Positions 1 through 64,000 of a stretch of 64,000 nucleotides of DNA are shown here, piece after piece (position 1 is the first letter of the stretch; the number at the start of each line of letters is the position of its first letter). The position numbers and the translations under genes were made by a program. The stretch lies in assembly GCA_026390795.1 (NCBI GenBank), contig JAPLFG010000003.1, positions 310,001-374,000 on the forward strand, written 5' to 3'. A model generated the notes under the pieces. It made no database searches. It saw only the letters and a program-made list of their open reading frames with translations, and was not told the origin of the DNA. This DNA comes from Ignavibacteriales bacterium (lineage in GTDB: Bacteria > Bacteroidota > Ignavibacteria > Ignavibacteriales > Melioribacteraceae).

Positions 1-781
1 TATCAAAATCTGACATTGCAAAATTTTTAATAGCCACATCTCTATGGGACATGCTCATAAAGTAATCATATTTTTTTTCAACGGGTTCAAATAAATAATG
101 GTGCATGACAAGTATTTTTAATGATTGAGCAAATTTCTCTTTGAGTATACATTCTTGATTATTATTAGGAATATTTAGATTGCCTTTCATTCCTTTATCA
201 TACCATTCCAATAAAACTTCTGATTGCCTTATTGTAATGTTTCCTCGCGCAATTTTATCAAAAATCATAGCTTTATTATCTTCATTCTCAATTTGAGTAT
301 CACCCAAATGGCATGAATCTAAGAATGCCATAAATATGTACATATTGCTTTTTTCTATCCAATCGTAGTAAGCAAAGTGTGGTGGTTGCATTGCATAATA
401 ATCCTTAAAAGCAAAATTGTAATGTTCGAGTGATTTTTGTTTCCTATTCGTAAATGTTCCACTTTTTTCATTATTGAAAGCATCATGGTTTCCAGGCACA
501 ATGCGTGTAATTGAGGGCGATAAATGCAATCCAGTTTCATCACCTTCGCCGATTTGCAATTTATTGAAAATCCATCCTCTCGCAGTTAAGAGACTTTCTT
601 TATCACCATAATTTGATAAATCGCCAGTAATGATAACTCGATCATAATTATTATTTTCAGTATAAAACTTTTCTATACCTCTTAAACGACTTATAGAATG
701 CTTATGATTCGGTGATGACTTATCTTTACCTTCAGTAAAATGTAAATCTGATAAATGCAGTATTTTAATTTCTGATTCCAT
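1..781 (-). CDS. calcineurin-like metallophosphoesterase, 3' end outside window
   Basis: Reading from ATG at 781 gives 260 residues, open to the window edge, so the C-terminus is missing. The metallophosphoesterase signature is present: LSDLHF (DxH) near residue 10, ITGDLS (GDxxN-type loop) near residue 55, VPGNHD near residue 95, and an HH pair (VMHHYLF) in the C-terminal part. These residues bind two metal ions in the family, which hydrolyses phosphoesters. No signal peptide is seen, so it is probably cytoplasmic. It lies on the same strand as the coupling-protein-like gene at 889, downstream of a 107-base gap. The substrate cannot be inferred. Confidence 0.85.
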   Translation of the reverse strand, partial: MESEIKILHLSDLHFTEGKDKSSPNHKHSISRLRGIEKFYTENNNYDRVIITGDLSNYGDKESLLTARGWIFNKLQIGEGDETGLHLSPSITRIVPGNHDAFNNEKSGTFTNRKQKSLEHYNFAFKDYYAMQPPHFAYYDWIEKSNMYIFMAFLDSCHLGDTQIENEDNKAMIFDKIARGNITIRQSEVLLEWYDKGMKGNLNIPNNNQECILKEKFAQSLKILVMHHYLFEPVEKKYDYFMSMSHRDVAIKNFAMSDFD

Positions 782-888
782 GTTTACTCTCTTAAGTTAA
801 TTATGTTTATAGCAATTACTTGTGCTGTATTGGATTGTTGTAGAATAGTCCCATGATTATAACCACCAACCTTGAACCTTGATCAAGC

Positions 889-3800
889 TTATAAATCTCT
901 CTTTAATCTTCTTAAGGCTCTTACAACTACACCACTCACTAAGTCTTGTTTTTCTTTTTTCTGAGTTTCTGAGATTGTTTTGTATTCCACTTTCACTCGA
1001 TATCCTTTTATAACATTTTCATTTCCTTTTTTGATTTCTTTTATTGTTTCTTCTTCAAAGAATAAAATCAGTTTATCTGGTAGCATGAAAAAAACTTTAT
1101 CTAAATATTGCGGGGCTAACTTGTCAGTAATTAATTTTCGAACCGCATCGATTCTTTTCTGTTCCGGAGAGCAGAATAGAACTTTGCTGTATCCGGACTG
1201 AAAACATTTCTCGATATTTTTCAATTCATGATCATCGTTTGTAGTCACTGAGATTTCGCATGCAATTTTTTCACCATCACGCTCAAGCCCCACATCTACT
1301 CGTCCGAGTTTATCAAGAGTCTGCTCTTCGACAACAGCTTTATAACCTCTTTGTTCTGCTAATTGCTTGATCAATGTTTGTAGATATTTATGATAAGTAA
1401 TATTCTTTTGATTTTCATTTTGCACAGGTAGAGTAATAACATCTATTTTATTAGTAGTTGCAGATTCTTTCTTTTCCGCTTTTCTTTTTATCGGTGTGTG
1501 AGATAGTGGATAAATTTGGGGGTCAGATTTTATTCGTTCAATAACAACTGGAATTCCGCCATATTTCTTTCTTGATAATTCTATAATCTCATTTTTATTT
1601 TTTTGAGCTTGTTCAGAAACAATATTTAACGGTAAAAGTGTTTTGATATTAAAATCATAATCAGATCGTTCCACGCGAACCACCGCATCACCAATACTCA
1701 GATTCTGTAAATCATTCGTATCGAAATGTGTAAATCCACTTTCAAGTTTCTGCGCATCAAAGTCACCAATCCGAAAACAAATTCGAGTTCCCGCATTTGA
1801 TATGATGGAGTTGGCAAGTCCGGTGTCTGTTTCCCATAGTTGATGTAAGTCTTGATGTGCAAGAATCAATCCCATATGATATTTTCTTGCACCTGATAAC
1901 ATTGCTTTCATTGATGGAGTAATAAAGTTTTGAAACTCATCTATATATAAATAAAAAGGTTCGCGTTCATGACTACTTTGTAATTGTCGCTGCATGACAA
2001 CTTGATTCAGTTTAGAAACCAGTAACGATCCTAAGAGGTAGGCATTTTCATCACCGATAATTCCTTGAGAAAGTTTTACCAATAGTATTTTTTTACTATT
2101 CACTATTTCTTTAAGATCAATTCCTTTCGGTTGAGCAACTATATTTCTAATCAATTTAGGACGTAAGAAAAAATCAAGTCGCGTGAGAATCGAACTTAAT
2201 GCAGTTCCTCGAAGAAGTGGAAATTCTTTTTCCCAAAAATAGGCAACGTGATCATCCGATACGCTTTCAAGAAAAGTTTCTCGAAAATCTTTTTCAATCA
2301 GAAATTTACGCAGATCCATCAAAGAACCAGATCGATCACTTTCTAAAAATGCAGAGATTGCATTGCCTAAAACAACACTCATTTGATCACCCCAACTGGT
2401 GGAGAATCGTTTAAATATTTCTACCAGATCAGATGACAAAACATTTTTTTCAACTTCTGTTTTAGCTTCGAGTATATTAAACCCGATTGGATATTGATCA
2501 TCACTCGGATCAAATATGACTACATCTTTATGTCTCTCTTGTGGAATATTTTCAAGGATTGAATCTATCAAATCTCCGTGCGGGTCAAGAACCGCTATTC
2601 CAAGTCCATGTTCAATGTCTTGCATAATGAGAGAGTGTAGTAATGTAGATTTTCCGGTACCTGTGGCACCTATAATATGCATATGTCTGAGTCGCTGTTC
2701 GTGACTCAATGATACTTCATGTGAAATTCCGTTATGAATATTCTCACCCAATATGTATTCATGACTATATAGACTTTCAGGTGCACGATTACTTTTTTGG
2801 TTCTGCCCTCTAAGTTTTTGAGAAACAATTGATGCTGATGGGAAATGTGCTAATGATAGCAACTCTTCACAATTAAGAATCATTCCGCTTCGACGAGTCT
2901 GTCGTAAGATAACATCCTCACAATGCACCGTGTTGTTATATTCATGATTAGTAAGGGGGATCAATTCGTTACTTTGCGGAAGTGTATAAACACTTAGACA
3001 ACTAGTGATAGCTTTTACTATTTCCCAGGAACGATTGGGATTAGCCCCTTTTGCAATCAACCTTACATTCACCGCAAAGAGAGGGGACTTACATTTTGCT
3101 TGTGCGAGTTTTACCATTTCCGGTGCGTCTGCAAAAAAAGAATCTCCTTCATGATTCATCACTGATCTCATAATGCTCAAAGACCACGGTGACTCAACTG
3201 GAGTAAAAAGTATTTGGAAGAGTCCCACTTCTTCTTCTGCAAGATTCTCTAATACTCCAATTATTCCAGTAAGAGGATCAGGATCGAATGAATCATACAC
3301 ACGAATCGGTCGCATAAATTCTTCCGATAATCCAAAGTCCACAACAACTGTATCATCTTCAGAATCAGGAAAGAATCGATCATAAAAAGTATTTCCTGAT
3401 ATTGAGAGCGTGCATTCAGGAAAGTATGCGAGAAGCTGTTGAGAAAGATGTGTGGTGTCATGCGCACAACAGGTAAATTGGACGGTGATAGATTCGTGCG
3501 TTCCTAGTATTTCAAAACTAATGAGTGAGGTATGCAGAGTTATTCCTAGAATACATTGCTCAAGATACTCCGCTTCCATTTTATAATCTGATGGCAATAC
3601 AATTTTTATTTCTTGAATTTCATCACTGCGCCTGAATTGATTTGGAACGGCATCTTGTATCGTAAATAATGGATGTTCTGGAAGTGCATTTTGTGTTGAT
3701 GTAGGGGCCAAAACATTTTTAAGTTTATCAACGAAAGAACTAAGTAGAGTTGGTTTACGTCCATCATCAATTTGCGTGACATGAGATGCATAATGATAAT

Positions 3801-3918
3801 AGAATGGAACAAACGGTGGCTCTGGATCAACGGGAAAATTATATACATCCCATCCTCTTCCCCGTTGTTCCCACTCATAAAAATTCCTTGTTAATTCTTC
3901 AATCAGTTCATACTGCAT
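889..3918 (-). CDS. VirD4/TraD-like DNA-transfer ATPase with C-terminal nuclease-like domain
   Basis: A 1009-residue protein. Its ATPase core has a Walker A at about residue 418 (GATGTGKST), followed by LDPHGDL typical of the TraD/DUF87 coupling-protein group, and a Walker B near residue 657 (YIDEFQNF). The N-terminal 400 residues lack obvious membrane helices, unlike classical VirD4. Residues of about 830-920 look like a PD-(D/E)XK-type fold: GRVDVGLERDGEKIACEIS gives a D...E pair, but with S where the usual catalytic K would be, so activity is doubtful. The family moves DNA in conjugation-like transfer. The small membrane-protein gene at 3929 is 10 bases upstream on the same strand and could supply a membrane anchor (inference). 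Similar soluble forms occur, from memory, in Patescibacteria-like elements. Confidence 0.8.
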   Translation of the reverse strand: MQYELIEELTRNFYEWEQRGRGWDVYNFPVDPEPPFVPFYYHYASHVTQIDDGRKPTLLSSFVDKLKNVLAPTSTQNALPEHPLFTIQDAVPNQFRRSDEIQEIKIVLPSDYKMEAEYLEQCILGITLHTSLISFEILGTHESITVQFTCCAHDTTHLSQQLLAYFPECTLSISGNTFYDRFFPDSEDDTVVVDFGLSEEFMRPIRVYDSFDPDPLTGIIGVLENLAEEEVGLFQILFTPVESPWSLSIMRSVMNHEGDSFFADAPEMVKLAQAKCKSPLFAVNVRLIAKGANPNRSWEIVKAITSCLSVYTLPQSNELIPLTNHEYNNTVHCEDVILRQTRRSGMILNCEELLSLAHFPSASIVSQKLRGQNQKSNRAPESLYSHEYILGENIHNGISHEVSLSHEQRLRHMHIIGATGTGKSTLLHSLIMQDIEHGLGIAVLDPHGDLIDSILENIPQERHKDVVIFDPSDDQYPIGFNILEAKTEVEKNVLSSDLVEIFKRFSTSWGDQMSVVLGNAISAFLESDRSGSLMDLRKFLIEKDFRETFLESVSDDHVAYFWEKEFPLLRGTALSSILTRLDFFLRPKLIRNIVAQPKGIDLKEIVNSKKILLVKLSQGIIGDENAYLLGSLLVSKLNQVVMQRQLQSSHEREPFYLYIDEFQNFITPSMKAMLSGARKYHMGLILAHQDLHQLWETDTGLANSIISNAGTRICFRIGDFDAQKLESGFTHFDTNDLQNLSIGDAVVRVERSDYDFNIKTLLPLNIVSEQAQKNKNEIIELSRKKYGGIPVVIERIKSDPQIYPLSHTPIKRKAEKKESATTNKIDVITLPVQNENQKNITYHKYLQTLIKQLAEQRGYKAVVEEQTLDKLGRVDVGLERDGEKIACEISVTTNDDHELKNIEKCFQSGYSKVLFCSPEQKRIDAVRKLITDKLAPQYLDKVFFMLPDKLILFFEEETIKEIKKGNENVIKGYRVKVEYKTISETQKKEKQDLVSGVVVRALRRLKRDL

Positions 3919-3928
3919 GCGTTATCAC

Positions 3929-4432
3929 TCATGATTTTTTTAATAGATCTTGCATGATTGGTTTTCGTTCTGATTCAGTAAGTAATCGTAATCCACTTGC
4001 TTGTGTTGTTTGATCCAATACTTCTAATACAGCGAGATGAATTGATTCTTGAAACATTTGAGTAGTATCGAGTTGATAATACGTTTCTGGTTTAAATGAA
4101 CGCACCATGAGTGGACCAATAAAAGGGATCATATATACCAGTGCCATGATAGGGGATGGTATTTGTCCAAGCCACCATGACATAAAGAATCCCGTTCCAA
4201 AAGGAGCGGCACATATATCAAAAATATATGATTTCCACTTCACGCGAAGATATTCTCTCTTTGCAGAAAATAAGCCTCCTTCTTTGTAATCAATACGAGA
4301 AAGTTTGATATCAGGTATCTGACGTTTTTTTACTGATTCTTCAACAGAGGCATAAAATTTTTGCGCAGACTCTTGTAACCCCTCGGTAAGATGAGACCAG
4401 TGAGCAAATGGTATGCTTTCCTTACTAGCCAT
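3929..4432 (-). CDS. small membrane protein paired with the coupling-type ATPase
   Basis: A 167-residue protein not recognised as a named family. The ATG at 4432 is chosen because GGGAGGG sits about seven bases upstream; an in-frame TTG at 4453 is less likely. One or two hydrophobic segments lie in the middle (about residues 75-110: FDICAAPFGTGFFMSWWLG, then ALVYMIPFIGPLM), with charged, probably cytoplasmic ends. It ends 10 bases before the start of the 1009-residue ATPase, so the two are probably co-transcribed. A role as membrane adaptor for that ATPase is an inference from position only. Confidence 0.6.
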   Translation of the reverse strand: MASKESIPFAHWSHLTEGLQESAQKFYASVEESVKKRQIPDIKLSRIDYKEGGLFSAKREYLRVKWKSYIFDICAAPFGTGFFMSWWLGQIPSPIMALVYMIPFIGPLMVRSFKPETYYQLDTTQMFQESIHLAVLEVLDQTTQASGLRLLTESERKPIMQDLLKKS

Positions 4433-4585
4433 GGATTTCCCTCCCTTGATCAAGGAAAATATATTTAAGTAGATCTGTCAAATTAATATTGATCAGCTTA
4501 GCCAAATTCTATAATGACTTAAAATGTCGAATAAAACACTGTTTTTTTCAACACGTCAACTAAATCGTTTTAACTATATATTTCA

Positions 4586-4792
4586 TTATCTCGTATGGCA
4601 TTCGGTTGAACAATAATAACAACCATCAACGTTTGAATAATGCTTTTTCGCTTCTTTAACTGCTTCTTTACAGTTTGAGAATTCTCCTAAATAAATTCTA
4701 TTTTCAGCAGTAGGTAAGAAACTGCATCCAGATTTATGAACTTCGTGTTCACCAGTTGTTTGCGCATTCTTATTGACATAATATGATGACAT
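4586..4792 (-). CDS. small Cys/His-rich conserved protein
   Basis: A 68-residue protein with the spaced pattern GEHEVHKSGCSFLP...YLGEF..CKEAV..AKK....DGCYYCSTECH. Five cysteines and three histidines suggest a metal-binding or redox fold. I recall this pattern from small hypothetical proteins but know no function. An SD-like GGAGG lies just upstream of the ATG (GATAAGGAGGTAAC on the coding strand). It has no signal peptide. It is one of several short Cys/His proteins in this island (compare 7197, 7446, 20513 and 20701). Confidence 0.65.
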   Translation of the reverse strand: MSSYYVNKNAQTTGEHEVHKSGCSFLPTAENRIYLGEFSNCKEAVKEAKKHYSNVDGCYYCSTECHTR

Positions 4793-4911
4793 GTTACCTC
4801 CTTATCATTTAATATTAGATTATAATCTGTTTATATAAATTAAAACAATTTGAGAGAATCATGCGACCAATAACATTTTCAGCTATTGAGCGAGTCATTG
4901 TAATTGTTTTG

Positions 4912-5703
4912 TTATTTCAATTTCCATTGAGATTTATCTACAACTGATTCAATTCGGTTTTCAGTACTATCAGGAATGGCTGCAAAGAAATTTATTCCGG
5001 TTCGTTTTTCAACTGAATCTACTGAAACCGCAAATGTCATGATGTCTTTTGGAGACTGTTTATGTGGGAAAATAAATCCAATACATTTGTTTTCATTTTG
5101 CCTATACACTAATAGAACTTTATAAAAATATTTTGGAACTGCGACTTTATTTTTTCCAATTGTTTTCATTCCTTTTTCTAATATTGGACCCGCGACAACA
5201 TAGACTGTATCATATGTGTTGGCATATTTGTGAACCCAGCTTTCGAGTCGTTTCCAAATTCCCGCGTTGAACGAATGTACTTGAGGACTCATGTTACTCA
5301 TGAAAAATGATTCAGACTCAGTTACCTTCGACCAGCGCATATCATCACACGGAACAAGATGTCCTTTATCATATTTATCATTTCTCGTTTGTTTATAGTC
5401 TCCCGGTGCAGCTGAACCCGTTTCCACATCAGGATCTATTCTAAATTTATTGGTTCGGGGATACTTTGCAATTGTCATTATTTTTGTCAACATGTATGCT
5501 GCCCATTCGGCTTCCTCATATTCTTCTGAATATTTGAGAGTATATGCTGTATGCTTAATAATTTGATCACCCATGTTTATTTCAGGTAGTTCGAAATAAA
5601 TTCGATCCTTTGGTTTTATTGGATTGAGTTTAGGAGAGACAACAAATGCACACAGTATCATAGTAAGAAATAATGAGACTGAAAAAAATAATTTTAATTT
5701 CAT
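4912..5703 (-). CDS. secreted DNA/RNA non-specific endonuclease (NUC1 family)
   Basis: A 263-residue protein with an N-terminal signal peptide (KLKLFFSVSLFLTMILCAF). The catalytic region reads DKGHLVPCDDMRW at about residues 113-125, matching the DRGH motif of beta-beta-alpha-metal nucleases with K for R. It is followed by SNMSPQVHSFNAGIWKRLE, which carries the conserved Asn/Glu metal site. These Mg-dependent enzymes cut DNA and RNA without sequence preference, here outside the cytoplasm (periplasm or exterior). It has its own short intergenic regions on both sides. The family includes nutrient-scavenging and effector nucleases, and the sequence does not decide between them. Confidence 0.88.
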   Translation of the reverse strand: MKLKLFFSVSLFLTMILCAFVVSPKLNPIKPKDRIYFELPEINMGDQIIKHTAYTLKYSEEYEEAEWAAYMLTKIMTIAKYPRTNKFRIDPDVETGSAAPGDYKQTRNDKYDKGHLVPCDDMRWSKVTESESFFMSNMSPQVHSFNAGIWKRLESWVHKYANTYDTVYVVAGPILEKGMKTIGKNKVAVPKYFYKVLLVYRQNENKCIGFIFPHKQSPKDIMTFAVSVDSVEKRTGINFFAAIPDSTENRIESVVDKSQWKLK

Positions 5704-5773
5704 AATTCTACCTCTATTCTTTACTTAATAACTTATTTGGGAGATGTCACAAAACGAAAATTGTTTCTAAACC

Positions 5774-6997
5774 TTAATTATTTATCATACTTTTTCTGAT
5801 TTTTTTATACTCTTCCCACTCAAATTTCATTAAAAATTCAGCAGCACTTTTTGCCCCTCGAATAAAAAGATCAAGTTTGTCGCTATCACGCATCGAAAAG
5901 TTGAGCCAGTTGTGATTACCAACATCAATTTTACAAATTAATTTTTCATAATCCGGATTTTGGAGTATGAATGTATAATCAAGTACATGACGGGCAGAAT
6001 TGAAAATTGACATTAATAAACCTGGAATTGTACCAGCATGATTTAACGTATTTCTATCTGTTCCCAACCTTATTCCAAACGTTGGTAATCGAGGGACCAT
6101 ATTTATATTGTGAAAAACATCGATGGGAAAATTTGACATAATTCCACCATCAACAAAAACAGCTTCTTGAGGTAGCTCACCATTATATTTTACTAATCGA
6201 ATCCAATCTTCTTTCTGAATATGAGTATCCAGCTTTACTTTATGAGGATGGAAAAATCCCGGAATTGACATTGAAGAACGTACATAATCAGCAGGATGTG
6301 CACATTCGGATAAGTCCCAAAACAGTTCATTCATCTCGGGAAAAATAACACGAGTCTCGGTTTTGATTTCAGCCGCAATTATTTTAAGTTTTGGGATCAA
6401 ATCATTTACGCTTCTATTAATGCCCTCACGAATCTTTAGTTCCTTTGGCTGAATACTTCGAAGATGAGTGAGCTGTAATTGAGAAAGAATATTATTTTTT
6501 CTTAAAATTTCAGTAATCCAATTATAAAAGTTATCACCAGGATTTAATCCATTAAATTTAATGAGGTGATTTATGCTGCACAAAAACCAAAAAATCTTTT
6601 TCAAAATCCCAGATGGATTAATTATTGATTGAATCAACCGTCGAACTGACGGAGGACCATCTACAAAATCAAAGAGATTTTTTGAATTTAGAATCTCTAA
6701 AATCTTTTCACTTTTTTTCTCTTCAATCTTACCAATCGAAGCAAAAAGTAGCGTATTGATTGCCCCTGCTGATGTCCCAGCCAAACTAAAAAACCTAATA
6801 CCCATCTCCTCCATCACATAGGTGTATCCCAACAATGCAATTCCTAGAACTCCGCCTCCTTCTTGAACGAGGTCAACATATTGATTCCCTTCGTCATCTA
6901 TAAGATCAGAATAGTGTTTTGCCTTCGCGTCAGACTTTTTTAAATCAACTATTAATTGTTGTACTTCATTACAATAAATGAAATCTCTTACATCCAT
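5774..6997 (-). CDS. patatin-like phospholipase
   Basis: A 407-residue protein. The patatin features are the oxyanion loop GGGVLGIALLG at about residues 46-56, the nucleophile elbow GTSAG near residue 77, and the catalytic DGG at about residue 283 (FVDGGIMSNFP). The family hydrolyses acyl chains from membrane lipids through a Ser-Asp dyad. There is no signal peptide, so it probably acts on the inner membrane from the cytoplasm. Patatins serve as effectors in some nucleotide-signalled defence systems, but no CD-NTase gene is adjacent, so a defence role is speculative. Neighbouring genes on the same strand are separated by gaps, so it is probably a single-gene unit. Confidence 0.88.
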   Translation of the reverse strand: MDVRDFIYCNEVQQLIVDLKKSDAKAKHYSDLIDDEGNQYVDLVQEGGGVLGIALLGYTYVMEEMGIRFFSLAGTSAGAINTLLFASIGKIEEKKSEKILEILNSKNLFDFVDGPPSVRRLIQSIINPSGILKKIFWFLCSINHLIKFNGLNPGDNFYNWITEILRKNNILSQLQLTHLRSIQPKELKIREGINRSVNDLIPKLKIIAAEIKTETRVIFPEMNELFWDLSECAHPADYVRSSMSIPGFFHPHKVKLDTHIQKEDWIRLVKYNGELPQEAVFVDGGIMSNFPIDVFHNINMVPRLPTFGIRLGTDRNTLNHAGTIPGLLMSIFNSARHVLDYTFILQNPDYEKLICKIDVGNHNWLNFSMRDSDKLDLFIRGAKSAAEFLMKFEWEEYKKIRKSMINN

Positions 6998-7196
6998 TCA
7001 TTACTCAATTTGATATTGTAGAGTAGTATTTTCTATTAGTTAAGAACCGCCTCAGACTTAATAATTTGAATAAATTTAGTTACATAAAAAAGACAGTATA
7101 CACGATTGGCTTTTATTTCTAATTATCCGTTCGGTTGTTAATACTTATATTACAAAAAGAAATTAAAATCGCGCTTATTAAGTAACAGCAATATTA

Positions 7197-7385
7197 TTAT
7201 CTTTTTGAATTCCCGATACAATAAGCACAATTATCAAATTTTTGAATATATGCCTCTAGTAAAGAAGTAAAGGGAACATCATTGGCAGCATTTATAATCT
7301 CATCAATCTGACACACTTTTTTCTCATTATCTAGATCATGGACTTCTTTAGTGTTTTTGTTACCCAAGTATTTTTCACCATTCAT
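7197..7385 (-). CDS. small conserved protein with GNKNTKEVHDL motif
   Basis: About 62 residues. The longer frame begins with TTG at 7406; the ATG at 7385 gives MNGEKYLGNKNTKEVHDL, where the conserved part starts. It has a YLGN..t.EVHDL...C pattern and a final CAYCIG CxxC, together suggesting a metal-binding protein. The function is unknown. It lies 40-60 bases downstream of the DUF3892 gene on the same strand and is likely co-transcribed with it. The two share a theme with the small Cys/His protein at 4586. Confidence 0.6.
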   Translation of the reverse strand: MNGEKYLGNKNTKEVHDLDNEKKVCQIDEIINAANDVPFTSLLEAYIQKFDNCAYCIGNSKR

Positions 7386-7445
7386 GTGTCTTCTATGTCT
7401 TCTCAAACCTGTATCCTTTAAAAAACATTGTTTTTATTAGCTATA

Positions 7446-7733
7446 TTAAATAGGGCACTCCGGAAGATTGAGCAAATTATCTTTTCCTGTTGCATCTGGA
7501 AGAGTTTTAATGTATTCATTACCATTATGGGTCGAGACAATGACATTAGTTTCGTAATTACCAACCTTCACATAGAAAGCATATTCACCCTTCTTGATGG
7601 CCACAATAACTTTTTGCTGCGCCATTTTCCATCTACTACCGTCAAGATTTACACCACCAATATTAATTATTCGTTCGTGTGGATTATAATGCTCATGTTT
7701 ATTAATACAAGAAACTCGAATCCTTGGAGCCAT
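7446..7733 (-). CDS. DUF3892-domain protein
   Basis: A 95-residue protein from ATG 7733 (MAPRIRVS); an ATG at 7745 adds four residues, and a GAG lies about seven bases before 7733. The sequence fits DUF3892: RI..SCINK...PHERI.NIGG.NLDG..WKM....VI.AIK.G.Y.FYV, then TLPDATGKDNLLNLPECP. The domain is of unknown function and is common in accessory regions. A copy of the island's shared 18-bp promoter motif lies about 60-75 bases upstream (7806-7822), so it probably belongs to that regulon (inference). Confidence 0.78.
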   Translation of the reverse strand: MAPRIRVSCINKHEHYNPHERIINIGGVNLDGSRWKMAQQKVIVAIKKGEYAFYVKVGNYETNVIVSTHNGNEYIKTLPDATGKDNLLNLPECPI

Positions 7734-7805
7734 TTTATATCTCATTATTAAATAATTTAAATCACGTTTAATTAATTAAAATATAGGGTTTGCAAATGTG
7801 TGAGG

Positions 7806-7822
7806 AATCAGTATAAGTACGA
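7806..7822 (-). promoter_or_regulatory. shared island promoter motif, copy A
   Basis: The coding-strand reading is TCGTACTTATACTGATT, 16 of 17 bases identical to the repeated motif TCGTACTTATACTGATGT. It points toward the DUF3892 gene, whose start is 61-73 bases away. Confidence 0.6.
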
Positions 7823-7985
7823 CAAGTACTCGAGCAGATGATTTTCGTAAAATAAACTCTGCAACTAGAATGTTTGGATAAGCTTCCTTTAATTTCAGAA
7901 GAATTAATAGTGATAGTATATTTTTGTGTAAATTTTTGTCAGAGTTCCGATCGGGTGAATGTTCTATAAGGATAGTAAATAATAA

Positions 7986-8016
7986 AAAAGTCGCCTCAAT
8001 TCAATAAGGCGACTTT
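7986..8016 (-). terminator. intrinsic terminator after the methyltransferase/T9SS-tail remnant
   Basis: The stem is AAAGTCGCCT paired with AGGCGACTTT around an 11-base loop. Read on the minus strand it is followed by TTTTTTATTATT. It would end transcription coming from 9099 through the remnant at 8041. Confidence 0.75.
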
Positions 8017-8040
8017 GGATTTGAGAATCTTGGCTAAAAG

Positions 8041-8182
8041 TTACCTCATTAGCAGCATCTTCTTTGACTGAGCAAATTTACCTGCATTAATTAATGGTAT
8101 AAATATAAATTCCACTTGTTAATCTGCTTGCATCAAAAGTTACATTGTGGTATCCGGCTGTTTTATTCTCTTTTACTAATGT
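8041..8182 (-). pseudogene. remnant of a type IX secretion (Por) sorting tail
   Basis: The minus strand encodes TLVKENKTAGYHNVTFDAS, then RLTSGIYIYTIN, then (after a frame change) AGKFAQSKKMLLMR and a stop. This is the C-terminal sorting domain of a secreted T9SS cargo protein. A duplicated TAAT shifts the frame. Directly before the fragment the frame is closed by TAG, so the body of the gene is missing. The fragment begins where the methyltransferase gene ends, which suggests that deletion or insertion replaced the rest. Known T9SS tails end with the same GIYxY...KKMLLxR pattern. Confidence 0.75.
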
Positions 8183-9099
8183 TGTCTATTCAAATAATAA
8201 TACGGGACTGTAAAATTTATTATTTGGGATGCCGAAATTTTTCTGAGCGGGATTTCCGAAAAGAATTCTTCGTCTTTAAGTAAGATAAATATTATTCCCG
8301 AAAAAGACTTGACGTTTTTCGAAAATTTCTCATCAAGTTTCATTAAAAATGTTACAGCTTTTTTCCCAAAGACCAAATGAAATAATGGTCTAAATAAATT
8401 ATAAACTATTACTGAAATCGAGGAATAACTTGTTTCTTCTTTTTCTCTTTTTTTAGATTCAACAATAGCACGAGGAATATTTAATCTGGTGCTAAGCATT
8501 TTATTTGTCTTAATTTTTTTTACAATCGGTTTTACAAAATCAAAAGTCTTCATATCAAAATAATGTATATGGGCATGAGGAATATTTTCCTTGATGTTAT
8601 TTTCGATTATCTCTTTTGCTTCATGTGGTACCGTAATAACAACAGCTTTCTTACAAACCCTTAATAGTTCATTTGTTGCTAAACGAAAATTAGGAACATG
8701 CTCTAAAGTTTCACTACATACAACAATATCAAATTCATTATCACTATAAGGCAATTTATGTATGTCTACTGATTCACCATCAATATCAAAAATTTCTTTC
8801 GCCCTGTTGCATGCTTCGTTTGATAAGTCACAATTTCTGACATGTACCTTGAATATTGAACGAATAAGCGCTGCTGTATAACCCTCTGCTCCACCTACAT
8901 CTAATAATGAATTGAATTGCATGTGCGATAATGCTTTGATTATCTGGTACGTCACAGTGTAACTAGAAATCACCCATCCGCCACTACTACCACCTCTGAA
9001 TCCATATATAGGTTGGTGAGCATAATAAATACCCTCATTAGTTGTTCGCTTAAACCGTTGCTCTAACCAACTTTTTGTTTTTTCGGTGTATCTATCCAT
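8176..9099 (-). CDS. class I SAM-dependent methyltransferase
   Basis: A 307-residue protein. SAM-binding motif I is LLDVGGAEGYTAAL at about residues 61-74. An acidic motif II region follows (HVRNCDLSNEACNRAKE), then LPYSDNEFDIVVCSETLEHV, a typical Methyltransf_11 post-motif with the E-x-L-E-H-V ending. The C-terminal 100 residues are hydrophobic and less conserved (YNLFRPLFHLVFGKKAVTFLM), possibly membrane-associated. The acceptor is unknown; relatives act on quinones, glycans or small molecules. Its stop codon overlaps the start of a broken secretion-tail remnant, so the gene probably arrived by a rearrangement there. Confidence 0.82.
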   Translation of the reverse strand: MDRYTEKTKSWLEQRFKRTTNEGIYYAHQPIYGFRGGSSGGWVISSYTVTYQIIKALSHMQFNSLLDVGGAEGYTAALIRSIFKVHVRNCDLSNEACNRAKEIFDIDGESVDIHKLPYSDNEFDIVVCSETLEHVPNFRLATNELLRVCKKAVVITVPHEAKEIIENNIKENIPHAHIHYFDMKTFDFVKPIVKKIKTNKMLSTRLNIPRAIVESKKREKEETSYSSISVIVYNLFRPLFHLVFGKKAVTFLMKLDEKFSKNVKSFSGIIFILLKDEEFFSEIPLRKISASQIINFTVPYYYLNRQH

Positions 9100-9478
9100 T
9101 TCAAATGTCCTTCAAAAACTTCGTCTGTGAGTATCTTATTATGATTTAAAATTTTAAGATAAAAAATCTTTTATTTAATGTCGAATTTTAGTCGTTTCAA
9201 TCAAAAACTCCACGCATTAATAAAAATTTACAATGATGATGAAACCCTACTTGAAATGAAAATTGGGTTTGTTTTCTAAATGAAATGTAATCAAAAGGAG
9301 GTGTGACATTATTAAACTTTTAGCCCACTTTTCTGAAATGAAAAGTACATCTTAAAATAAATAATGTTAAATATTAGACATTCACCCAGAATTTTACACT
9401 TTCTTATTAAAAATATGAAAAGAGTCGGTTCTCATTTATATTTTTCATAAAGAAAAATAACTTCTATACATTTGTTTA
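9100..9478. other. 379-base intergenic region without a gene
   Basis: It is AT-rich, with no reading frame of note on either strand, no copy of the shared promoter motif and no strong terminator hairpin. It should hold the promoter of the methyltransferase gene. Confidence 0.5.
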
Positions 9479-10348
9479 CTATTTGAGTCCGCTGCCAAAT
9501 GAAAAATTACCGTCTGCAGTTCCATCCCGATTATTATCATAATAAAGTGTGTTGCCTCGTAATACAGCAAAGTCATAATTCGAACCGCCATCAAATTTCC
9601 CAAGAAAGTACCCATCCTCAGAATTTCCATAACCATAAGAATAAGTAGGGGTAGTATAATAATGATGCCATACATAATCACGCCTTAGGCTCCATCCACC
9701 ACTTGATGGAAGATCAAATCCATGAATATATTGATCTTCACTATTGCCATTTCCAAAGTAAAAATTGCCATCGGCATTTCCATCCATACCATAATCATAA
9801 ATGATTTGATTCCCTCTTCTTACCGCTATACCCGAAGGTCTCATAAAAATATATTGATCCTCACTATTTCCGTTTCCAAAACTAAATGATCTGTCAGCTG
9901 TTCCATCTAGGTTGTCATCAACATAAACCGAGCTACCTCTTACAATAGCAATACCACCGTTAGAAGGTTCATAACATCTTTCCGAATTACCATTACCAAA
10001 AGAAAACGCTATATCTGATACACCATCACGATTAGTATCAATCAGAATATAATAGCCTCTTCTCACAGCAACATCTGCATAACCATCATGATTGAAATCA
10101 TCAACAAGATATTGATCTTCAAGGCCGCCACTCAGAACAGAACTAGTTTTACTAAGTTTATTTTTATGGGTTATATCAATACCAATCATTTCTCTTATAA
10201 TCTTGCCGTTGATATTACTTTCAACGGGGATCTTTAATCCACTTGGAACATTTGCTGTAATTGAGTCTTCTTGGCTTGTACAGGATGTTGAAATAGCTAT
10301 TATCGCCAATAGAACAGACATTTTCCCAATACTTTTAATGCTTTTCAT
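9479..10348 (-). CDS. lipoprotein with tandem FG-GAP/EF-hand-like repeats
   Basis: A 289-residue protein with a lipoprotein signal: a hydrophobic stretch (MSVLLAIIAIS) followed by TSC at about residue 23. From about residue 75 on there are roughly five repeats of about 40 residues, each built from a D-x-N-x-D-G-x-x-D loop (for example DFNHDGYADVAVRRG, DTNRDGVSDIAFS, DNLDGTADRSFS) followed by FGNGNSEDQY. The loops resemble calcium-binding EF-hand or FG-GAP/VCBS repeats of surface beta-propellers. It is probably anchored in the outer membrane or periplasm. The ligand is unknown. A motif copy lies far upstream (10763-10780). Confidence 0.7.
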   Translation of the reverse strand: MKSIKSIGKMSVLLAIIAISTSCTSQEDSITANVPSGLKIPVESNINGKIIREMIGIDITHKNKLSKTSSVLSGGLEDQYLVDDFNHDGYADVAVRRGYYILIDTNRDGVSDIAFSFGNGNSERCYEPSNGGIAIVRGSSVYVDDNLDGTADRSFSFGNGNSEDQYIFMRPSGIAVRRGNQIIYDYGMDGNADGNFYFGNGNSEDQYIHGFDLPSSGGWSLRRDYVWHHYYTTPTYSYGYGNSEDGYFLGKFDGGSNYDFAVLRGNTLYYDNNRDGTADGNFSFGSGLK

Positions 10349-10945
10349 ATTTAAACCCCGATTTAATGAATAATTGAGTAATTAGTTTTGAAAACCGACT
10401 CTCAAATCTATTTGTTACAATTTTGCGATTTAACCTTTAAGCAAGGGCTGCGTTTTGATATTAAGCATTTGTTTCAAATAAGTTTTGAATTTCAAATATT
10501 TCATTAAAAATGTTGTCAAGATTTCCGCTAGAAATTACTGAAAACTTGTCAGTGATTGATTTAGTAAAGACTTCAAAAAAAATCAACCATAGTCGACAAT
10601 CTTTGTTGACTCATCATAGTTGTGAGAAAACTTTGGCAACTATTACCGCAACGTTCATTTTTTGGTGATTTACGGCTCATCACCTCAAATATTGCCTTAC
10701 TATTTTTGAGAAATACATTATGTATTATTCCACGAATAATATATCTTTTAAATTAAATACTTACATCAGTACAAGTACGGTTAGTAACTACGTGCAATGA
10801 TTATTTTATCTTTCTATAGATTAATTACTATTTTTTAAAATCGTCCGATCATTTGTTTAACATTTTCAGCCGAAGGCGGATACAATTTACAGACGATTTA
10901 ATAAAATGTAGTTGTAAAAAACGGTAAATAAATAATGTGTGAGAT
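10349..10945. other. 597-base intergenic region with one promoter-motif copy
   Basis: No convincing gene on either strand. It contains the shared motif at 10763-10780 and an imperfect dyad, GTCGACAA...TTGTTGAC, near 10595-10615. It separates the repeat lipoprotein from the 10946-11902 pair and could hold a long 5' leader of the lipoprotein mRNA. Confidence 0.45.
10763..10780 (-). promoter_or_regulatory. shared island promoter motif, copy B
   Basis: Coding-strand reading CCGTACTTGTACTGATGT, 16 of 18 bases as in the consensus. It points toward the lipoprotein gene at 9479-10348 but lies 415 bases from its start, much further than the other copies. Confidence 0.5.
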
Positions 10946-11515
10946 TTATTTTTTTACAAACAGAGGGAAATCCTTTGAGGTAAATGTTATGAATGAAAAA
11001 AGAAGACCAAAAAATATTTGAGTAAAGGTGGCTAAATAAAAACTAATACCTCCTTGCTCATTGTTTAAGAGCCCGGTGACGAATTTAATTATATCGATGT
11101 ATTCATAAGTGATTAACAAAATCAAGAATAAATTTACCGCTTTTACTTTTTGAATATATTTTATCAACGATAAGACAAGTATTAATGCGATAATAAAATG
11201 AGTCACTATTAGTGAAAGAATTAGGATACTTCTATTCATTGAAAAATTCAAAAAGATTATGAACGTTAATATGGAAAGAATAACAAAAAAGTATTTCTGT
11301 TTACGGTTTGACAGTAAGGATGATGTGAGAAGAAAAGCAAATGTCAATGAAAATACTTGAGGATTTATCCTTAATAAGTAAAATGAAATGATTTTTACAA
11401 TATCTGATAGTGCTAGTATTAAAAAAAAGTAAAAATAGTCCGTCTTATATTGTTTAAATAATGGGAAAAACCATACAGTGATCGAAATAATAACAATGAT
11501 TAAAGGGTAATTCAT
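10946..11515 (-). CDS. multi-spanning membrane protein of unknown function
   Basis: A 189-residue protein made almost entirely of hydrophobic segments, with about six predicted membrane helices separated by short Lys/Arg/Asn loops (for example NRKQKYF and KYIQKVK). No family signature is recognised. It starts three bases after the 11519-11902 gene ends, so the two are almost certainly co-transcribed. That gene carries the shared promoter motif upstream. A sensory or envelope role is possible but not shown. Confidence 0.6.
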   Translation of the reverse strand: MNYPLIIVIISITVWFFPLFKQYKTDYFYFFLILALSDIVKIISFYLLRINPQVFSLTFAFLLTSSLLSNRKQKYFFVILSILTFIIFLNFSMNRSILILSLIVTHFIIALILVLSLIKYIQKVKAVNLFLILLITYEYIDIIKFVTGLLNNEQGGISFYLATFTQIFFGLLFSFITFTSKDFPLFVKK

Positions 11516-11518
11516 TTT

Positions 11519-11902
11519 TTAATATGGACAAAATGGCGGGCACCAAACTGCTTCTTCTAAAGTAAGAAGTCCAAATGTGACTGTTAGATGGTTCTGCCTT
11601 TTCTCAATAGATATAGTCTCCCCAGTACCAGAACTAAGCAATTCCACAACTTTAGATTTACTAAAAAGTGCGAATACTTCATCTGGACCAACGTTTTTCA
11701 CTATTGGATACAACAATTTTCTCCCTTCACCAAGAATCACTAATTCACCATTACTTACTTGAAACATAATATAACTTTGAATCTGATTCAATACTGAAGT
11801 AATCTCTCCTTGTTTAATAGACACTGAATCAATAACATTTCCAAATAAATTATTAGCTTCTTCTTTTGTAAATATTTTACCAATTGGTTGAGAATTATTC
11901 AT
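11519..11902 (-). CDS. hypothetical protein ending in CPPFCPY
   Basis: A 127-residue protein. The ATG at 11902 (MNNSQPIGK) is chosen because GGAG lies eight bases upstream; a longer frame to 11986 would run through the promoter motif. The soluble middle looks like a mixed alpha/beta domain, with no membrane segment. The C-terminus, WCPPFCPY, puts two cysteines next to prolines, as in a peptide-like or metal-binding tail. No family is recognised. It is followed after three bases by the membrane protein at 10946, an apparent two-gene operon. Confidence 0.55.
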   Translation of the reverse strand: MNNSQPIGKIFTKEEANNLFGNVIDSVSIKQGEITSVLNQIQSYIMFQVSNGELVILGEGRKLLYPIVKNVGPDEVFALFSKSKVVELLSSGTGETISIEKRQNHLTVTFGLLTLEEAVWCPPFCPY

Positions 11903-11965
11903 ATATATCTCCATGGAATTTTTAATAAATATTATAGTGAAAAATATGCTATTCTTTACGCAATC

Positions 11966-11983
11966 AATATCGTACTTGTACGA
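11966..11983 (-). promoter_or_regulatory. shared island promoter motif, palindromic variant C
   Basis: TCGTACTTGTACGA (11970-11983) is a perfect TCGTAC-NN-GTACGA palindrome. It shares its TCGTAC half with the repeated motif and lies about 65 bases upstream of the ATG at 11902. This copy suggests the bound protein recognises a two-fold site. Confidence 0.5.
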
Positions 11984-12100
11984 CATTTCATTAAAACTAT
12001 TAACAAAAATTATACAAATTAGAGTTTAGCTGAATTTTAATAAAAATCGACTTGTTGTCTAGAATTAATACAGTGCAACAAGATTTTAACCGGATTTAAT

Positions 12101-12766
12101 TTATACCTTTTTTTTATTAAAAAAAGAATATTGGATTGCATACTTAATAAGCATCGGAAGTGATTTAATATTTAATTTACCCATGATATTTGAACGCATT
12201 GTATCAATAGTTCTTTTTGTTTTACCCGTTTCTTGAGCTATTTCCATTGTCGATTTGCCCTCGGAAATATAAAATAATATCATTTTTTCGGTGGGTGTGA
12301 GAGTAAGAGATCGTGTACGGGGTGGTTTCATAAATTCATCATATTTCTTTTTAATTCTATCTAATTCTTCCTCGGATTTACCCATAAAATATTTCTTGCC
12401 TGAAAAAACCAGTCTTATGATATTCACGAGTTCGATTTTCACAATCTCTTTGGGAATGATACCAGAAGCATTTATTTGGAGGGCCTTGTAAATATATTCA
12501 TCAGAATTATACATTGTTAAAAAAATAACTTTTGCATCAGCATCTCGATCAAAAATTTTAATAGCTGCTTCTATTCCATTCAAGCCTGGCATTTCAATAT
12601 CGCTGAGAACGATATCTGGATGAAAACTAAAATACTTATCAATCATTTCTTCCCCACTCTTTGCTTCAGCAATAACACAGATATCATCATAACCTTGTAA
12701 AAGATCTCCAAGACCTTGTCGGAGAATTGTGTGATCATCTACAACTAGCAATCGGATTGTACACAT
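12101..12766 (-). CDS. NarL/FixJ-family response regulator
   Basis: A 221-residue protein from ATG 12766, preceded by GGAAGGA; it begins one base after the kinase stop (TAATATG). The receiver domain covers about residues 4-120, with acidic VVDDH, phospho-acceptor Asp in VLSDIEMPG and conserved Lys in IIPKE. The C-terminal LuxR/GerE helix-turn-helix (about 150-215) reads LTPTEKMILFYISEGKSTM then IA..TGKTKRTIDTMRSNI. Such regulators bind DNA as dimers once phosphorylated by their partner kinase. The repeated TCGTAC-type motif around this locus, including upstream of its own operon, is the natural candidate operator (inference). Confidence 0.92.
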   Translation of the reverse strand: MCTIRLLVVDDHTILRQGLGDLLQGYDDICVIAEAKSGEEMIDKYFSFHPDIVLSDIEMPGLNGIEAAIKIFDRDADAKVIFLTMYNSDEYIYKALQINASGIIPKEIVKIELVNIIRLVFSGKKYFMGKSEEELDRIKKKYDEFMKPPRTRSLTLTPTEKMILFYISEGKSTMEIAQETGKTKRTIDTMRSNIMGKLNIKSLPMLIKYAIQYSFFNKKKV

Positions 12767-12767
12767 A

Positions 12768-13892
12768 TTATATTCCTTCCTTCGGAATCTGAATAAGTAA
12801 AGTCGTTCCTTCACTAGGTGAAGAATCAATTTTAAAAGTTCCTTTCAGTTTTTCAGTTCTCTCTTGAATACTGATCAAACCAACACCTAAATGATTATGA
12901 TTATTTGAATAATACTCCGCAGGAATTCCTACACCATTGTCAGAAATAACCATATTAATAGTTTGTTCAAGGATTTCAATATGAATTGAAAATTCGTTAG
13001 CCTGTGAATGTTTAATAATATTATTAATTGCTTCCTGAATAATACGATAGATGCAGAATACAACATCATGGTTAAGTCCGTGGTCATTCCCCTCGAATTC
13101 CAGGTCTCCAGTAATTTGAGAATTTGTAGTTACATTATGAATCAAACTTTGTACACTCAATTTGAGGCCAAGATTATTAAGCTCTATTGGTTTTAGAGTT
13201 CTAGATATCTCTCTTATTTTTTCATATACGGTAGCTATGTCGGAAAGAAGTTCTTCATGTTTATAATTTCCCGACTGAGCAAGTTTCATATTTATCATCA
13301 CTAATTGTTGACCAATATCATCATGAAGTTCACGTGATAATGTTTTTTTTAACTCTTCGTACTCGGAATCGAGTCGATTGGCGAGTGATTTTAACCTGTT
13401 TTTATAATTTTCAAGTTCAAATTCATATTTTTTTACTTGGGTGATGTCGTGTAAATAAATATTACTGAATTTTAACTTATCATACTTTTTTACAATAACG
13501 GAAAATATCACATCATTTATTTTTTCTATTGAAGGATATGTTTTATTTTTTGATAGTTCGGAAAATAATGGTAACACCTCATTAATCTTTTTCTCTTTGT
13601 AGTCGATACCAGGGAATAGTCGCCTAGAAGCTTCATTTGTTTGAATTATAGTACCCGATAAATCAATTCTAATTAATGGATCTGGATCCATTTCTGCAAA
13701 TAATGCCATAAGCTCAGCTTTCTCTAGCAAGTATCGCTGATTTTCCAAAACGAATTTTTTTTGTAAAGGAAAGATTACTTTTATAAAAATCAAAATAGTT
13801 ACGCTCAATACAACGATGCTCATAATTACTGCAAAGAAAAATGGATTTTGAAAAGTAAAAAATTGATTCGTGTAATTCTCTAAGTTATTCAT
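12768..13892 (-). CDS. membrane histidine kinase, HisKA_3 (NarL-partner) type
   Basis: A 374-residue protein. One membrane helix lies at about residues 18-40 (FFAVIMSIVVLSVTILIFI), then a PAS-like domain (about 65-155: MDPDPLIRIDLSG), a coiled segment, and the HisKA_3 dimerisation box with the phosphorylated His in SRELHDDIGQQL near residue 189. The HATPase domain shows NNIIKHS (N box) and DNGVGIP (G1), and ends in GTTLLIQIP. There is hardly any periplasmic part, so the signal is probably sensed in the membrane or cytoplasm. It is translationally coupled to the regulator gene. An exact copy of the island motif lies 90 bases upstream. Confidence 0.92.
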   Translation of the reverse strand: MNNLENYTNQFFTFQNPFFFAVIMSIVVLSVTILIFIKVIFPLQKKFVLENQRYLLEKAELMALFAEMDPDPLIRIDLSGTIIQTNEASRRLFPGIDYKEKKINEVLPLFSELSKNKTYPSIEKINDVIFSVIVKKYDKLKFSNIYLHDITQVKKYEFELENYKNRLKSLANRLDSEYEELKKTLSRELHDDIGQQLVMINMKLAQSGNYKHEELLSDIATVYEKIREISRTLKPIELNNLGLKLSVQSLIHNVTTNSQITGDLEFEGNDHGLNHDVVFCIYRIIQEAINNIIKHSQANEFSIHIEILEQTINMVISDNGVGIPAEYYSNNHNHLGVGLISIQERTEKLKGTFKIDSSPSEGTTLLIQIPKEGI

Positions 13893-13981
13893 TTATATCG
13901 TCAGGTTATAAGTATCCGCTGAAAATAATTAAAGGTTAATTTCATTCCTCTGGATAAAATAAATCTTTTTTGTTCAAAACA

Positions 13982-13999
13982 ACATCAGTATAAGTACGA
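13982..13999 (-). promoter_or_regulatory. shared island promoter motif, copy D (exact)
   Basis: Coding-strand reading TCGTACTTATACTGATGT, identical to copies F and G. It lies 90 bases upstream of the histidine kinase start, which implies autoregulation of the two-component operon if the regulator binds it. Confidence 0.7.
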
Positions 14000-14080
14000 T
14001 AACCTTTGACCACATAGATAAAACTTAGATCTCACGATAATCTATGATTATTAAACAATAATCAAAAATCTTTTGTACTG

Positions 14081-14098
14081 TCGAACATATACTGATGT
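14081..14098 (+). promoter_or_regulatory. shared island promoter motif, copy E
   Basis: Plus-strand reading TCGAACATATACTGATGT, 16 of 18 bases as in the exact copies. It faces the gene at 14493 but is about 395 bases from its start. Confidence 0.5.
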
Positions 14099-14492
14099 AA
14101 TTAGCCAGAATATTTAGCTCAATTTATTTTCATAATAATGATAAAAAATCAAGACTTAGAGCATTGGACGAATTCCAAAGGAATATGTCAAAGGTATATT
14201 GATGGACAAGAAACATTCAGATCTAATTACTCTTCTCGAATTTCCTAGATATTGAAGAACCAATTCGAATAGTATTAAATTGAGACATAAATGTTCAACC
14301 TTCAAGTACAATTTGAATGCAATTATTATTATTATTTGGATCCTTAGTCGTACTTAACATACATAATAAAACGAGTTAAGAAACGACAGAAGAAATATTC
14401 ACAATTTTATATAGGCAACTGAATACCTAAACACGCGTTAAAACGAGTAGATCAATGTAGCACTAGTTATAATACAACCATGTAAAAATAAA

Positions 14493-14969
14493 ATGGGTTA
14501 CAATATGAAAGTAAAAGTAATAGATTATATTTCTCTTTCAACGGTTATATTTTCCATTCTGTTTTTCTTAATTCTTTTTTTGAATATATTTTTTATTATT
14601 CGTCCAATTGGTGACTATTTTAATGACCATTCATGGTGGTGGATACCTTTAAGTGTAGTATTACCATTGGGGCTTCTATTAGTTGATAGAGCTCGATATA
14701 AAAGGGTTAATGAAGAAATATTTAAACTATTTCAAACAACTATACTTACCGTTCAAGATGTTTTACAGAAATCTTCTTCAAGGATACAAAATATAATGCT
14801 TGATATGGAAGAGCAAAATGTAAGGGCTTCCTTACTAAAAGAAATGGATGATACTTTCAATGAAAATGTTAGATTAATTCAAGTATTATCTTCCTTAAAT
14901 CTTGAGGATCTTTTAAAAAATTCCAACAAGCATCTTTCTTCATTTTTATTGAAAGATAAAGGAGAATAA
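14493..14969 (+). CDS. two-helix membrane protein with cytoplasmic helical tail
   Basis: A 158-residue protein; an in-frame ATG at 14505 (MKVKVIDY) is an alternative start and neither has a clear SD. Helix 1 covers about residues 14-36 (VIFSILFFLILFLNIFFII) and helix 2 about residues 48-63 (WWIPLSVVLPLGLLLV), followed by about 90 hydrophilic, helical residues. No family is recognised. It is divergent from the sensor-kinase operon, and a motif copy faces it across a long leader, so it may belong to the same regulon. Confidence 0.6.
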   Translation: MGYNMKVKVIDYISLSTVIFSILFFLILFLNIFFIIRPIGDYFNDHSWWWIPLSVVLPLGLLLVDRARYKRVNEEIFKLFQTTILTVQDVLQKSSSRIQNIMLDMEEQNVRASLLKEMDDTFNENVRLIQVLSSLNLEDLLKNSNKHLSSFLLKDKGE

Positions 14970-15093
14970 TTCTTAATTATTTGTTCTGGCGAGGTGGGAT
15001 TAATCAGTTATATGAGTTGGTTTACTTCGCATGTCTATTGAAAAGACTTTCGCTCAATTAAATTATGCCTTTGATTTGTTGTTGAAGTCGGAT

Positions 15094-15594
15094 TTATATT
15101 TTATTAACGGCTATTAATCCAAGCGCAACCGCATCAAACATATTGCGGTGAAATATTTCTTTCCATTTTCGATCTGATGTCAAATAAGGCTTGAGTTCAG
15201 GATAATAAGAAACAACTACTTTAGCCACTTCATCTTTACTTGCTGAACCATTGCCACAAATTTGCTTTCTTACGGTATTTGCTGCATATGCATATACTTT
15301 GAGTCCTTGCCGTTTTCCTATAGTTTGTATTTCATCGGCAAAAACATTGAGTAATGCAGAGTTTCGGTTATTTGAAAAAAATGTTTTTTCAACAACCAGT
15401 ATTTCTGGTTTGAAATCATGAATCATACGCAATATAGCCTTCTTCCCTTCTTTTAAAGTTTCATGGGCAAGATTCATATGCTTAATAGTCTTGACTCCAT
15501 AATAAATAAGTTCTTTCCCTTCAAAGAAGGCAACCCCAAGATGCCGAGTTCCCGGATCGATAGCTAGAACTTTTCGTGAAATAAGTTTTTTCAT
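15094..15594 (-). CDS. RuvC-like Holliday junction resolvase
   Basis: A 166-residue protein, close to the usual RuvC length. The RNase H-like fold is clear: VLAIDPGTRHLGVA with catalytic D13, ILVVEKTF with E69, and HRNMFDAVALG with H149 and D154 near the C-terminus. RuvC cuts four-way DNA junctions as a dimer. No ruvA or ruvB is nearby, so this is an element-encoded resolvase as found on phages and plasmids. It follows the degenerate paralogue at 15607 by 12 bases in a four-gene block running from the XRE gene at 17043. Confidence 0.88.
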   Translation of the reverse strand: MKKLISRKVLAIDPGTRHLGVAFFEGKELIYYGVKTIKHMNLAHETLKEGKKAILRMIHDFKPEILVVEKTFFSNNRNSALLNVFADEIQTIGKRQGLKVYAYAANTVRKQICGNGSASKDEVAKVVVSYYPELKPYLTSDRKWKEIFHRNMFDAVALGLIAVNKI

Positions 15595-15606
15595 ATAGAT
15601 AAATAA

Positions 15607-16128
15607 TTAATGTACACGTTGAACAACTTTTCTTTGTCTTGTACCAAGATTTTGAAAACAGACAACTCCCATCGCGATAGCTTCAAACATACGGGTGAGA
15701 TATCGGCTTTTGTTTTTCTTCTCCCGTTCATATTCGTGATATACAACGGGATATATTATGAGTACTTCTTCGGTCAATAACCTTTTATTTGTTTTACCTG
15801 AAAGTAATGTTTTCTCGATAGCACTGATTGGATATTCAATTATTGCAAGATGTTTCTGTCTTCCAATGTTCTTTATTGATTCATTAAGTTTGGTCAACGC
15901 CAATGAACTCCGAGATGAATGCATCTTTTTTATTGCTACAACATCTATGTTAAATCGTTCAATGTAATCAGATCCATATCCGACTAGGTTTTTTATTTTT
16001 TCTTTGAGCGTTTTTCCATTGAGCGATTTTATAAACCAATCGCGTAAATCTGAATCATTAAATATTGCGACACCGATATATCTAGTTCCCAAAACGATTG
16101 ATAAAATATTATGTCCGTGAGTTTTCAT
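15607..16128 (-). CDS. RuvC paralogue lacking catalytic acids
   Basis: A 173-residue protein from ATG 16128; a start at 16158 would overlap the upstream gene further. It aligns along its length with the RuvC at 15094: ILSIVLGTRYIGVA against VLAIDPGTRHLGVA, and MFEAIAMG against MFDAVALG. The first catalytic Asp is Val, the Glu is replaced (VVAIKKM for LVVEKTF), and the last Asp is Glu without the usual His. It is therefore unlikely to cut DNA. The reading frame is intact, so it may serve as a structural partner or regulator of the active copy rather than being a pseudogene. Confidence 0.75.
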   Translation of the reverse strand: MKTHGHNILSIVLGTRYIGVAIFNDSDLRDWFIKSLNGKTLKEKIKNLVGYGSDYIERFNIDVVAIKKMHSSRSSLALTKLNESIKNIGRQKHLAIIEYPISAIEKTLLSGKTNKRLLTEEVLIIYPVVYHEYEREKKNKSRYLTRMFEAIAMGVVCFQNLGTRQRKVVQRVH

Positions 16129-16738
16129 AATGACGAATAAGGTAGGTAAATAATGCACATCGACTTTTTTTAATTTTATGGAATGGGGTTAATTTAACCT
16201 CTGCTGCTATTTTTCTTAGAAACTCTTCTGGATATCTGTTTGCAAATTGCAAGTAAGTTTTACGATTTTCTTGATCATTAAGTATTTCGGCAATTTCTTG
16301 AGCAAGTAATTCTTTCTTTTTTGCTTGAGCTATTGTGTTGTTATTTATTTCTTGTTGGTTAGTATTGTTAGTGTCAACTTTTAATACAGGTGAGTTTCTC
16401 TTATGTGACATCTGAATTCCTTTAGTGCAACGCTCCACATGTAGTAAGTAGTAACGGTTGTGCATTCTGTCTTTTTTCTCAAGAGCAATGAGTTTATGCA
16501 TAGTGAGTTTTTGAATTGCTCGATTAACTGTCGCCCGAGAACACCCCAAATGATCTGCAATATATTTTTGTGATGGGAAACAGGATTGTCTTTCATCTGC
16601 CATACTTGCAAGGAAAAAATACACTGCTAATGCAGAGAAACCGACTAGAGATGGATATTTCCAGATAACTCCCTTAGCAACCCAATACCACTCTCCCGCA
16701 TACATGGTTCGTTGGTTGTACATGTGAGGATATTCCAT
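16109..16738 (-). CDS. helix-turn-helix DNA-binding protein, replication-initiator-like
   Basis: A 209-residue protein. A winged-helix/HTH_36-type domain covers about residues 25-105: YPSLVGFSALAVYFFLASM, then CFPSQKYIADHLGCSRATV, NRAIQKLTMHKLI and a wing with YYLL. Such domains occur in phage and plasmid replication proteins and in transcription regulators. The C-terminal half is Gln/Asn/Lys-rich with a final helical region (FLRKIAAEVKLTP). It overlaps the RuvC paralogue by 20 bases and lies six codons from the XRE gene, forming one operon. An element replication or maintenance role is inferred. Confidence 0.7.
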   Translation of the reverse strand: MEYPHMYNQRTMYAGEWYWVAKGVIWKYPSLVGFSALAVYFFLASMADERQSCFPSQKYIADHLGCSRATVNRAIQKLTMHKLIALEKKDRMHNRYYLLHVERCTKGIQMSHKRNSPVLKVDTNNTNQQEINNNTIAQAKKKELLAQEIAEILNDQENRKTYLQFANRYPEEFLRKIAAEVKLTPFHKIKKSRCALFTYLIRHYENSRT

Positions 16739-16749
16739 GAATTCAGTAC

Positions 16750-17043
16750 TTAATTACGAGGTGTTGCTTGTTTCTTTTTCGTGAACTCGGATTCCCGTTT
16801 TTTCATTTCTTCACGTAACTGGCGAAGATGATCAATGAATAACGAATCGACCATCACACGATAGAGAATGGATATTTTAAATGCATTTATTAAATTAGGA
16901 ATGCATTCACCTTTCTCCCATCGCGAGATTTTGCTCGTACTTTTAATTCCCAAAATCTTAGCAACATCCTTTTGCTTGTACCCGTTTATCTTCCGGTACT
17001 TGCGCATGAGATTGGGAATTTTTTTATATCTCTCATATTCCAT
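16750..17043 (-). CDS. XRE-family regulator
   Basis: A 97-residue protein. The Cro/CI helix-turn-helix is at about residues 10-65: LMRKYRKINGYKQKDVAKIL then GIKSTSKISRWEKGE..PNLINAF. The basic C-terminal tail (KKRESEFTKKKQ) is unusual. It is a paralogue of the protein at 27526 and of the broken copy at 31305; all share the PNLINxxKL ending. It is first in the block with the HTH protein and two RuvC-like genes, so it probably controls that operon. Confidence 0.85.
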   Translation of the reverse strand: MEYERYKKIPNLMRKYRKINGYKQKDVAKILGIKSTSKISRWEKGECIPNLINAFKISILYRVMVDSLFIDHLRQLREEMKKRESEFTKKKQATPRN

Positions 17044-17408
17044 TACATAAGTTTAATATGTGTGCTGAGGAAAAAAAGGAAGGATAATTTGCTTTTATAA
17101 GCAATTATTAAAAGAATCGTTTTTTGTACTCCTTGGATAAAATGAATCCGATAAATAAATTTACTTTTGAAACAATGACAGATAGCAGATGATAATTTTA
17201 TAAAAGACTAAAAAAATTCTTCATTTTATGATGCAATAAAACAATTGAATAAGAACCATCTTTGTAAGAAGAAGAATATCTCCTATTGAGTGTGCCGAAA
17301 GTCAAAGGAAGTATTTTTTGTCGACATATTATTAAATTTTTTATTAGATTTATTGCGAGTTGAAAACCAACAGAAGGAAACAATAAAAACTTTTTAACAT
17401 AATTTTAT

Positions 17409-17670
17409 AACGCAGCTACTGCGTTGTTCTTCTTCGAAAACTGGCAAGTTTAAAGTGCATGAGAACAAGCAAGTAAGTTGCGTCCGAAATGGACGCGCTT
17501 TCTTATGTCTTTGTGCACGGGCATGCCAGTGCCTCGAAGAAGGATGTAATGAAAGTTGCGTCCTTTTTATTTTTTAAAGACGTGCAATTCCTAACAAGTA
17601 GATTCATTGCTAGACAAATGCTTAATAGCAGTGCGCATACGCCTAGCGTAACAGAATGTGTGCATTGCTA
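17409..17670 (+). ncRNA. candidate structured leader RNA with switch-like pairing
   Basis: This gene-free stretch holds several nested inverted repeats. AACGCAG-CTA-CTGCGTT lies at 17409-17425. An outer stem pairs CTTCTTCGA (17429-17437) with TCGAAGAAG (17534-17542), continued by ACTGGC (17440-17445) with GCCAGT (17525-17530). Inside it is GCGTCC-GAAAT-GGACGC (17480-17496). A second GCGTCC (17558-17563), followed by TTTTTATTTTTT, could compete for GGACGC and form a terminator. A last hairpin pairs 17627-17637 with 17659-17669, 20 bases before the lipoprotein ATG. No known RNA family is recognised. Confidence 0.45.
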
Positions 17671-17690
17671 AATCAAACTAGGAGAAATGT

Positions 17691-18161
17691 ATGAAAAAAG
17701 TATTTGTAGCTTCTGCGATCATGAGCATTTTTTTATGCTCTTGTTTTTCGATTGGTTCCGCAACGCTTCCTTCTGCAACTGAGGGATATAATCCTAAAAA
17801 AACATATGAGAAATCATATGATGATGTGTGGAAAGTAATTCAAGATGTGCTGTTAACAGAACGCATCACTATTATCACGCAAGACAAAGCAAACAAAAGG
17901 ATACAAACGGATTATATTCAAGGACTCACACAAGCTGGCGTATTGGGTGGTTCTCTTACAACTCGATACAAATACAACATCATGTTTGAAACACAAGGAA
18001 AATATTCTACTACCATTACCATCATGGCCACACTTGAATCTTCATCAAAAAATATTGCATGGCACGATATATCAAAAGACAATATCGAGAAAGTTCAAAA
18101 TTTAGAAAATTATTTGTATGAAAAAATTGAAAGCCGTTCGAATAGTGGTGAAACGAAATAA
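17691..18161 (+). CDS. small lipoprotein, BamC-like or related fold
   Basis: A 156-residue protein with a lipoprotein signal peptide (VFVASAIMSIFLCSC, lipidated Cys at about residue 18). The mature part begins with a short flexible region and then TYEKSYDDVWKVIQDVLL...ITIITQDKANKRIQTDY. Proteins that pair a DVWxxxxxxL helix with a sheet in this way are often small outer-membrane lipoproteins resembling BamC domains. The ATG has an SD (AGGAGA) and is preceded by the structured region at 17409-17670, which may control it. The function is unknown. Confidence 0.65.
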   Translation: MKKVFVASAIMSIFLCSCFSIGSATLPSATEGYNPKKTYEKSYDDVWKVIQDVLLTERITIITQDKANKRIQTDYIQGLTQAGVLGGSLTTRYKYNIMFETQGKYSTTITIMATLESSSKNIAWHDISKDNIEKVQNLENYLYEKIESRSNSGETK

Positions 18162-18279
18162 AACATTTGATGTGTGTACATTTGATAAAAACCGCACACA
18201 CATTTCATCTGTAATAGTGGGCACTGGAATACATGATGTATTTAAATTTTGTCTTGCATGTAAATATGGAGGAGCATAC

Positions 18280-19524
18280 ATGAAACGAAAACATATTTTA
18301 TTTTTTATTCTGAGTATTACCCAAGTACTGTGGGCTCAAAAAATTGGGACAAAAATCATAACTCCCTTTGGCACCGCTCGATCAATTTCAGTACTGGCAG
18401 ATAACAGAATATTTGTAGGGACACAAAATGACGGATTATATTACTCACCCGATAATGGTAGCACGTGGATTTACCTTACATTTCCTCACTCATTAACAGG
18501 CATGGCATATAAATCGAGTTCGGGAAATTTGTATGTTGATGCACAATACAACGGTCTCTATCGAAGCAAAGGGGGAACTGGAAATTGGGAATTGGTCGGC
18601 TTTCAAGATGTGGAAATTGATCAGATTTTTGAAAGTGCAACGGGTAATTTAGTCTGTCATATTAATGCGTATAATCCAGCCGTGTATAATAGCGTATATA
18701 CGTTTTATCTTTCAAAAAATAATGGCCTTAACTGGAATTACATTCCATCTCAATTCAGTAAAAGTCTTGGCCTTGGTATTGCGGTACATCCCAATAAGAC
18801 GATCTACATCGGGACCTATCAAGGATTATATAAATCCACCGACGGTGAATCATGGCAATTTTGTGAGCCAGGAACTGTCTATTCAACAGCGATTCAGTCG
18901 AATGGATTAATCTATTATACAACCTCAAATGAAATCAGAAATACGATGGACAACGGGTCAGCGTTGGGTATTTTTCCTTTAACTCAATCTCCATTTGTGA
19001 CGTATAAAATTGTTAGAGATCAACAAGATGATTTGTACGTACAATCTACTAATTACAGCGAGAGTTATTTATATAAAAATACGAAGGGCTCTTTCATATG
19101 GAATCTATTAGGGGAATTGAATGGGGATAATGGTCATACGTATGGTAAACAGATGCAAATAAACTCTTTTGGGGATATATTCTATCTGGATGGAGGATCA
19201 CTATATAAGATAAATCGAACCATAACAAAAGTCGATGATTACCTCAATGTACAGGTACCACATCAGATTCAGTTGTTTCAGAATTATCCTAATCCATTCA
19301 ATCCAACGACAAACATATCATTCTCACTCAACGAAAAGACCTTCATGAAACTGAAGATTTACGATAGTTGTGGTAAAGAGATAACAACATTAGTAAATGA
19401 AGAAAAACCCGCTGGGACATATTCTGTTAAATTTGACGGTAATTCTTTATCAAGTGGTGTATATTTTTATCGATTACAAACTTCCCATTTTTCGCAAACT
19501 ATGAAACTACTATTATTGAAATAA
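18280..19524 (+). CDS. secreted BNR/beta-propeller protein with T9SS sorting tail
   Basis: A 414-residue protein from ATG 18280, chosen for the SD GGAGGAG and the signal peptide MKRKHILFFILSITQVLWA; a longer frame from 18118 overlaps the lipoprotein. The body has repeated photosystem/BNR-like blades (NNGSTW-type: YYSPDNGSTWIYL, LSKNNGLNWNYI, YKSTDGESWQF). The C-terminal 75 residues form the Por secretion tail: LFQNYPNPFNPTTNISFSL, YDSCGKEITTLVNEE, SSGVYFYRLQT and MKLLLLK. Known T9SS substrates are exported and anchored on the surface through this domain. It is the strongest taxonomic clue in the window. Confidence 0.85.
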   Translation: MKRKHILFFILSITQVLWAQKIGTKIITPFGTARSISVLADNRIFVGTQNDGLYYSPDNGSTWIYLTFPHSLTGMAYKSSSGNLYVDAQYNGLYRSKGGTGNWELVGFQDVEIDQIFESATGNLVCHINAYNPAVYNSVYTFYLSKNNGLNWNYIPSQFSKSLGLGIAVHPNKTIYIGTYQGLYKSTDGESWQFCEPGTVYSTAIQSNGLIYYTTSNEIRNTMDNGSALGIFPLTQSPFVTYKIVRDQQDDLYVQSTNYSESYLYKNTKGSFIWNLLGELNGDNGHTYGKQMQINSFGDIFYLDGGSLYKINRTITKVDDYLNVQVPHQIQLFQNYPNPFNPTTNISFSLNEKTFMKLKIYDSCGKEITTLVNEEKPAGTYSVKFDGNSLSSGVYFYRLQTSHFSQTMKLLLLK

Positions 19525-19608
19525 AGTTATATACAATTGAAAAATATCAATTAAGGATACTCAATAAATTGAATAAAAAATGATTGAATTTAAAATAAAA
19601 GTCTTGGT

Positions 19609-20064
19609 TCAGTTTTTTAAGGCAACATATGCGACAAGTCCTAATAAACCCAACGCAATAACGTCTGACAATGTTTTTGATTGAGCCCGTTTTTGAACAA
19701 AGTCACGTAACCATGCGAGTTGTGCTTCTGGTGCTTTTGCAATGTCAAGATATTTTATATCACCAAGCAAAGGTGGAAATGCTGCCCCAGGTTGTAAAAG
19801 CACCGGAAGAATATCTTTCCCTTCTGTTTTAGCAAGAAAAAGTTCGTTATTTACATACTTTGATTCACGAGCATTAGAAGTCCATAAAAGAACAAATAAA
19901 TCACTTCTTTTTATCTGATCTGATATTTCAATACTGAGGCTACTTCCTGCAGGAAGATCGTGTTCAGCTACGAATATATCCACATTGTTAAGCGCTAAAT
20001 GTTGTTTTAAATACTCTGCCCATCTGAGTTCATTTTGGGCATAACTAATAAATATATTATACAT
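19609..20064 (-). CDS. TIR-domain protein with C-terminal membrane helix
   Basis: A 151-residue protein from ATG 20064, which has GGGAG 11 bases upstream (a TTG at 20079 is unlikely). The TIR fold spans about residues 1-125: YNIFISYAQNELRWAEYL (box 1), VDIFVAEHDLPAG, IKRSDLFVLLWTSNARES, and NNELFLAK, whose Glu corresponds to the catalytic Glu of NADase TIRs. The last 20 residues (SDVIALGLLGLVAYVAL) form one hydrophobic helix, so it is probably tail-anchored. TIR proteins can destroy NAD during phage infection or act as scaffolds. It is a single gene without an obvious sensor partner next to it. Confidence 0.85.
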   Translation of the reverse strand: MYNIFISYAQNELRWAEYLKQHLALNNVDIFVAEHDLPAGSSLSIEISDQIKRSDLFVLLWTSNARESKYVNNELFLAKTEGKDILPVLLQPGAAFPPLLGDIKYLDIAKAPEAQLAWLRDFVQKRAQSKTLSDVIALGLLGLVAYVALKN

Positions 20065-20182
20065 AGTATAAACTCCCAAGCATTATATAAATAAATTGAA
20101 TTAGGAATAAACTAACACCATCTTTTCAGATAAAGATATAGAAATCAATAACAAGAAATTTGTTCATCAAAACAGTATTAAA

Positions 20183-20434
20183 TTATTTTCTATGCTTCGA
20201 GTAATGGTTATTTGTTTTGGGATTTACGTAATGCCCACCTTTATGAGATGAACCTTTTCCTCCTTTATAATATCCACCATTACTTCTTCTATGAGTACTA
20301 TAACTTTTGCTATGGTATGACTTATAACTGTAGGATTTTCGTTTTTGTGGCGCACCATCAATTGATGATAGTTGCGGTGTAATAAATAAAAATGATAACA
20401 ATACCATGAGGAAATATTTTATATTTTTTTTCAT
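20183..20434 (-). CDS. small secreted Gly/Ser/Tyr/His-rich basic protein
   Basis: About 84 residues. The ATG at 20434 follows GAGG by five bases; ATG 20437 and GTG 20440 are also in frame. It has a signal peptide (YFLMVLLSFLFITPQL) and a low-complexity mature part rich in Ser, Tyr, Lys, His and Gly (SYHSKSYSTHRRS, GGYYKGGKGSSHKGGHY), ending with NPKTNNHYSKHRK. The GSSHKGGHY.NPKT piece is familiar from small exported proteins of unknown role. It is first in a run of three small secreted genes on this strand. Confidence 0.6.
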   Translation of the reverse strand: MKKNIKYFLMVLLSFLFITPQLSSIDGAPQKRKSYSYKSYHSKSYSTHRRSNGGYYKGGKGSSHKGGHYVNPKTNNHYSKHRK

Positions 20435-20512
20435 CATCACCTCTTTTAATTGATATCGCTCTTATCTGTTAATGTATTTAAGAGCAAGAAATAACACTGC
20501 AGTCCAGAATTA

Positions 20513-20689
20513 TTAATATAACCAATGATCTACTCCACCATGACTAGAACATGCACCCGAGCCGGTTGCATCTGTTCGGGTCCCATCTTTACATACGGCA
20601 CCCTTTCTTTCAGATGGATCTGTGGAACTATCTTTACAATTCACACAAAATAACAATAGAAAAAAACCTATTAAGAGTAACCGTTTCAT
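20513..20689 (-). CDS. DUF3761-like small lipoprotein
   Basis: A 58-residue protein from ATG 20689, with SD GGAGGGG just upstream. The signal region is LLLIGFFLLLFCVNC, with a likely lipidated Cys. The mature part has the DUF3761 pattern VCKDGTRTDATGSGACSSHGGVDHW (split here as CKDGT...GACSSHGGV..W). The domain is of unknown function and found in short exported proteins. It sits 12 bases downstream of the 20701 gene and is co-oriented, so it is probably in the same transcript. Confidence 0.75.
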   Translation of the reverse strand: MKRLLLIGFFLLLFCVNCKDSSTDPSERKGAVCKDGTRTDATGSGACSSHGGVDHWLY

Positions 20690-20700
20690 GTCCCCTCCGA

Positions 20701-21081
20701 CTAACGAGAATGTTGCCAACAATATTTAGAGCCGGGTTCCGCCTTTCTTTTACATTGAGTTCCTTTCTTAGTAATTGCCTGACATTGAGAAGATGTTACT
20801 TCAGAAGAAGACTTCACTTTTTCTTTGATTTGAGATTGAGTGTTTATGGTGGCCTTTTCTTTTTTATTAACCTGAGTAGGCGGGTTACATCTCGAGCATG
20901 CTGAATACCCTCTGTCTAATGCATCTTTCAATTCAATGGGAATTGAACTTCTTCTTAGATACTGACAACCACTTGAATGGTACTTTGCACCAGTTTTTGT
21001 GATATAGACTGTTTGAGAAAATAGTTCTGTACTCAATAAACATACGAATAAAAATAAGAATAGGATTTTTCTTGTTCTCAT
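20701..21081 (-). CDS. secreted protein with two small Cys-rich domains
   Basis: A 126-residue protein with signal peptide (ILFLFLFVCLLSTELFSQ). Domain 1 (about 24-66) reads VYITKTGAKYHSSGCQYL ... CSRCNPP, an Ada-like H..GC...C..C metal-binding pattern often fused to nucleases or found alone. Domain 2 (about 98-126) reads CQAITKKGTQCKRKAEPGS then YCWQH, the small C..C..C..H (DUF5763-like) motif. Together they offer two metal sites. An exact copy of the shared promoter motif is 113 bases upstream, and a terminator-like hairpin lies between the motif and the gene. Confidence 0.75.
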   Translation of the reverse strand: MRTRKILFLFLFVCLLSTELFSQTVYITKTGAKYHSSGCQYLRRSSIPIELKDALDRGYSACSRCNPPTQVNKKEKATINTQSQIKEKVKSSSEVTSSQCQAITKKGTQCKRKAEPGSKYCWQHSR

Positions 21082-21139
21082 AATTCACCTCGTCTGTTGC
21101 ACTATTAATCTGAATTGAATTTAAAATTCATTTTATAAA

Positions 21140-21164
21140 AGTCCAAATCCCCCCGATTTGGACT
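21140..21164 (-). terminator. terminator-like hairpin in the leader of the 20701 gene
   Basis: AGTCCAAATC pairs with GATTTGGACT around five bases, and on the minus strand it is followed by TTTTAT. It lies between the motif copy at 21194 and the start at 21081, so it could attenuate that gene rather than end an upstream one. Confidence 0.5.
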
Positions 21165-21193
21165 GATTATCATAATATCTTCAATATTATGAT

Positions 21194-21211
21194 ACATCAG
21201 TATAAGTACGA
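21194..21211 (-). promoter_or_regulatory. shared island promoter motif, copy F (exact)
   Basis: Coding-strand reading TCGTACTTATACTGATGT, identical to copies D and G; with copy D the identity extends to 21 bases. It lies 113 bases upstream of the secreted Cys-rich protein gene. Confidence 0.7.
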
Positions 21212-21426
21212 TAAATGATTTTGGATTTTAATGACAAAGCAGTTTAAAAAGATTGATTGAGGTATATAAACTTGGAATATAAGAATTGGCACAACTAGGC
21301 AAATTCATGTTTTCAAATCATTTGTGGGGATGAACTTGTCCTTGTAGATGACCATAATATGTTTATTTCTAAAATCCGGAGCCATAATTGTGGGGAAATA
21401 TCACCTTTAATTCACGAACTCATTTG

Positions 21427-21444
21427 TCGTACTTATACTGATGT
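21427..21444 (+). promoter_or_regulatory. shared island promoter motif, copy G (exact)
   Basis: Plus-strand reading TCGTACTTATACTGATGT, 54 bases upstream of the small gene at 21498 and divergent from copy F. The identical orientation relative to the gene is the best sign that this is a promoter-linked element. Confidence 0.7.
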
Positions 21445-21497
21445 TAACTAAATCATGATTTTTTAGATTATATAGAATAAATATTTAAGGTAATATT

Positions 21498-21683
21498 ATG
21501 TTAGGAAAACATGAAAAGACACAAAAAGGCACCTTCCGTAAAGAAAGAAGTGATTCTCTTGTAAAAAATCTTAAGAAGGATTATCCAGAACTGGAAAAGT
21601 TTAATGGAAATACAAAGCTGGGAACTCTTCTTAATAAATTTCAGGTAGATTCGTTAAACCAGTTGCGTAAAAAGTTGAAATAA
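21498..21683 (+). CDS. small basic protein of unknown function
   Basis: A 61-residue, Lys-rich, helical protein: KHEKTQKGTFRKERSDSLV, then DYPELEKF and KLGTLLNKFQVDSLNQLRK. There is no signal peptide or cysteine. The pattern of a short basic N-terminus followed by a helical bundle is seen in small regulatory proteins, but I recognise no family. An SD (AAGGT) precedes the ATG and an exact promoter-motif copy lies 54 bases upstream, supporting expression. Confidence 0.6.
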   Translation: MLGKHEKTQKGTFRKERSDSLVKNLKKDYPELEKFNGNTKLGTLLNKFQVDSLNQLRKKLK

Positions 21684-21753
21684 TTCACAAAAAGGGATTC
21701 TGCATTATATTAATTTGTAATTCATCTATTCGAATAACGGATAACTAAATATT

Positions 21754-22413
21754 ATGGTTGATTCAAATTTATTATGGAAACCATTGCTTGAGGCTGCAGC
21801 TCAAACACTTGTTGGAGCCCTTGGGTCGTTAGCTGTGGGTAAATTAATCACTGGTATTAGAGAGAAAAATATATATGTAGGTGCAATGGATCTATGGTGT
21901 AGAGGTATTAGGGATGAGCAAATTTTCGAAAACTCCAACTTACTTTTTGATGGCATTATATAACCATATGCGCAATTATTTCCCGGCGATCCTTTTAAAA
22001 ATGGTCAAAGATGGAATGATTTATATTCGTTTGAAGGAAAAATTTCAAAACATCAATATCAGGCAATGGAATTTTTTTCTGGTTCAGATGCAGCATTACG
22101 TGTGGGTAGCTTAAATGGAGAGACCTTAGTAGGATTATATGCCCGATATGGATTTATACTTGAAGGAATTATAGGAGTAGTTCCAACAAAATTAATTAGG
22201 AAAAAGATTCCACAATTTTTTGAGCCATCCTTTTATGGAGCGCGAGCAATTGTTAAGGCAACTCTTTCAAAATGTCCAAGTCAATTAGGATACGTTGCTC
22301 AGACGATAGCATTGAAAAGTGGGATAGAGTTGGATACAAGCAGTTACAGTAATTTGTGGTATTTAAAAATTAAAAACATTGACCTTTATTCAAAATCGAA
22401 GTTCATAAGTTAA
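21754..22413 (+). pseudogene. hypothetical gene interrupted by one in-frame TAA
   Basis: One frame runs from ATG 21754 to the stop at 22413, interrupted only by TAA at 21961-21963. The N-terminal 69 codons (WKPLLEAAAQTLVGALGSL, a glycine-rich possible membrane helix) continue after the stop as PYAQLFPGDPFKNGQRWND, then a domain with SGSDAALRVGSLNGETLVG. Without the stop it would give about 219 residues. The downstream ATG at 22066 could still allow a 115-residue product. No family is recognised. Either a recent nonsense mutation or a sequencing error fits. Confidence 0.6.
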
Positions 22414-22630
22414 GTGCACCCCGTCTTGTCGATTTTAATTAGTGGTGTGATTTTAAAATGATTATATAATTGACTAAAACCTCACTCTATTCAGAAACAA
22501 TTCGCCTAGCTGTCCTTTTATAATCATTGTGGATGAATGTGCAATAAATAGTATGCCAGAGCATGTCATACACTTTTAGTGTCTTGATCCACAAATTACT
22601 CCAGCGTTTGATCTAAACTTTAGTAATTAC

Positions 22631-23662
22631 TTAGAGTCGACTTATTTCCTTTTCAATTAATCTATATTTATCTTTTACGTCATCTCCTGAATAAAATTCA
22701 AACAAATCCTTTTTTGAAAGTGTACCTAAACTTAAAAAACGTCTTAGATATTCTTGATTAAATTCCATAAGAAGCATGGATTTATCTAGTTGCTTTAATA
22801 TGGCCCGATTGTTATCAATATTATTCAATACTAAGGATTTAATGGAAAGAATATCAGTCACGTCCTTAACAAGCCGATTGACTAAAATGGCTAATAAATC
22901 TTTGTCCAAATCAATAACTCTGGCATTAAGAGCAATATCTCTGGCCAGCATATAAGCAATAATAAGATTTGAATAATCTCCTTTCTGGGAATTAATGATA
23001 GCTATTAGGCCAACTCCGGGGATATAACCAACATTTTCATAAATTTTAATAATCGAACTATCGACTAATGATACATCAAATACTATGAGACTAACTTTGC
23101 TTTCTCTGTTGGCTTGTGACTCAATTAATTGGCTCCAAGCAGTGTCTGCTTTTCGGGTAAAAACATCTTTACTTTCAATATCACCTAAGCGAATACTCTT
23201 ATCAAATTTACATTCTATTGCAATTTTTAATTCAGAGTCGCTATTCACCTCACAAATAATATCACCAGTTTTATTTTTGGGAATTTTCCCGATGCTATTA
23301 CCTGTCAAAAAAGCTCGATCTCTTAATTTCCTATCCAAGAAATAAGCATTTAAATATTCTACAATATCATCTTCAGCCAAAGTCCCTTTAATAGTTGATT
23401 TAAAAAAGAGTTCCTTTTTCATATCAAAAATCATTTTCAAACTTTCCAATTCAGTTCCAAGCTCGTTGGAAGTTTTTGATAAAAAAGAGGAGATTCGGTC
23501 TTCCATTAATGCTAATACACCTATGTAAATCGCTTTTACTAGTTTGGATTCCCGCTCGTTAGCCGATAAGTTATTGAAATAATTAAACACAATATCGTTT
23601 TCAATTTCAAACTTTCCAAGCTCAACTCTTTTTAATTTTTGATTCAGGTTTATATTGCCCAT
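22631..23662 (-). CDS. PD-(D/E)XK-type nuclease of the SIR2-HerA operon
   Basis: A 343-residue protein from ATG 23662, which follows the KTSC stop by one base (TAAAATG); a longer frame to 23791 only overlaps that gene. Residues of about 120-165 carry a restriction-like core: GDIICEVNSDSELKIAIECKFD, with D...E-C-K spacing as in PD-(D/E)XK enzymes, followed by a Gln-rich helix (WSQLIESQANR). The N- and C-terminal parts are helical with no known domain. Being last in a tightly coupled operon with SIR2 and HerA suggests a DNA-cutting effector or accessory subunit of that system. Confidence 0.7.
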   Translation of the reverse strand: MGNINLNQKLKRVELGKFEIENDIVFNYFNNLSANERESKLVKAIYIGVLALMEDRISSFLSKTSNELGTELESLKMIFDMKKELFFKSTIKGTLAEDDIVEYLNAYFLDRKLRDRAFLTGNSIGKIPKNKTGDIICEVNSDSELKIAIECKFDKSIRLGDIESKDVFTRKADTAWSQLIESQANRESKVSLIVFDVSLVDSSIIKIYENVGYIPGVGLIAIINSQKGDYSNLIIAYMLARDIALNARVIDLDKDLLAILVNRLVKDVTDILSIKSLVLNNIDNNRAILKQLDKSMLLMEFNQEYLRRFLSLGTLSKKDLFEFYSGDDVKDKYRLIEKEISRL

Positions 23663-23663
23663 T

Positions 23664-23876
23664 TTAACCGATTTTTTGTTGTCTATATTTTTTATAAATA
23701 TTTTGATGCGCATATGTTCCTTTTGATTCAGCACTAAGTAGCCCATCATATTCGTATGATGGCACATCATAATAGTCATAAACGCTACCATCTTTAAACT
23801 GAATCTCTAAGACGGCTGTATTGGGATCGTAACCAACTGCTTCGATGTGTGATGAACTTACGTGTACCATTTCCAT
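23664..23876 (-). CDS. KTSC-domain protein
   Basis: A 70-residue protein that is almost entirely one KTSC domain: MVHVSSSHIEAVGYDPNTA, VLEIQFKDGSVYDYYDVP, YDGLLSAESKGTYAHQNIY. The domain is named for its occurrence at the C-terminus of some lysyl-tRNA synthetases; its role is not established, and it is frequent in accessory genes. It starts three bases after the HerA stop and ends one base before the nuclease ATG, so it is part of one translation-coupled operon. It may be an adaptor or inhibitor of the nuclease (inference). Confidence 0.85.
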   Translation of the reverse strand: MEMVHVSSSHIEAVGYDPNTAVLEIQFKDGSVYDYYDVPSYEYDGLLSAESKGTYAHQNIYKKYRQQKIG

Positions 23877-23879
23877 GAT

Positions 23880-25673
23880 TTATTTCTTCCTTGCTTTAGT
23901 GATAGCTTTTTGCTCTCTAATTGCTGTAACGATAACTTTATAATTTTTGTCATTCGGTGTAAAAGTTGTTTTCCACGTTTTGACCAATTCGGGGTCATTA
24001 CTACTAGGTCTCGGTTCGACAAGGTCAATTCTAACTCGTGATGGAATATTAATGGCTTCACCTACAACAATAGCCTCACCAATTCTAAGTGAAGGGAGCA
24101 ATTCCATTAAACTATTCATATTATTAGGAGCTGCAGATTCTACTGTTCCTTTATCACTACTATTCGATAACCTCAACGCAACAAAGGTTCCCGCTTGGGC
24201 AAGAATAGTTTCAGAAATTTCCGAAGGGCGTTGAGTAACCACCATAGCTCCGATTCCAAACTTTCGTCCCTCCTTAAATATTTTTTCGACAGCTTTACGA
24301 GCATATCCATACACATTTGAATTTTTTTCTGATTTTGGAAGGTATGAATGAGCTTCTTCGTAAACCATTAATAAAGGCCGGTTTCGGCCCGTATAAGTCT
24401 CGAAGCGTCCCCAGTACATAGCATCGAACAAGAAACGACTGATTAAACCAACAGAGATATCTATTAGTTCGAATGGAATTCCACTCAAATCTAAAATTGT
24501 AAGTCGTTTGTCGTGTTCAATCCAACTCCTTAATAAATGATCGATGTCATGCTTACTTCTGACATCATAGTAATCAGGTGGGTTGAACATAAAACTAAAC
24601 CTTGAATCCTTTAATCTAGAATATATTTTTCCGATATAAGGGTACATTGTTTGTTTTTTCGATTTGTATGGTTGGGTATTATTAGGAGAGTATGGCGTGA
24701 ATCTAGCAGGTATTAAATCTTTGGCATTTCCTTCAGATTCTAGACATTCATTTGCCGTAATGTGATCACTATTATGATTATAAGTAGCATTTAATTCTCT
24801 ATCGAAGTCATACCACATTTGTTTGATGTCAAAAGGGATTGGTGAATCTGCTGTTATATAATTATCCTCAACTTTCCCAGCTTTTAATTTGCCAGCATTT
24901 ATCTTTTTTAATTCAACAATCTTTTCTCTTAACTGCTTGTCTTCGGGTTTTTCCTGGCCTTCTGATCTGCCCACTAAAAAGAAAGATAATTCATCAAAAG
25001 TCATTGTCCAAAATGGAACGAAGAGGGGATTAACTTTATCATTAATTTTGAATATTTGAGCACTATCCTTAAAAGCAGAAGGATATTCTCCATGAGTATC
25101 AACCAATACGATTCTGGCTCCTTCATAATCATTTAGAATACGCTTAATCAAATGCGCTGTAGTGTTTGATTTACCACTTCCTGTTGATCCCAGAATTGCG
25201 GAATGTCGCAAAATTAAATTATGCAAATCAATATATACTGGTAAGTTTTCAGACGATGAATGTTTGCCTATTTCAATATAGCCGTCTGATTTATTTCCAT
25301 AAATAAGTTTCAAATCCTCTTCTGTAACAATATGGACTTCGTCATTAATTGTGGGGAATGTGCCAACTCCCTTTTGAAATTTTTCATTGCCAAGTTTTTC
25401 GCCAATTAATTGAACTTGTAAAAATCGAGAACCATAGTTTGGTTCATATTGATTACTTTCATTACTTGACGGAGTATTACTTACTGAAGACACTAGCCCA
25501 TATAAAGTTAAACTCCCTATAGGAAACTTAACAAATGTTCCGATTTGCCCAATTTTATACAGCCTTCCTCCAATGATTGGTGCAGCAGATGGGATTTCTT
25601 TGGAAATTTCAACTTCTACGCTTCCACTACTCACATTAATCACATCGCCTAAATATGTAATATCTCTTTTCAT
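23880..25673 (-). CDS. herA: HerA-type DNA translocase/helicase of a SIR2-HerA defence system
   Basis: A 597-residue protein. The N-terminal HAS-barrel covers about residues 1-100 (GRLYKIGQIGTFVKFPIGS). The FtsK/HerA motor has Walker A GSTGSGKSNTTAHL near residue 160, LVDTHGEYPS, Walker B LLMVYEEAHSYLP near residue 437, and the sensor stretch MVVTQRPSEISETILAQAG. HerA forms hexamers that pump DNA. The upstream SIR2 gene overlaps by four bases. In the known SIR2-HerA (Nezha-type) systems the two proteins form a large complex that degrades NAD and DNA on phage infection. Length and motifs are complete. Confidence 0.92.
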   Translation of the reverse strand: MKRDITYLGDVINVSSGSVEVEISKEIPSAAPIIGGRLYKIGQIGTFVKFPIGSLTLYGLVSSVSNTPSSNESNQYEPNYGSRFLQVQLIGEKLGNEKFQKGVGTFPTINDEVHIVTEEDLKLIYGNKSDGYIEIGKHSSSENLPVYIDLHNLILRHSAILGSTGSGKSNTTAHLIKRILNDYEGARIVLVDTHGEYPSAFKDSAQIFKINDKVNPLFVPFWTMTFDELSFFLVGRSEGQEKPEDKQLREKIVELKKINAGKLKAGKVEDNYITADSPIPFDIKQMWYDFDRELNATYNHNSDHITANECLESEGNAKDLIPARFTPYSPNNTQPYKSKKQTMYPYIGKIYSRLKDSRFSFMFNPPDYYDVRSKHDIDHLLRSWIEHDKRLTILDLSGIPFELIDISVGLISRFLFDAMYWGRFETYTGRNRPLLMVYEEAHSYLPKSEKNSNVYGYARKAVEKIFKEGRKFGIGAMVVTQRPSEISETILAQAGTFVALRLSNSSDKGTVESAAPNNMNSLMELLPSLRIGEAIVVGEAINIPSRVRIDLVEPRPSSNDPELVKTWKTTFTPNDKNYKVIVTAIREQKAITKARKK

Positions 25674-26848
25674 TTCGTTTTAATTGGGATAGTTACGTTT
25701 TCTTTTAATCCAGAGGTCACGATTAAAAACTTAACAAGCTCCTTAAAATCGCCAAGCTTTAATTTATCTTTGTCCCAAAACGTATCCAGTATTTCTCCGC
25801 CTTTGGAATAAACCCAATTCCCATACAAACCTGAAACTGATGCTTTAGTAGGTCCGATCATTGTTAAATTGGGGAAATTCTTACCTTCTGCAACAATTTT
25901 TTCCATTGGCTTATTTTCGTAGAAAAATGAAATTATATGAAGTCTGTTATTTTGATTAAGGCTGTTAAAAATAACTTCATTAATATGATCATCCGAGAAA
26001 GAGTAACCACTTATTATAAATATCCCCTCGCCACTCAATAAAAATTCTTTTAATCTATCAAAGAAGCTAGTAAAAGGTTGTTTTCTCGAAGATTCATATT
26101 TGTCTCTTGATGGATATATTACTAACTCTGCGTCGGGGAATTTCTCTTTCGCTCCATCACTTAAGCGTATTACTCTATGGGTCTTTTTATCATCGTTTAG
26201 TTTCCAAAACCAACCTAATGAGCCGTGTAATTTCCAAAGGCGGATCCATGAAACTGGTGGTCTGTCATAATTAGATTTACCATCCAAACTTTCATGTGCG
26301 AAAAATGGTTCATGCGATCCTACAAAACCATCATAAAAAGGAATTAGTAAATTTTCAAAAGCCCTCTCAAAGATTAAATCATAATTTGTGGTAAATATTT
26401 CCTTAGTAAAATCCCTTGATATCCAATTTAACCAGCTAATGAACCCCTTAGCAATAGATAAGTCTGCTTTTATTTCTGCAGAAGATATAATTTTATAAAT
26501 TGCCTCACATATGGCTTTATCAAGTTGTTTTGCTCTTTCTCCATTTAAACCATCATACGAATTAGTTTTATTGTCAGATGTAATCTGTCGAATAAGACGC
26601 ACTTGGTTTAGAATGGCCTCGATATGTTGTAAATCTTTCTCTAGCGTCTTTTTGATAGCGACATAATTATTTTTATCGTCACTTTTGAGTTCATCCTCAA
26701 CTGTCTGTGTAATAGTGGCTATATCGGGTATTCCCATAGCTTTGGATGTCCCAGCCCCAAATAAAAAACCCAATCTTTTTGTATACGATAGTTGATTCCT
26801 AATTTCACCAAGTTCTCGCAACGGATCATGATCCAGCATTGTACTCAT
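25670..26848 (-). CDS. SIR2-domain NADase of a SIR2-HerA defence system
   Basis: A 392-residue protein. SIR2 features are LGFLFGAGTSKAMGIPD at about residue 29 (nucleotide-binding GAGxS), TTNYDLIFERAF near 155 with the catalytic Asn, and LWKLHGSLGWFW near 209 with the catalytic His. Defence SIR2 proteins hydrolyse NAD rather than deacetylate. A C-terminal helical segment follows. It is the first gene of a four-gene operon, overlapping herA by four bases (ATGA-type), with KTSC and nuclease genes after it. The promoter must lie in the 677 bases upstream. Confidence 0.9.
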   Translation of the reverse strand: MSTMLDHDPLRELGEIRNQLSYTKRLGFLFGAGTSKAMGIPDIATITQTVEDELKSDDKNNYVAIKKTLEKDLQHIEAILNQVRLIRQITSDNKTNSYDGLNGERAKQLDKAICEAIYKIISSAEIKADLSIAKGFISWLNWISRDFTKEIFTTNYDLIFERAFENLLIPFYDGFVGSHEPFFAHESLDGKSNYDRPPVSWIRLWKLHGSLGWFWKLNDDKKTHRVIRLSDGAKEKFPDAELVIYPSRDKYESSRKQPFTSFFDRLKEFLLSGEGIFIISGYSFSDDHINEVIFNSLNQNNRLHIISFFYENKPMEKIVAEGKNFPNLTMIGPTKASVSGLYGNWVYSKGGEILDTFWDKDKLKLGDFKELVKFLIVTSGLKENVTIPIKTK

Positions 26849-27270
26849 TTCTTGTTCCTTAATGTTAGATAATTCCTCAAATAATACTATAAATGTAATT
26901 ATTTATTAAATTAAAATACATGGGCGTCTTAGATAACTCCCCTCGATTCATTTATCCCGGGATCGCACGCATCGTCATAATTATTAAAAGTTGTTAAATC
27001 AATCATTCTATGTCTTCAAAGAGTTCCGGACGAAAGTACAAATTTATTGAGAAATAGTTTTTGCTCTTTCTGTGATATTCATGTAACAACTACGGAATAA
27101 AGAAACACGAGTAGAGCTACTATAAATGTTTTTTGTTTTATTATAACTCATGAAATTTGTTCATCTATTGTTACCTCCATCAACAGATTGGGAATATTTT
27201 AATCATTTTATTCTGGGCATATAGAACGACAATTATGATAATAATGAAATAAATCCGTTGATTAATTACT

Positions 27271-27288
27271 ATCGTACAACTACGACAT
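27271..27288. promoter_or_regulatory. TCGTAC-type site, copy H (weak)
   Basis: ATCGTACAACTACGACAT contains a TCGTA-CAAC-TACGA dyad. It matches the palindromic copy C at 15 of 18 bases but only the first half of the main motif. It is 238 bases upstream of the XRE gene and may be another operator. Confidence 0.35.
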
Positions 27289-27362
27289 AATTATTTTTGG
27301 TGAGTATTTATAAGAGATGGATATAAAAAAGGGTTCCTTAATAAATTGGTTCGATCTGAGCC

Positions 27363-27407
27363 AGGCAGGGTGCACTAGTTGACTACATAGTCAACAAAGA
27401 TCTGCCT
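27363..27407. other. nested stem-loop
   Basis: GTTGACTACATAGTCAAC (27378-27395) is an almost perfect palindrome, enclosed by AGGCAG (27363-27368) and CTGCCT (27402-27407). It could be a protein-binding dyad, a transcript hairpin or a recombination site. It lies about 120 bases upstream of the XRE gene. Confidence 0.45.
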
Positions 27408-27525
27408 CAAGCAAGGGCGATTTTTGTTTTAAATACTACACTATTTTTATTTGAGGATGTATTTGCCCTTAACAGCAACTTTACCCACCTTATAGGTTCA
27501 GACAGTCCCTACTATCATAAATGGT

Positions 27526-27777
27526 ATGGATTACCAAAAGTATCACAGTATCCCAAATAATCTCAGGCAGTGTCGTAAAGACCGAGGATTAGGACAAGAT
27601 CAGGTAGCTACTGCTTTTGGGCTCAAGAATAAGACCCTTATTTCTCGATGGGAACGAGGAAGAGCAATACCCAATCTGATCAATGTGCTTAGATTATGCG
27701 ATCTGTATAAGGTTTCTGTCACCGATCTATTCGGTGATCTCATACAAACCATTCATGAAATGAATCGGTTAGTATAA
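27526..27777 (+). CDS. XRE-family regulator
   Basis: An 83-residue protein that is a complete Cro/CI-type helix-turn-helix: LRQCRKDRGLGQDQVATAFG, LKNKTLISRWERGRAIPNLI, NVLRLCDLYKVSVTDLFGDL. It has no ligand-binding domain. It is closely related to the protein at 16750 and to the broken copy at 31305. It lies ahead of the small 56-residue gene and the candidate RNase at 27999 on the same strand, so it may regulate that set. Confidence 0.85.
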   Translation: MDYQKYHSIPNNLRQCRKDRGLGQDQVATAFGLKNKTLISRWERGRAIPNLINVLRLCDLYKVSVTDLFGDLIQTIHEMNRLV

Positions 27778-27815
27778 AATACGCCAAAGGGCGCCTTATA
27801 CTAAAAACATTTTAT

Positions 27816-27986
27816 ATGCTATCACTTGAAGATGTTCGGAAACTCTTACCCGACGAAGACAAAAACCTAAGTGATGATGAAGTAAAACAAATTAGAGATG
27901 AATTTCGTCTTCTTGCCGGAATTATTTATGAGCAGTGGCAGGAAGAACACCAGAAGGAACGGAAAGAAGACAATAATCATTCTTGA
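27816..27986 (+). CDS. small acidic protein, possible antitoxin
   Basis: A 56-residue protein: MLSLEDVRKLLPDEDKNLSD, then DEVKQIRDEFRLLAGIIYEQ and a charged tail. It is an obvious paralogue of the protein at 33408 (LSxEExxQIRDxFxxLxxIIYEQW in both). Acidic and helical, it is the first of a pair with the putative RNase whose start lies 12 bases later. Small acidic partners next to toxins are commonly antitoxins; this is inferred. The second copy sits next to a serine recombinase, so a role in that module is equally possible. Confidence 0.6.
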   Translation: MLSLEDVRKLLPDEDKNLSDDEVKQIRDEFRLLAGIIYEQWQEEHQKERKEDNNHS

Positions 27987-27998
27987 TTTTGTAGAAAA

Positions 27999-28496
27999 AT
28001 GCGATACCATTTCTCTATGGAAGACAATTCAAACTATGAAAAATTAAGAGAGGACGCATTGCGATACTACAATGAAATCAATCACGTGTATTCTCCGTTG
28101 CTCCAAGATAATATCCGTTTCAGCGCGGAAGGATTTAACCACATCATTTTCAGACGAGCACGTACTGAACGAGACCGATCTTCTCAAATTATGCGTATGA
28201 AACTTTTGCCACTTGCAAAAAATCTTGTGGAGGTTGCAACTACCTATCAAGAGTTTGAAGAAACGTTACAAGAATTTGAAGTTAAACATTTTAAGAAAAG
28301 AGTCGTCACGACAAAACCAGTATATTATTGGGGATTGATTGCGATTATTGATGGACGAAAAATTAAAGTAATTATTAGAAAAGTGGGAGAAAATGGAACA
28401 CTTCATTTTTGGAGTATTGTGCCTGCATGGATGACTAATAAATATCGTGATACTCGATTCGTTGCCACAATGAAAGGTAATCCAGAGGAAGATTAA
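27999..28496 (+). CDS. putative BECR/PBECR-fold RNase-like toxin
   Basis: A 165-residue protein (ATG 28017 is an alternative start). Its core is GFNHIIFRRARTERDRSSQI, MRMKLLPLAKNLVEVA, then YYWGLIAIIDGRKIKVIIRK and LHFWSIVPAW. Conserved His and Arg residues and the final FWSIVP strand resemble the phage Barnase-EndoU-ColicinE5-RelE group of ribonuclease folds. The family assignment is from memory of similar proteins, with moderate certainty. The upstream small acidic protein would fit an antitoxin. It ends just before a terminator hairpin. Confidence 0.5.
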   Translation: MRYHFSMEDNSNYEKLREDALRYYNEINHVYSPLLQDNIRFSAEGFNHIIFRRARTERDRSSQIMRMKLLPLAKNLVEVATTYQEFEETLQEFEVKHFKKRVVTTKPVYYWGLIAIIDGRKIKVIIRKVGENGTLHFWSIVPAWMTNKYRDTRFVATMKGNPEED

Positions 28497-28505
28497 AACA
28501 AAAAC

Positions 28506-28523
28506 ACCGTCATAAAAGACGGT
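28506..28523 (+). terminator. terminator-like hairpin
   Basis: ACCGTC-ATAAAA-GACGGT lies 10 bases after the RNase-like gene. The following bases, ATCTTTG, make only a weak U-tract, so termination efficiency is uncertain. Confidence 0.5.
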
Positions 28524-29158
28524 ATCTTTGAAATGCTTGCCTTCAGCTTATGTATTAGCCGAATAGGGCTGACGCCCCACAAGCACCCCGTCATTATATC
28601 AGTCTTGATGGGTATGTCAATAAGTCTGTGGATAAACATCAATTAGTTATAATAGTTTGAGATAAACTCAAATATAATTTTCCTATTACAACAAATTTAT
28701 CAACCTTTTATTATGGATTGATAAAACATATCATGAAGGAAATAAATCACGCAGCTTTGTGGAATAGAAAGATGTCATTATCTTCTGAATTAGATTCTTC
28801 ACCCTCTGAAATAGATTTCTCGAATACACGAATGTCTTTCTTCCATTTCTTGAGTTCTTCTTGCAATCGATTCCCACTAAATTCATTGAGGTGCACAAAT
28901 AATGACTAACTTGTCATTAGACACAGATGGTAAGTAAGTTAGATAAATACTAAGTTATATAGGGAAGAAGGGCTAGACAAGATTCCTCTTTTAAATTATT
29001 CGCCTTTTGATCAAAGCAGGATGTAATTATTTCTTTCTTTCGGTGATAGTAGGGTGGTTCTATTTATTTTTGTTATAATTCTTGCTACAATGAATTTGAA
29101 GAAATAAATTACACTTGTAATGTAAAGAGATTTGTTTAAATGGTGTTTTGGAGTTAAT
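28524..29158. other. 635-base region with a recombinase remnant
   Basis: It holds a GGGCTGACGCCC hairpin near 28567, a weaker CCCGTCA...TGATGGG pairing near 28585-28610, and the recombinase fragment described at 28747. No intact gene is seen. Confidence 0.5.
28747..28905 (-). pseudogene. C-terminal fragment of a serine recombinase
   Basis: The minus strand reads VHLNEFSGNRLQEELKKWKK, then DIRVFEKSIS and an acidic tail, then a stop at 28747. This matches the last 50 residues of the recombinase at 31639 (VHLNEFSWNQIIGELEEWQK...AIDSIEL). No catalytic domain or preceding frame is left. It is therefore the remnant of a second, older copy of that recombinase module, consistent with the paired XRE and small acidic genes nearby. 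Confidence 0.75.
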
Positions 29159-30454
29159 ATGTCCCAACAAAAAATAAAACAAATAAAGGTTAATGAACTT
29201 CGACTTTGGTCAGAAAATCCGCGTGATCCCATTGATCACAAGAGTACGGATTTTGATGTCATTAAACGTGCTATCGACGATAACCCAGATCAATGGAATC
29301 TTGACAAACTTGTAAAGGAGATGGGCGCTCATTATGATTTTAGTGAAATCCCAACTGTTGTATATCTAGAAGGAATACCCGTAGTCTTTGATGGCAATCG
29401 GCGTGTGGCAGTACTTAAATATTTGCAAAACAAAGAACTCTATTCAACTTTGACTGGAAAATTGTTTTATAACGACGGGCCAAAGGGATTACGGGAACTT
29501 CATGAAATCCCATGTAATGTTTGTGATAAGGAGACAGCATTGACTAACATTGAGAGGAAACACGTAAACAATGGCTCTTGGGGAACAATACAACGGGAAT
29601 ATTTTTTACATCAACATCGTGGTCAACCTAAAAGTTTGTTCCTTTTAATTGAAGAACAAACTGGATTAATTAGTGCTTTCCCGATAATGAATCAAGGCTT
29701 TGTGAAAGATGAAATTCTTACAGAGAAAAATTTGAAAGACGTAGGATTTGGTTTGAAGGATACAAAATTAATTTCTATTTATAAAGACAAACAACAGGAA
29801 AAAGATATATTACAGAAGGTAGGTTCCTTGGTAGAAGATAAGGATATAACAACAAGAAAAAATCGTGGTTTGCTAAAGAAACCGTTATTAGCGAAGTATC
29901 CAGAAAATAAAAATATTATAAAAACATTAAATGAATCACAAACTAATGAAGATGTTACAACTCGATTTGATAGTGTAAGTGATGCTTCTGTTCGCAGAAC
30001 ATCAATTACATCCACTTCTGATGAACTTTTTGGTCGCAAGCTTATTCTAGAAAGTGGACCCGTTAACAACTTGTATTGTGGTGTAACTGATGTGTATGAA
30101 CGATTTAAGGATAAAGAGAATGTATTGCCAATAATTGCTATGTCCTTCCGTCTTATACTAGATGTTGCGGGGCGGTTATATTACGAAAGCCGAGACGAGA
30201 CTATTTCACAGGAGGATCAAATAAGCAACCGGTTTATAAAGGATGCTAAATCCGCGCTGAAAAAAGATTGGGCACAAATGAAAAAAAATTCCACCTCTCT
30301 AACTTTAGAGTGGATTTCAGATAAGTATAGTTTAGAAGCTATTCTACATAAATTTGCACATGGCAATATCGATTATTCTAAACAAACAATAGTGCAGACA
30401 TCTAAGATTGTTGCAGAAATACTTGAATATTATTTTAAAAAGAAGAGTAAATGA
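29159..30454 (+). CDS. ParB/sulfiredoxin-fold domain protein
   Basis: A 431-residue protein from ATG 29159, with GGAG five bases upstream. The N-terminal domain (about 1-90) is ParB/Srx-like: VNELRLWSENPRDPIDHK with the ENPR box, and VVFDGNRRVAVLKYL with the G-N-R-R nucleotide-binding motif. Residues 130-200 contain RKHVNNGSWGTIQ, a motif often following in these proteins; the C-terminal half is helical. ParB-fold proteins bind CTP or act as nucleases, and which applies is open. It overlaps the Dam gene by four bases, so the two act together. Confidence 0.75.
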   Translation: MSQQKIKQIKVNELRLWSENPRDPIDHKSTDFDVIKRAIDDNPDQWNLDKLVKEMGAHYDFSEIPTVVYLEGIPVVFDGNRRVAVLKYLQNKELYSTLTGKLFYNDGPKGLRELHEIPCNVCDKETALTNIERKHVNNGSWGTIQREYFLHQHRGQPKSLFLLIEEQTGLISAFPIMNQGFVKDEILTEKNLKDVGFGLKDTKLISIYKDKQQEKDILQKVGSLVEDKDITTRKNRGLLKKPLLAKYPENKNIIKTLNESQTNEDVTTRFDSVSDASVRRTSITSTSDELFGRKLILESGPVNNLYCGVTDVYERFKDKENVLPIIAMSFRLILDVAGRLYYESRDETISQEDQISNRFIKDAKSALKKDWAQMKKNSTSLTLEWISDKYSLEAILHKFAHGNIDYSKQTIVQTSKIVAEILEYYFKKKSK

Positions 30455-31308
30455 AATTATATTCACCCTTAAGATATCCAGGCGGAAAACGCAAACTAGC
30501 TAACTTCATTGCTAGAGTTTGTGAAAGGAATGTGGTTCGAGGGCATTATATTGAGCCATATGCTGGTGGGGCTGCAGTAGCATTATATTTGCTATTGCAG
30601 GAAGTTGTTGATGAAATTACCATCAATGATAAAGATCGTTCAATATATGCTTTTTGGTATTCGGTTAAGCATTATCCTTTACAACTTTGTGAATTGATAA
30701 ATAAAACCCCTATAAGTCTATCAGAATGGAAAAAACAAAGAGAAATACAAAAAAAGAAAAAAGATGCTTCTTTGTTAGAGCTCGGTTTTTCAACCTTCTT
30801 TCTCAATCGAACAAATCGATCGGGCATAATTGAAGGTGGCCCTATTGGTGGAATTAAGCAGACAGGAGATTATAAAATTAATTGTAGATATAACAAAAAA
30901 GAATTGATTTCTCGGATAAAAAAAATAGCCGAGAAAAAAGGTAAGATCCATGTTTATAACCTTGATGCTATAGAGTTAGTGAAGAAATTGGAATTATCAC
31001 AAAAAGTAAAAAACGGAATATTTTATTTTGATCCGCCATACTTTTTGAAGGGCGAGAGCTTATATCTTAATTCATATAATTTTGATGATCATGTGGAAGT
31101 CTCACGAGTTATCAAATCCATCAAGAATAGTCATTGGATTCTGACTTATGACAATACTCTACCAATAAGAGAACTTTATAAATCATATCGTTCAAAACGA
31201 TATACATTACCGCATTTTGCATATAAACCTAGAATAGGAAAAGAAATTATGTACTTGAGTAACCATCTTTTAATACCTAAGACGATATTTGTCCAATATA
31301 TTTGTTAA
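30451..31308 (+). CDS. Dam-type DNA adenine methyltransferase
   Basis: A 285-residue protein with complete DNA N6-adenine MTase signature: RYPGGKRKLANFI at the N-terminus, YIEPYAGGAAVALYL (SAM motif I), FLNRTNRSGIIEGGPIGG, and IFYFDPPYFLKGE (catalytic DPPY, near residue 195). It modifies adenine in a short DNA site, and the target is unknown. It overlaps the ParB-like gene by four bases; no restriction gene follows. With its partner it could be a modification-based defence or an element-protection pair. Confidence 0.88.
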   Translation: MKLYSPLRYPGGKRKLANFIARVCERNVVRGHYIEPYAGGAAVALYLLLQEVVDEITINDKDRSIYAFWYSVKHYPLQLCELINKTPISLSEWKKQREIQKKKKDASLLELGFSTFFLNRTNRSGIIEGGPIGGIKQTGDYKINCRYNKKELISRIKKIAEKKGKIHVYNLDAIELVKKLELSQKVKNGIFYFDPPYFLKGESLYLNSYNFDDHVEVSRVIKSIKNSHWILTYDNTLPIRELYKSYRSKRYTLPHFAYKPRIGKEIMYLSNHLLIPKTIFVQYIC

Positions 31309-31525
31309 CGGCATTCGTTCTTTTTTATCGTTATTAATTTTTCAAACAAATCGTGAAACGAGACTTGATATAATTCACATAATTTGATGATATTAATAAG
31401 ATTGGGGAACGATTCTCCTTCCCCCACCTAGAAATCAGCGTGTTATTTTTGAGATTAAGTAATTGAGCCACATCTTGTTGAGTGAGACCTTTTACAAGTC
31501 GATGAGCTTTCAATGTGTTAGTAAT
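31305..31525 (-). pseudogene. frameshifted XRE-family regulator
   Basis: The minus strand encodes KNITNTLKAHRLVKGLTQQD, VAQLLNLKNNTLISRW, then, after a two-base insertion in a run of G, EGESFPNLINIIKLCELY, QVSFHDLFEKL and a stop at 31305. It is a clear paralogue of the intact proteins at 16750 and 27526. A stop precedes the N-terminus and no start codon remains. Its tail overlaps the end of the Dam gene by a few bases. It was probably the regulator of the adjacent recombinase. Confidence 0.75.
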
Positions 31526-31638
31526 ATTTTTGTATTATGCACACTTCATAGTCTGAGTGTTAACAATAAATTAATTTGTAATAAGGAGGGACAAATTGTT
31601 CATCCTTTTTTGTTGTTCACGTTTTTTTAATAATAAAA

Positions 31639-33297
31639 TCAAGCAACATTACGATATAGTTGCCTTATATCATCTGAATTGGAATTTGATGACTGACTAG
31701 TCAACTCTATAGAGTCGATTGCTTTTTGCCACTCTTCCAACTCCCCGATAATCTGGTTCCAACTGAATTCATTGAGGTGCACCAAAGCGGATTTTGAAGC
31801 GTCAAAAGACTGAATAAGCTCGAAAACATAACCCAATTTTGTGGTTCCAAGTCCTTGGCCTCTCTTAAATGGAATTCCATCTGGAAACACTAATTTTTGG
31901 AACCGTGTCTTTTGTGCAATTGGCATGAGGAGCCATTTTTGAGCTAGAGCGCCAATAAAATCAATTACATAAGCCATCACCTCCTCGAGATTGAATTCCT
32001 CGTATTTATGTCTGTTTAGCTCTGTTTTACAAACTTCTATCTCACCTTCGATTTCATCTCTTCTCTTTTGAAATTCTTCTTTTGTATAGGAACCATCTTC
32101 ACGCATTTCAAAGATGCGGTTTTTCTTAGCTTTCAGTATAGAAATGCACGCCTCATTTCTTTTTACATCTGTTTCAGATTGTTTGCCGCGTTCTTTCCAT
32201 ACATCAATAATCGAATCTCGAAATACATTAAACCATTTTTCTTTTGGAATAATCTTTTCAAGAATTTTTATAAATTCGCTTTCCAGAAGATTTTTCCCAA
32301 TCCCCTTGCCATACATTGAGCATAGCTTATAAGCACAATGGTAATATGGATAATTGCCACCATTGCCATGCACTATACTGCCCGTAAGAGGTCGATTACA
32401 TTCGCCACACAGTATTGTGCGACGCAATGGAAACAAAGGGTTGTACTTAGCTCGTATGAGTGAATTATTGCGGGAATTACCTGAGAGAACCATTTGAATC
32501 TGATACATCTCATCTTTCGTGATCATCGGTTTATGAAGTCCTACTATTTCTTCTTTTGTCCAAGGATTCACAATAATTCCAGCATAAAACTTGAGACTGT
32601 TTCTGAGCATTCGATCTACCATTTGTGGGGTAGGATTTTTTCCAGATGAAGTTTTTAATCCCCATTCTTTCAACATGCGTATTATGTCGGTTTGTCGATA
32701 AACGTTTCGCGCGTATTCTCTTAATGCTCTTTGAATGATGGGAAATGTTTTTTCATCTGGTGGGTCAGGTTCAGTTTTTTTCTCCCCCCTCTTTTTAAAA
32801 TTTGCGCACGCATATCCGATCGGTGGCCTGAAAGGATAAATTCCTTGATTGATGCGGGCTAACATTCCATCAGTGCAACGCTGTTTACGTAATGCATTAT
32901 CATATTCTGCCGCACCCGCAAGAACGGTTTCAATAAATTTTTCTGCTGGTTTATTTCCAATTGGTTCGGTTACTGAATACAGCGTTGTTCCATATCCTAA
33001 TAATATTTTTCTCACTGCAAAGTGATCTTCAGTATTACGCGCAAATCTATCAACTCGCAAAACAATGAATGCATCTATTTGGTTTTTATTTCTTCTACAA
33101 TACTCTAATGCTTCCAAGAATTTTTCCCGATTATTCAGACTCAAATCTTTAGCCGACTCTCCCTCCTCTCGATAGATTTCTACAATTTCAATATTTTTTT
33201 GTTCACCGTATTTACGACAAAGCTCCTCTTGAAATTCTAAAGAGGTACCATTTACTTGTTCGTCGCTAGATACTCGTGTGTATATGATGCCTTTCAT
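31639..33297 (-). CDS. large serine recombinase
   Basis: A 552-residue protein. The resolvase catalytic domain covers about residues 1-150: IIYTRVSSDEQ with the nucleophile Ser, VLRVDRFARNTEDHF and the helix leading to DNA. The Recombinase domain follows (GYACANFKKRG... VDRMLRNSLKFYAGIIVNP), then a zinc ribbon (CGECNRPL...YYHCAYKLC) and a coiled-coil (about 375-440). Such enzymes integrate and excise elements at att sites. It is preceded on the same strand by the small acidic protein at 33408 and followed by a broken XRE gene. The one at 41638 sits at the element boundary, so this one may belong to a nested element. Confidence 0.9.
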   Translation of the reverse strand: MKGIIYTRVSSDEQVNGTSLEFQEELCRKYGEQKNIEIVEIYREEGESAKDLSLNNREKFLEALEYCRRNKNQIDAFIVLRVDRFARNTEDHFAVRKILLGYGTTLYSVTEPIGNKPAEKFIETVLAGAAEYDNALRKQRCTDGMLARINQGIYPFRPPIGYACANFKKRGEKKTEPDPPDEKTFPIIQRALREYARNVYRQTDIIRMLKEWGLKTSSGKNPTPQMVDRMLRNSLKFYAGIIVNPWTKEEIVGLHKPMITKDEMYQIQMVLSGNSRNNSLIRAKYNPLFPLRRTILCGECNRPLTGSIVHGNGGNYPYYHCAYKLCSMYGKGIGKNLLESEFIKILEKIIPKEKWFNVFRDSIIDVWKERGKQSETDVKRNEACISILKAKKNRIFEMREDGSYTKEEFQKRRDEIEGEIEVCKTELNRHKYEEFNLEEVMAYVIDFIGALAQKWLLMPIAQKTRFQKLVFPDGIPFKRGQGLGTTKLGYVFELIQSFDASKSALVHLNEFSWNQIIGELEEWQKAIDSIELTSQSSNSNSDDIRQLYRNVA

Positions 33298-33407
33298 GGA
33301 GTAAAAGATGAGATATAACGCGACTATTTCTATGGTGAGATGTAATAAATCATGCTACTTATTTTTCTCGTTTAAACGTATAGCTTTAAAAAGCTTTAAA
33401 GTAAAGT

Positions 33408-33590
33408 CTAGGATTTATCTTTATTTAAAGTGCCCTTGAATGGATTTTTGCTTTCTAATGTGAACTCAAGCTTCCATTGTTCATAAATGATCTCTGAAAG
33501 GTTATAAAATCCGTCCCTAATTTGTTCAATTTCTTCTTCAGAGAGTGATGGATCATTCACAAGTTCCTTGACATGTTCAAGAGTAAGCAT
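33408..33590 (-). CDS. small acidic protein paralogous to 27816
   Basis: A 60-residue protein: MLTLEHVKELVNDPSLSEEE, IEQIRDGFYNLSEIIYEQWK, and a charged tail. It aligns with the 56-residue protein at 27816 over most of its length. It lies 110 bases upstream of the recombinase at 31639 and reads toward it. No toxin gene lies next to this copy. It could be a recombination directionality factor-like partner of the recombinase or an orphan antitoxin; the sequence alone does not choose. Confidence 0.6.
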   Translation of the reverse strand: MLTLEHVKELVNDPSLSEEEIEQIRDGFYNLSEIIYEQWKLEFTLESKNPFKGTLNKDKS

Positions 33591-33831
33591 AATATTTTTC
33601 GTAATAAGAATACCATTGGAAAACTTTTAGAATAGAAATGTTAATTTGCTTGAAGGATCAAAATCTCCCTACAAAAAAGAGGGTTTGTAATCCTCTATTG
33701 ATTTTCAATGAGCCATCGTGGACGATGTTCGCAACCAAATCTCACAACATATTTCTGAGGGTAAGTATATTCATATCCCTGATTTCAAAAGTTTAAAAAT
33801 AACTCTCTTATAAGTGGGACTAATTTACAAT

Positions 33832-34428
33832 CTACTCCAAATTAATTTTTTTCTTTAGTTCAAGTATAAATTCAGTTAATTGATTAATCGACTCCTCTAA
33901 ATGATTAAACTTATTCCATATTATTTGAAGAGGAATGCCTAAAGAAACACAACATGTAGTTGCAGCAATAATATTCATCTGTTGATCTTCATTCAATATC
34001 TCATAAGATTGATTAATTAAATCTCTTTTCGCTGAACGATTCTGTTTTTTATTTTTTATATCATTAAGGTCATCTGCGATAACCACAATACCTATTGTGT
34101 TTCGTTCCTTTAATATATCTGGACTCGTAAAGGTATACCAAAGTTTTTTAATTCTAGGAGCCAGATGTGTTTCGAGAATCAATAATTCTTCCCCAGACAT
34201 TTTTAATAAATTCGATCTTGCCAGACTAACTGATTCTGCCAAAAAAGATGGGGCGAAATTAATGATATCATCATGAGAATCAGATTTCATCCCTAATGAA
34301 TTAGCACATTCGACTATTAAATCTGCAAAATCAACAAATCTGATACCTAGTTGATTTGCGGTCATTTTAGCAACAGTTGTTTTGCCAGATCCAGAGATTC
34401 CAATTATTTGTATAATACCTTTATTAAT
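33832..34428 (-). CDS. P-loop kinase-like NTPase, apparent ATT start
   Basis: Translated from an ATT at 34428 this gives 198 residues with a Walker A (GISGSGKTTVAK, residues 10-21). The first ATG (34365) lies inside that P-loop helix and would remove it. Upstream, GGGAGGA lies seven bases before the ATT, and an in-frame TAA lies a few codons further, so no ATG, GTG or TTG is available. The remainder resembles small adenylate-kinase-like proteins (FVDFADLIVE; LETHLAPR then IGIVVIADD; a terminal coiled-coil). It is last in the radical SAM operon, 29 bases after its stop. Confidence 0.65.
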   Translation of the reverse strand: MNKGIIQIIGISGSGKTTVAKMTANQLGIRFVDFADLIVECANSLGMKSDSHDDIINFAPSFLAESVSLARSNLLKMSGEELLILETHLAPRIKKLWYTFTSPDILKERNTIGIVVIADDLNDIKNKKQNRSAKRDLINQSYEILNEDQQMNIIAATTCCVSLGIPLQIIWNKFNHLEESINQLTEFILELKKKINLE

Positions 34429-34456
34429 GATTGCGTCCTCCCTTTTTTATAAATAA

Positions 34457-35488
34457 TTAGGAAATCCAACATTGTGGATCACTTGCAAGATAACTTCCTT
34501 TAACATGATATGCGGAGCCTCTACACCCGTAACAAACATTCGCATACTCACAAATTTTACATTTTCCTTTGATCGATTCTCCGATATGTCTTAGTTCCGT
34601 GATTGTTCTTGAACGCAATGCATCACTTATCTTTCTAGTGCGAATATTCCCTAAAGAAACTGTAACTCCACTGCAAGGCTGAATTTCTCCATTCGATGTA
34701 ATGTAGAGAGCATAATAATGGTGATAACACCCTCTCGTACCAGCAAATGGTGGATGTGGTAACCATTTGATATTAAATTCTTCCATATCAATTTTTGAAA
34801 GTTTCTCAAAAAGGTTTTTAATATCTTCCGTTGAACATTTATTCAAAAGTTTTGTGCTCCTACCAAATGGGGTTAATCGTTCAACAACGGGTATTATTTT
34901 ATTATTACGAGCCCAACGCCAAATAGAAGGTAGTTCAGAAATATTCTCTTTTAAGATAACTGTTTCGATACTTAATTTATGATTTGCAGTTGGATAACCA
35001 ATCCCCATCAGAATATTTAATGAATTTTGTATTTGTTCAAAACTCCCTTTTACTCCACACAATTTATCTTGAACTTTTTTATCAAAACTATTTAACTTAT
35101 GTACAATTGAAACACCCTTATCATATAAAAACGAAGCCCATTCCTTATCTATTAAGACACCATTGGTAAATAAGGAAATACTTATTCCTCTCTGAAAAAT
35201 ATAATTTATTAGATTTTTGAGATTTTCATAAAGTAAAGGTTCACCCCCGCCAATAATACCAATCTTTTTTACACCAAGAAGTGTAGCTTCATCAACAGTT
35301 TTTAATAATTCTTCGTAGGTTAATTCATTTTTTAGAGGCTTCCCCGAATTAGCATAACAATACACACATTTCAAATTGCATTGTCTCGTAAGTTCTAAAC
35401 CCAATCCTAAAATCTTATCACCGGCAATTGCTTCAGTAAGATCTGTCTTGCTAAATCCTGTTAGTTGAGAAAGTAAATCAATATCCAT
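34457..35488 (-). CDS. radical SAM/SPASM-domain enzyme
   Basis: A 343-residue protein from ATG 35488 (SD AAGG; an in-frame TTG at 35503 is less likely). The radical SAM cluster motif CNLKCVYC is at residues 37-44, followed by GGGEPLLYENL and SLFTNGVLI. The C-terminal SPASM domain has the auxiliary-cluster cysteines: GCYHHYYALYI...PCSG, then CKICEYANVCYGCRG and a final DPQCW. SPASM enzymes often modify peptides or sugars. It sits in a compact operon with a DUF43-like protein, an unknown protein and a P-loop kinase, so a modification pathway is likely. The substrate is not known. Confidence 0.88.
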   Translation of the reverse strand: MDIDLLSQLTGFSKTDLTEAIAGDKILGLGLELTRQCNLKCVYCYANSGKPLKNELTYEELLKTVDEATLLGVKKIGIIGGGEPLLYENLKNLINYIFQRGISISLFTNGVLIDKEWASFLYDKGVSIVHKLNSFDKKVQDKLCGVKGSFEQIQNSLNILMGIGYPTANHKLSIETVILKENISELPSIWRWARNNKIIPVVERLTPFGRSTKLLNKCSTEDIKNLFEKLSKIDMEEFNIKWLPHPPFAGTRGCYHHYYALYITSNGEIQPCSGVTVSLGNIRTRKISDALRSRTITELRHIGESIKGKCKICEYANVCYGCRGSAYHVKGSYLASDPQCWIS

Positions 35489-35563
35489 TCCGACCTTCGT
35501 CAAACTAAAATAGTGTTACATCTAATCAAAAACTAATTGTTATTTATTTGAGAAAAGCTCTCG

Positions 35564-36277
35564 TTATTCATCAGTCTGCAAACGACCAAAAACTCCCAAC
35601 TTTGATTTTGGAATTTTATCTGAAAAGAGATTTTGTTGGAAAGTTTCATCTTTTTTCATGTGAATTGCATATGGAGGTAATATTTCCGCAACCCAACTTA
35701 CTGTGATGAATGATGGATCAGAATTATCAGTATGACCAGATAATTCGATACAAGCCTTATCTGTTCTAAATTTTAAATACTCACTTGCATTTTTTCCTTT
35801 ACTTGCACCTGAAGCAACAGAATATTTGGACAAATCAAATTGAAAATTTGATTTAGTTAAATTTCGACAAATAATCGCCTTGTCACACCCCGTGGTAAAC
35901 AAATTTTGAGGTAGTGCGAACCACCTCATTTTATCTAGAGAAAAATATTTACTTCTAACTGGAGAATTCTTAAAGGGCGATTTAGTTTCAATCATAAAAA
36001 TAAAAAACTTATTTCCTAATTTGGTTTTGGATTCAAAATGCTTCCGTGTATCAATCACATTAAGAAGGTTTCCTGAATATCCCCAAAGCATAAAGCCATA
36101 ACTAATATGTTCTGATTTTTTTCTGTTTAAAATTTCTGTGAAGCTTTCGGCTCCGTGACTACCAACTTTCATGAGAATACAAGAATGGACAGGATACGTT
36201 TTATTTCGGAAAAAAAGCTTTGGAATTTCTTCATCAATCAAAAATATTTTTGATTTTTGTTCTGTATTATTTTTCAT
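35564..36277 (-). CDS. unknown protein of the radical SAM operon
   Basis: A 237-residue soluble protein with no family I recognise. It begins with EEIPKLFFRNKTYPVHSCIL and has a central part rich in aromatic and basic residues (KMRWFALPQNLFTTGCDKAI). There is no P-loop, DxD or zinc motif. The ATG lies inside the last codons of the 36267 gene (11-base overlap), so translation is coupled. Four genes on one strand within 3 kb make it a likely component of the same pathway. Confidence 0.6.
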   Translation of the reverse strand: MKNNTEQKSKIFLIDEEIPKLFFRNKTYPVHSCILMKVGSHGAESFTEILNRKKSEHISYGFMLWGYSGNLLNVIDTRKHFESKTKLGNKFFIFMIETKSPFKNSPVRSKYFSLDKMRWFALPQNLFTTGCDKAIICRNLTKSNFQFDLSKYSVASGASKGKNASEYLKFRTDKACIELSGHTDNSDPSFITVSWVAEILPPYAIHMKKDETFQQNLFSDKIPKSKLGVFGRLQTDE

Positions 36278-37088
36278 TTTCCCATAAGATTAATTGCCCG
36301 TCCTCTTCGATGTAATGAGGAAGTGTATTGTTGTGATCACCATAAAAATTTTTAAGGTATTCACTGGGAACAACTGAATTCGTCCAGGGATGGGGGATGT
36401 AATTAATTCTGTCCATAACTACATAGCCTGAAGCAAGAATAGGATTGTCCGGTAAATGATACTTATGTAATCCACAAATCATCTCTGAAACTGAATATCC
36501 ATGATCGACAACAAATTTTTGAATGTTATACATAGCAGTAATAGACCAAGGATGCCCACTACCATATGGTAAAATAGCTATTCCATATGATTTGGATTTC
36601 TTTGACAATTCCATACATCGGGATAAAAATACAATTCCACTATTGCCACAATTCTTCGATCCATATGGTGGATTCGTATAAAATACATCTGCTTGTTCTA
36701 CAAGATCTTTAGGTACAGTTTCAAATACATTATAAGAACGAACATCAATTATATGGCCGAATCCTTCTGCATTAGCGAATCGCTTGATATGGGATAGTGT
36801 TCTTTTATCCATATCTAGCACAGTCATATAACTTGGCTTTGGAATTATACCATGATGAGAGAAAATCCCAAACATCATACTCATCCCATCCCCATCGCCT
36901 ACAAAAATAATATGTTTCCCACCTATATAATCGTGCATCAGAAGGGTTTGTAGAATCATACCGCCCGACATCATATAAATTTGATCATTGTCTCTCAGTG
37001 CGGGAGGTCTCGATAGAACGACTTTATCGGCTAAATCGACCCAATCTTTTTTGAAAGGAATACCGGCTTCTAGAATTTCGTGATTCAT
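36267..37088 (-). CDS. DUF43/BpsA-like methyltransferase-fold enzyme
   Basis: A 273-residue protein. The Rossmann core shows HIIFVGDGDGMSMMFGIF (motif I), MTVLDMDKRTLSHIKRFA (acidic loop) and QADVFYTNPPYGSKNCGNSG, followed by IVFLSRCMELS. The NPPY-type motif and the FLSRxxEL helix resemble DUF43 aminopropyltransferases (branched-polyamine synthase, BpsA) and N4/N6 methyltransferases. The exact reaction is open: aminopropyl or methyl transfer. It is the second gene of the operon, downstream of the 71-residue gene, and its last codons overlap the next gene. Confidence 0.7.
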   Translation of the reverse strand: MNHEILEAGIPFKKDWVDLADKVVLSRPPALRDNDQIYMMSGGMILQTLLMHDYIGGKHIIFVGDGDGMSMMFGIFSHHGIIPKPSYMTVLDMDKRTLSHIKRFANAEGFGHIIDVRSYNVFETVPKDLVEQADVFYTNPPYGSKNCGNSGIVFLSRCMELSKKSKSYGIAILPYGSGHPWSITAMYNIQKFVVDHGYSVSEMICGLHKYHLPDNPILASGYVVMDRINYIPHPWTNSVVPSEYLKNFYGDHNNTLPHYIEEDGQLILWENEK

Positions 37089-37105
37089 TATCCCCGATTG
37101 GAAAA

Positions 37106-37321
37106 TTATAATTTAATTTTGAAATTGTGGTTTACTCTAACATCTCTCCTTTCGTAGCTAGAATTGAAGCTCATATAAGTCCGATTATGAATTTCAGTAA
37201 ACCATTTTTCCCAGATTGTTTTGTTTTCTTCTGAGGGTCGATTTTCTGTATGAGAAACTCGACGGTCACTGGTTTCCAATTCTTTCAAAGAATAGATTTG
37301 ATTGATGGGTTTCATCTTCAT
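37106..37321 (-). CDS. 71-residue protein at the head of the radical SAM operon
   Basis: A small hydrophilic protein: MKMKPINQIYSLKELETSDR, ENKTIWEKWFTEIHNRTYM, SFNSSYERRDVRV. It has no Cys and no signal peptide. It ends 17 bases before the DUF43-like gene and is likely co-transcribed. As the smallest gene of a locus with a SPASM enzyme it could be a precursor peptide, but it lacks the repeat or Cys/Gly-rich core usual in such peptides. No family is recognised. Confidence 0.5.
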   Translation of the reverse strand: MKMKPINQIYSLKELETSDRRVSHTENRPSEENKTIWEKWFTEIHNRTYMSFNSSYERRDVRVNHNFKIKL

Positions 37322-37500
37322 TAATCTTCTAATTTTATTTGAACAATTTATTTTAATAAATCAACGCTTCAATATCAACAAAATATTTTTAGAAATCTTT
37401 ATAAATGTTCAATTCCGAGATACTATAGTTTATTTAGTAATATGAAGTCCGATTATATTTTTCTTAACTTTAGATAAATTAATTTACTTCAAAAAGTATA

Positions 37501-37525
37501 AACGGAGAGCAATAAACTCTCCGTT
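37501..37525 (-). terminator. terminator after the DUF932 gene
   Basis: AACGGAGAG pairs with CTCTCCGTT around seven bases, six bases after the stop of the DUF932 gene. The minus-strand sequence that follows (TATACTTTTTG) gives a weak U-tract. Confidence 0.65.
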
Positions 37526-37530
37526 GTTAG

Positions 37531-38487
37531 TTAATTCAACATAGCAACAGCACAAGTAAATGCTTTCTTCTTGAGCGCGTCTCCCGATCCATACCACATG
37601 GATTTTAATCGCATTGAACTGTTTTTTGATTGCAGTCGAATATGATCGACATATTCAGTAACCGCGTTATACGCACCCCATAATGTCCCTCTTGATAATT
37701 CAGCACCAACTCCAACCTCACTCAACTCCATAATTCTTTCATGAATTTCTTTTGTTCGGTTACTTTGTAATGTGAAAATTGGTTCTGGAAATATCTGATT
37801 GAGGTATTGAGTAAACATGGTTGCATTAATCATCTTTTGACTCATGCCGACATAGTATTGTCCCAAGATTTCAAAGAGCCTATTACTAAGTCCCAGAATC
37901 TCATGTGCTTGTTTTAACTTTTCTTCAGCTTGTGTGGTGTGTCGAATATGCACTTCTTGTTCCGTTCCCTGTAAGGCAACTGATAAGGTATTTTCACATA
38001 TGACACGAATCGGTGTGAGTTTTACCGTAACCGCACTTGAACCATCATGGGTATTGGTTAACAATAGAAACGGTTCGACGATATCATGTTTATTGACTCG
38101 TATATATTCCGGTAATTTAGCCAATATCCAAATCCGTTCACCCTTACCCAACGCACCAGCTGTATGATAGATTGCACTCCCTTCACCCACTAATGCATCG
38201 AAGGTAGAGAATGCATCTTTATTTTGAATCGGTGTATAGCGCGAACCAACAACACCCAATACTTGCATGGTATCGATTCTCACGGTTGCATAATGATCTG
38301 TAACTGGTATGTTGTGCACCGCAATCCGTAAGGGCATTTTTTCAACACGGAATCCAAGACCCGCAGCTTGTATAGCTTCTGATGCCGTTGCAGGTTTATC
38401 AAGTTTGGTTCCTAAGGTATGCCACGGTGTTTCACCTACATACATCATTGAGGCAACTCCATTAACGATATTAATATTATGACTCAT
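37531..38487 (-). CDS. DUF932 phage/plasmid-type protein
   Basis: A 318-residue protein of the DUF932 (TIGR03299) family: MYVGETPWHTLGTKLDKPAT, GFRVEKMPLRIAVHNIPV, VLGVVGSRYTPIQNKDAF, VKLTPIRVICENTLSVAL. The family is common on plasmids, phages and ICEs and has no proven role, although links with replication or recombination are suspected. A good SD (GGAG) precedes the ATG. It forms a block with the Cas4-like nuclease and the 118-residue protein on the same strand, separated by about 80 bases. Confidence 0.88.
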   Translation of the reverse strand: MSHNINIVNGVASMMYVGETPWHTLGTKLDKPATASEAIQAAGLGFRVEKMPLRIAVHNIPVTDHYATVRIDTMQVLGVVGSRYTPIQNKDAFSTFDALVGEGSAIYHTAGALGKGERIWILAKLPEYIRVNKHDIVEPFLLLTNTHDGSSAVTVKLTPIRVICENTLSVALQGTEQEVHIRHTTQAEEKLKQAHEILGLSNRLFEILGQYYVGMSQKMINATMFTQYLNQIFPEPIFTLQSNRTKEIHERIMELSEVGVGAELSRGTLWGAYNAVTEYVDHIRLQSKNSSMRLKSMWYGSGDALKKKAFTCAVAMLN

Positions 38488-38564
38488 GACTTATTCTCCT
38501 TCCAAATGTTTATAAATGAATGCCCTGTGTAAACAGGGCATATAAATGTGTTCAATGAAGCTGT

Positions 38565-39368
38565 TTATGCCGCATAGAGTGATTCTGCTTTAGGAGCTGT
38601 CGCCTTGTTTTTAAACAATGGACAGATATCCGCATACTCACATTCTTTGCACCAAAAGCTTTGACGAGGAATAAAGATTTCTGCTTTGATTCCTTTTAAT
38701 ACTTCTTGTGCCGTGTGTAGAAATCCAAGATGATCATTTTTATCACGCTTGGTTTCTATCACCACGATCTTTGGTTTCTTCCCTTTTACAAAATCTACAA
38801 CTCGAATTCCTTTCGGTGATTTGCGAAAGAGTAACTGATACGCATAACTGTATGCCGTTAATTGAATACGTGCATCAATATCACTTGCACTCAATGCGAT
38901 AGCTGATGTTTTGTATTCAACGATGGTGCCGTCTTCCTCAATGAGATCAAAGTATCCTTCAAGTGCTATCTCTAAATCAGGTCCTTCGGTAGGTGAGCGC
39001 AAGGGGACGGTAAATGGCACTTCGCACCCTTTTACTTTGGGATGTTTCTCTTGAAAAAAGATCGTAAGCATTTCTCTTCCGGTGTTGAGTAGATTCATTT
39101 CTTTTTCACTTTCTTTGAAATGAATATTCACATCAATGCACTGACTATACCAGTCGGCATCAAATATCCGATAGAGCTTTTCAAGAGTAACGACATTACC
39201 CTTCATGGTTTCTTCATGAAACCAGGCAAGGGTGGAATGCAATGCACTCCCAAACGCAAGTGCCGAAGGACGAAACGGTTTAGGAAGTAGATCGATGTAT
39301 TGATATCGATACTTCAAACCGCATTGAAGATAGAGATTAATTTGACTTGCTGATAAATGATTAATCAT
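38565..39368 (-). CDS. RecB/Cas4-family exonuclease-like protein
   Basis: A 267-residue protein from ATG 39368, which overlaps the upstream gene's stop (ATGATTAA). It starts with INHLSASQINLYLQCGLKYR, the Cys-containing N-terminal segment of RecB/Cas4 nucleases. The active-site stretch is IEEDGTIVEYKTSAIALS (D..E-Y-K), followed by a Gln-Tyr helix (IQLTAYSYAYQLL). The final CKECEYADICPLF brings the remaining Fe-S cysteines. Such enzymes degrade DNA ends in recombination. With DUF932 it forms a typical mobile-element recombination block. Confidence 0.85.
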   Translation of the reverse strand: MINHLSASQINLYLQCGLKYRYQYIDLLPKPFRPSALAFGSALHSTLAWFHEETMKGNVVTLEKLYRIFDADWYSQCIDVNIHFKESEKEMNLLNTGREMLTIFFQEKHPKVKGCEVPFTVPLRSPTEGPDLEIALEGYFDLIEEDGTIVEYKTSAIALSASDIDARIQLTAYSYAYQLLFRKSPKGIRVVDFVKGKKPKIVVIETKRDKNDHLGFLHTAQEVLKGIKAEIFIPRQSFWCKECEYADICPLFKNKATAPKAESLYAA

Positions 39369-39714
39369 GCCCACCCCCCCGTTCTTCTTCGAGTAAGCGT
39401 TCAATCATTTTACTTGCCTCAAATTTTGAAACCTCTTTGAGCGAATTGGCATTAAAGAGTTCTTTGAGTTTTTCAAACGCTTGATCACCTTCGAGATGAT
39501 AGTTCGTAGCGATAAGCCGGAAAAGCAGCCGTTTTTGTGGATCAGTGACTGCTTCTCCGTTGGATCTGCCATTGCCCTTCACTTCGGGCCTTGACGAACT
39601 TTGGATCTGCGATTCTGATTTTGTTTGAAGAGAAATCGCAATGTCGGTGAGTACTGCTTTGAACAGTAGAATTCCGCTTGGGGTATATACTTCGATTGAT
39701 TTTGCTGGTTGCAT
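39361..39714 (-). CDS. hypothetical protein of the element recombination block
   Basis: A 117-residue protein from ATG 39714 (SD GGAGGA), rather than from the longer frame at 39753. The N-terminus is a short beta segment (SIEVYTPSGILLFKAVLTD), then a Ser/Gln-rich linker, then a helical C-terminal domain (RLLFRLIATNYHLEGDQAF, LKEVSKFEASKMIERLLEE). The C-terminal pattern resembles small DNA-binding annealing-type or phage recombination accessory proteins, from memory. It overlaps the nuclease start and is probably its partner. Confidence 0.6.
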   Translation of the reverse strand: MQPAKSIEVYTPSGILLFKAVLTDIAISLQTKSESQIQSSSRPEVKGNGRSNGEAVTDPQKRLLFRLIATNYHLEGDQAFEKLKELFNANSLKEVSKFEASKMIERLLEEERGGGHD

Positions 39715-39855
39715 CTGTTCCTCCTTTTTTAAGTTGTGATGAGCTATGATCATCTTCCTTCAAAAAGGGGTGAGCAATAAGAGAGGATAATTTGCGTGTA
39801 TAGACAAAACCACACTGCTTATTTCAGTATTGAAGTTTATATATGATCGATTCAT

Positions 39856-41187
39856 ATGGAACACATACAACATGATGCACAATCGATCACCCCCATTGCA
39901 CTCACTAATTGGCGCGATATCCGAAAGAAGTTTGGTATCAAAGAGAAGAACAGACGGGGTCACATGTATATTGTCGGTAAAACGGGAACGGGAAAATCAA
40001 GTTTACTTGCTCAGATGGCAATCTCAGATATTAATCAAGGTAATGGTCTTGCAATAATTGATCCACATGGAGATTTAGCAGAGACTTTGCTATCACACAT
40101 TCCCAAAGAAAGAATTAATGATGTGATTTATTTTAATCCGAGTGATGGTGAATATCCGATTGCATTTAATCCACTCGCGCATGTTTCACTTGGCTCTCAT
40201 TATCTCGTTGTGTCTGGATTGATTTCGGTATTTAAAAAAATATATGCAGAATTTTGGGGACCACGATTGGAACACATTTTACGTTACTCATTTTATACCT
40301 TACTTGAATATCCACAGGGAACATTACTTAATGTGCCAACTTTATTAACGAATGCAGAGTTTCGTAAACACGTGTTGGCATTTTGTACCCAAGAACAAAT
40401 ACGAACATTCTGGACAACAGAGTTTGATAAATATTCACCCTACTTTCGCTCTGAAGCCATTGCACCAATACTCAATAAGATGAGTCACTTTCTCACTAAT
40501 CTTCCCTTACGCAATATTGTCGGTCAAGTGCAAAATACATTTCGATTCAGAGAGATTATGGATCAAGGGAAAATTCTTATTGTAAATCTTTCAAAAGGAA
40601 AATTGGGTGAAGATACCAGTTCGTTATTAGGTTCAATGATTACGACTATGATTTTTCTTGCCGCTATGAATCGGGCAAATGTTTCAGAAGATCAGAGACG
40701 ACCGTTTTATTTCTATGTTGATGAGTTTCATAATTTCATGACGCTTTCTTTTGCGAACATTCTTTCTGAGGCACGAAAGTATGGACTCAATTTAGTTTTA
40801 GCACATCAATATGTAAAACAATTACAAGAGCCGGTTCGTGATGCAATCTTTGGTAATGTAGGAACGATGATTGCATTTCGAGTGGGTGTTGATGATGCAC
40901 GCTATTTAGCAAAAGAGTTTGAACCTACCTTTGCAGAAACTGATTTGATCAATCTTCCCAATTATAACATTTGTATTAAACTTATGATTGATGGGATTAC
41001 CTCAGTTCCCTTTAGCGGAGTAACACTTCCATTACCATTGCCTAAGAATACAATGAAAGATGAAATCATCACTTATTCACGTGAGCGTTATACGAAGCCT
41101 CATGAATTAATCAGAAAAGAAATTCAAACAAATGTTTATTCTCAAATTCCTAATGAAAAAAAGCAAAAAAGACTCTTTGATTATTGA
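39856..41187 (+). CDS. VirD4/TraG-like coupling ATPase
   Basis: A 443-residue protein. Walker A is VGKTGTGKSSLL at about residue 38, followed by LAIIDPHGDLAETLLS; Walker B is FYFYVDEFHNFMT at about residue 285, then ARKYGLNLVLAHQYVKQL (arginine/glutamine sensor). It is shorter than the 889 homologue and has neither an N-terminal membrane part nor a C-terminal nuclease-like domain. The closest relatives are transfer ATPases of mobile elements. It is divergent from the recombination block and followed by the small 75-residue gene. Confidence 0.82.
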   Translation: MEHIQHDAQSITPIALTNWRDIRKKFGIKEKNRRGHMYIVGKTGTGKSSLLAQMAISDINQGNGLAIIDPHGDLAETLLSHIPKERINDVIYFNPSDGEYPIAFNPLAHVSLGSHYLVVSGLISVFKKIYAEFWGPRLEHILRYSFYTLLEYPQGTLLNVPTLLTNAEFRKHVLAFCTQEQIRTFWTTEFDKYSPYFRSEAIAPILNKMSHFLTNLPLRNIVGQVQNTFRFREIMDQGKILIVNLSKGKLGEDTSSLLGSMITTMIFLAAMNRANVSEDQRRPFYFYVDEFHNFMTLSFANILSEARKYGLNLVLAHQYVKQLQEPVRDAIFGNVGTMIAFRVGVDDARYLAKEFEPTFAETDLINLPNYNICIKLMIDGITSVPFSGVTLPLPLPKNTMKDEIITYSRERYTKPHELIRKEIQTNVYSQIPNEKKQKRLFDY

Positions 41188-41306
41188 GATATTTGTGATG
41201 TAGTCGGATGTTTTTGTAGACTTAGACAAATAATCACTCCTTATTTATTTTTTTATCTCCCTTATGCTTTGAAGAGTTCTTTGACAACAGCATAGAGGAT
41301 TGTATT

Positions 41307-41534
41307 ATGTATAGTCCAAAAATTTCGGAGGAGCTCGTTGTTCAGCTCTATCCTATTGCAAAACAGAAACGCATTCCCATGACGCGATTGGTGAATCAAT
41401 TACTATATAAAGCTATTTCAGAAATGGAGAATAAAATTCCATCTAATTATTCTCTCCATGAGATTGATCTTGCTTCCTCTTCTCATTATAAAGAAAAAGC
41501 AAATTCATCTTTTAAGCGTGTCGGCAATGCGTAA
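41307..41534 (+). CDS. small RHH-like DNA-binding protein candidate
   Basis: A 75-residue protein: ISEELVVQLYPIAKQKRIPM then TRLVNQLLYKAISEMENKI. The beta-strand plus two-helix arrangement is like ribbon-helix-helix repressors, though without certain homology. It lies between the coupling ATPase and the boundary recombinase, so it may regulate one of them. A good terminator follows two bases after the stop. Confidence 0.55.
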   Translation: MYSPKISEELVVQLYPIAKQKRIPMTRLVNQLLYKAISEMENKIPSNYSLHEIDLASSSHYKEKANSSFKRVGNA

Positions 41535-41536
41535 AG

Positions 41537-41567
41537 AAAAAGGGGGATGCTAAACATCTCCTTTTTT
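41537..41567 (+). terminator. terminator after the RHH-like gene
   Basis: AAAAAGGGGGATG pairs imperfectly with CATCTCCTTTTTT around five bases; the right arm itself is a U-run. It separates the small gene from the recombinase at 41638. Confidence 0.75.
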
Positions 41568-41637
41568 GTTTTACAAAAAAATAATAACTTGATTACGTAA
41601 CGAGATTTTTTGTTGCAATGAACTATGAGGAAATGAA

Positions 41638-43146
41638 ATGGATGGAAATAAATCAATAGGTATTTGGATTCGTGTTTCAACTGAAGATCAGGTAAAAGGT
41701 GAAAGCCCCGAACATCATGAGAAACGTGCTCGTTATTATGCAGAATCGAAAGAATGGAATATTAAAGAAGTATATAAGCTTGAGGCCGTAAGTGGTAAAT
41801 CAGTCATGGAACATCCCGAAACCCAACGGATGCTTTCAGATATCAAGTCAGGAAAAATTACGGGAATTATATTTTCTAAACTTGCTCGCTTGGCAAGAAA
41901 CACAAAAGAGCTTTTAGAATTTGCAGAAATATTTAGAAAGTATAATGCCGATCTTATTTCTCTCCAAGAATCAATCGATACCTCAACACCCGCCGGAAGA
42001 TTATTTTATACGATGATTGCGGCTATGGCTCAGTGGGAACGCGAAGAAATTGCTGAACGAGTTGCCGCATCTGTTCCCGTTCGCGCTAGGATGGGAAAAC
42101 CATTAGGAGGACAAGCTCCTTTTGGGTTTCAGTGGCTTGATAAAAAACTTATTCCTGATCCTAAAGAAGCTCCAATCAGAAAACTTATGTATGAATTATT
42201 CATTGAGCATAAACGTAAAAAAACTGTTGCACGTTTATTAAATGAATCTGGTTATAGAACTCGCAACAGTTCAAAGTTTAGTGACACTACAGTGATGCGA
42301 CTACTTCAAGACTCAAGTGCAAAAGGACTTCGTCGAGCAAACTATACCAAGAGTTTGGGTGCCAATAAAAAATGGGAATTAAAGCCACCATCGGATTGGG
42401 TATTTATAGAAATAGAACCGATCATTTCTGAAGAACTTTGGAATCAATGCAATCAAATTTTGGACGAGCAGCAAAAAGCAAATCACCGCCCTACTAAAAA
42501 GGCAACACATTTATTTACCGGATTTGTATTCTGTGACTGCGAGACCAACGGTAATAAAATGTATGTGCCTTCGAATTCACCAAAATACATTTGCCAAAAG
42601 TGCCACAATAAAATTGGAATTTCTGATCTTGAGTCTATTTTCCATGAACAATTAAAAAGCTTTCTTCTTTCTCCTAAAGAAATGATGCAATATCTCAATA
42701 CGGCTGATCATTCTATTCGGGAAAAAGAGGAACTTCTTACTACACTTCTCAAAGAACAGTCTAAAATCAAGCTAGAGATGGACAAATTGGTACAGCTACA
42801 CTTAGCCGGGGAGTTACCCAAAACAGGCTTTGGAAGTCATTATAAGCCCCTTGACGAACGTTATATACAGATGGAGAATCAAATCCCTGAACTACAAGCT
42901 GAGATAGACTTTCTTAAGATTCAGTTCCTTTCTAGTGATGAAATACTTCGCGAAGCGAAGGATCTATATGATCGGTGGGAAACATTTAATTCTGATGAAA
43001 AACGTAAGATTATTGAGACTATTACCGATAAGATAACTATTGGACAAAATGATATTTCTATACAGCTTCAATACGTTTCCGCCGGGGATAAATTGATGAC
43101 AGAAAGGCAACACAACTTCAAGGATTCATTGCTGCAGCAAGCATAA
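41638..43146 (+). CDS. large serine recombinase at the element boundary (integrase)
   Basis: A 502-residue protein. The N-terminal catalytic domain is [14 protein letters not shown] (nucleophile Ser near residue 12), [17 protein letters not shown], then [16 protein letters not shown]. The Recombinase domain is [16 protein letters not shown]...[16 protein letters not shown] zinc ribbon (CDCE...YICQKCHNK) and a coiled-coil follow, as in phage integrases. The last nine codons lie inside the host comM sequence: the frame overlaps the comM fragment by 29 bases in the opposite direction. This makes it the likely integrase of the island. Confidence 0.9.
43118..43146. other. element/chromosome junction in comM (candidate attR)
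   Basis: The comM frame ends with a new stop at 43118 directly after ...LAAAMNP, while the integrase frame reads through to 43146. The core of the att site is probably the GCTGCAGCAATGAATCC stretch around 43121-43140. The opposite junction is not in the window. Confidence 0.6.
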
Positions 43147-44173
43147 AATTTGCGGGGAACTCAAGAGACATTTTCGATCGGCTTACGGTAACTTTGTAAT
43201 CTTCAAGCGGTTGGCGCAAAACTTCTAAAACATTTTTCTTGAACTCCGGCAGCTCATCTAGAAAAAGTACTCCATGATGCGCATAAGAAACCTCTCCGGG
43301 ACGTGGAATGGTTCCGCCACCAATTAAAGCTGCATCAGAAATTGTATGATGTGGACTTCTAAATGGACGCTCGGTTATTAGAGCCTGATCTTTACGGAGA
43401 ATTCCGGCAATGGAATGAATTTTTGTTGTCTCAAGTGCTTCTTCAAAATTGAGCGGCGGAAGAATTGAAGGAAATCTTTTAGCCAGCATCGTTTTGCCTG
43501 AACCAGGCGGTCCAATCATTAAAATATTATGTCCGCCGGCTGCGGCAATTTCAAGAGCGCGTTTAACATTCTCTTGACCTTTGACATCTGAGAAATCCAG
43601 CATATAAGTATTTACTTGAGAAAATATTTCATCTTTGTTCGTATAAACAGGATCAAATTTTGCTTCTTCATTTAAGAATTGAATTACTTCCGTCAGATTT
43701 AGCAAACCATAAACTTCTATTCCATCAACTATAGATGCTTCTTTCACAGATTCTGCAGGAAGAATTATCTTTTTAATACCGAGTCTTCTTGCTTCAACAG
43801 TAATTGGCAGTGCACCTTTTATTTTACGAAGAGATCCATCAAGTGAAAGTTCTCCTAGAATAAAAGTTTGATTGAGTAAATCCGGATTAATTATTTCTGT
43901 TGCGGCAAGAATTCCAACCGCGATTGGTAAGTCGAATGAACTGCCTTCTTTCTTAATATCTGCAGGGGCTAAGTTGATCGTAATTTTTTTAAGTGGAAAT
44001 TCAATACCGGAATTTTTAATAGCTGCAAGCACTCTTTCCTTGCTCTCTTTTACCGCGTTATCTGGCAAGCCTACAATCGTAATAGACGGAAGTTGTTTCT
44101 CATAATGAGTTTCAACTTCTACCAGATAAGCGTCAATACCAAATGTAGCACCGGAGAGGATCTTAGAAAACAT
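43118..44173 (-). pseudogene. comM: comM/yifB (Mg-chelatase-like) 5' part, truncated by integration
   Basis: 351 residues remain of a protein usually about 510 long. The ChlI domain (about 20-140: [33 protein letters not shown]) and the AAA+ core are intact up to Walker A ([16 protein letters not shown] near 222) and Walker B ([11 protein letters not shown] near 298). The protein stops at AAMNP, where normally CPCG and the C-terminal sensor and lid follow. ComM is a helicase for branch migration in natural transformation. The 3' part should lie at the other end of the element, so excision could restore the gene. Confidence 0.88.
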
Positions 44174-44221
44174 ATGCTTTCCCCGATTTTGAATTTAAAC
44201 TAACAAAAAAATATAAAATAT

Positions 44222-44248
44222 AAAACCCCGGCGTTTGACCAGGGTTTT
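44222..44248 (-). terminator. terminator after the slipin gene
   Basis: AAAACCC pairs with GGGTTTT around 13 bases, and on the minus strand it is followed by a T-rich run (TTTTATATTTTATATTTTTTT). It ends the GntR-slipin transcript. Confidence 0.7.
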
Positions 44249-44308
44249 ATAATAAGAATAAAATATTTTTTAAGAATATACCAAACTGCATTTTATCTCA
44301 ACTTCATT

Positions 44309-45196
44309 TTAATTTTTCTCCGCTGCATTTTGTGCCAAAGCAGCCAATCCACCCACAGCTCCGAGATTCATCGATTCTAAAGCAGAGCTAGGAACAATAA
44401 TTAATGATCCTTTTTCTTTAAGTCCTTCAAACAACATGTTCATTCCTCTTAGCTGCAATGCAACGGGATTGTTTTTGTAATTCTCGCTCGCCTTAGCAAA
44501 TTTTTCTGCGATCTCTGTTTCCGCTGTTCCTAATATTACTCTTGCCTGTCTCTCTCTTTCCGCTTGTGCTTGTTTACTCATTGCATTAGCTAGTGCGGCT
44601 GGAATAACAATATCTCTAATACCAACGGTATTGCAGGTGATTCCCCAGGGATTAGTGTGTTCATCAAGTGTCGCCTGTAGATCGATTGCAATTTTTTCTC
44701 TGTTCTGCAGAAGATCTGCCAATTCATGCTTGCCGATATTATCACGCAACCCGGTTTGTGCAATGTAAGATACCGCAGTAATATAGTCTTGAACTTCCAA
44801 TGCAGCTTTTTCCACATCCCAGACAGTCCAATACACAACAGCATCAACATTTACCGGAACTGTATCTTTGGTCAGAGTTTCTTCGGCTTTAAAATATGTA
44901 GTTCGAACTCGTTGGTCTATATAGCATGTTACACGATCCGCAATTGGAATTATTAAAAATAAACCGGGACCTTTCAGACCAATGAATTTTCCCATTCTCA
45001 AAACGACGGCTCTTTCCCATTGATCGGCAATTTTAAAAGAGGATGAGAATAATAATGATATAATAAACCATGCAGTTAAACCATAAATGCTTATAAACAT
45101 AAAGACAAATAGAAGTGAACCGAGAATGGCCAGACAAATAAAAATAGTCATTGCAATAAGATTGAAATCATTTCTTCCTACTTCACGAGGATTCAT
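44309..45196 (-). CDS. slipin, SPFH/band-7 membrane protein
   Basis: A 295-residue protein. Two hydrophobic stretches (about 10-55: MTIFICLAILGSLLFVFMF, ISIYGLTAWFIISLLF) anchor it. The SPFH domain reads AVVLRMGKFIGLKGPGLFLI and VTCYIDQRVRTTYFKAEETLT, with VDAVVYWTVWDVEKAALEV. A coiled-coil with QAQAERERQARVILG follows, and the tail is Ala-rich. Slipins form membrane scaffolds that organise other proteins. It overlaps the GntR regulator upstream by four bases, a pairing often seen. Confidence 0.9.
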   Translation of the reverse strand: MNPREVGRNDFNLIAMTIFICLAILGSLLFVFMFISIYGLTAWFIISLLFSSSFKIADQWERAVVLRMGKFIGLKGPGLFLIIPIADRVTCYIDQRVRTTYFKAEETLTKDTVPVNVDAVVYWTVWDVEKAALEVQDYITAVSYIAQTGLRDNIGKHELADLLQNREKIAIDLQATLDEHTNPWGITCNTVGIRDIVIPAALANAMSKQAQAERERQARVILGTAETEIAEKFAKASENYKNNPVALQLRGMNMLFEGLKEKGSLIIVPSSALESMNLGAVGGLAALAQNAAEKN

Positions 45197-45573
45197 TTGC
45201 TACCTCCCTTCTTTTTTTTTAGTTCATTAATTACTTCATCAATTTTGAAACCGTAACTAGATGTGATACTTAAAAATTCCGAACAAATGTTTGATAATTT
45301 ACTCTCTAATTCATCCGAATCGATACGAGGTGGAATTGTACCGATGAATGTTCCGGTCCCTTGCTGGGTCTCAAGTACATTCTGGATCTCAAGTTCCTTG
45401 TATGCTTTCGATATTGTATTGAGATTTACTTTTAATAGAACCGCAAGAGAACGAACGGTGGGGAGTTGCTCTCCAACTTTCAGACTTCCTGAAGAAATTC
45501 CAAAACGAATCTGATCGACAATCTGTTTGTAGAAAGGAACTCCGCTCCTGGGGTCAAGTTTGAATTCAATCAT
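45193..45573 (-). CDS. short GntR-family (YtrA-type) regulator
   Basis: A 126-residue protein (ATG 45573 or 45579). The winged helix covers about residues 1-75: FKLDPRSGVPFYKQIVDQIR, LKVGEQLPTVRSLAVLLKVN, LNTISKAYKELEIQ and QGTGTFIG. Only a short helical C-terminal part follows, as in the YtrA subgroup, so ligand sensing is probably absent or minimal. It overlaps the slipin gene by four bases and probably controls that pair. Confidence 0.88.
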   Translation of the reverse strand: MIEFKLDPRSGVPFYKQIVDQIRFGISSGSLKVGEQLPTVRSLAVLLKVNLNTISKAYKELEIQNVLETQQGTGTFIGTIPPRIDSDELESKLSNICSEFLSITSSYGFKIDEVINELKKKKGGSK

Positions 45574-45743
45574 AAGCATTTCCTTATAATTTATTCGATT
45601 TAGTTAATCAATGCAATAGTCTACTATTACACTAATAATATAGGGCACTGGTTATTTATTGTCAAGATAAATTTTTCTGCATCTTATAAAAAAGGAATCG
45701 AAGGAAGTACTTTAAATTTTTACGCATGATTCTTTAAAATAAA

Positions 45744-45768
45744 AAACCCTCGAAATAGTCGAGGGTTT
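45744..45768 (-). terminator. terminator of the nuoGHI transcript
   Basis: AAACCCTCGA pairs with TCGAGGGTTT around five bases, and on the minus strand TTTTTTATTTT follows. It lies 20 bases after the nuoI stop. Confidence 0.85.
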
Positions 45769-45790
45769 GAAAAAAATCATTAAAGGAATT

Positions 45791-46285
45791 CTATTTAAAC
45801 TTTCTTAAGAATTCCAATCTATCTTTTAAGTTCTCAACGGGAACCAATAATTTATCTTTTCCATAGATCGCATCATTTCTATTCGTGAAAACCAATTCAT
45901 AATCTTTGCTCATAACAATTGCTTCTTCCGGACAAACTTCTTCGCAGAAACCGCAAAAGATGCAGCGCAGCATATTGATTTCAAACTTCTGCGGATATCT
46001 TTCTTTTTCCAATGCAGTTTCTGCCGCTTGTACTTCAATTGCCAATGCGGGACAAACACGGGAACATAATCCGCATGCAACACAACGTTCCGTTCCATTA
46101 TTTTCTTGAACAAGAACAGGCCGGCCGCGGTATGATGACGGCGGTTCAAATTTTACCTCTGGATACTGCATCGTTACATTTGGACGAAACATATTCTTAA
46201 GAGTAAGTGCCATTCCTTTTACGATTTCGGGAATGTAGAGTTTCTGCAATATGTTTAAATCTTCTTTCCTTTTTTGTACCGGCAT
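45791..46285 (-). CDS. nuoI: NADH-quinone oxidoreductase subunit I
   Basis: A 164-residue protein with the two 4Fe-4S motifs of Nuo[13 protein letters not shown] near residue 62 and [12 protein letters not shown] near residue 110. The N-terminus carries the usual amphipathic segment ([20 protein letters not shown]). The subunit passes electrons between the peripheral arm and the quinone site of complex I. It follows nuoH and is last before a strong terminator; nuoJ to nuoN are not adjacent. Confidence 0.93.
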
Positions 46286-46329
46286 CTTTTACCTTTTAAT
46301 CTTTTGCGAACTAAAGTTCGCACTACAAA

Positions 46330-47361
46330 TTATAATCCAAAAATCATTATTAATGCGGCAACCCAAATAATATTTGCAAGAGCTAACGGAAACATTACTT
46401 TCCAGCCAAGATTCATCAACTGATCATATCTAAAACGCGGTAAGGACCATCTAACCCACATAAAGAAGAATATCAAAGCACCAATTTTAAATAAGAAAGC
46501 AGCGATCTGTATAATAGTTGTAATTGTATAACTGAGTCCTAATTTTTCTATATATGGAACCTGGTAACCGCCAAGGTAAAGCGTAACAATCATTGCACTC
46601 GCTATTGCCATATTTGCATATTCGGCAAGAAAAAAACCGGCAAATTTAAACGAGCTGTATTCTGTATGGTAGCCCCCAACAAGTTCCGGTTCTGCTTCGG
46701 GCAAATCAAAAGGTAATCTATTTGTTTCTGCAAATGCCGAAACTAAAAATGTTATGAATCCAATAGGTTGAACAACTGCATTCCACATCCAACCATGCTG
46801 AGCTTCTACTATTTTTACCGGACTTAAAGACTGCGACATCAAAATCACACCGGCAACTGAAAAACCCATTGAGACTTCATATGAAATCATTTGCGCGGAA
46901 GATCGAATTCCACCGAGTAAAGAATATTTACTTCCGGAAGACCATCCTGCAAAAGTAATTCCATATACGCCAAGAGAAGTGAGTGCAAGGACATAAAGAA
47001 TTCCAATATTTACATCTGCGACTACCAAATTTATTTTGTAGCCGAATATTTCAATTGGAGGACCCAACGGTATTACGGCATATGTAGCAAAAGAAACAAA
47101 CAATGCGATGAACGGGGCTAAAGTATGTAATGTTTTATTTGCAGCATCTGGGATTATATCTTCTTTAAACATTAATTTAAAAACATCCGCAAACGGCTGC
47201 AATAAGCCATGCCATCCTACACGGTTTGGTCCAACTCTATTTTGAACCCATGCGCTAATCTTCCTTTCAAAGTAAACTGAATACGCTACTGTTAACAGAA
47301 GCATTACAACTATAATCAGAATCTTTATAAAAGAGACTATTAATATTTCCCAAATGTTCAT
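46330..47361 (-). CDS. nuoH: NADH-quinone oxidoreductase subunit H
   Basis: A 343-residue membrane protein with eight or so helices. Conserved parts include RKISAWVQNRVGPNRVGWHG (the quinone-chamber loop), FADVFKLMFKEDI, GSKYSLLGGIRSSAQMISYE, TNRLPFDLPEAEPELVGGYH and FFMWVRWSLPRFRYDQLM. NuoH couples quinone reduction to proton pumping. It starts 78 bases after nuoG ends and is followed 44 bases later by nuoI, in one operon. Confidence 0.95.
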   Translation of the reverse strand: MNIWEILIVSFIKILIIVVMLLLTVAYSVYFERKISAWVQNRVGPNRVGWHGLLQPFADVFKLMFKEDIIPDAANKTLHTLAPFIALFVSFATYAVIPLGPPIEIFGYKINLVVADVNIGILYVLALTSLGVYGITFAGWSSGSKYSLLGGIRSSAQMISYEVSMGFSVAGVILMSQSLSPVKIVEAQHGWMWNAVVQPIGFITFLVSAFAETNRLPFDLPEAEPELVGGYHTEYSSFKFAGFFLAEYANMAIASAMIVTLYLGGYQVPYIEKLGLSYTITTIIQIAAFLFKIGALIFFFMWVRWSLPRFRYDQLMNLGWKVMFPLALANIIWVAALIMIFGL

Positions 47362-47439
47362 GAACCAATCACTCCGAATTTTTTAATAGAACGCAAATTT
47401 TTAAAAATCATAATCATCATAAATATCAGCGTTCCATTT

Positions 47440-49113
47440 TTAAGCTGAAACTGTTTGCTTAATTTTAAGCAATACTCCTTGCTCACCAATTTTATTATAA
47501 TCAAGACCTTTGAAACTATCTACCGAATGAGTCATATCTATAAAAACATCTTCCGCCATTTCGTATTTTGTTTTTCCGCCAAGATATGAAGAGAGCATTG
47601 TAAAAATTTTCCAGCTCGGTCGAGAATCATATTTTGATCCTTGCATCCAGCGGTCGAACTTAGTACCAAATTTATCCCAACGGCTCATTTCCATTCCATC
47701 AAGAGCGCGGTCCATCTCTTCCGTTGCTACTGCCGGACGAATTCTTTGAACTCTACCTTGAAAGTTTACAAATGTACCGTTCTTTTCGGCAAATGTAGAA
47801 GCGGGGAAAACTATATCTGCCAGCATTGTAGTTTTGTTTTCGTTCGAAGAATGAATAATCAAGAGCTCAAGTTTATCCAGAATTTTTTCATATTCATCAT
47901 TGAATGTTGCAACATCATCTTCCATAACATAAAGTGCTTTGATCTTACCTTCTTTAATTGCTTTCATTATTCCTTCGACACTCAATCCATTAGAACCGGC
48001 TCTTACGCCAGATAATTCCGCACCAAGTTTGTTTGGAGTTTTATCTTCGCGAATTAAAATATCATCTTGATCACCCGGAACGGTATGATTTACAAAATCG
48101 AAATTGACGACACCGAGAGACTTAGCAAATTTTACTAACGCAAAGTTATCTTCACATGTAGTAAATGCAGAACCGATGAATGCAATTTCGCCGCTCTTGT
48201 AATCCTTCAAACTTTTTGCAGCAACTTTAAATGCTTCTTCCCAAGAAACTTTTTCGAGCTTTCCTTCTTTGCGTATGAAAGTTCCATTAATTCTATTATC
48301 CGCATTTACATTTTTAAAAGTGTTTAATCTCCCGTTGTCGCACATCCAGTAACTGTTCACATCATCATTTTGACGCGGTGTTAATCTTAATATCTGATTG
48401 TTGCGAACCCAAACTTCTGAATTGCATCCGCGTGCGCATCCAACACATACAGAATTTGTTTTCGACATTTCCCATACACGGGATTTAAATCTGAAATCTT
48501 GATTTGTTAACGCTCCGACCGGACAAATATCGGTTGTGTTCAATGTGTAAGGATTATCAAACGATTCACCGGGGAAAGTTGTAATAGTAACTTTATCTCC
48601 CCGTTTAACAAATGTAAGTTGATTCTGTTTTGCAATTTCATCCGAGAACCGGATACAACGCGAGCACATGATACATCTATCACCGTCAAATTTTATATTT
48701 GGACCAAGTTGAACACGTTTTTCTTTTCTGACTTTAATTTCTTCAAAACGACTTTCACCGCTGCCATGTGCATAAGCATACTCTTGAAGTTTGCACTCAC
48801 CGGCTTCATCGCATATTGGGCAATCCAATGGGTGATTTATGAGAATAAATTCCATTACTGCATTGCGTGCCTGCAAAGTTTTTTCAGATTGAGTGTAAAC
48901 GACCATTCCATCCATTGCGTATGTTGAACATGAAATAGCAAGCTTAGGCATCTTTTCAATTTCTACAAGACAAACACGGCAATTACCGGAAACCGATAAA
49001 CTCGGATGCCAGCAGAAATGAGGAATTTCAATACCCGCAGCACGTGCGGCTTCTATTACAGTTTGTCCTTGTTTAAACTCGATCTGTTTACCATCAACAG
49101 TTAACATTGGCAT
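47440..49113 (-). CDS. nuoG: NADH-quinone oxidoreductase subunit G
   Basis: A 557-residue protein. It starts with a 2Fe-2S ferredoxin domain (CWHPSLSVSGNCRVCLVEI), then the His-coordinated 4Fe-4S site (HPLDCPICDEAGECKLQEYA), a CxxCxxC site (DRCIMCSRCIRF) and a molybdopterin-type 4Fe-4S domain (VCVGCARGC...). The oxidoreductase part (SYWMCDNGRLNTF...) is shorter than in many NuoG proteins. It is the catalytic-arm subunit of complex I. It is the first gene of the nuoGHI cluster here, and the preceding M16 peptidase gene is only 11 bases away. Confidence 0.92.
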   Translation of the reverse strand: MPMLTVDGKQIEFKQGQTVIEAARAAGIEIPHFCWHPSLSVSGNCRVCLVEIEKMPKLAISCSTYAMDGMVVYTQSEKTLQARNAVMEFILINHPLDCPICDEAGECKLQEYAYAHGSGESRFEEIKVRKEKRVQLGPNIKFDGDRCIMCSRCIRFSDEIAKQNQLTFVKRGDKVTITTFPGESFDNPYTLNTTDICPVGALTNQDFRFKSRVWEMSKTNSVCVGCARGCNSEVWVRNNQILRLTPRQNDDVNSYWMCDNGRLNTFKNVNADNRINGTFIRKEGKLEKVSWEEAFKVAAKSLKDYKSGEIAFIGSAFTTCEDNFALVKFAKSLGVVNFDFVNHTVPGDQDDILIREDKTPNKLGAELSGVRAGSNGLSVEGIMKAIKEGKIKALYVMEDDVATFNDEYEKILDKLELLIIHSSNENKTTMLADIVFPASTFAEKNGTFVNFQGRVQRIRPAVATEEMDRALDGMEMSRWDKFGTKFDRWMQGSKYDSRPSWKIFTMLSSYLGGKTKYEMAEDVFIDMTHSVDSFKGLDYNKIGEQGVLLKIKQTVSA

Positions 49114-49124
49114 ATTGCTTTCCT

Positions 49125-50393
49125 TTACACAACTTTCTTAAGCAGTAAATTTTTTGAAGATAAAATTACTCTTGTTAGACCACCATTTTCAAATTTATTT
49201 GATGAATAAAATAATTCGTTCGACATTTCCTGAATATCTTTAGCGGTAACAGATTGAATATGTTTTACCGTCTCTTCAACTGATTTTATCTTATTAAAGT
49301 AGATAACGGACTGCGCAATTCTAAGCATACGGTTAGTTGTACTTTCCAAACTCATAAGCATATTGCCAATCAGATATTCTTTTGCGCGACTGAGTTCTAT
49401 TTCTCCAACCTTTTTTTGTTTAATCTTTTCAAGCTCTTTTAGAATCAAATCCTGTGCTTTATAAACCGATTTATCGTTGGTCGAAAGATAAACCCCGAAT
49501 GTGGAGATATCAAAAAAAGAATTTAAAAATGAATTTATTTGATATGCTATTCCGTTCTCTTCACGTATTTTTTGAAATAGCCGAGAGCTGCTTCCTTCTC
49601 CCAAAATATGTGAAAGAACACTAACTATATTTCTACGTTTCTCTTTGATTCCGTAAGTCGGTTTACCCAATATGTAATGAACTTGCTGAGTTTTTTTCTC
49701 AACATAAATATCTGCAGCCGGCTTGAGTATAAGATCGCGTTTATTTTCGCTGGTTGACTTTAGATTTTTTGTAACATATTTTTTTGCGAATCTAACTAAA
49801 TCTTTATGCTCAATATTTCCGGAAGCCACAATGAAAAAACGGTCGAATGTATAATTCTCTTTTACAAAATTGAATAGGTCTTTTTGCTTGAATTCACGCA
49901 AGTTTTTTTCTGTACCGATGATAGGCATTGCAAGAGAATTGCCCTTGAAAACATTGCTTTCAAATTTATCAAATATCAATTCATCGGGTGAGTCTTCAAT
50001 ATCGTAAAGTTCATCAATTACAACTGCAGATTCTTTTTGAATTTCTTTGGGGTTGAAAACAGAATTTTGCATCATATCTGCCAGCACTTCAAAAGTTTTT
50101 TCGATATGATTTGTAAGTCCTCTTCCGTAAAAACAAGTATGTTCCTTAGAAGTGAACGCGTTTAGATATCCACCCAGCGATTCAATATCTTCCGCAATCT
50201 TTTTAGCCGAACGTTTTTTAGTTCCTTTGAAGAACATGTGTTCCAAAAAGTGACTTATACCACTGTATTCCGGAGTTTCATCACGTGAACCAACATTAAA
50301 CCAGAAGCCAAGCGAGAATGATTTAACATAGCTGATCTTTTCAGAAATTACTTTAATTCCGTTAGGCAGTTCTGTAATATTTATATTCTTCAA
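49125..50393 (-). CDS. M16-family zinc metallopeptidase (processing protease-like)
   Basis: A 422-residue protein. The inverted zinc motif HFLEHMFFKGT is near residue 48, with the distal Glu in ELYDIEDSPDEL. The glycine-rich patch GEGSSSRLFQKIREENGIAY comes from the second M16 domain. Family members cleave peptides, often in the periplasm, but no signal peptide is evident here. It has only an 11-base gap to nuoG and may be co-transcribed with it by chance of arrangement. Confidence 0.9.
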   Translation of the reverse strand: MKNINITELPNGIKVISEKISYVKSFSLGFWFNVGSRDETPEYSGISHFLEHMFFKGTKKRSAKKIAEDIESLGGYLNAFTSKEHTCFYGRGLTNHIEKTFEVLADMMQNSVFNPKEIQKESAVVIDELYDIEDSPDELIFDKFESNVFKGNSLAMPIIGTEKNLREFKQKDLFNFVKENYTFDRFFIVASGNIEHKDLVRFAKKYVTKNLKSTSENKRDLILKPAADIYVEKKTQQVHYILGKPTYGIKEKRRNIVSVLSHILGEGSSSRLFQKIREENGIAYQINSFLNSFFDISTFGVYLSTNDKSVYKAQDLILKELEKIKQKKVGEIELSRAKEYLIGNMLMSLESTTNRMLRIAQSVIYFNKIKSVEETVKHIQSVTAKDIQEMSNELFYSSNKFENGGLTRVILSSKNLLLKKVV

Positions 50394-50441
50394 ATGAAAT
50401 GTTCTTATGTTATTAGAAAATGGTGGGCAAATATAGAGAAG

Positions 50442-50475
50442 CGCGGTTTGGTTTACAACTTAGAGCCAAACCGCG
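50442..50475 (-). terminator. hairpin after the aminotransferase gene
   Basis: CGCGGTTTGG pairs with CCAAACCGCG around 14 bases, 12 bases after the aminotransferase stop. There is no clear U-run on the minus strand, so it is a weak or processing-type terminator. Confidence 0.55.
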
Positions 50476-50486
50476 GCAGTCAAGAA

Positions 50487-51713
50487 TTATTTTGCTAAAA
50501 TCTTCTCAAATTTCTCAATGTACATTGCATGAAATTCGCCAATTGCTTTGTATGCTTTTTCCAAAATATTTTCCGGTGGAAGAAATACAATTCGGAAATG
50601 ATTTGTTCCCGGTAATTGTCCGAATCCGCTTCCCGGTACAACTACAACTCCTGTTTCTTTTAATAACTCGGCAACAAAATGCGTATCGTTAGAAACGTCA
50701 TTGAGACGCGGGAACGCGTAGAATGCTCCTTCAGGTGCAACACATGAAATTCCTGGAATTGAGTTCATCATCTCAAAAGTTAGATTTCTTCTGCTCGTCA
50801 ATTTTTTCATTGCAACTTCAAGATGAGATTGATCTCCGAGAAGTGAAGGCGCTATACCATATTGTGCAGGATGATTAGCACATAAACGCGCACGCAATAT
50901 TTTATTTATTGCTTCAATGTAATCATTCAGTACCGATCTATTCCCGCTAACAATCCCCCATCCAATTCTAAAACCGGGAACCATGTAATTTTTAGACAAA
51001 CCTCCGAATGTAATCATAGGAACTTCTGAATTAAGAGACGCAATTGAAGTATGTTTTTTTCCATCCATTAAAAGTTTATCATAAATCTCATCTGCAAAAA
51101 TTACAAGATTATGCTCTAATGCAATCTCAATTATTTGTTTTAAAATTTCTGTTGAGCAGATTGATCCGGTTGGATTATTTGGATTGATTAATATAATTGC
51201 GCGTGTCTTGCTATTTATTTTACTTTTGATGTCTTCAATATTGGGCTGCCAGTTGTTGTTTTCATCCAAGTAATACGGATTTTCCATTGTCTGTAATTTG
51301 CTTTGAATTGCCGTATAAAGAGGATAACCCGGAGTTGGTGTTAAAACATTCTCACCTTCGTTTACAAGTGCAGTAAGACAAATATCAATTGCTTCACTCG
51401 CGCCGGTAGTTACAAAAATATCTTGAATATTTTTTATTCCTTTACGCTCTGCTTCTTTTGCAATTGCATCTAATGCATGCTTAATTCCGGATGAAGGAGA
51501 ATAACCGTTATAGTTTTTTTTCATTGCATAATAAGTAGCTTCTATAAGATGTTTTGGCGGTTCAAAATCAAAAACATTCGGGTCGCCGATATTTAGATAC
51601 AACATTTCTTTTCCCGTTTTTGCAACTTCATTTGCAAGTACAACTATATCACGTACCGCATAAGTAATCTTTTCTGTTCTTACAGCCGGTTTAATTACAA
51701 AGTTTGACATCAC
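50487..51713 (-). CDS. class I/II aminotransferase, alanine-type
   Basis: A 408-residue PLP enzyme. The fold-type I landmarks are VTTGASEAIDICLTALV, INPNNPTGSICSTEI, VIFADEIYDKLL, and the PLP-lysine in FGGLSKNYMVPGFRIGW. The N-terminal residues YAVRDIVVLANEVAKTGKE match the AlaT/AspC-like group found with pyruvate-forming transaminases. It likely exchanges alanine (or another amino acid) with 2-oxo acids. It is transcribed alone, with a hairpin downstream. Confidence 0.88.
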   Translation of the reverse strand: MMSNFVIKPAVRTEKITYAVRDIVVLANEVAKTGKEMLYLNIGDPNVFDFEPPKHLIEATYYAMKKNYNGYSPSSGIKHALDAIAKEAERKGIKNIQDIFVTTGASEAIDICLTALVNEGENVLTPTPGYPLYTAIQSKLQTMENPYYLDENNNWQPNIEDIKSKINSKTRAIILINPNNPTGSICSTEILKQIIEIALEHNLVIFADEIYDKLLMDGKKHTSIASLNSEVPMITFGGLSKNYMVPGFRIGWGIVSGNRSVLNDYIEAINKILRARLCANHPAQYGIAPSLLGDQSHLEVAMKKLTSRRNLTFEMMNSIPGISCVAPEGAFYAFPRLNDVSNDTHFVAELLKETGVVVVPGSGFGQLPGTNHFRIVFLPPENILEKAYKAIGEFHAMYIEKFEKILAK

Positions 51714-51798
51714 TTCTCCATTAATTTCAATAATGCGTTCAAAAATTAGTCTTTTTGAAATCCATTATCCAACAAGTAAGAATGCTTTAAGGAAAAGT

Positions 51799-54786
51799 TC
51801 AGGCGGGTTTTAGAATAATTCCTTTATTACGGTGACCATTAATCTTTATTGTAAGAGGTCTCTCTAAACGAATATGTTTAGTAAAATTTTTATGCTCTAC
51901 AATATTCTGATGCTGCAGCCAAGTCCAATCAATAAATCCTTGCTCTGTAAAATCGTCTATAGTAAAATAACCGATTTTAAATGAAGTAAGGTTCTGGAAA
52001 AAATGAGATCCTTGCGAAGGAGTAACATTGAAATCCATAAAGTTTGATTCTATGATTGCTTTAGCACCGTTGATTTGTTCCCATGTAACTGGAATGCCGA
52101 GCCAGGGGTCGAGAGTACCCCATCGTCCAACTCCAATCAATAAATAAGAAAGTTCATCATTAACCATCTTTGAATTGAATTGAGCAATTTCATGTGCAAC
52201 ATCAATTGTAAACTTGCGGTCAAATTTTTCGAGATCGACAAAAACAATATCTTTTATATCGCTAACAACCCCGTGTCCCAAAACTTGATCGCTTCTGCAA
52301 ATTAAATCTTTCGAATCATTATGATCCAGATCGAGTTCTTCTATTTCATTACTTATAACGAGCGGACGCATTTGAAGCAAACCAAACTCTTTTGGTTTTC
52401 CTTCCGGTACTTTAAGATTGACTGCAAATTCAATTTCAATTGGAGAACCGGTTCCCCATGTACCCATTTCCAGGAGTAGGTCTAATATTTCCGGAAGAGG
52501 AAAAACTTGTTGTTTGATGATCGGCGCCAGAGTAAAAACTTTTGGTCCAGTTCTTTCTACACCATCATACAATGTTTGATTTTCTTTAGAATAAGTCGAA
52601 CAAACTAAATCGAGCGTTCCATCTTTTTCCGCATCTGCCAAAGAATATTTTTTTACTAAACGATCTTCATCAATATTTCTATCAGTATATTCTTCATTTA
52701 GATCAAGAGCAAAAAAATCATGCGGTGTGTATTTCAATAAATCATTAAAACTTCCTATTTGAAGCGGATGCTTTGGAAACTTAGGACAAAATCTAAAACT
52801 TAATCCGCCGTCAACAATAGCCTTACCAAGTCCGGGCGCAACAGCGACTGTTCCATCGGTTGATTTTAGCGGCGGGTTTGGATAAAAATTATATGATTTA
52901 GCAACACCGGAAAATTCAGGGTAGAATTTTTTGTCATGATCGGCGCCAACTAATTTTTGAATTATCACAGCCATTTTTTCTTCTTCAAGGCGGTATGTAG
53001 TAACCTTGAAATAATCTTTTGACTTATGAAAAAAGACTGAAGCATAAATTCTTTTTATTGCATGAAAAAGTTGTTTGAGCCGTACTTCCGGATCCTCGTG
53101 GCTATTTGGAAGCATGAATGTATCGTAAACACCAGAGAATGGTTGACCTTGCGAATCTTCAAGAAGACTTGATGAACGAACCGCCAGCGGAACACGAACT
53201 AAATCCAAGAATGAACGCAAATCTTCAACGGCAAAGCGCGGAAAATTATCTGCTTTGAAAAACCGATCCATCAACAATTTATCATTCTCAGAATTTAATG
53301 CGAAGTCCCTTAATTCATTATCATCTAAATATTGATCGAAAACATCTGTGCCCAATACGACTGCAGAAGGAACAAAAATTTTCACTCCAGTAAATCGGTA
53401 ACGAATTTCAAAATTGCTGAGTAACGTATTTACAAAACCGAGACCGCGTGCTTTTCCGCCAAGAGAACCGCCGCCGATTCTTGCGAATGTTGTTGTAACA
53501 TCAAATGTCTCTTTGTGAAAATCAGAAATAACTCCGATCTGACGGGATTTTCTAAATTCACTTACATAATCAATTAATAATTTGCGTAATGCAGAGGTTG
53601 ATGGAAAATCTTCTACTTTTTTCGGCCGAAGTTGATGCGCAAGCCAAAATTCAGTTCTTGCTTTTAACCAATTGGAAAAATGATTACGCGAAGCATGGTA
53701 AACAATACTTTCATCCGGAACTATTTCGAGTTGTTCTTCAAGCTCGGTTAAATTTTCTGCCCTTCCTACTTCAGTTCCGTCATCGGTTCGGAAAACAAAA
53801 TCGCCAAAACCGAAATGAGTCAGCATAAACTCTTTCAAATTTTCCAAAAGTGTAGGAGAATCTTTTTCCAAAAAAGTTGTGCCGATTGAGGAGGCTAATT
53901 TTCCAATAGTATGATTTGTTGATTGAAGAAGAATCGGGATATCCGGTTTATGCTCTTTTACTTTTTGCGCAAATAAAATTCCCGCATTTGGATCGCGTGT
54001 TCCCTCACGATTAAAATCAATATCAGAAATTATTCCAAGAACATATTCCTCGTATTTTTCAAAATAGTTCCATGCTTCTTCAAAGCTGGAACACAATAAT
54101 ATTTTTGGACGCGCGCGCATTCTTAAAAATTTATGAGAAAGATTTATTCCCTCAGAAATTAAACTTTGCGACTGTTTGAGTACTTCTGTATAGATAATTG
54201 GTAGATACGATGAGTAAAATCTAATGTTGTCTTCGATGAGAATTATTGATTGCACGCCGACATGTTTGGTATCGTGTTCTACATTAATCTTGTCTTCTAA
54301 ATATTTTACGATGCCGAGCACAATTCTATAATCGCCCTGCCAAATAAAAACTTTATCAAAAACGGAAATATCTTTTGTTGCGATAAGATCGGTCATTTCA
54401 CGGTTATCGTAGCTCAAAAGGACAACCGGAATTTCTAGTTTGTTCTCTTTAATTTTTCTTGCAAAAGTTAGTGCCGACATATCTTCAATATGCAGCGTTG
54501 TTATAATTAGATTGAACCGCTTTTCCTTTTTAGCCATACTGATCGCCTTCTCACCGTTGGAAACATGAACAAGTTCTGGTGAATGGCTAAGATTTAACCC
54601 TTGATATTCTTGACGGATCAGTTCATAAAGACGGTTGTCTTCTTCAAAAATGTATGAATCGTAAAGACTGGAAACGAGAAGTATATCATGAATGCGGTAG
54701 CGCATCAGGTTATGGAAATCCTGAAACTTGGAATAGCGGCTTGTTTCTATCAGCTCTTTATCAAATTTGATTGGTTGGCTGTTCAT
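51799..54786 (-). CDS. PEP/pyruvate-binding (PPDK N-domain) protein with two receiver-like domains
   Basis: A 995-residue protein. Residues of about 30-165 and 180-325 are two receiver-like folds (ILLVSSLYDSYIFEE... and SIILIEDNIRFYSSYLP...GIISDIDFNREG). The PEP-synthase/PPDK nucleotide-binding domain follows (ARIGGGSLGGKARGLGFVN, VPLAVRSSSLLEDSQGQPFS, GVYDTFMLPN). The C-terminal catalytic swivelling-His and TIM-barrel domains of PPDK are missing; instead there is a conserved end with VGRWGTLDPWLGIPV. The arrangement suggests a phosphorylation-controlled phosphotransfer protein, which I recall in Bacteroidota relatives. Confidence 0.82.
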   Translation of the reverse strand: MNSQPIKFDKELIETSRYSKFQDFHNLMRYRIHDILLVSSLYDSYIFEEDNRLYELIRQEYQGLNLSHSPELVHVSNGEKAISMAKKEKRFNLIITTLHIEDMSALTFARKIKENKLEIPVVLLSYDNREMTDLIATKDISVFDKVFIWQGDYRIVLGIVKYLEDKINVEHDTKHVGVQSIILIEDNIRFYSSYLPIIYTEVLKQSQSLISEGINLSHKFLRMRARPKILLCSSFEEAWNYFEKYEEYVLGIISDIDFNREGTRDPNAGILFAQKVKEHKPDIPILLQSTNHTIGKLASSIGTTFLEKDSPTLLENLKEFMLTHFGFGDFVFRTDDGTEVGRAENLTELEEQLEIVPDESIVYHASRNHFSNWLKARTEFWLAHQLRPKKVEDFPSTSALRKLLIDYVSEFRKSRQIGVISDFHKETFDVTTTFARIGGGSLGGKARGLGFVNTLLSNFEIRYRFTGVKIFVPSAVVLGTDVFDQYLDDNELRDFALNSENDKLLMDRFFKADNFPRFAVEDLRSFLDLVRVPLAVRSSSLLEDSQGQPFSGVYDTFMLPNSHEDPEVRLKQLFHAIKRIYASVFFHKSKDYFKVTTYRLEEEKMAVIIQKLVGADHDKKFYPEFSGVAKSYNFYPNPPLKSTDGTVAVAPGLGKAIVDGGLSFRFCPKFPKHPLQIGSFNDLLKYTPHDFFALDLNEEYTDRNIDEDRLVKKYSLADAEKDGTLDLVCSTYSKENQTLYDGVERTGPKVFTLAPIIKQQVFPLPEILDLLLEMGTWGTGSPIEIEFAVNLKVPEGKPKEFGLLQMRPLVISNEIEELDLDHNDSKDLICRSDQVLGHGVVSDIKDIVFVDLEKFDRKFTIDVAHEIAQFNSKMVNDELSYLLIGVGRWGTLDPWLGIPVTWEQINGAKAIIESNFMDFNVTPSQGSHFFQNLTSFKIGYFTIDDFTEQGFIDWTWLQHQNIVEHKNFTKHIRLERPLTIKINGHRNKGIILKPA

Positions 54787-54854
54787 AAAAATATTTCACG
54801 GAAAATTTTCGAGCATTTCGAATTTGTTACCGAACACGTTTCAATATAAAAGTG

Positions 54855-54876
54855 GGGCGATTAAAATCGCCCCATT
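54855..54876 (-). terminator. terminator after gdhA
   Basis: TGGGGCGATT pairs with AATCGCCCCA around two bases, and on the minus strand CTTTTATATTG follows. It lies 20 bases after the glutamate dehydrogenase stop. Confidence 0.85.
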
Positions 54877-54896
54877 AATTCACGAATGATATTTAA

Positions 54897-56563
<1,667 letters not shown>

Positions 56564-57274
56564 TTATTCATGTTTCCCGGGAAGTAATTCTTTTGAGGGG
56601 GCAAATCTAAAGTACTCAAGAGCGGTAATAAATATTTTGCTTATAAAATCGTTATCCGGAATCCTTTCATCTGAATTTTTTGCAAAAAGAATCATTGGAA
56701 TTGTTGAAAAAAGAATAATTAAATCTAATAATGAAGATTTTTTCTCTTCGTAAAAAAGATCAAGACCTACCAGATTTTCCGCGCCGCGAGACCGGTCTCC
56801 TATTATCTGCCAAATTCCAGTAATGCCTGGTTTTGAAATTATCTTTTCCCGCAAATTATAATAGAATGATGATTGAGCCTTTAAAATTTCTAAATCTTTA
56901 ATCATCAAAGGACGCGGTCCAATAAAGCTCATTTCACCAAGGAGGATATTGTAAATCTGAGGTAATTCGTCTAGACCACTTTTTCTTAACCAGCATGCAA
57001 ACGCATTAAGATGGGTCTCCATTTTCGGCATTAAAAAAACTTCATTCATCCTGTTCTTATTTTTTCGTTCAATTTGAAAAGACGGCATTGTTCTAAATTT
57101 TATCATAGTAAAGCGGTAGGTATCTAGTGTTAATCCCCGCGGATGAAAAAAAAGTGGGTTATCTTTGACAATTATTAAAAGAACTGCCGCAATGATTAAT
57201 TGAAACGGAAATGTCAAAATAATAAGTAATAGTGAAAGGATAATATCAACTGTTCGTTTCATAAATTTGTACAT
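56564..57274 (-). CDS. undecaprenyl-phosphate sugar transferase (short form)
   Basis: A 236-residue protein of the bacterial sugar transferase family: an N-terminal hydrophobic re-entrant helix (IILSLLLIILTFPFQLIIAA) with no multi-spanning N-terminal part, then YRFTMIKFRTM, LDELPQIYNILLGEMSFIGP (catalytic ELPQ) and RPLMIKDLEIL, then KPGITGIWQIIGDRSRG. It transfers sugar phosphate to undecaprenyl phosphate at the start of surface glycan synthesis. No glycan gene cluster is adjacent. Confidence 0.9.
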   Translation of the reverse strand: MYKFMKRTVDIILSLLLIILTFPFQLIIAAVLLIIVKDNPLFFHPRGLTLDTYRFTMIKFRTMPSFQIERKNKNRMNEVFLMPKMETHLNAFACWLRKSGLDELPQIYNILLGEMSFIGPRPLMIKDLEILKAQSSFYYNLREKIISKPGITGIWQIIGDRSRGAENLVGLDLFYEEKKSSLLDLIILFSTIPMILFAKNSDERIPDNDFISKIFITALEYFRFAPSKELLPGKHE

Positions 57275-57328
57275 GTTCAGAATCTATTGTTCTTAATTAC
57301 TCTGGAAGATCAATTGTAAAGAAATAAA

Positions 57329-58102
57329 TCAGAAAATCAATGTCCACAGTATATAGTCAAGGATTAGAATCATAGCAGAGCTAATAACAAAAGATCGGAT
57401 AGTTGATAAACCAACCCCCTCGGCACCGCCTTCGGTTCTGAAACCAATATGACAGCCAAGCAATGAAGTTACGCTGCCGAAAAGCATCCCCTTTACTATA
57501 CCAAATATAAAATCACTGAATAGAAAATAACGTTTGACGGAGATAAAAAACACATTAAATGAAACACCGAGAAAAAAATTTGAAATAAAATAGGCACCGA
57601 TTATTGAAATTACATCGGCGAAAAGTACAAGTATCGGTATCATTATTAAGGAAGCAAAAAACCGGGGTGCTGCTAAATAAGAGATGGGATTAATTCCCAT
57701 TGTTTCAAGTGCATCTATCTGTTCGGTAACTTTCATTGAGCCAAGTTCAGCCGCAATAGAAGCGCCTATACGCCCTGCAATAACAATAGCTGTAAGAACA
57801 GGTCCCAATTCAGTAATTATAGATCTGCTGGTGGCACTACCAAGAAATGATAAAGGTGCTATTCCTTTTAATTGATAAGCCGCCTGCCATGCTGCAACTG
57901 CGCCTGTAAACGTTGCAATTATCAGCACAAGCGGAATTGAATTTACTCCAATGTGTTCCATCTGAAAATAAAAATTTCGCCTTCTTTTAAATAGGTAGGG
58001 CAAAGATTTTATTATTTCTAAAAAGAGCCGAACGACTTGTCCGAACTCCTGGAAAAAGTCAATAGTCTTTTTACCAATTTTTTGAAAGAGAAGGCTAATC
58101 AT
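57329..58102 (-). CDS. mlaE: MlaE-family ABC permease
   Basis: A 257-residue protein with the permease hallmarks: EHIGVNSIPLVLIIATFTG, ELGPVLTAIVIAGRIGASIA, ELGSMKVTEQIDALETMGI, and a C-terminal set of helices ending with GCHIGFRTEGGAEGVGLSTI. MlaE moves phospholipids between inner and outer membrane with an ATPase and an MCE protein. The ATPase and MCE genes are not visible here; they should lie elsewhere. Confidence 0.92.
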   Translation of the reverse strand: MISLLFQKIGKKTIDFFQEFGQVVRLFLEIIKSLPYLFKRRRNFYFQMEHIGVNSIPLVLIIATFTGAVAAWQAAYQLKGIAPLSFLGSATSRSIITELGPVLTAIVIAGRIGASIAAELGSMKVTEQIDALETMGINPISYLAAPRFFASLIMIPILVLFADVISIIGAYFISNFFLGVSFNVFFISVKRYFLFSDFIFGIVKGMLFGSVTSLLGCHIGFRTEGGAEGVGLSTIRSFVISSAMILILDYILWTLIF

Positions 58103-58329
58103 ATTTTAATTTTTTATTCTATATGCAAGCTAATAAAGTTGTTCCAATATTGAAATCAGATATTAGTAGATTTGTTAAAGAAAAAGTTTGCGGAATTTTA
58201 AGCTATTCTTTAACGCATTCTGATATTTCGCCGTATTTTGCCATTAAGTACAAAATCATCAACTTGGCAATTATCAGTAATTTTGTATATTTTTTCCGCA
58301 CAAATAATTGAAAAGAAAATAAAAAATAA

Positions 58330-58419
58330 ATGCGAAGAAATTTTATTATAAAAGATATAATTCTCGGTATTCTAGTAATTACAATTTCTGGTTTTCAGCA
58401 TAACCCGGTTTTGTTTTGA
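58330..58419 (+). CDS. candidate branched-chain amino acid leader peptide
   Basis: A 29-codon frame starting ATG 58330 and stopping at TGA 58417-58419. Twelve of 29 residues are Ile, Leu or Val (seven Ile, three Leu, two Val), grouped as II, IIL and ILVI. The stop codon lies in the loop and arm of a terminator hairpin, and the next gene is ilvE. The arrangement matches ribosome-stall attenuation of branched-chain amino acid genes. The SD is weak, and a hydrophobic signal-like peptide is an alternative reading. Confidence 0.45.
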   Translation: MRRNFIIKDIILGILVITISGFQHNPVLF

Positions 58420-58435
58420 CCGGGTTTTTTTATTT
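58402..58435 (+). terminator. terminator before ilvE, possible attenuator
   Basis: AACCCGGT pairs with ACCGGGTT around nine bases and is followed by TTTTTTATTTT. It lies 31 bases upstream of the ilvE start and overlaps the leader frame, which would make it an attenuator; otherwise it simply shields ilvE. Confidence 0.7.
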
Positions 58436-58465
58436 TAATTAGTTCCGTTCAATAAAAGAGAAGGA

Positions 58466-59548
58466 ATGGTGATTAATATGAACGATCTAAATATTGAAAT
58501 TCTTGAAAGAGACACAAAAGTAATTCTACCTGAAAAATTAATCTTCGGAAAAATTTACACAGATCATATTTTTGAAGTTGACTACGATGAAGATTTAGGC
58601 GGTTGGTATAATCCTACAATCAAACAATTCGAAAATATTAATCTCAGCCCGGCAGCTATGGTTTTTCACTACGGTCAATCAATATTTGAGGGGCTAAAAG
58701 CTTACAAGCAAGATAACGGCAGAGTTGCTCTTTTCCGCCCCAACAAAAATGTTGAGCGATTAAATAATTCTGCTAGAAGAATGTGTATCCCGGAAATTGA
58801 TCCGGATTTTGTTCTTAAAGCTATGCTTGAATTAGTTCGAATTGATAAGGATTGGATTCCAACACGTCCCGGGCATTCTCTATACATCCGTCCGGTTATG
58901 TTTGCTTCGGAGCCATTACTTGGTGTTAGAAGCGCTGTGAACTTCAAACTGATAATTATGCTCAGTCCTGTTGGTCCGTATTATCCCGAAGGTTTTAAAC
59001 CTGTACCAATCTATGCAACTGATAAATATGCACGCGCAGTTAGAAAAGGAATAGGTGAAGCAAAAACCGCTGGCAATTACGCAGCAAGTCTAATGGGCCA
59101 GCATGAGGCAAAGAAAGAAGGATATTCGCAAGTTCTTTGGCTTGATGCAATTGAGCAGAAATATCTTGAAGAAGTCGGTGCAATGAATATTTTTGTTCGT
59201 TTCAAAAATGAAGTTACAACTCCTATGCTGACTGGATCGATTCTTCCCGGTATTACCAGAATGTCCGTTCTCGAAATTTTGAAGGACTGGAAATATAATA
59301 CAACTGAGCGAATGATTAGCCTGCAAGAAGTTATTGATGAATATAAAGCAGGTAATTTAATTGAAATGTTTGGAACTGGAACTGCTGCGGTAATTTCATC
59401 AGTTAGTAAATTGAAGTTTAATGATCAACTCCTCCAATTCAGTGAAACTGAAGCCGGTGAACTTGGCACAAAATTGTACAATGAATTAGCGGGCATACAT
59501 TACGGTAGAGTTGAAGACAAACATAAATGGATGACTTACATAGACTAA
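58466..59548 (+). CDS. ilvE: branched-chain amino acid aminotransferase
   Basis: A 360-residue PLP enzyme of fold type IV (ATG 58478 is an alternative start). Signatures are FHYGQSIFEGLKAY with the substrate arch, IGEAKTAGNYAASLMGQHEA with the PLP lysine region, and YLEEVGAMNIFVRF, and it ends GTGTAAVISSVSKL with the phosphate cup. It interconverts Leu, Ile and Val with their keto acids. The candidate leader and terminator directly upstream suggest control by branched-chain amino acid supply. Confidence 0.94.
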   Translation: MVINMNDLNIEILERDTKVILPEKLIFGKIYTDHIFEVDYDEDLGGWYNPTIKQFENINLSPAAMVFHYGQSIFEGLKAYKQDNGRVALFRPNKNVERLNNSARRMCIPEIDPDFVLKAMLELVRIDKDWIPTRPGHSLYIRPVMFASEPLLGVRSAVNFKLIIMLSPVGPYYPEGFKPVPIYATDKYARAVRKGIGEAKTAGNYAASLMGQHEAKKEGYSQVLWLDAIEQKYLEEVGAMNIFVRFKNEVTTPMLTGSILPGITRMSVLEILKDWKYNTTERMISLQEVIDEYKAGNLIEMFGTGTAAVISSVSKLKFNDQLLQFSETEAGELGTKLYNELAGIHYGRVEDKHKWMTYID

Positions 59549-59561
59549 TATTGGCGGCTTT

Positions 59562-60662
59562 TTGATAAAGAAAATATTTTATTACGCAACGGTTGCAGTG
59601 TTATTAACTGCAGCCGTTTTTTATTCTAAAAACAATAATAAACCAAAAAATATAATTCTCTTGATTGGCGACGGAATGGGAGTCTCACAGGTTTCTGTTT
59701 CCGCTCAATCAATGCAGAACGACCAGTTCAAAAAATTTCTTTCCATTGGGCTTATAAATACTTGTAATATAGATAATTTGATTACCGACTCAGCCGCAGG
59801 TGCAACATCATACGCAACCGGTTATAGAACAAAAAATGGAATGATAAGTATTGATGAGAATGGAAAAGTTTTAGAAACTGTGATTGAAATTGCGAAGAAG
59901 CAAAAAATGGCTACGGGGATAATTGCAACAAGTTCTGTTACCAATGCCACTCCCGCAGCTTTTATCTCTCATAACGGAACCCGTAAAGAAGAATACGGAA
60001 TCGCTTCACAGATTGTAAAATGCGGTGTAGATGTTTTACTTGGTGCCGGCACAGATTTTTTCCTCCCCAAAAGTCTTGGCGGTAGAAGGGATGATAAATA
60101 TAATTTGATTGACTCTATGAAATCTGTTGGATATGAATTCATATCTAGCCCAAGTTTGCTTAAAGAAAAACTTCCATCGAAAAAATTTTTTGGACTTTTC
60201 GGTGCTGCAGCACTTCCGCATGCCAAAGAAAGGGATTATACACTCGGTTTTCTTACCGATAATGCAATAAAGTATTTAAGCAAAAATGAAAATGGTTTCT
60301 TTCTTATGGTCGAAGGTTCTCAAATGGACTGGGCAGCGGATGCAAATGATAAAGATTATCTTTTTGGCGAATTGAAAGATTTTAATTCTGCAATAGAAGC
60401 CGCATTGAAGTTTGCTGAAAAAGATAAAAACACATTAGTAATTGTTCTTGCCGACCACGATACCGGAAGTCTCGGTATTTCGGGAAAGAATAAAGAGACT
60501 GGTGAACTTGATGTTGTATGGGCAACAAAATATCATACGGCAAATTTAGTTGGTGTTTTTAGTTTTGGTCCGGGCTCCGAAATGTTTGTAGGTATTCAAG
60601 ACAATAATATCATAGGCCGGAAAATTATAAATTTTATAAACCCACTCTTCAAATGGAAATAG
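59562..60662 (+). CDS. phoA: secreted alkaline phosphatase
   Basis: A 366-residue protein starting with TTG at 59562, the only start before the signal peptide (IFYYATVAVLLTAAVFYS). Metal and nucleophile motifs are LLIGDGMGVSQVS, DSAAGATSYATGY with the catalytic Ser, VEGSQMDWAADAND, and VLADHDTGSLGIS. These Zn/Mg enzymes hydrolyse phosphomonoesters in the periplasm. It begins 13 bases after ilvE ends, so it may share its transcript. Confidence 0.9.
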   Translation: MIKKIFYYATVAVLLTAAVFYSKNNNKPKNIILLIGDGMGVSQVSVSAQSMQNDQFKKFLSIGLINTCNIDNLITDSAAGATSYATGYRTKNGMISIDENGKVLETVIEIAKKQKMATGIIATSSVTNATPAAFISHNGTRKEEYGIASQIVKCGVDVLLGAGTDFFLPKSLGGRRDDKYNLIDSMKSVGYEFISSPSLLKEKLPSKKFFGLFGAAALPHAKERDYTLGFLTDNAIKYLSKNENGFFLMVEGSQMDWAADANDKDYLFGELKDFNSAIEAALKFAEKDKNTLVIVLADHDTGSLGISGKNKETGELDVVWATKYHTANLVGVFSFGPGSEMFVGIQDNNIIGRKIINFINPLFKWK

Positions 60663-60693
60663 ATTCTGCATTACTTATTATCTCTAATAACCC

Positions 60694-60839
60694 GTTGTGT
60701 GAATTAGAATGTAAACCGTTAAAACGGTTCTAACATTGTGCTTCTAACCCCGCGATTAATCGCGGGGTTAATCAATGAAACAATGTTTTTGTTAACTGTT
60801 TCAACAGTTTATTAAACTATATTTTTTAATTCACACAAC
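60694..60839. repeat. 146-bp multi-hairpin repeat element with terminal inverted repeats
   Basis: The ends are GTTGTGTGAATTA (60694-60706) and TAATTCACACAAC (60827-60839). Inside are AACCGTT-AA-AACGGTT, a perfect 26-bp palindrome at 60745-60770 with the core CCCCGCGATTAATCGCGGGG, enclosed by AACATTGT and ACAATGTT, and AACTGTT-TC-AACAGTT. The nested cloverleaf-like form suggests a miniature mobile or REP-like element. Confidence 0.65.
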
Positions 60840-60920
60840 ACGTTCTAATAGAAAAGATCTATTTCTAAATCTCATTTAACAGATACATTCATAAGCCAGA
60901 ACATGCCTTAAATTTTTCCC

Positions 60921-60950
60921 TTGACACAGTGCTCATTCGTTCACTATATT
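60921..60950 (+). promoter_or_regulatory. lexA promoter with candidate operator
   Basis: TTGACA (60921-60926) and TATATT (60945-60950) are spaced 18 bases apart, a good sigma-70-like promoter. The spacer holds AGTGCTCATTCGTTCACT (60928-60945), an imperfect dyad that overlaps the -10 and may be the LexA site. Confidence 0.6.
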
Positions 60951-60974
60951 GTAGGTGCACAAAGGAGCACTAAT

Positions 60975-61610
60975 ATGAAAAATGAACTCACGGATCGCCA
61001 GCAAGAAATACTTGATTTCATTCAAACCTATGCGAATCAGAACAGCTATCCCCCAACTTACCGGGAAATAGGAAAACAATTTAACATTGCGAGTACATTC
61101 GGCGTCAAAAGACATATCGATGCATTGGTTAAAAAAGGATTCCTATCCAATGAAAGCAAAACAAGTAGAACTATTGCACTTATTGAAAATACATTAAACA
61201 AATCAAGACAAGTTCTCGATAATATGATAGGAATACCAATTGTTGGTCGTGTTGCCGCTGGTCAACCGATACTTGCGGAAGAAAATATAGAAGGGAACGT
61301 TTTGGTGGATGCCGGTTTATTAAATAAAAGAAATGATTGCTTCGGTCTAAAGGTTCGAGGCGATAGTATGATCAATGCAGGAATTCTTGAAGGTGATTTG
61401 GTAATTGTATCTCCTCAACAGAATGCTTCAAACGGAGATATTGTTGTTGCGCTTCTTCAAGATGAAGCAACGATGAAAAGATTTATAGCAAAGGACAACA
61501 AAATTTATTTAATGCCTGAAAATGAAAAATATAACCCGATTGAAATTGCAGACCGGGAAGATTTTTCAATTATTGGAAAAGTAATCGGTGTCTTTAGAAC
61601 GTATAACTGA
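60975..61610 (+). CDS. lexA: LexA repressor
   Basis: A 211-residue protein from ATG 60975, with GGAG ten bases upstream; the longer frame to 60921 would run through the promoter. The winged helix is LTDRQQEILDFIQTYAN...PPTYREIGKQFNIASTF. The cleavage region is GRVAAGQPILAEENIEG, and the serine protease dyad is GDSMINAGILEGDLV (Ser) and ATMKRFI (Lys). It represses SOS genes until RecA stimulates self-cleavage. An operator-like dyad in its own promoter is seen. Confidence 0.95.
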   Translation: MKNELTDRQQEILDFIQTYANQNSYPPTYREIGKQFNIASTFGVKRHIDALVKKGFLSNESKTSRTIALIENTLNKSRQVLDNMIGIPIVGRVAAGQPILAEENIEGNVLVDAGLLNKRNDCFGLKVRGDSMINAGILEGDLVIVSPQQNASNGDIVVALLQDEATMKRFIAKDNKIYLMPENEKYNPIEIADREDFSIIGKVIGVFRTYN

Positions 61611-61624
61611 TGAATGGAGAAAAA

Positions 61625-61873
61625 ATGAAATCACTGCTATTTACATCGGCAATCAGAAATAGAAATAGAGTAAAATTTTTGTACGGTTTTGAAGAGATAA
61701 ATTTGGAACCTTATTACATAGCACGGAATAAAAATGGTAAGAAAGTGCTTTATGGAAAACTGAGCTGTACAAATGAAATCAAAATGTTCGAGTATGAAAA
61801 GATGAGCAATATCAAAATATTTTCATTTGAAAAATTTTCTCCGGTTATTCCAATTATACCGAGATTTAATTAG
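61625..61873 (+). CDS. small WYL-like protein
   Basis: An 82-residue protein from ATG 61625 with GGAG upstream; the first in-frame ATG, at 61610, overlaps the lexA stop. The sequence AIRNRNRVKFLYGFEEINLE, PYYIARNKNGKKVLYGKL and MSNIKIFSF resembles a stand-alone WYL sensor domain (beta-barrel that binds nucleic acid or nucleotide ligands). It lacks a DNA-binding part. Downstream of lexA and possibly in its operon, it could be damage-related, but this is inference. Confidence 0.6.
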   Translation: MKSLLFTSAIRNRNRVKFLYGFEEINLEPYYIARNKNGKKVLYGKLSCTNEIKMFEYEKMSNIKIFSFEKFSPVIPIIPRFN

Positions 61874-61881
61874 AGTAAAAA

Positions 61882-62271
61882 ATGGCACCAAGATTAAAAA
61901 GAGAACGAGTTGATTACCTGATAGACCATCTATGGCAGCATGGATATTTAACTCTTAGTAGAAAGTTCGGTAAGTATCTACCCGCTCCTCCATTAATGGG
62001 CGAGTATGAAGTTGATGCCGTGGCAAAGTATAAAAAGAAAATTGCATTGGGATTAACTGTTACCGATGAAGAATTGAATGACCATTCATTTTTAAGCAAG
62101 CTTGATTTTTTAGCAAACTACTCTGCACGTTTTCCTCAAAACAGAATTACTCTATTTATTGGAGTTCCATATAACTCGTTAGTTAAGGCATCTCTTCTAA
62201 TTTCTTCTCTTGATGAAGAGACGCAAAAGCATATCAAAATAATCACTATACCAGAGCCGTCATCGAAATAA
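61882..62271 (+). CDS. conserved hypothetical protein
   Basis: A 129-residue protein starting eight bases after the WYL-like gene. It opens with RLKRERVDYLIDHLWQHGYL, resembling a small winged helix, then KFGKYLPAPPLMGEYEVDAV, AKYKKKIALGLTVTDEEL, and a Rossmann-like half (RITLFIGVPYNSLVKASLL). The middle, with EVDAVAKYKKKIALGL, resembles a PD-(D/E)XK-type strand pair but lacks certain catalytic residues. The function is unknown; it is third in the lexA block. Confidence 0.6.
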   Translation: MAPRLKRERVDYLIDHLWQHGYLTLSRKFGKYLPAPPLMGEYEVDAVAKYKKKIALGLTVTDEELNDHSFLSKLDFLANYSARFPQNRITLFIGVPYNSLVKASLLISSLDEETQKHIKIITIPEPSSK

Positions 62272-62377
62272 ATTTCTACCTTAAATTTTGTTCAAAATAT
62301 CTAAACTTAGTTTACCTTGACATTTACACGCATGGGAACTATTTTTTCGAGCCAAAATTTGAGGATGACAAGATAAG

Positions 62378-63205
62378 TTGGCTACAAAGCTTAGTGCCAC
62401 TGATAAAAAATTAGTTGAAGATGTAAAAGCAAAAGGCAACATCCCTCAGCATATCGCATTAATAATGGATGGAAACGGTAGATGGGCAAATAAAAGAAGT
62501 TTGCCCCGTGTTGCCGGACATCAGCGCGGTGTTGAATCGGTTAGACAAGTTGTAGAAGCATGTGTAGGGCTCGGTGTAAAAATTCTTACTCTCTATACTT
62601 TTTCCACAGAAAATTGGAAACGCCCGCAAGATGAAGTTTCTACTTTGATGAGATTAATTGTAAGAAGTCTTCAGAACGAAACAGATGAGTTGAACAGTAA
62701 TGGAATTCGATTGACTACTATCGGCGATACTACTTCGCTACCGAATATTGTTCAAGATGAATTGAAAGCTGCACTGGATAAGACATCTCATAATGATCGG
62801 ATGATTTTAAACCTTGCTCTTAGTTATAGCGGAAGATGGGAACTTGTTGAGGCAGTTAAAGATATAAGCAAACAAGTAATTGCCGGAAAGTTAAAACCAG
62901 AAGAGATAACAGAAGATACAATTTCGGGAAATCTCTCTACGAGAGGGTTGCCCGAACCGGATTTATTGATTAGAAGCGGCGGCGAATTTAGAATTAGTAA
63001 TTTTTTGCTTTGGCAGATTGCTTATTCGGAAATATTTATCTCAGATGTGTTATGGCCCGATTTCCGGTGTAAACATTTGGTTGAAGCGATTAAAAATTTT
63101 CAAAAAAGAGAAAGAAGATTTGGTTTGGTTAGCGAACAACTATCGAGCAAACAGATAAAAGAGCATAATGATAAAACACACTCCCAAAAAGTGGTTAAAG
63201 CTTAG
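62378..63205 (+). CDS. uppS: isoprenyl (undecaprenyl-PP) synthase
   Basis: A 275-residue protein starting with TTG at 62378. The cis-prenyltransferase motif HIALIMDGNGRWANKR is near residue 27 with the catalytic Asp, followed by GHQRGVESVRQVVEAC, LTLYTFSTENWKRP, LNLALSYSGRWELVEAV and PDLLIRSGGEFRISNFLLWQ. It makes undecaprenyl diphosphate for cell wall and glycan carriers. It overlaps the bamA start by 38 bases. Confidence 0.95.
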   Translation: MATKLSATDKKLVEDVKAKGNIPQHIALIMDGNGRWANKRSLPRVAGHQRGVESVRQVVEACVGLGVKILTLYTFSTENWKRPQDEVSTLMRLIVRSLQNETDELNSNGIRLTTIGDTTSLPNIVQDELKAALDKTSHNDRMILNLALSYSGRWELVEAVKDISKQVIAGKLKPEEITEDTISGNLSTRGLPEPDLLIRSGGEFRISNFLLWQIAYSEIFISDVLWPDFRCKHLVEAIKNFQKRERRFGLVSEQLSSKQIKEHNDKTHSQKVVKA

Positions 63206-64000
63206 TCTAATCTTATTACTAATTACATTAGCCGAAGTTTATCCGCAAACGCAAAAGATTAATTACAAAATCCTTGGTATTTCTGTTATTGGAAATAAGT
63301 CTGCAGATGCCGCAACTATTATTGCAAATTCGGGGTTGAAGGTTGGTGACGAAATTACCATGCCCGGCGATCAATCCAATAACGCAATTAAACGATTATG
63401 GAATTTGGGAATTTTTCAAGATGTTCAACTTTTAATTGAAAAGAAAATTGATAACGGTGTTTTTCTTCAATTGAAGGTTCAAGAATATCCGCGTCTCGAA
63501 AAAATTGTATTAACCGGCAATGATGAATTAAGCAGCGACAATATCAATAAAAAGATTAATATCGTTCGCGGACAAACTCTAAAACCGCAAGAAATAACAC
63601 GAATTATAAACAAAGTAAAATTGTTGTATGACGACGACGGCTATCTGAATGCTAAGATTGTACCAGACTATTATCAATTTTTTCGTGCAGATACAGTTGG
63701 TCAAGAATTAAGTGTTACGTGGCGCAATGAAAAAGATCTTTCCAAAGAATATAAAACTACTTACGAACTTGATAAAAATTCTTCCCTAAATTCGGTTGCC
63801 AAAATAAAAGACCGCACAGTTGTAATATTTGATATTACAGAAGGAGATGAAGTTACAATTGAACGTATTAGGTTTCATGGTAATACAGCCTTTCCGGATG
63901 ATGATTTAATCAGCCAGTTTGATGAAACAAAAGAACCTAAGTGGTGGAAATTCTGGTCTTCTCCAAAATTCAAGAAAGATAAATTTGAAAAAGACAAAGA
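63168..64000 (+). CDS. bamA: outer-membrane assembly factor BamA, N-terminal part
   Basis: Open from ATG 63168 to the window edge, 277 residues so far. A signal peptide (LKLSLILLLITLAEVYPQ) is followed by POTRA domains: ILGISVIGNKSADAATIIAN, SGLKVGDEITMP, LWNLGIFQDVQLLIEK, then IVLTGNDELSSDNINKKINI, GQTLKPQEITRIINKVKLLY and IERIRFHGNTAFPDDDLISQ. BamA inserts beta-barrel proteins. It follows uppS, as in many bacteria. Confidence 0.92.
   Translation, partial: MIKHTPKKWLKLSLILLLITLAEVYPQTQKINYKILGISVIGNKSADAATIIANSGLKVGDEITMPGDQSNNAIKRLWNLGIFQDVQLLIEKKIDNGVFLQLKVQEYPRLEKIVLTGNDELSSDNINKKINIVRGQTLKPQEITRIINKVKLLYDDDGYLNAKIVPDYYQFFRADTVGQELSVTWRNEKDLSKEYKTTYELDKNSSLNSVAKIKDRTVVIFDITEGDEVTIERIRFHGNTAFPDDDLISQFDETKEPKWWKFWSSPKFKKDKFEKDK

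Follow-up and report, generated by a model that had tools for sequence, protein, structure and literature searches.

A widespread gene cassette pairing a BpsA-like Rossmann enzyme with a predicted barrel protein, and its divergent copy in a bacterial defence island

Three genes of a five-ORF operon found in the window (the whole 64,000-nucleotide stretch of DNA analysed here), encoding a BpsA-like Rossmann enzyme (P0004), a protein of no known family (P0003) and a P-loop kinase (P0001), belong to a widespread, mobile and apparently undescribed gene cassette. No description of it was found in the literature searched, which agrees with the earlier note on this DNA, whose author knew of no described system with this set. 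The cassette is probably a nucleic-acid-modification-linked defence or toxin–antitoxin system. We assign a probability of roughly 0.4 to a reading in which an amino-group writer and PUA/YTH-like readers or partners take part in a modification-linked toxin or defence circuit, the operon in the window being a divergent copy that carries a radical SAM enzyme.

Organization of the operon and conservation of the cassette

All five ORFs are located on the minus strand within 33832–37321, with neighbours either overlapping by 11 bp or separated by gaps of ~17–80 bp, so that the one-strand, tightly spaced operon proposed earlier is real. The gene identities given to it also hold, with P0004 (273 residues, 36267–37088) matching PF01861, P0002 (34457–35503) matching Radical_SAM and SPASM, P0001 (33832–34428) matching AAA_17, and both P0003 (237 residues, 35564–36277) and P0005 (71 residues, 37106–37321) matching no family. 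P0005, for which neither a family in Pfam, NCBIfam or PHROGs nor any relative was found, is doubtful as a gene and has no independent support. The operon lies on a ~83-kb island integrated at comM, and the presence of SIR2-HerA, PD-Lambda-5 and TIR genes confirms its description as a defence-rich cargo island.

Scans of the genome and of viral contigs with the single sequences of P0003 and P0004 returned no relatives because these sequences are too divergent, whereas an alignment-based scan succeeded. The locus search was seeded with relatives of P0003 alone, so that partner genes were not selected for, and it yielded 88 related loci (89 with the window) in at least nine phyla. In 87 of the 89 loci, the gene directly upstream of the P0003 relative has the same orientation and encodes a BpsA-like enzyme, the two exceptions being one cut contig and one phage. 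On a T4-like phage contig, the P0003 relative adjoins a gene for an N6/N4 DNA methylase (N6_N4_Mtase) where the BpsA-like enzyme would be expected. A convergent gene for a PIN nuclease is present in 81/89 loci, and it overlaps the P0003-type gene (family U2a) tail to tail in 55 of 78 convergent cases. An ImmA/IrrE protease accompanies ~80–83 of the 89 loci and a paralogue of P0003 (family U2b) ~78, while a P-loop kinase of the archaeal adenylate kinase class is found in ~37–38, many loci having no kinase nearby. In ~80 relatives the PIN nuclease stands beside the IrrE HExxH protease. The catalytic motifs of these partners are intact (HExxH in 80/80, the PIN acidic residues in 97–100%, Walker A in 36/37), and one branch shows an effector swap, with a two-TM protein in place of PIN. 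Neither EVE nor GNAT was detected by Pfam among the core members, and no further conserved neighbour family was recognised among the matches listed; clusters of small ORFs near the loci were set aside as mostly overlapping-frame artefacts. Carriers include plasmids and phage-like contigs, Pseudomonas koreensis has an example of a complete cassette, and the cassette has defence surroundings. The neighbourhood search with the 237-residue protein, suggested in the earlier note, thus shows that the pair of P0003 and the BpsA-like enzyme, often with a kinase, co-occurs widely; the five genes of the window are not one conserved unit, as neither the radical SAM gene nor the 71-residue ORF recurs elsewhere.

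The BpsA-like enzyme, P0003 and its paralogue

P0004 matches the BpsA_C profile PF01861 with 67 bits (cut-off 27), and the profile of its family matches the BpsA structures 2qm3 and 5xnc with E values of 1e-16 and 3e-15. The same profile also matches METTL5, an rRNA m6A methyltransferase, around an NPPFG-type motif, although this match is weak (E 5e-5). The motif NPP[FYWH]G is kept in 85/87 loci of the BpsA-like enzyme and appears in P0004 as NPPY of motif IV (36663–36674), whereas G[DE]GD, kept in 84/87, corresponds to GDGD of P0004 (36888–36899). In BpsA, Asp159 and Asp160 of the equivalent GDDD motif are essential (PMC12979288). The position of Asp159 is occupied by Gly in the family of P0004, with Asp160 retained, and the alignment of the family begins at BpsA residue ~128, the N-terminal domain of ~120 residues being missing, and stops short of the acidic aminopropyl-carrier cluster at the C terminus of BpsA. 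Thus, although the C-terminal domain is homologous, membership of P0004 among the BpsA aminopropyltransferases is rejected because the essential Asp159 is replaced, and the N-terminal domain is absent as well. P0004 is predicted to be a SAM-dependent amino-methyltransferase, the writer of the cassette.

No family could be assigned to P0003 or its paralogue in Pfam, NCBIfam, PADLOC or PHROGs. The AlphaFold model of P0003 (pLDDT 83.5, pTM 0.81) predicts an α/β-barrel. Two tryptophans, Trp65 in WGYxG (36083–36085) and Trp119 (35921–35923), are invariant in 52 sequences and lie in similar sequence contexts; they would be the candidates for an aromatic cage like the one in which YTH/EVE readers bind the modified base. 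K, H, E, R, D and C are also represented among the invariant positions of the family and may be catalytic. YTH m6A readers were among the highest-probability PDB matches of the U2a and U2b models, searched separately, with values below significance (Foldseek E ≥ 0.13, probability ≤ 0.16, TM ~0.2) and in a count inflated by the numerous YTH entries in the PDB. Profile comparison by hhalign gave no significant match to EVE or to either of two YTH sequences, so that EVE homology was rejected at the profile level and YTH homology was left unsupported there, with YTH retained solely as a fold lead. A prokaryotic YTH sequence, sought as a bridge, was not found; a search of PDB sequences with the U2a profile gave chance matches only, mainly to antibodies, and a search of a viral structure library gave none. 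As a lead from the models, P0003 and its paralogue may be PUA/YTH-like barrel proteins, readers that partner the BpsA-like enzyme.

A more specific, m6A-like immune circuit, in which the methyltransferase marks self RNA or DNA, the two YTH-like paralogues monitor the mark, IrrE signals and PIN or the membrane protein executes, with the window copy recoupled to the radical SAM enzyme, appears rather doubtful. PIN toxins cleave tRNA and rRNA, and the cassette might instead resemble a restriction–modification pair acting on RNA, with a tRNA or rRNA site methylated by the BpsA-like enzyme and so shielded against the PIN RNase. P0003 would then be a subunit on which the enzyme depends for its stability, as METTL5 does on TRMT112, and there would be no reader. 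The METTL5-like match of the enzyme profile and the fact that the genes of the enzyme and P0003 overlap or touch in nearly all loci are consistent with such a toxin–antitoxin arrangement. We nevertheless consider it unlikely, as PIN is missing in the window and swapped in one branch, the U2b paralogue would need another role, and the fold leads point to YTH rather than to the zinc domain of TRMT112.

Kinase, radical SAM enzyme and divergence of the window copy

P0001 matches AAA_17 with 38 bits and PRK04040 with 72 bits, the latter under its cut-off, and when compared by profile with the cassette kinases it scores above 30 shuffles (P 1e-4). Its first ATG (34365) is impossible as the start, since the P-loop GISGSGKT (34378–34401) lies upstream of it; a Shine–Dalgarno sequence, GGGAGG, ahead of ATC 34431 and ATT 34428 makes a rare start at one of these two codons likely. 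P0002 matches PF04055 with 89 bits and PF13186 with 34 bits and carries the CxxxCxxC cluster motif at 35357–35380; ATG 35488 is a more probable start codon for it than TTG 35503. Its gene is absent from the other cassette loci (88 relatives), and a search of 96 related genomes revealed one distant pair of relatives (33% and 28%) in a single genome, with no cassette gene recognised nearby. In this genome alone, a radical SAM gene has been added to the cassette. A SPASM peptide maturase of a RiPP system would have its own precursor peptide, a role for which the 71-residue ORF offers no relatives for comparison.

Of the earlier suggestion of a multistep modification of a nucleobase, nucleotide, polyamine or small peptide, the modification chemistry is supported, and a nucleobase is plausible as its target. 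In its small-molecule form, aminopropyl or similar transfer by the BpsA-like enzyme, phosphorylation by the kinase and rearrangement by the radical SAM enzyme would yield a small molecule or modified nucleotide, with P0003 as another enzyme of the pathway. The closest solved relatives of P0004 are indeed aminopropyltransferases, AMP-like molecules are the substrates of this class of kinase, the invariant K, H, E, R, D and C residues of P0003 could be catalytic, and the window copy has no toxin. Such a pathway is, however, improbable in view of the family-wide loss of Asp159 and of the BpsA N-terminal domain, the tight linkage to PIN and IrrE elsewhere, the DNA methylase that takes the place of the enzyme in one phage, and the lack of conservation of the radical SAM gene. 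The presence of PIN or the two-TM protein, ImmA/IrrE and the paralogue beside the core in other loci favours a toxin or defence circuit over a small-molecule pathway.

Within the window, no match to PIN, ImmA/IrrE or the paralogue of P0003 was found, so that the toxin part of the proposal does not apply to this copy as it stands. The nearest IrrE gene (C3:289582) belongs to the same island, and it was set aside as a partner since it is ~55 kb from the operon and has its own HTH. The proteins of the window form by far the longest branch of the tree, and the operon is a very divergent, probably horizontally acquired variant. It could also be a mere remnant, a cassette of BpsA-like enzyme, P0003 and kinase that has lost its protease and toxin and lies beside an unrelated radical SAM gene acquired in the island. 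The long branch, the missing partners, the restriction of the radical SAM gene to this locus and the 71-residue ORF without relatives would all fit decay, to which we give a small probability, as none of the four longer ORFs is broken and they retain their conserved motifs, share one strand and are closely spaced.

Proposed function and comparison with known systems

In the preferred reading, that of a modification-linked toxin or defence circuit, the BpsA-like enzyme would use SAM to methylate a nucleobase at an exocyclic amino group, P0003 and its paralogue, as PUA/YTH-like barrels, would serve as partner of the writer and as readers, and the cassette kinase would act on nucleotides. In complete cassettes, the IrrE protease would sense infection or damage and free the PIN RNase, as in VapBC52, or let the membrane protein act, leading to growth arrest. 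In the window, where protease and toxin are gone, the inserted SPASM radical SAM enzyme might add a modification step or provide a replacement output. If the cassette, with its spread over at least nine bacterial phyla, plasmids and phage-like contigs, is such a system, it would unite IrrE-controlled PIN toxins with base writers and readers, themes known separately, and would offer a candidate bacterial reader of amino-methylated bases. With its conserved set of partners, the cassette allows a direct test of function in hosts that are easy to grow.

VapBC52 is a precedent for an IrrE-controlled PIN toxin (PMC13273310), and the pairing of PIN with COG2856 (ImmA-IrrE) is another (PMC2701414). 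Complete cassettes share with these and other PIN/ImmA-IrrE pairs, including RosmerTA and CapP-type regulators, a PIN gene next to IrrE with an intact HExxH, and also encode the BpsA-like enzyme, a pair of P0003-type paralogues and, in many cases, a kinase, whereas the window copy is without the PIN/IrrE pair. The predicted (PIN)-GNAT-EVE operons with ASCH and AAA_17 (Bell et al. 2020, PMC7641849) have in common with the cassette PIN, an AAA_17 P-loop protein, the theme of base modification, two suspected PUA-like proteins and defence surroundings. They differ in that the cassette has no GNAT among its conserved neighbours, carries a BpsA-like Rossmann enzyme instead and includes the IrrE protease, and in that profile comparison gives no match of P0003 or its paralogue to EVE. 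In turn, BpsA (N4-bis(aminopropyl)spermidine synthase, PF01861) shares the C-terminal Rossmann domain with the cassette enzyme, which is distinguished by the absent N-terminal domain, GDGD in place of GDDD, NPP[WYF]G in place of DPP and a genome context unrelated to polyamines. The resemblance to METTL5 is limited to the weak profile match around the NPPFG-type motif, and that to YTH m6A readers, which lead the fold matches of P0003 and its paralogue, stays below significance. P0002 was rejected as a viperin, as it contains a SPASM domain and scores 63 bits against an NCBIfam cut-off of 180; like prokaryotic viperins (pVip) found with kinases, the window nevertheless has, within a defence island, a radical SAM gene adjoining one that resembles nucleotide kinases.

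A conserved cassette built on the P0004/P0003 pair

The five open reading frames that the earlier note had grouped into one operon are present where it placed them, all on the minus strand. In the order of transcription they are P0005 (71 residues, 37106–37321), P0004 (273 residues, matching BpsA_C), P0003 (237 residues, overlapping P0004 by 11 bp), P0002 (a radical SAM/SPASM protein matching both Radical_SAM and SPASM), and P0001 (a kinase matching AAA_17, with the archaeal adenylate kinase model PRK04040 below the cut-off). Neither P0003 nor P0005 has a match in Pfam, NCBIfam, or PHROGs. P0001 likely uses a rare start codon, since its P-loop is encoded upstream of the first ATG and a strong Shine-Dalgarno sequence, GGGAGG, precedes ATC 34431 and ATT 34428.

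In plasmid records, tblastn places relatives of P0004 and P0003 next to each other on five plasmids; in four of these, the annotated surroundings include a P-loop protein up- or downstream, and a PIN-like protein together with an ImmA/IrrE protease. A scan of 84,980 species genomes used the P0003-family alignment alone as the query, so that the presence of partner genes played no part in picking the loci; it returned 115 relatives, with 80 loci kept. Together with three further loci from viral contigs, the plasmid loci, a genome of the same order (G058), and the window, the total is 89 distinct loci, with one entry per locus and some near-identical copies included.

A BpsA-like gene is found directly upstream on the same strand in 87 of the 89 loci, the exceptions being L041, where the contig is cut at its end, and the phage contig L089. 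PIN is present in 81 loci and ImmA/IrrE in 80–83; about 78 encode U2b, a further P0003-like protein of greater length, and 37–38 encode a kinase. Most commonly, the BpsA-like and P0003-like genes share one strand, with PIN and ImmA/IrrE convergent on the opposite one; among the 78 convergent cases, 55 show a tail-to-tail overlap of the P0003-like and PIN genes. A small branch (L002/L130, L034, L069, L077, and L084) has a protein with two transmembrane segments instead of PIN, and a shorter ImmA/IrrE where the contig allows. The variant of this type in G058 (L130, 7926–10851), its kinase split in two frames, adjoins a transposase-like ORF and a gene that is, by eye, SIR2-like.

The HExxH motif of ImmA/IrrE is intact in 80/80 proteins, the PIN acidic residues are conserved at 97–100%, Walker A is kept in 36/37 kinases, and NPP[FYWH]G in 85/87 BpsA-like enzymes. 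The loci are distributed over Pseudomonadota, Cyanobacteriota, Acidobacteriota, Actinomycetota, Myxococcota, Bacteroidota, Planctomycetota, Chloroflexota, and Verrucomicrobiota. The multi-gene cassette is conserved and mobile, and its catalytic motifs are intact. Within the phylum and class of the window the P0003 family is rare, found only in the window's genome and G058 among the genomes sampled, which fits horizontal transfer. Some relatives were likewise seen near defence genes, such as ABC-three-component, Abi, and AbiE genes and the SIR2-like gene of G058.

The divergent version in the window and its island

The window carries a divergent, radical SAM-bearing version of the cassette. Its P0003 and P0004 share about 25–35% identity with all relatives and form by far the longest branch of the tree. 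The window has the core pair and, in P0001, a kinase of the same broad class as the cassette kinases, with a profile match at P 1e-4 that exceeds 30 shuffles, though the pairwise BLASTP match is weak. No PIN, ImmA/IrrE, two-transmembrane, or U2b gene was found in the window, and P0002 has no match in the other cassette loci. The refuting condition of the earlier note, a lack of co-occurrence of the five genes elsewhere, is thus answered in part: the P0004/P0003 pair recurs together, often with the kinase, but the radical SAM gene and the 71-residue ORF do not travel with it. Contrary to that first reading, the radical SAM protein is the odd one out, and PIN and IrrE are the partners worth study.

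The operon sits on a mobile island integrated in comM (comM/yifB halves at window 43118–44173 and contig C3:269179–269736). The N-terminal half ends at window 43118 (...AAMNP) and the C-terminal half (CPCGFF...) restarts at about 269.7 kb of the contig, giving an insertion of about 83 kb. Two large serine recombinases (31639–33297 and 41638–43146) bracket the operon region, the second ending inside comM/yifB. A SIR2-HerA anti-phage pair lies at 23880–26848 (PADLOC, 392 and 528 bits, respectively), adjoined by a 386-residue gene without assigned identity (22631–23791). Just past the recombinase, as seen from the operon, is a PD-Lambda-5-type pair (29132–31308) of a PD-Lambda-5_A-like protein and a D12 adenine methylase (PD-Lambda-5_B, 378 bits). 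Possible defence genes also include a TIR-domain protein (19609–20079) and a patatin-like phospholipase beside a DNA/RNA non-specific endonuclease (4912–6997). Conjugation or mobile-element genes surround the operon, namely those for a DUF932 protein, a PD-(D/E)XK nuclease, and TraD/TrwB-like coupling ATPases (37531–41187 and 889–3918). Two very similar XRE/HTH ORFs of about 150 residues were seen (L135, 3649–4119, and C3:287287–287745), one of them spanning the comM C-terminal junction; the island also encodes an HTH and ImmA/IrrE protein (C3:289582–290691), at a distance of about 55 kb from the operon.

Predicted roles of P0004 and P0003

The motif NPP[YFW] is that of enzymes methylating exocyclic amino groups. 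The P0004 family profile matches BpsA structures (E 1e-16 to 3e-15), as well as METTL5, an rRNA N6-adenosine methyltransferase (E 5e-5). The family lacks the N-terminal domain of BpsA and has GDGD in place of GDDD, of which Asp159 and Asp160 are required in BpsA (PMC12979288). In the T4-like phage contig L089, a P0003 relative stands beside an N6_N4_Mtase-domain protein instead of a BpsA-like gene. From the METTL5 match, GDGD, the missing domain, NPP[YFW], and this neighbor, we infer that P0004 would be an amino-group methyltransferase, not an aminopropyltransferase. L089 (1–12045) carries gp23 capsid and tail sheath genes, and its P0003 relative (2803–3366) directly follows the LAGLIDADG/N6_N4 methylase gene (983–2806).

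P0003 is homologous to U2b (hhalign 97.8%, E 1e-12), and the AlphaFold models of both are good (pLDDT 83.5 and 92.1, respectively). Neither model has a significant match in the PDB; YTH-domain m6A readers, whose entries are numerous there, occupy the top ranks of the P0003 search and supply the matches of highest probability to U2b, none of them significant. Sequence-profile comparison with EVE and with two YTH sequences, both confirmed beforehand against PDB chains, was negative. Trp65 and Trp119 are invariant among P0003 relatives, in a sequence context resembling, by eye only, that of the YTH cage tryptophans. As a lead, P0003 and U2b may be readers of modified bases, and the cassette would follow a writer–reader–protease–effector logic.

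Comparison with known systems

PIN beside COG2856/IrrE is a known toxin–antitoxin theme (PMC2701414). The IrrE antitoxin of VapBC52 cleaves itself when triggered by ssDNA, a step believed to release the PIN toxin (PMC13273310). The (PIN)-GNAT-EVE operons with ASCH and AAA_17 are a predicted toxin–antitoxin family tied to base modification (Bell et al., PMC7641849). No description of the gene combination of the cassette was found in the literature searched or in PADLOC-DB 2023, an absence that is no proof of novelty. The cassette resembles both the VapBC52-type PIN/IrrE and the (PIN)-GNAT-EVE operons, but differs from them in having another enzyme and a partner family without assignment.
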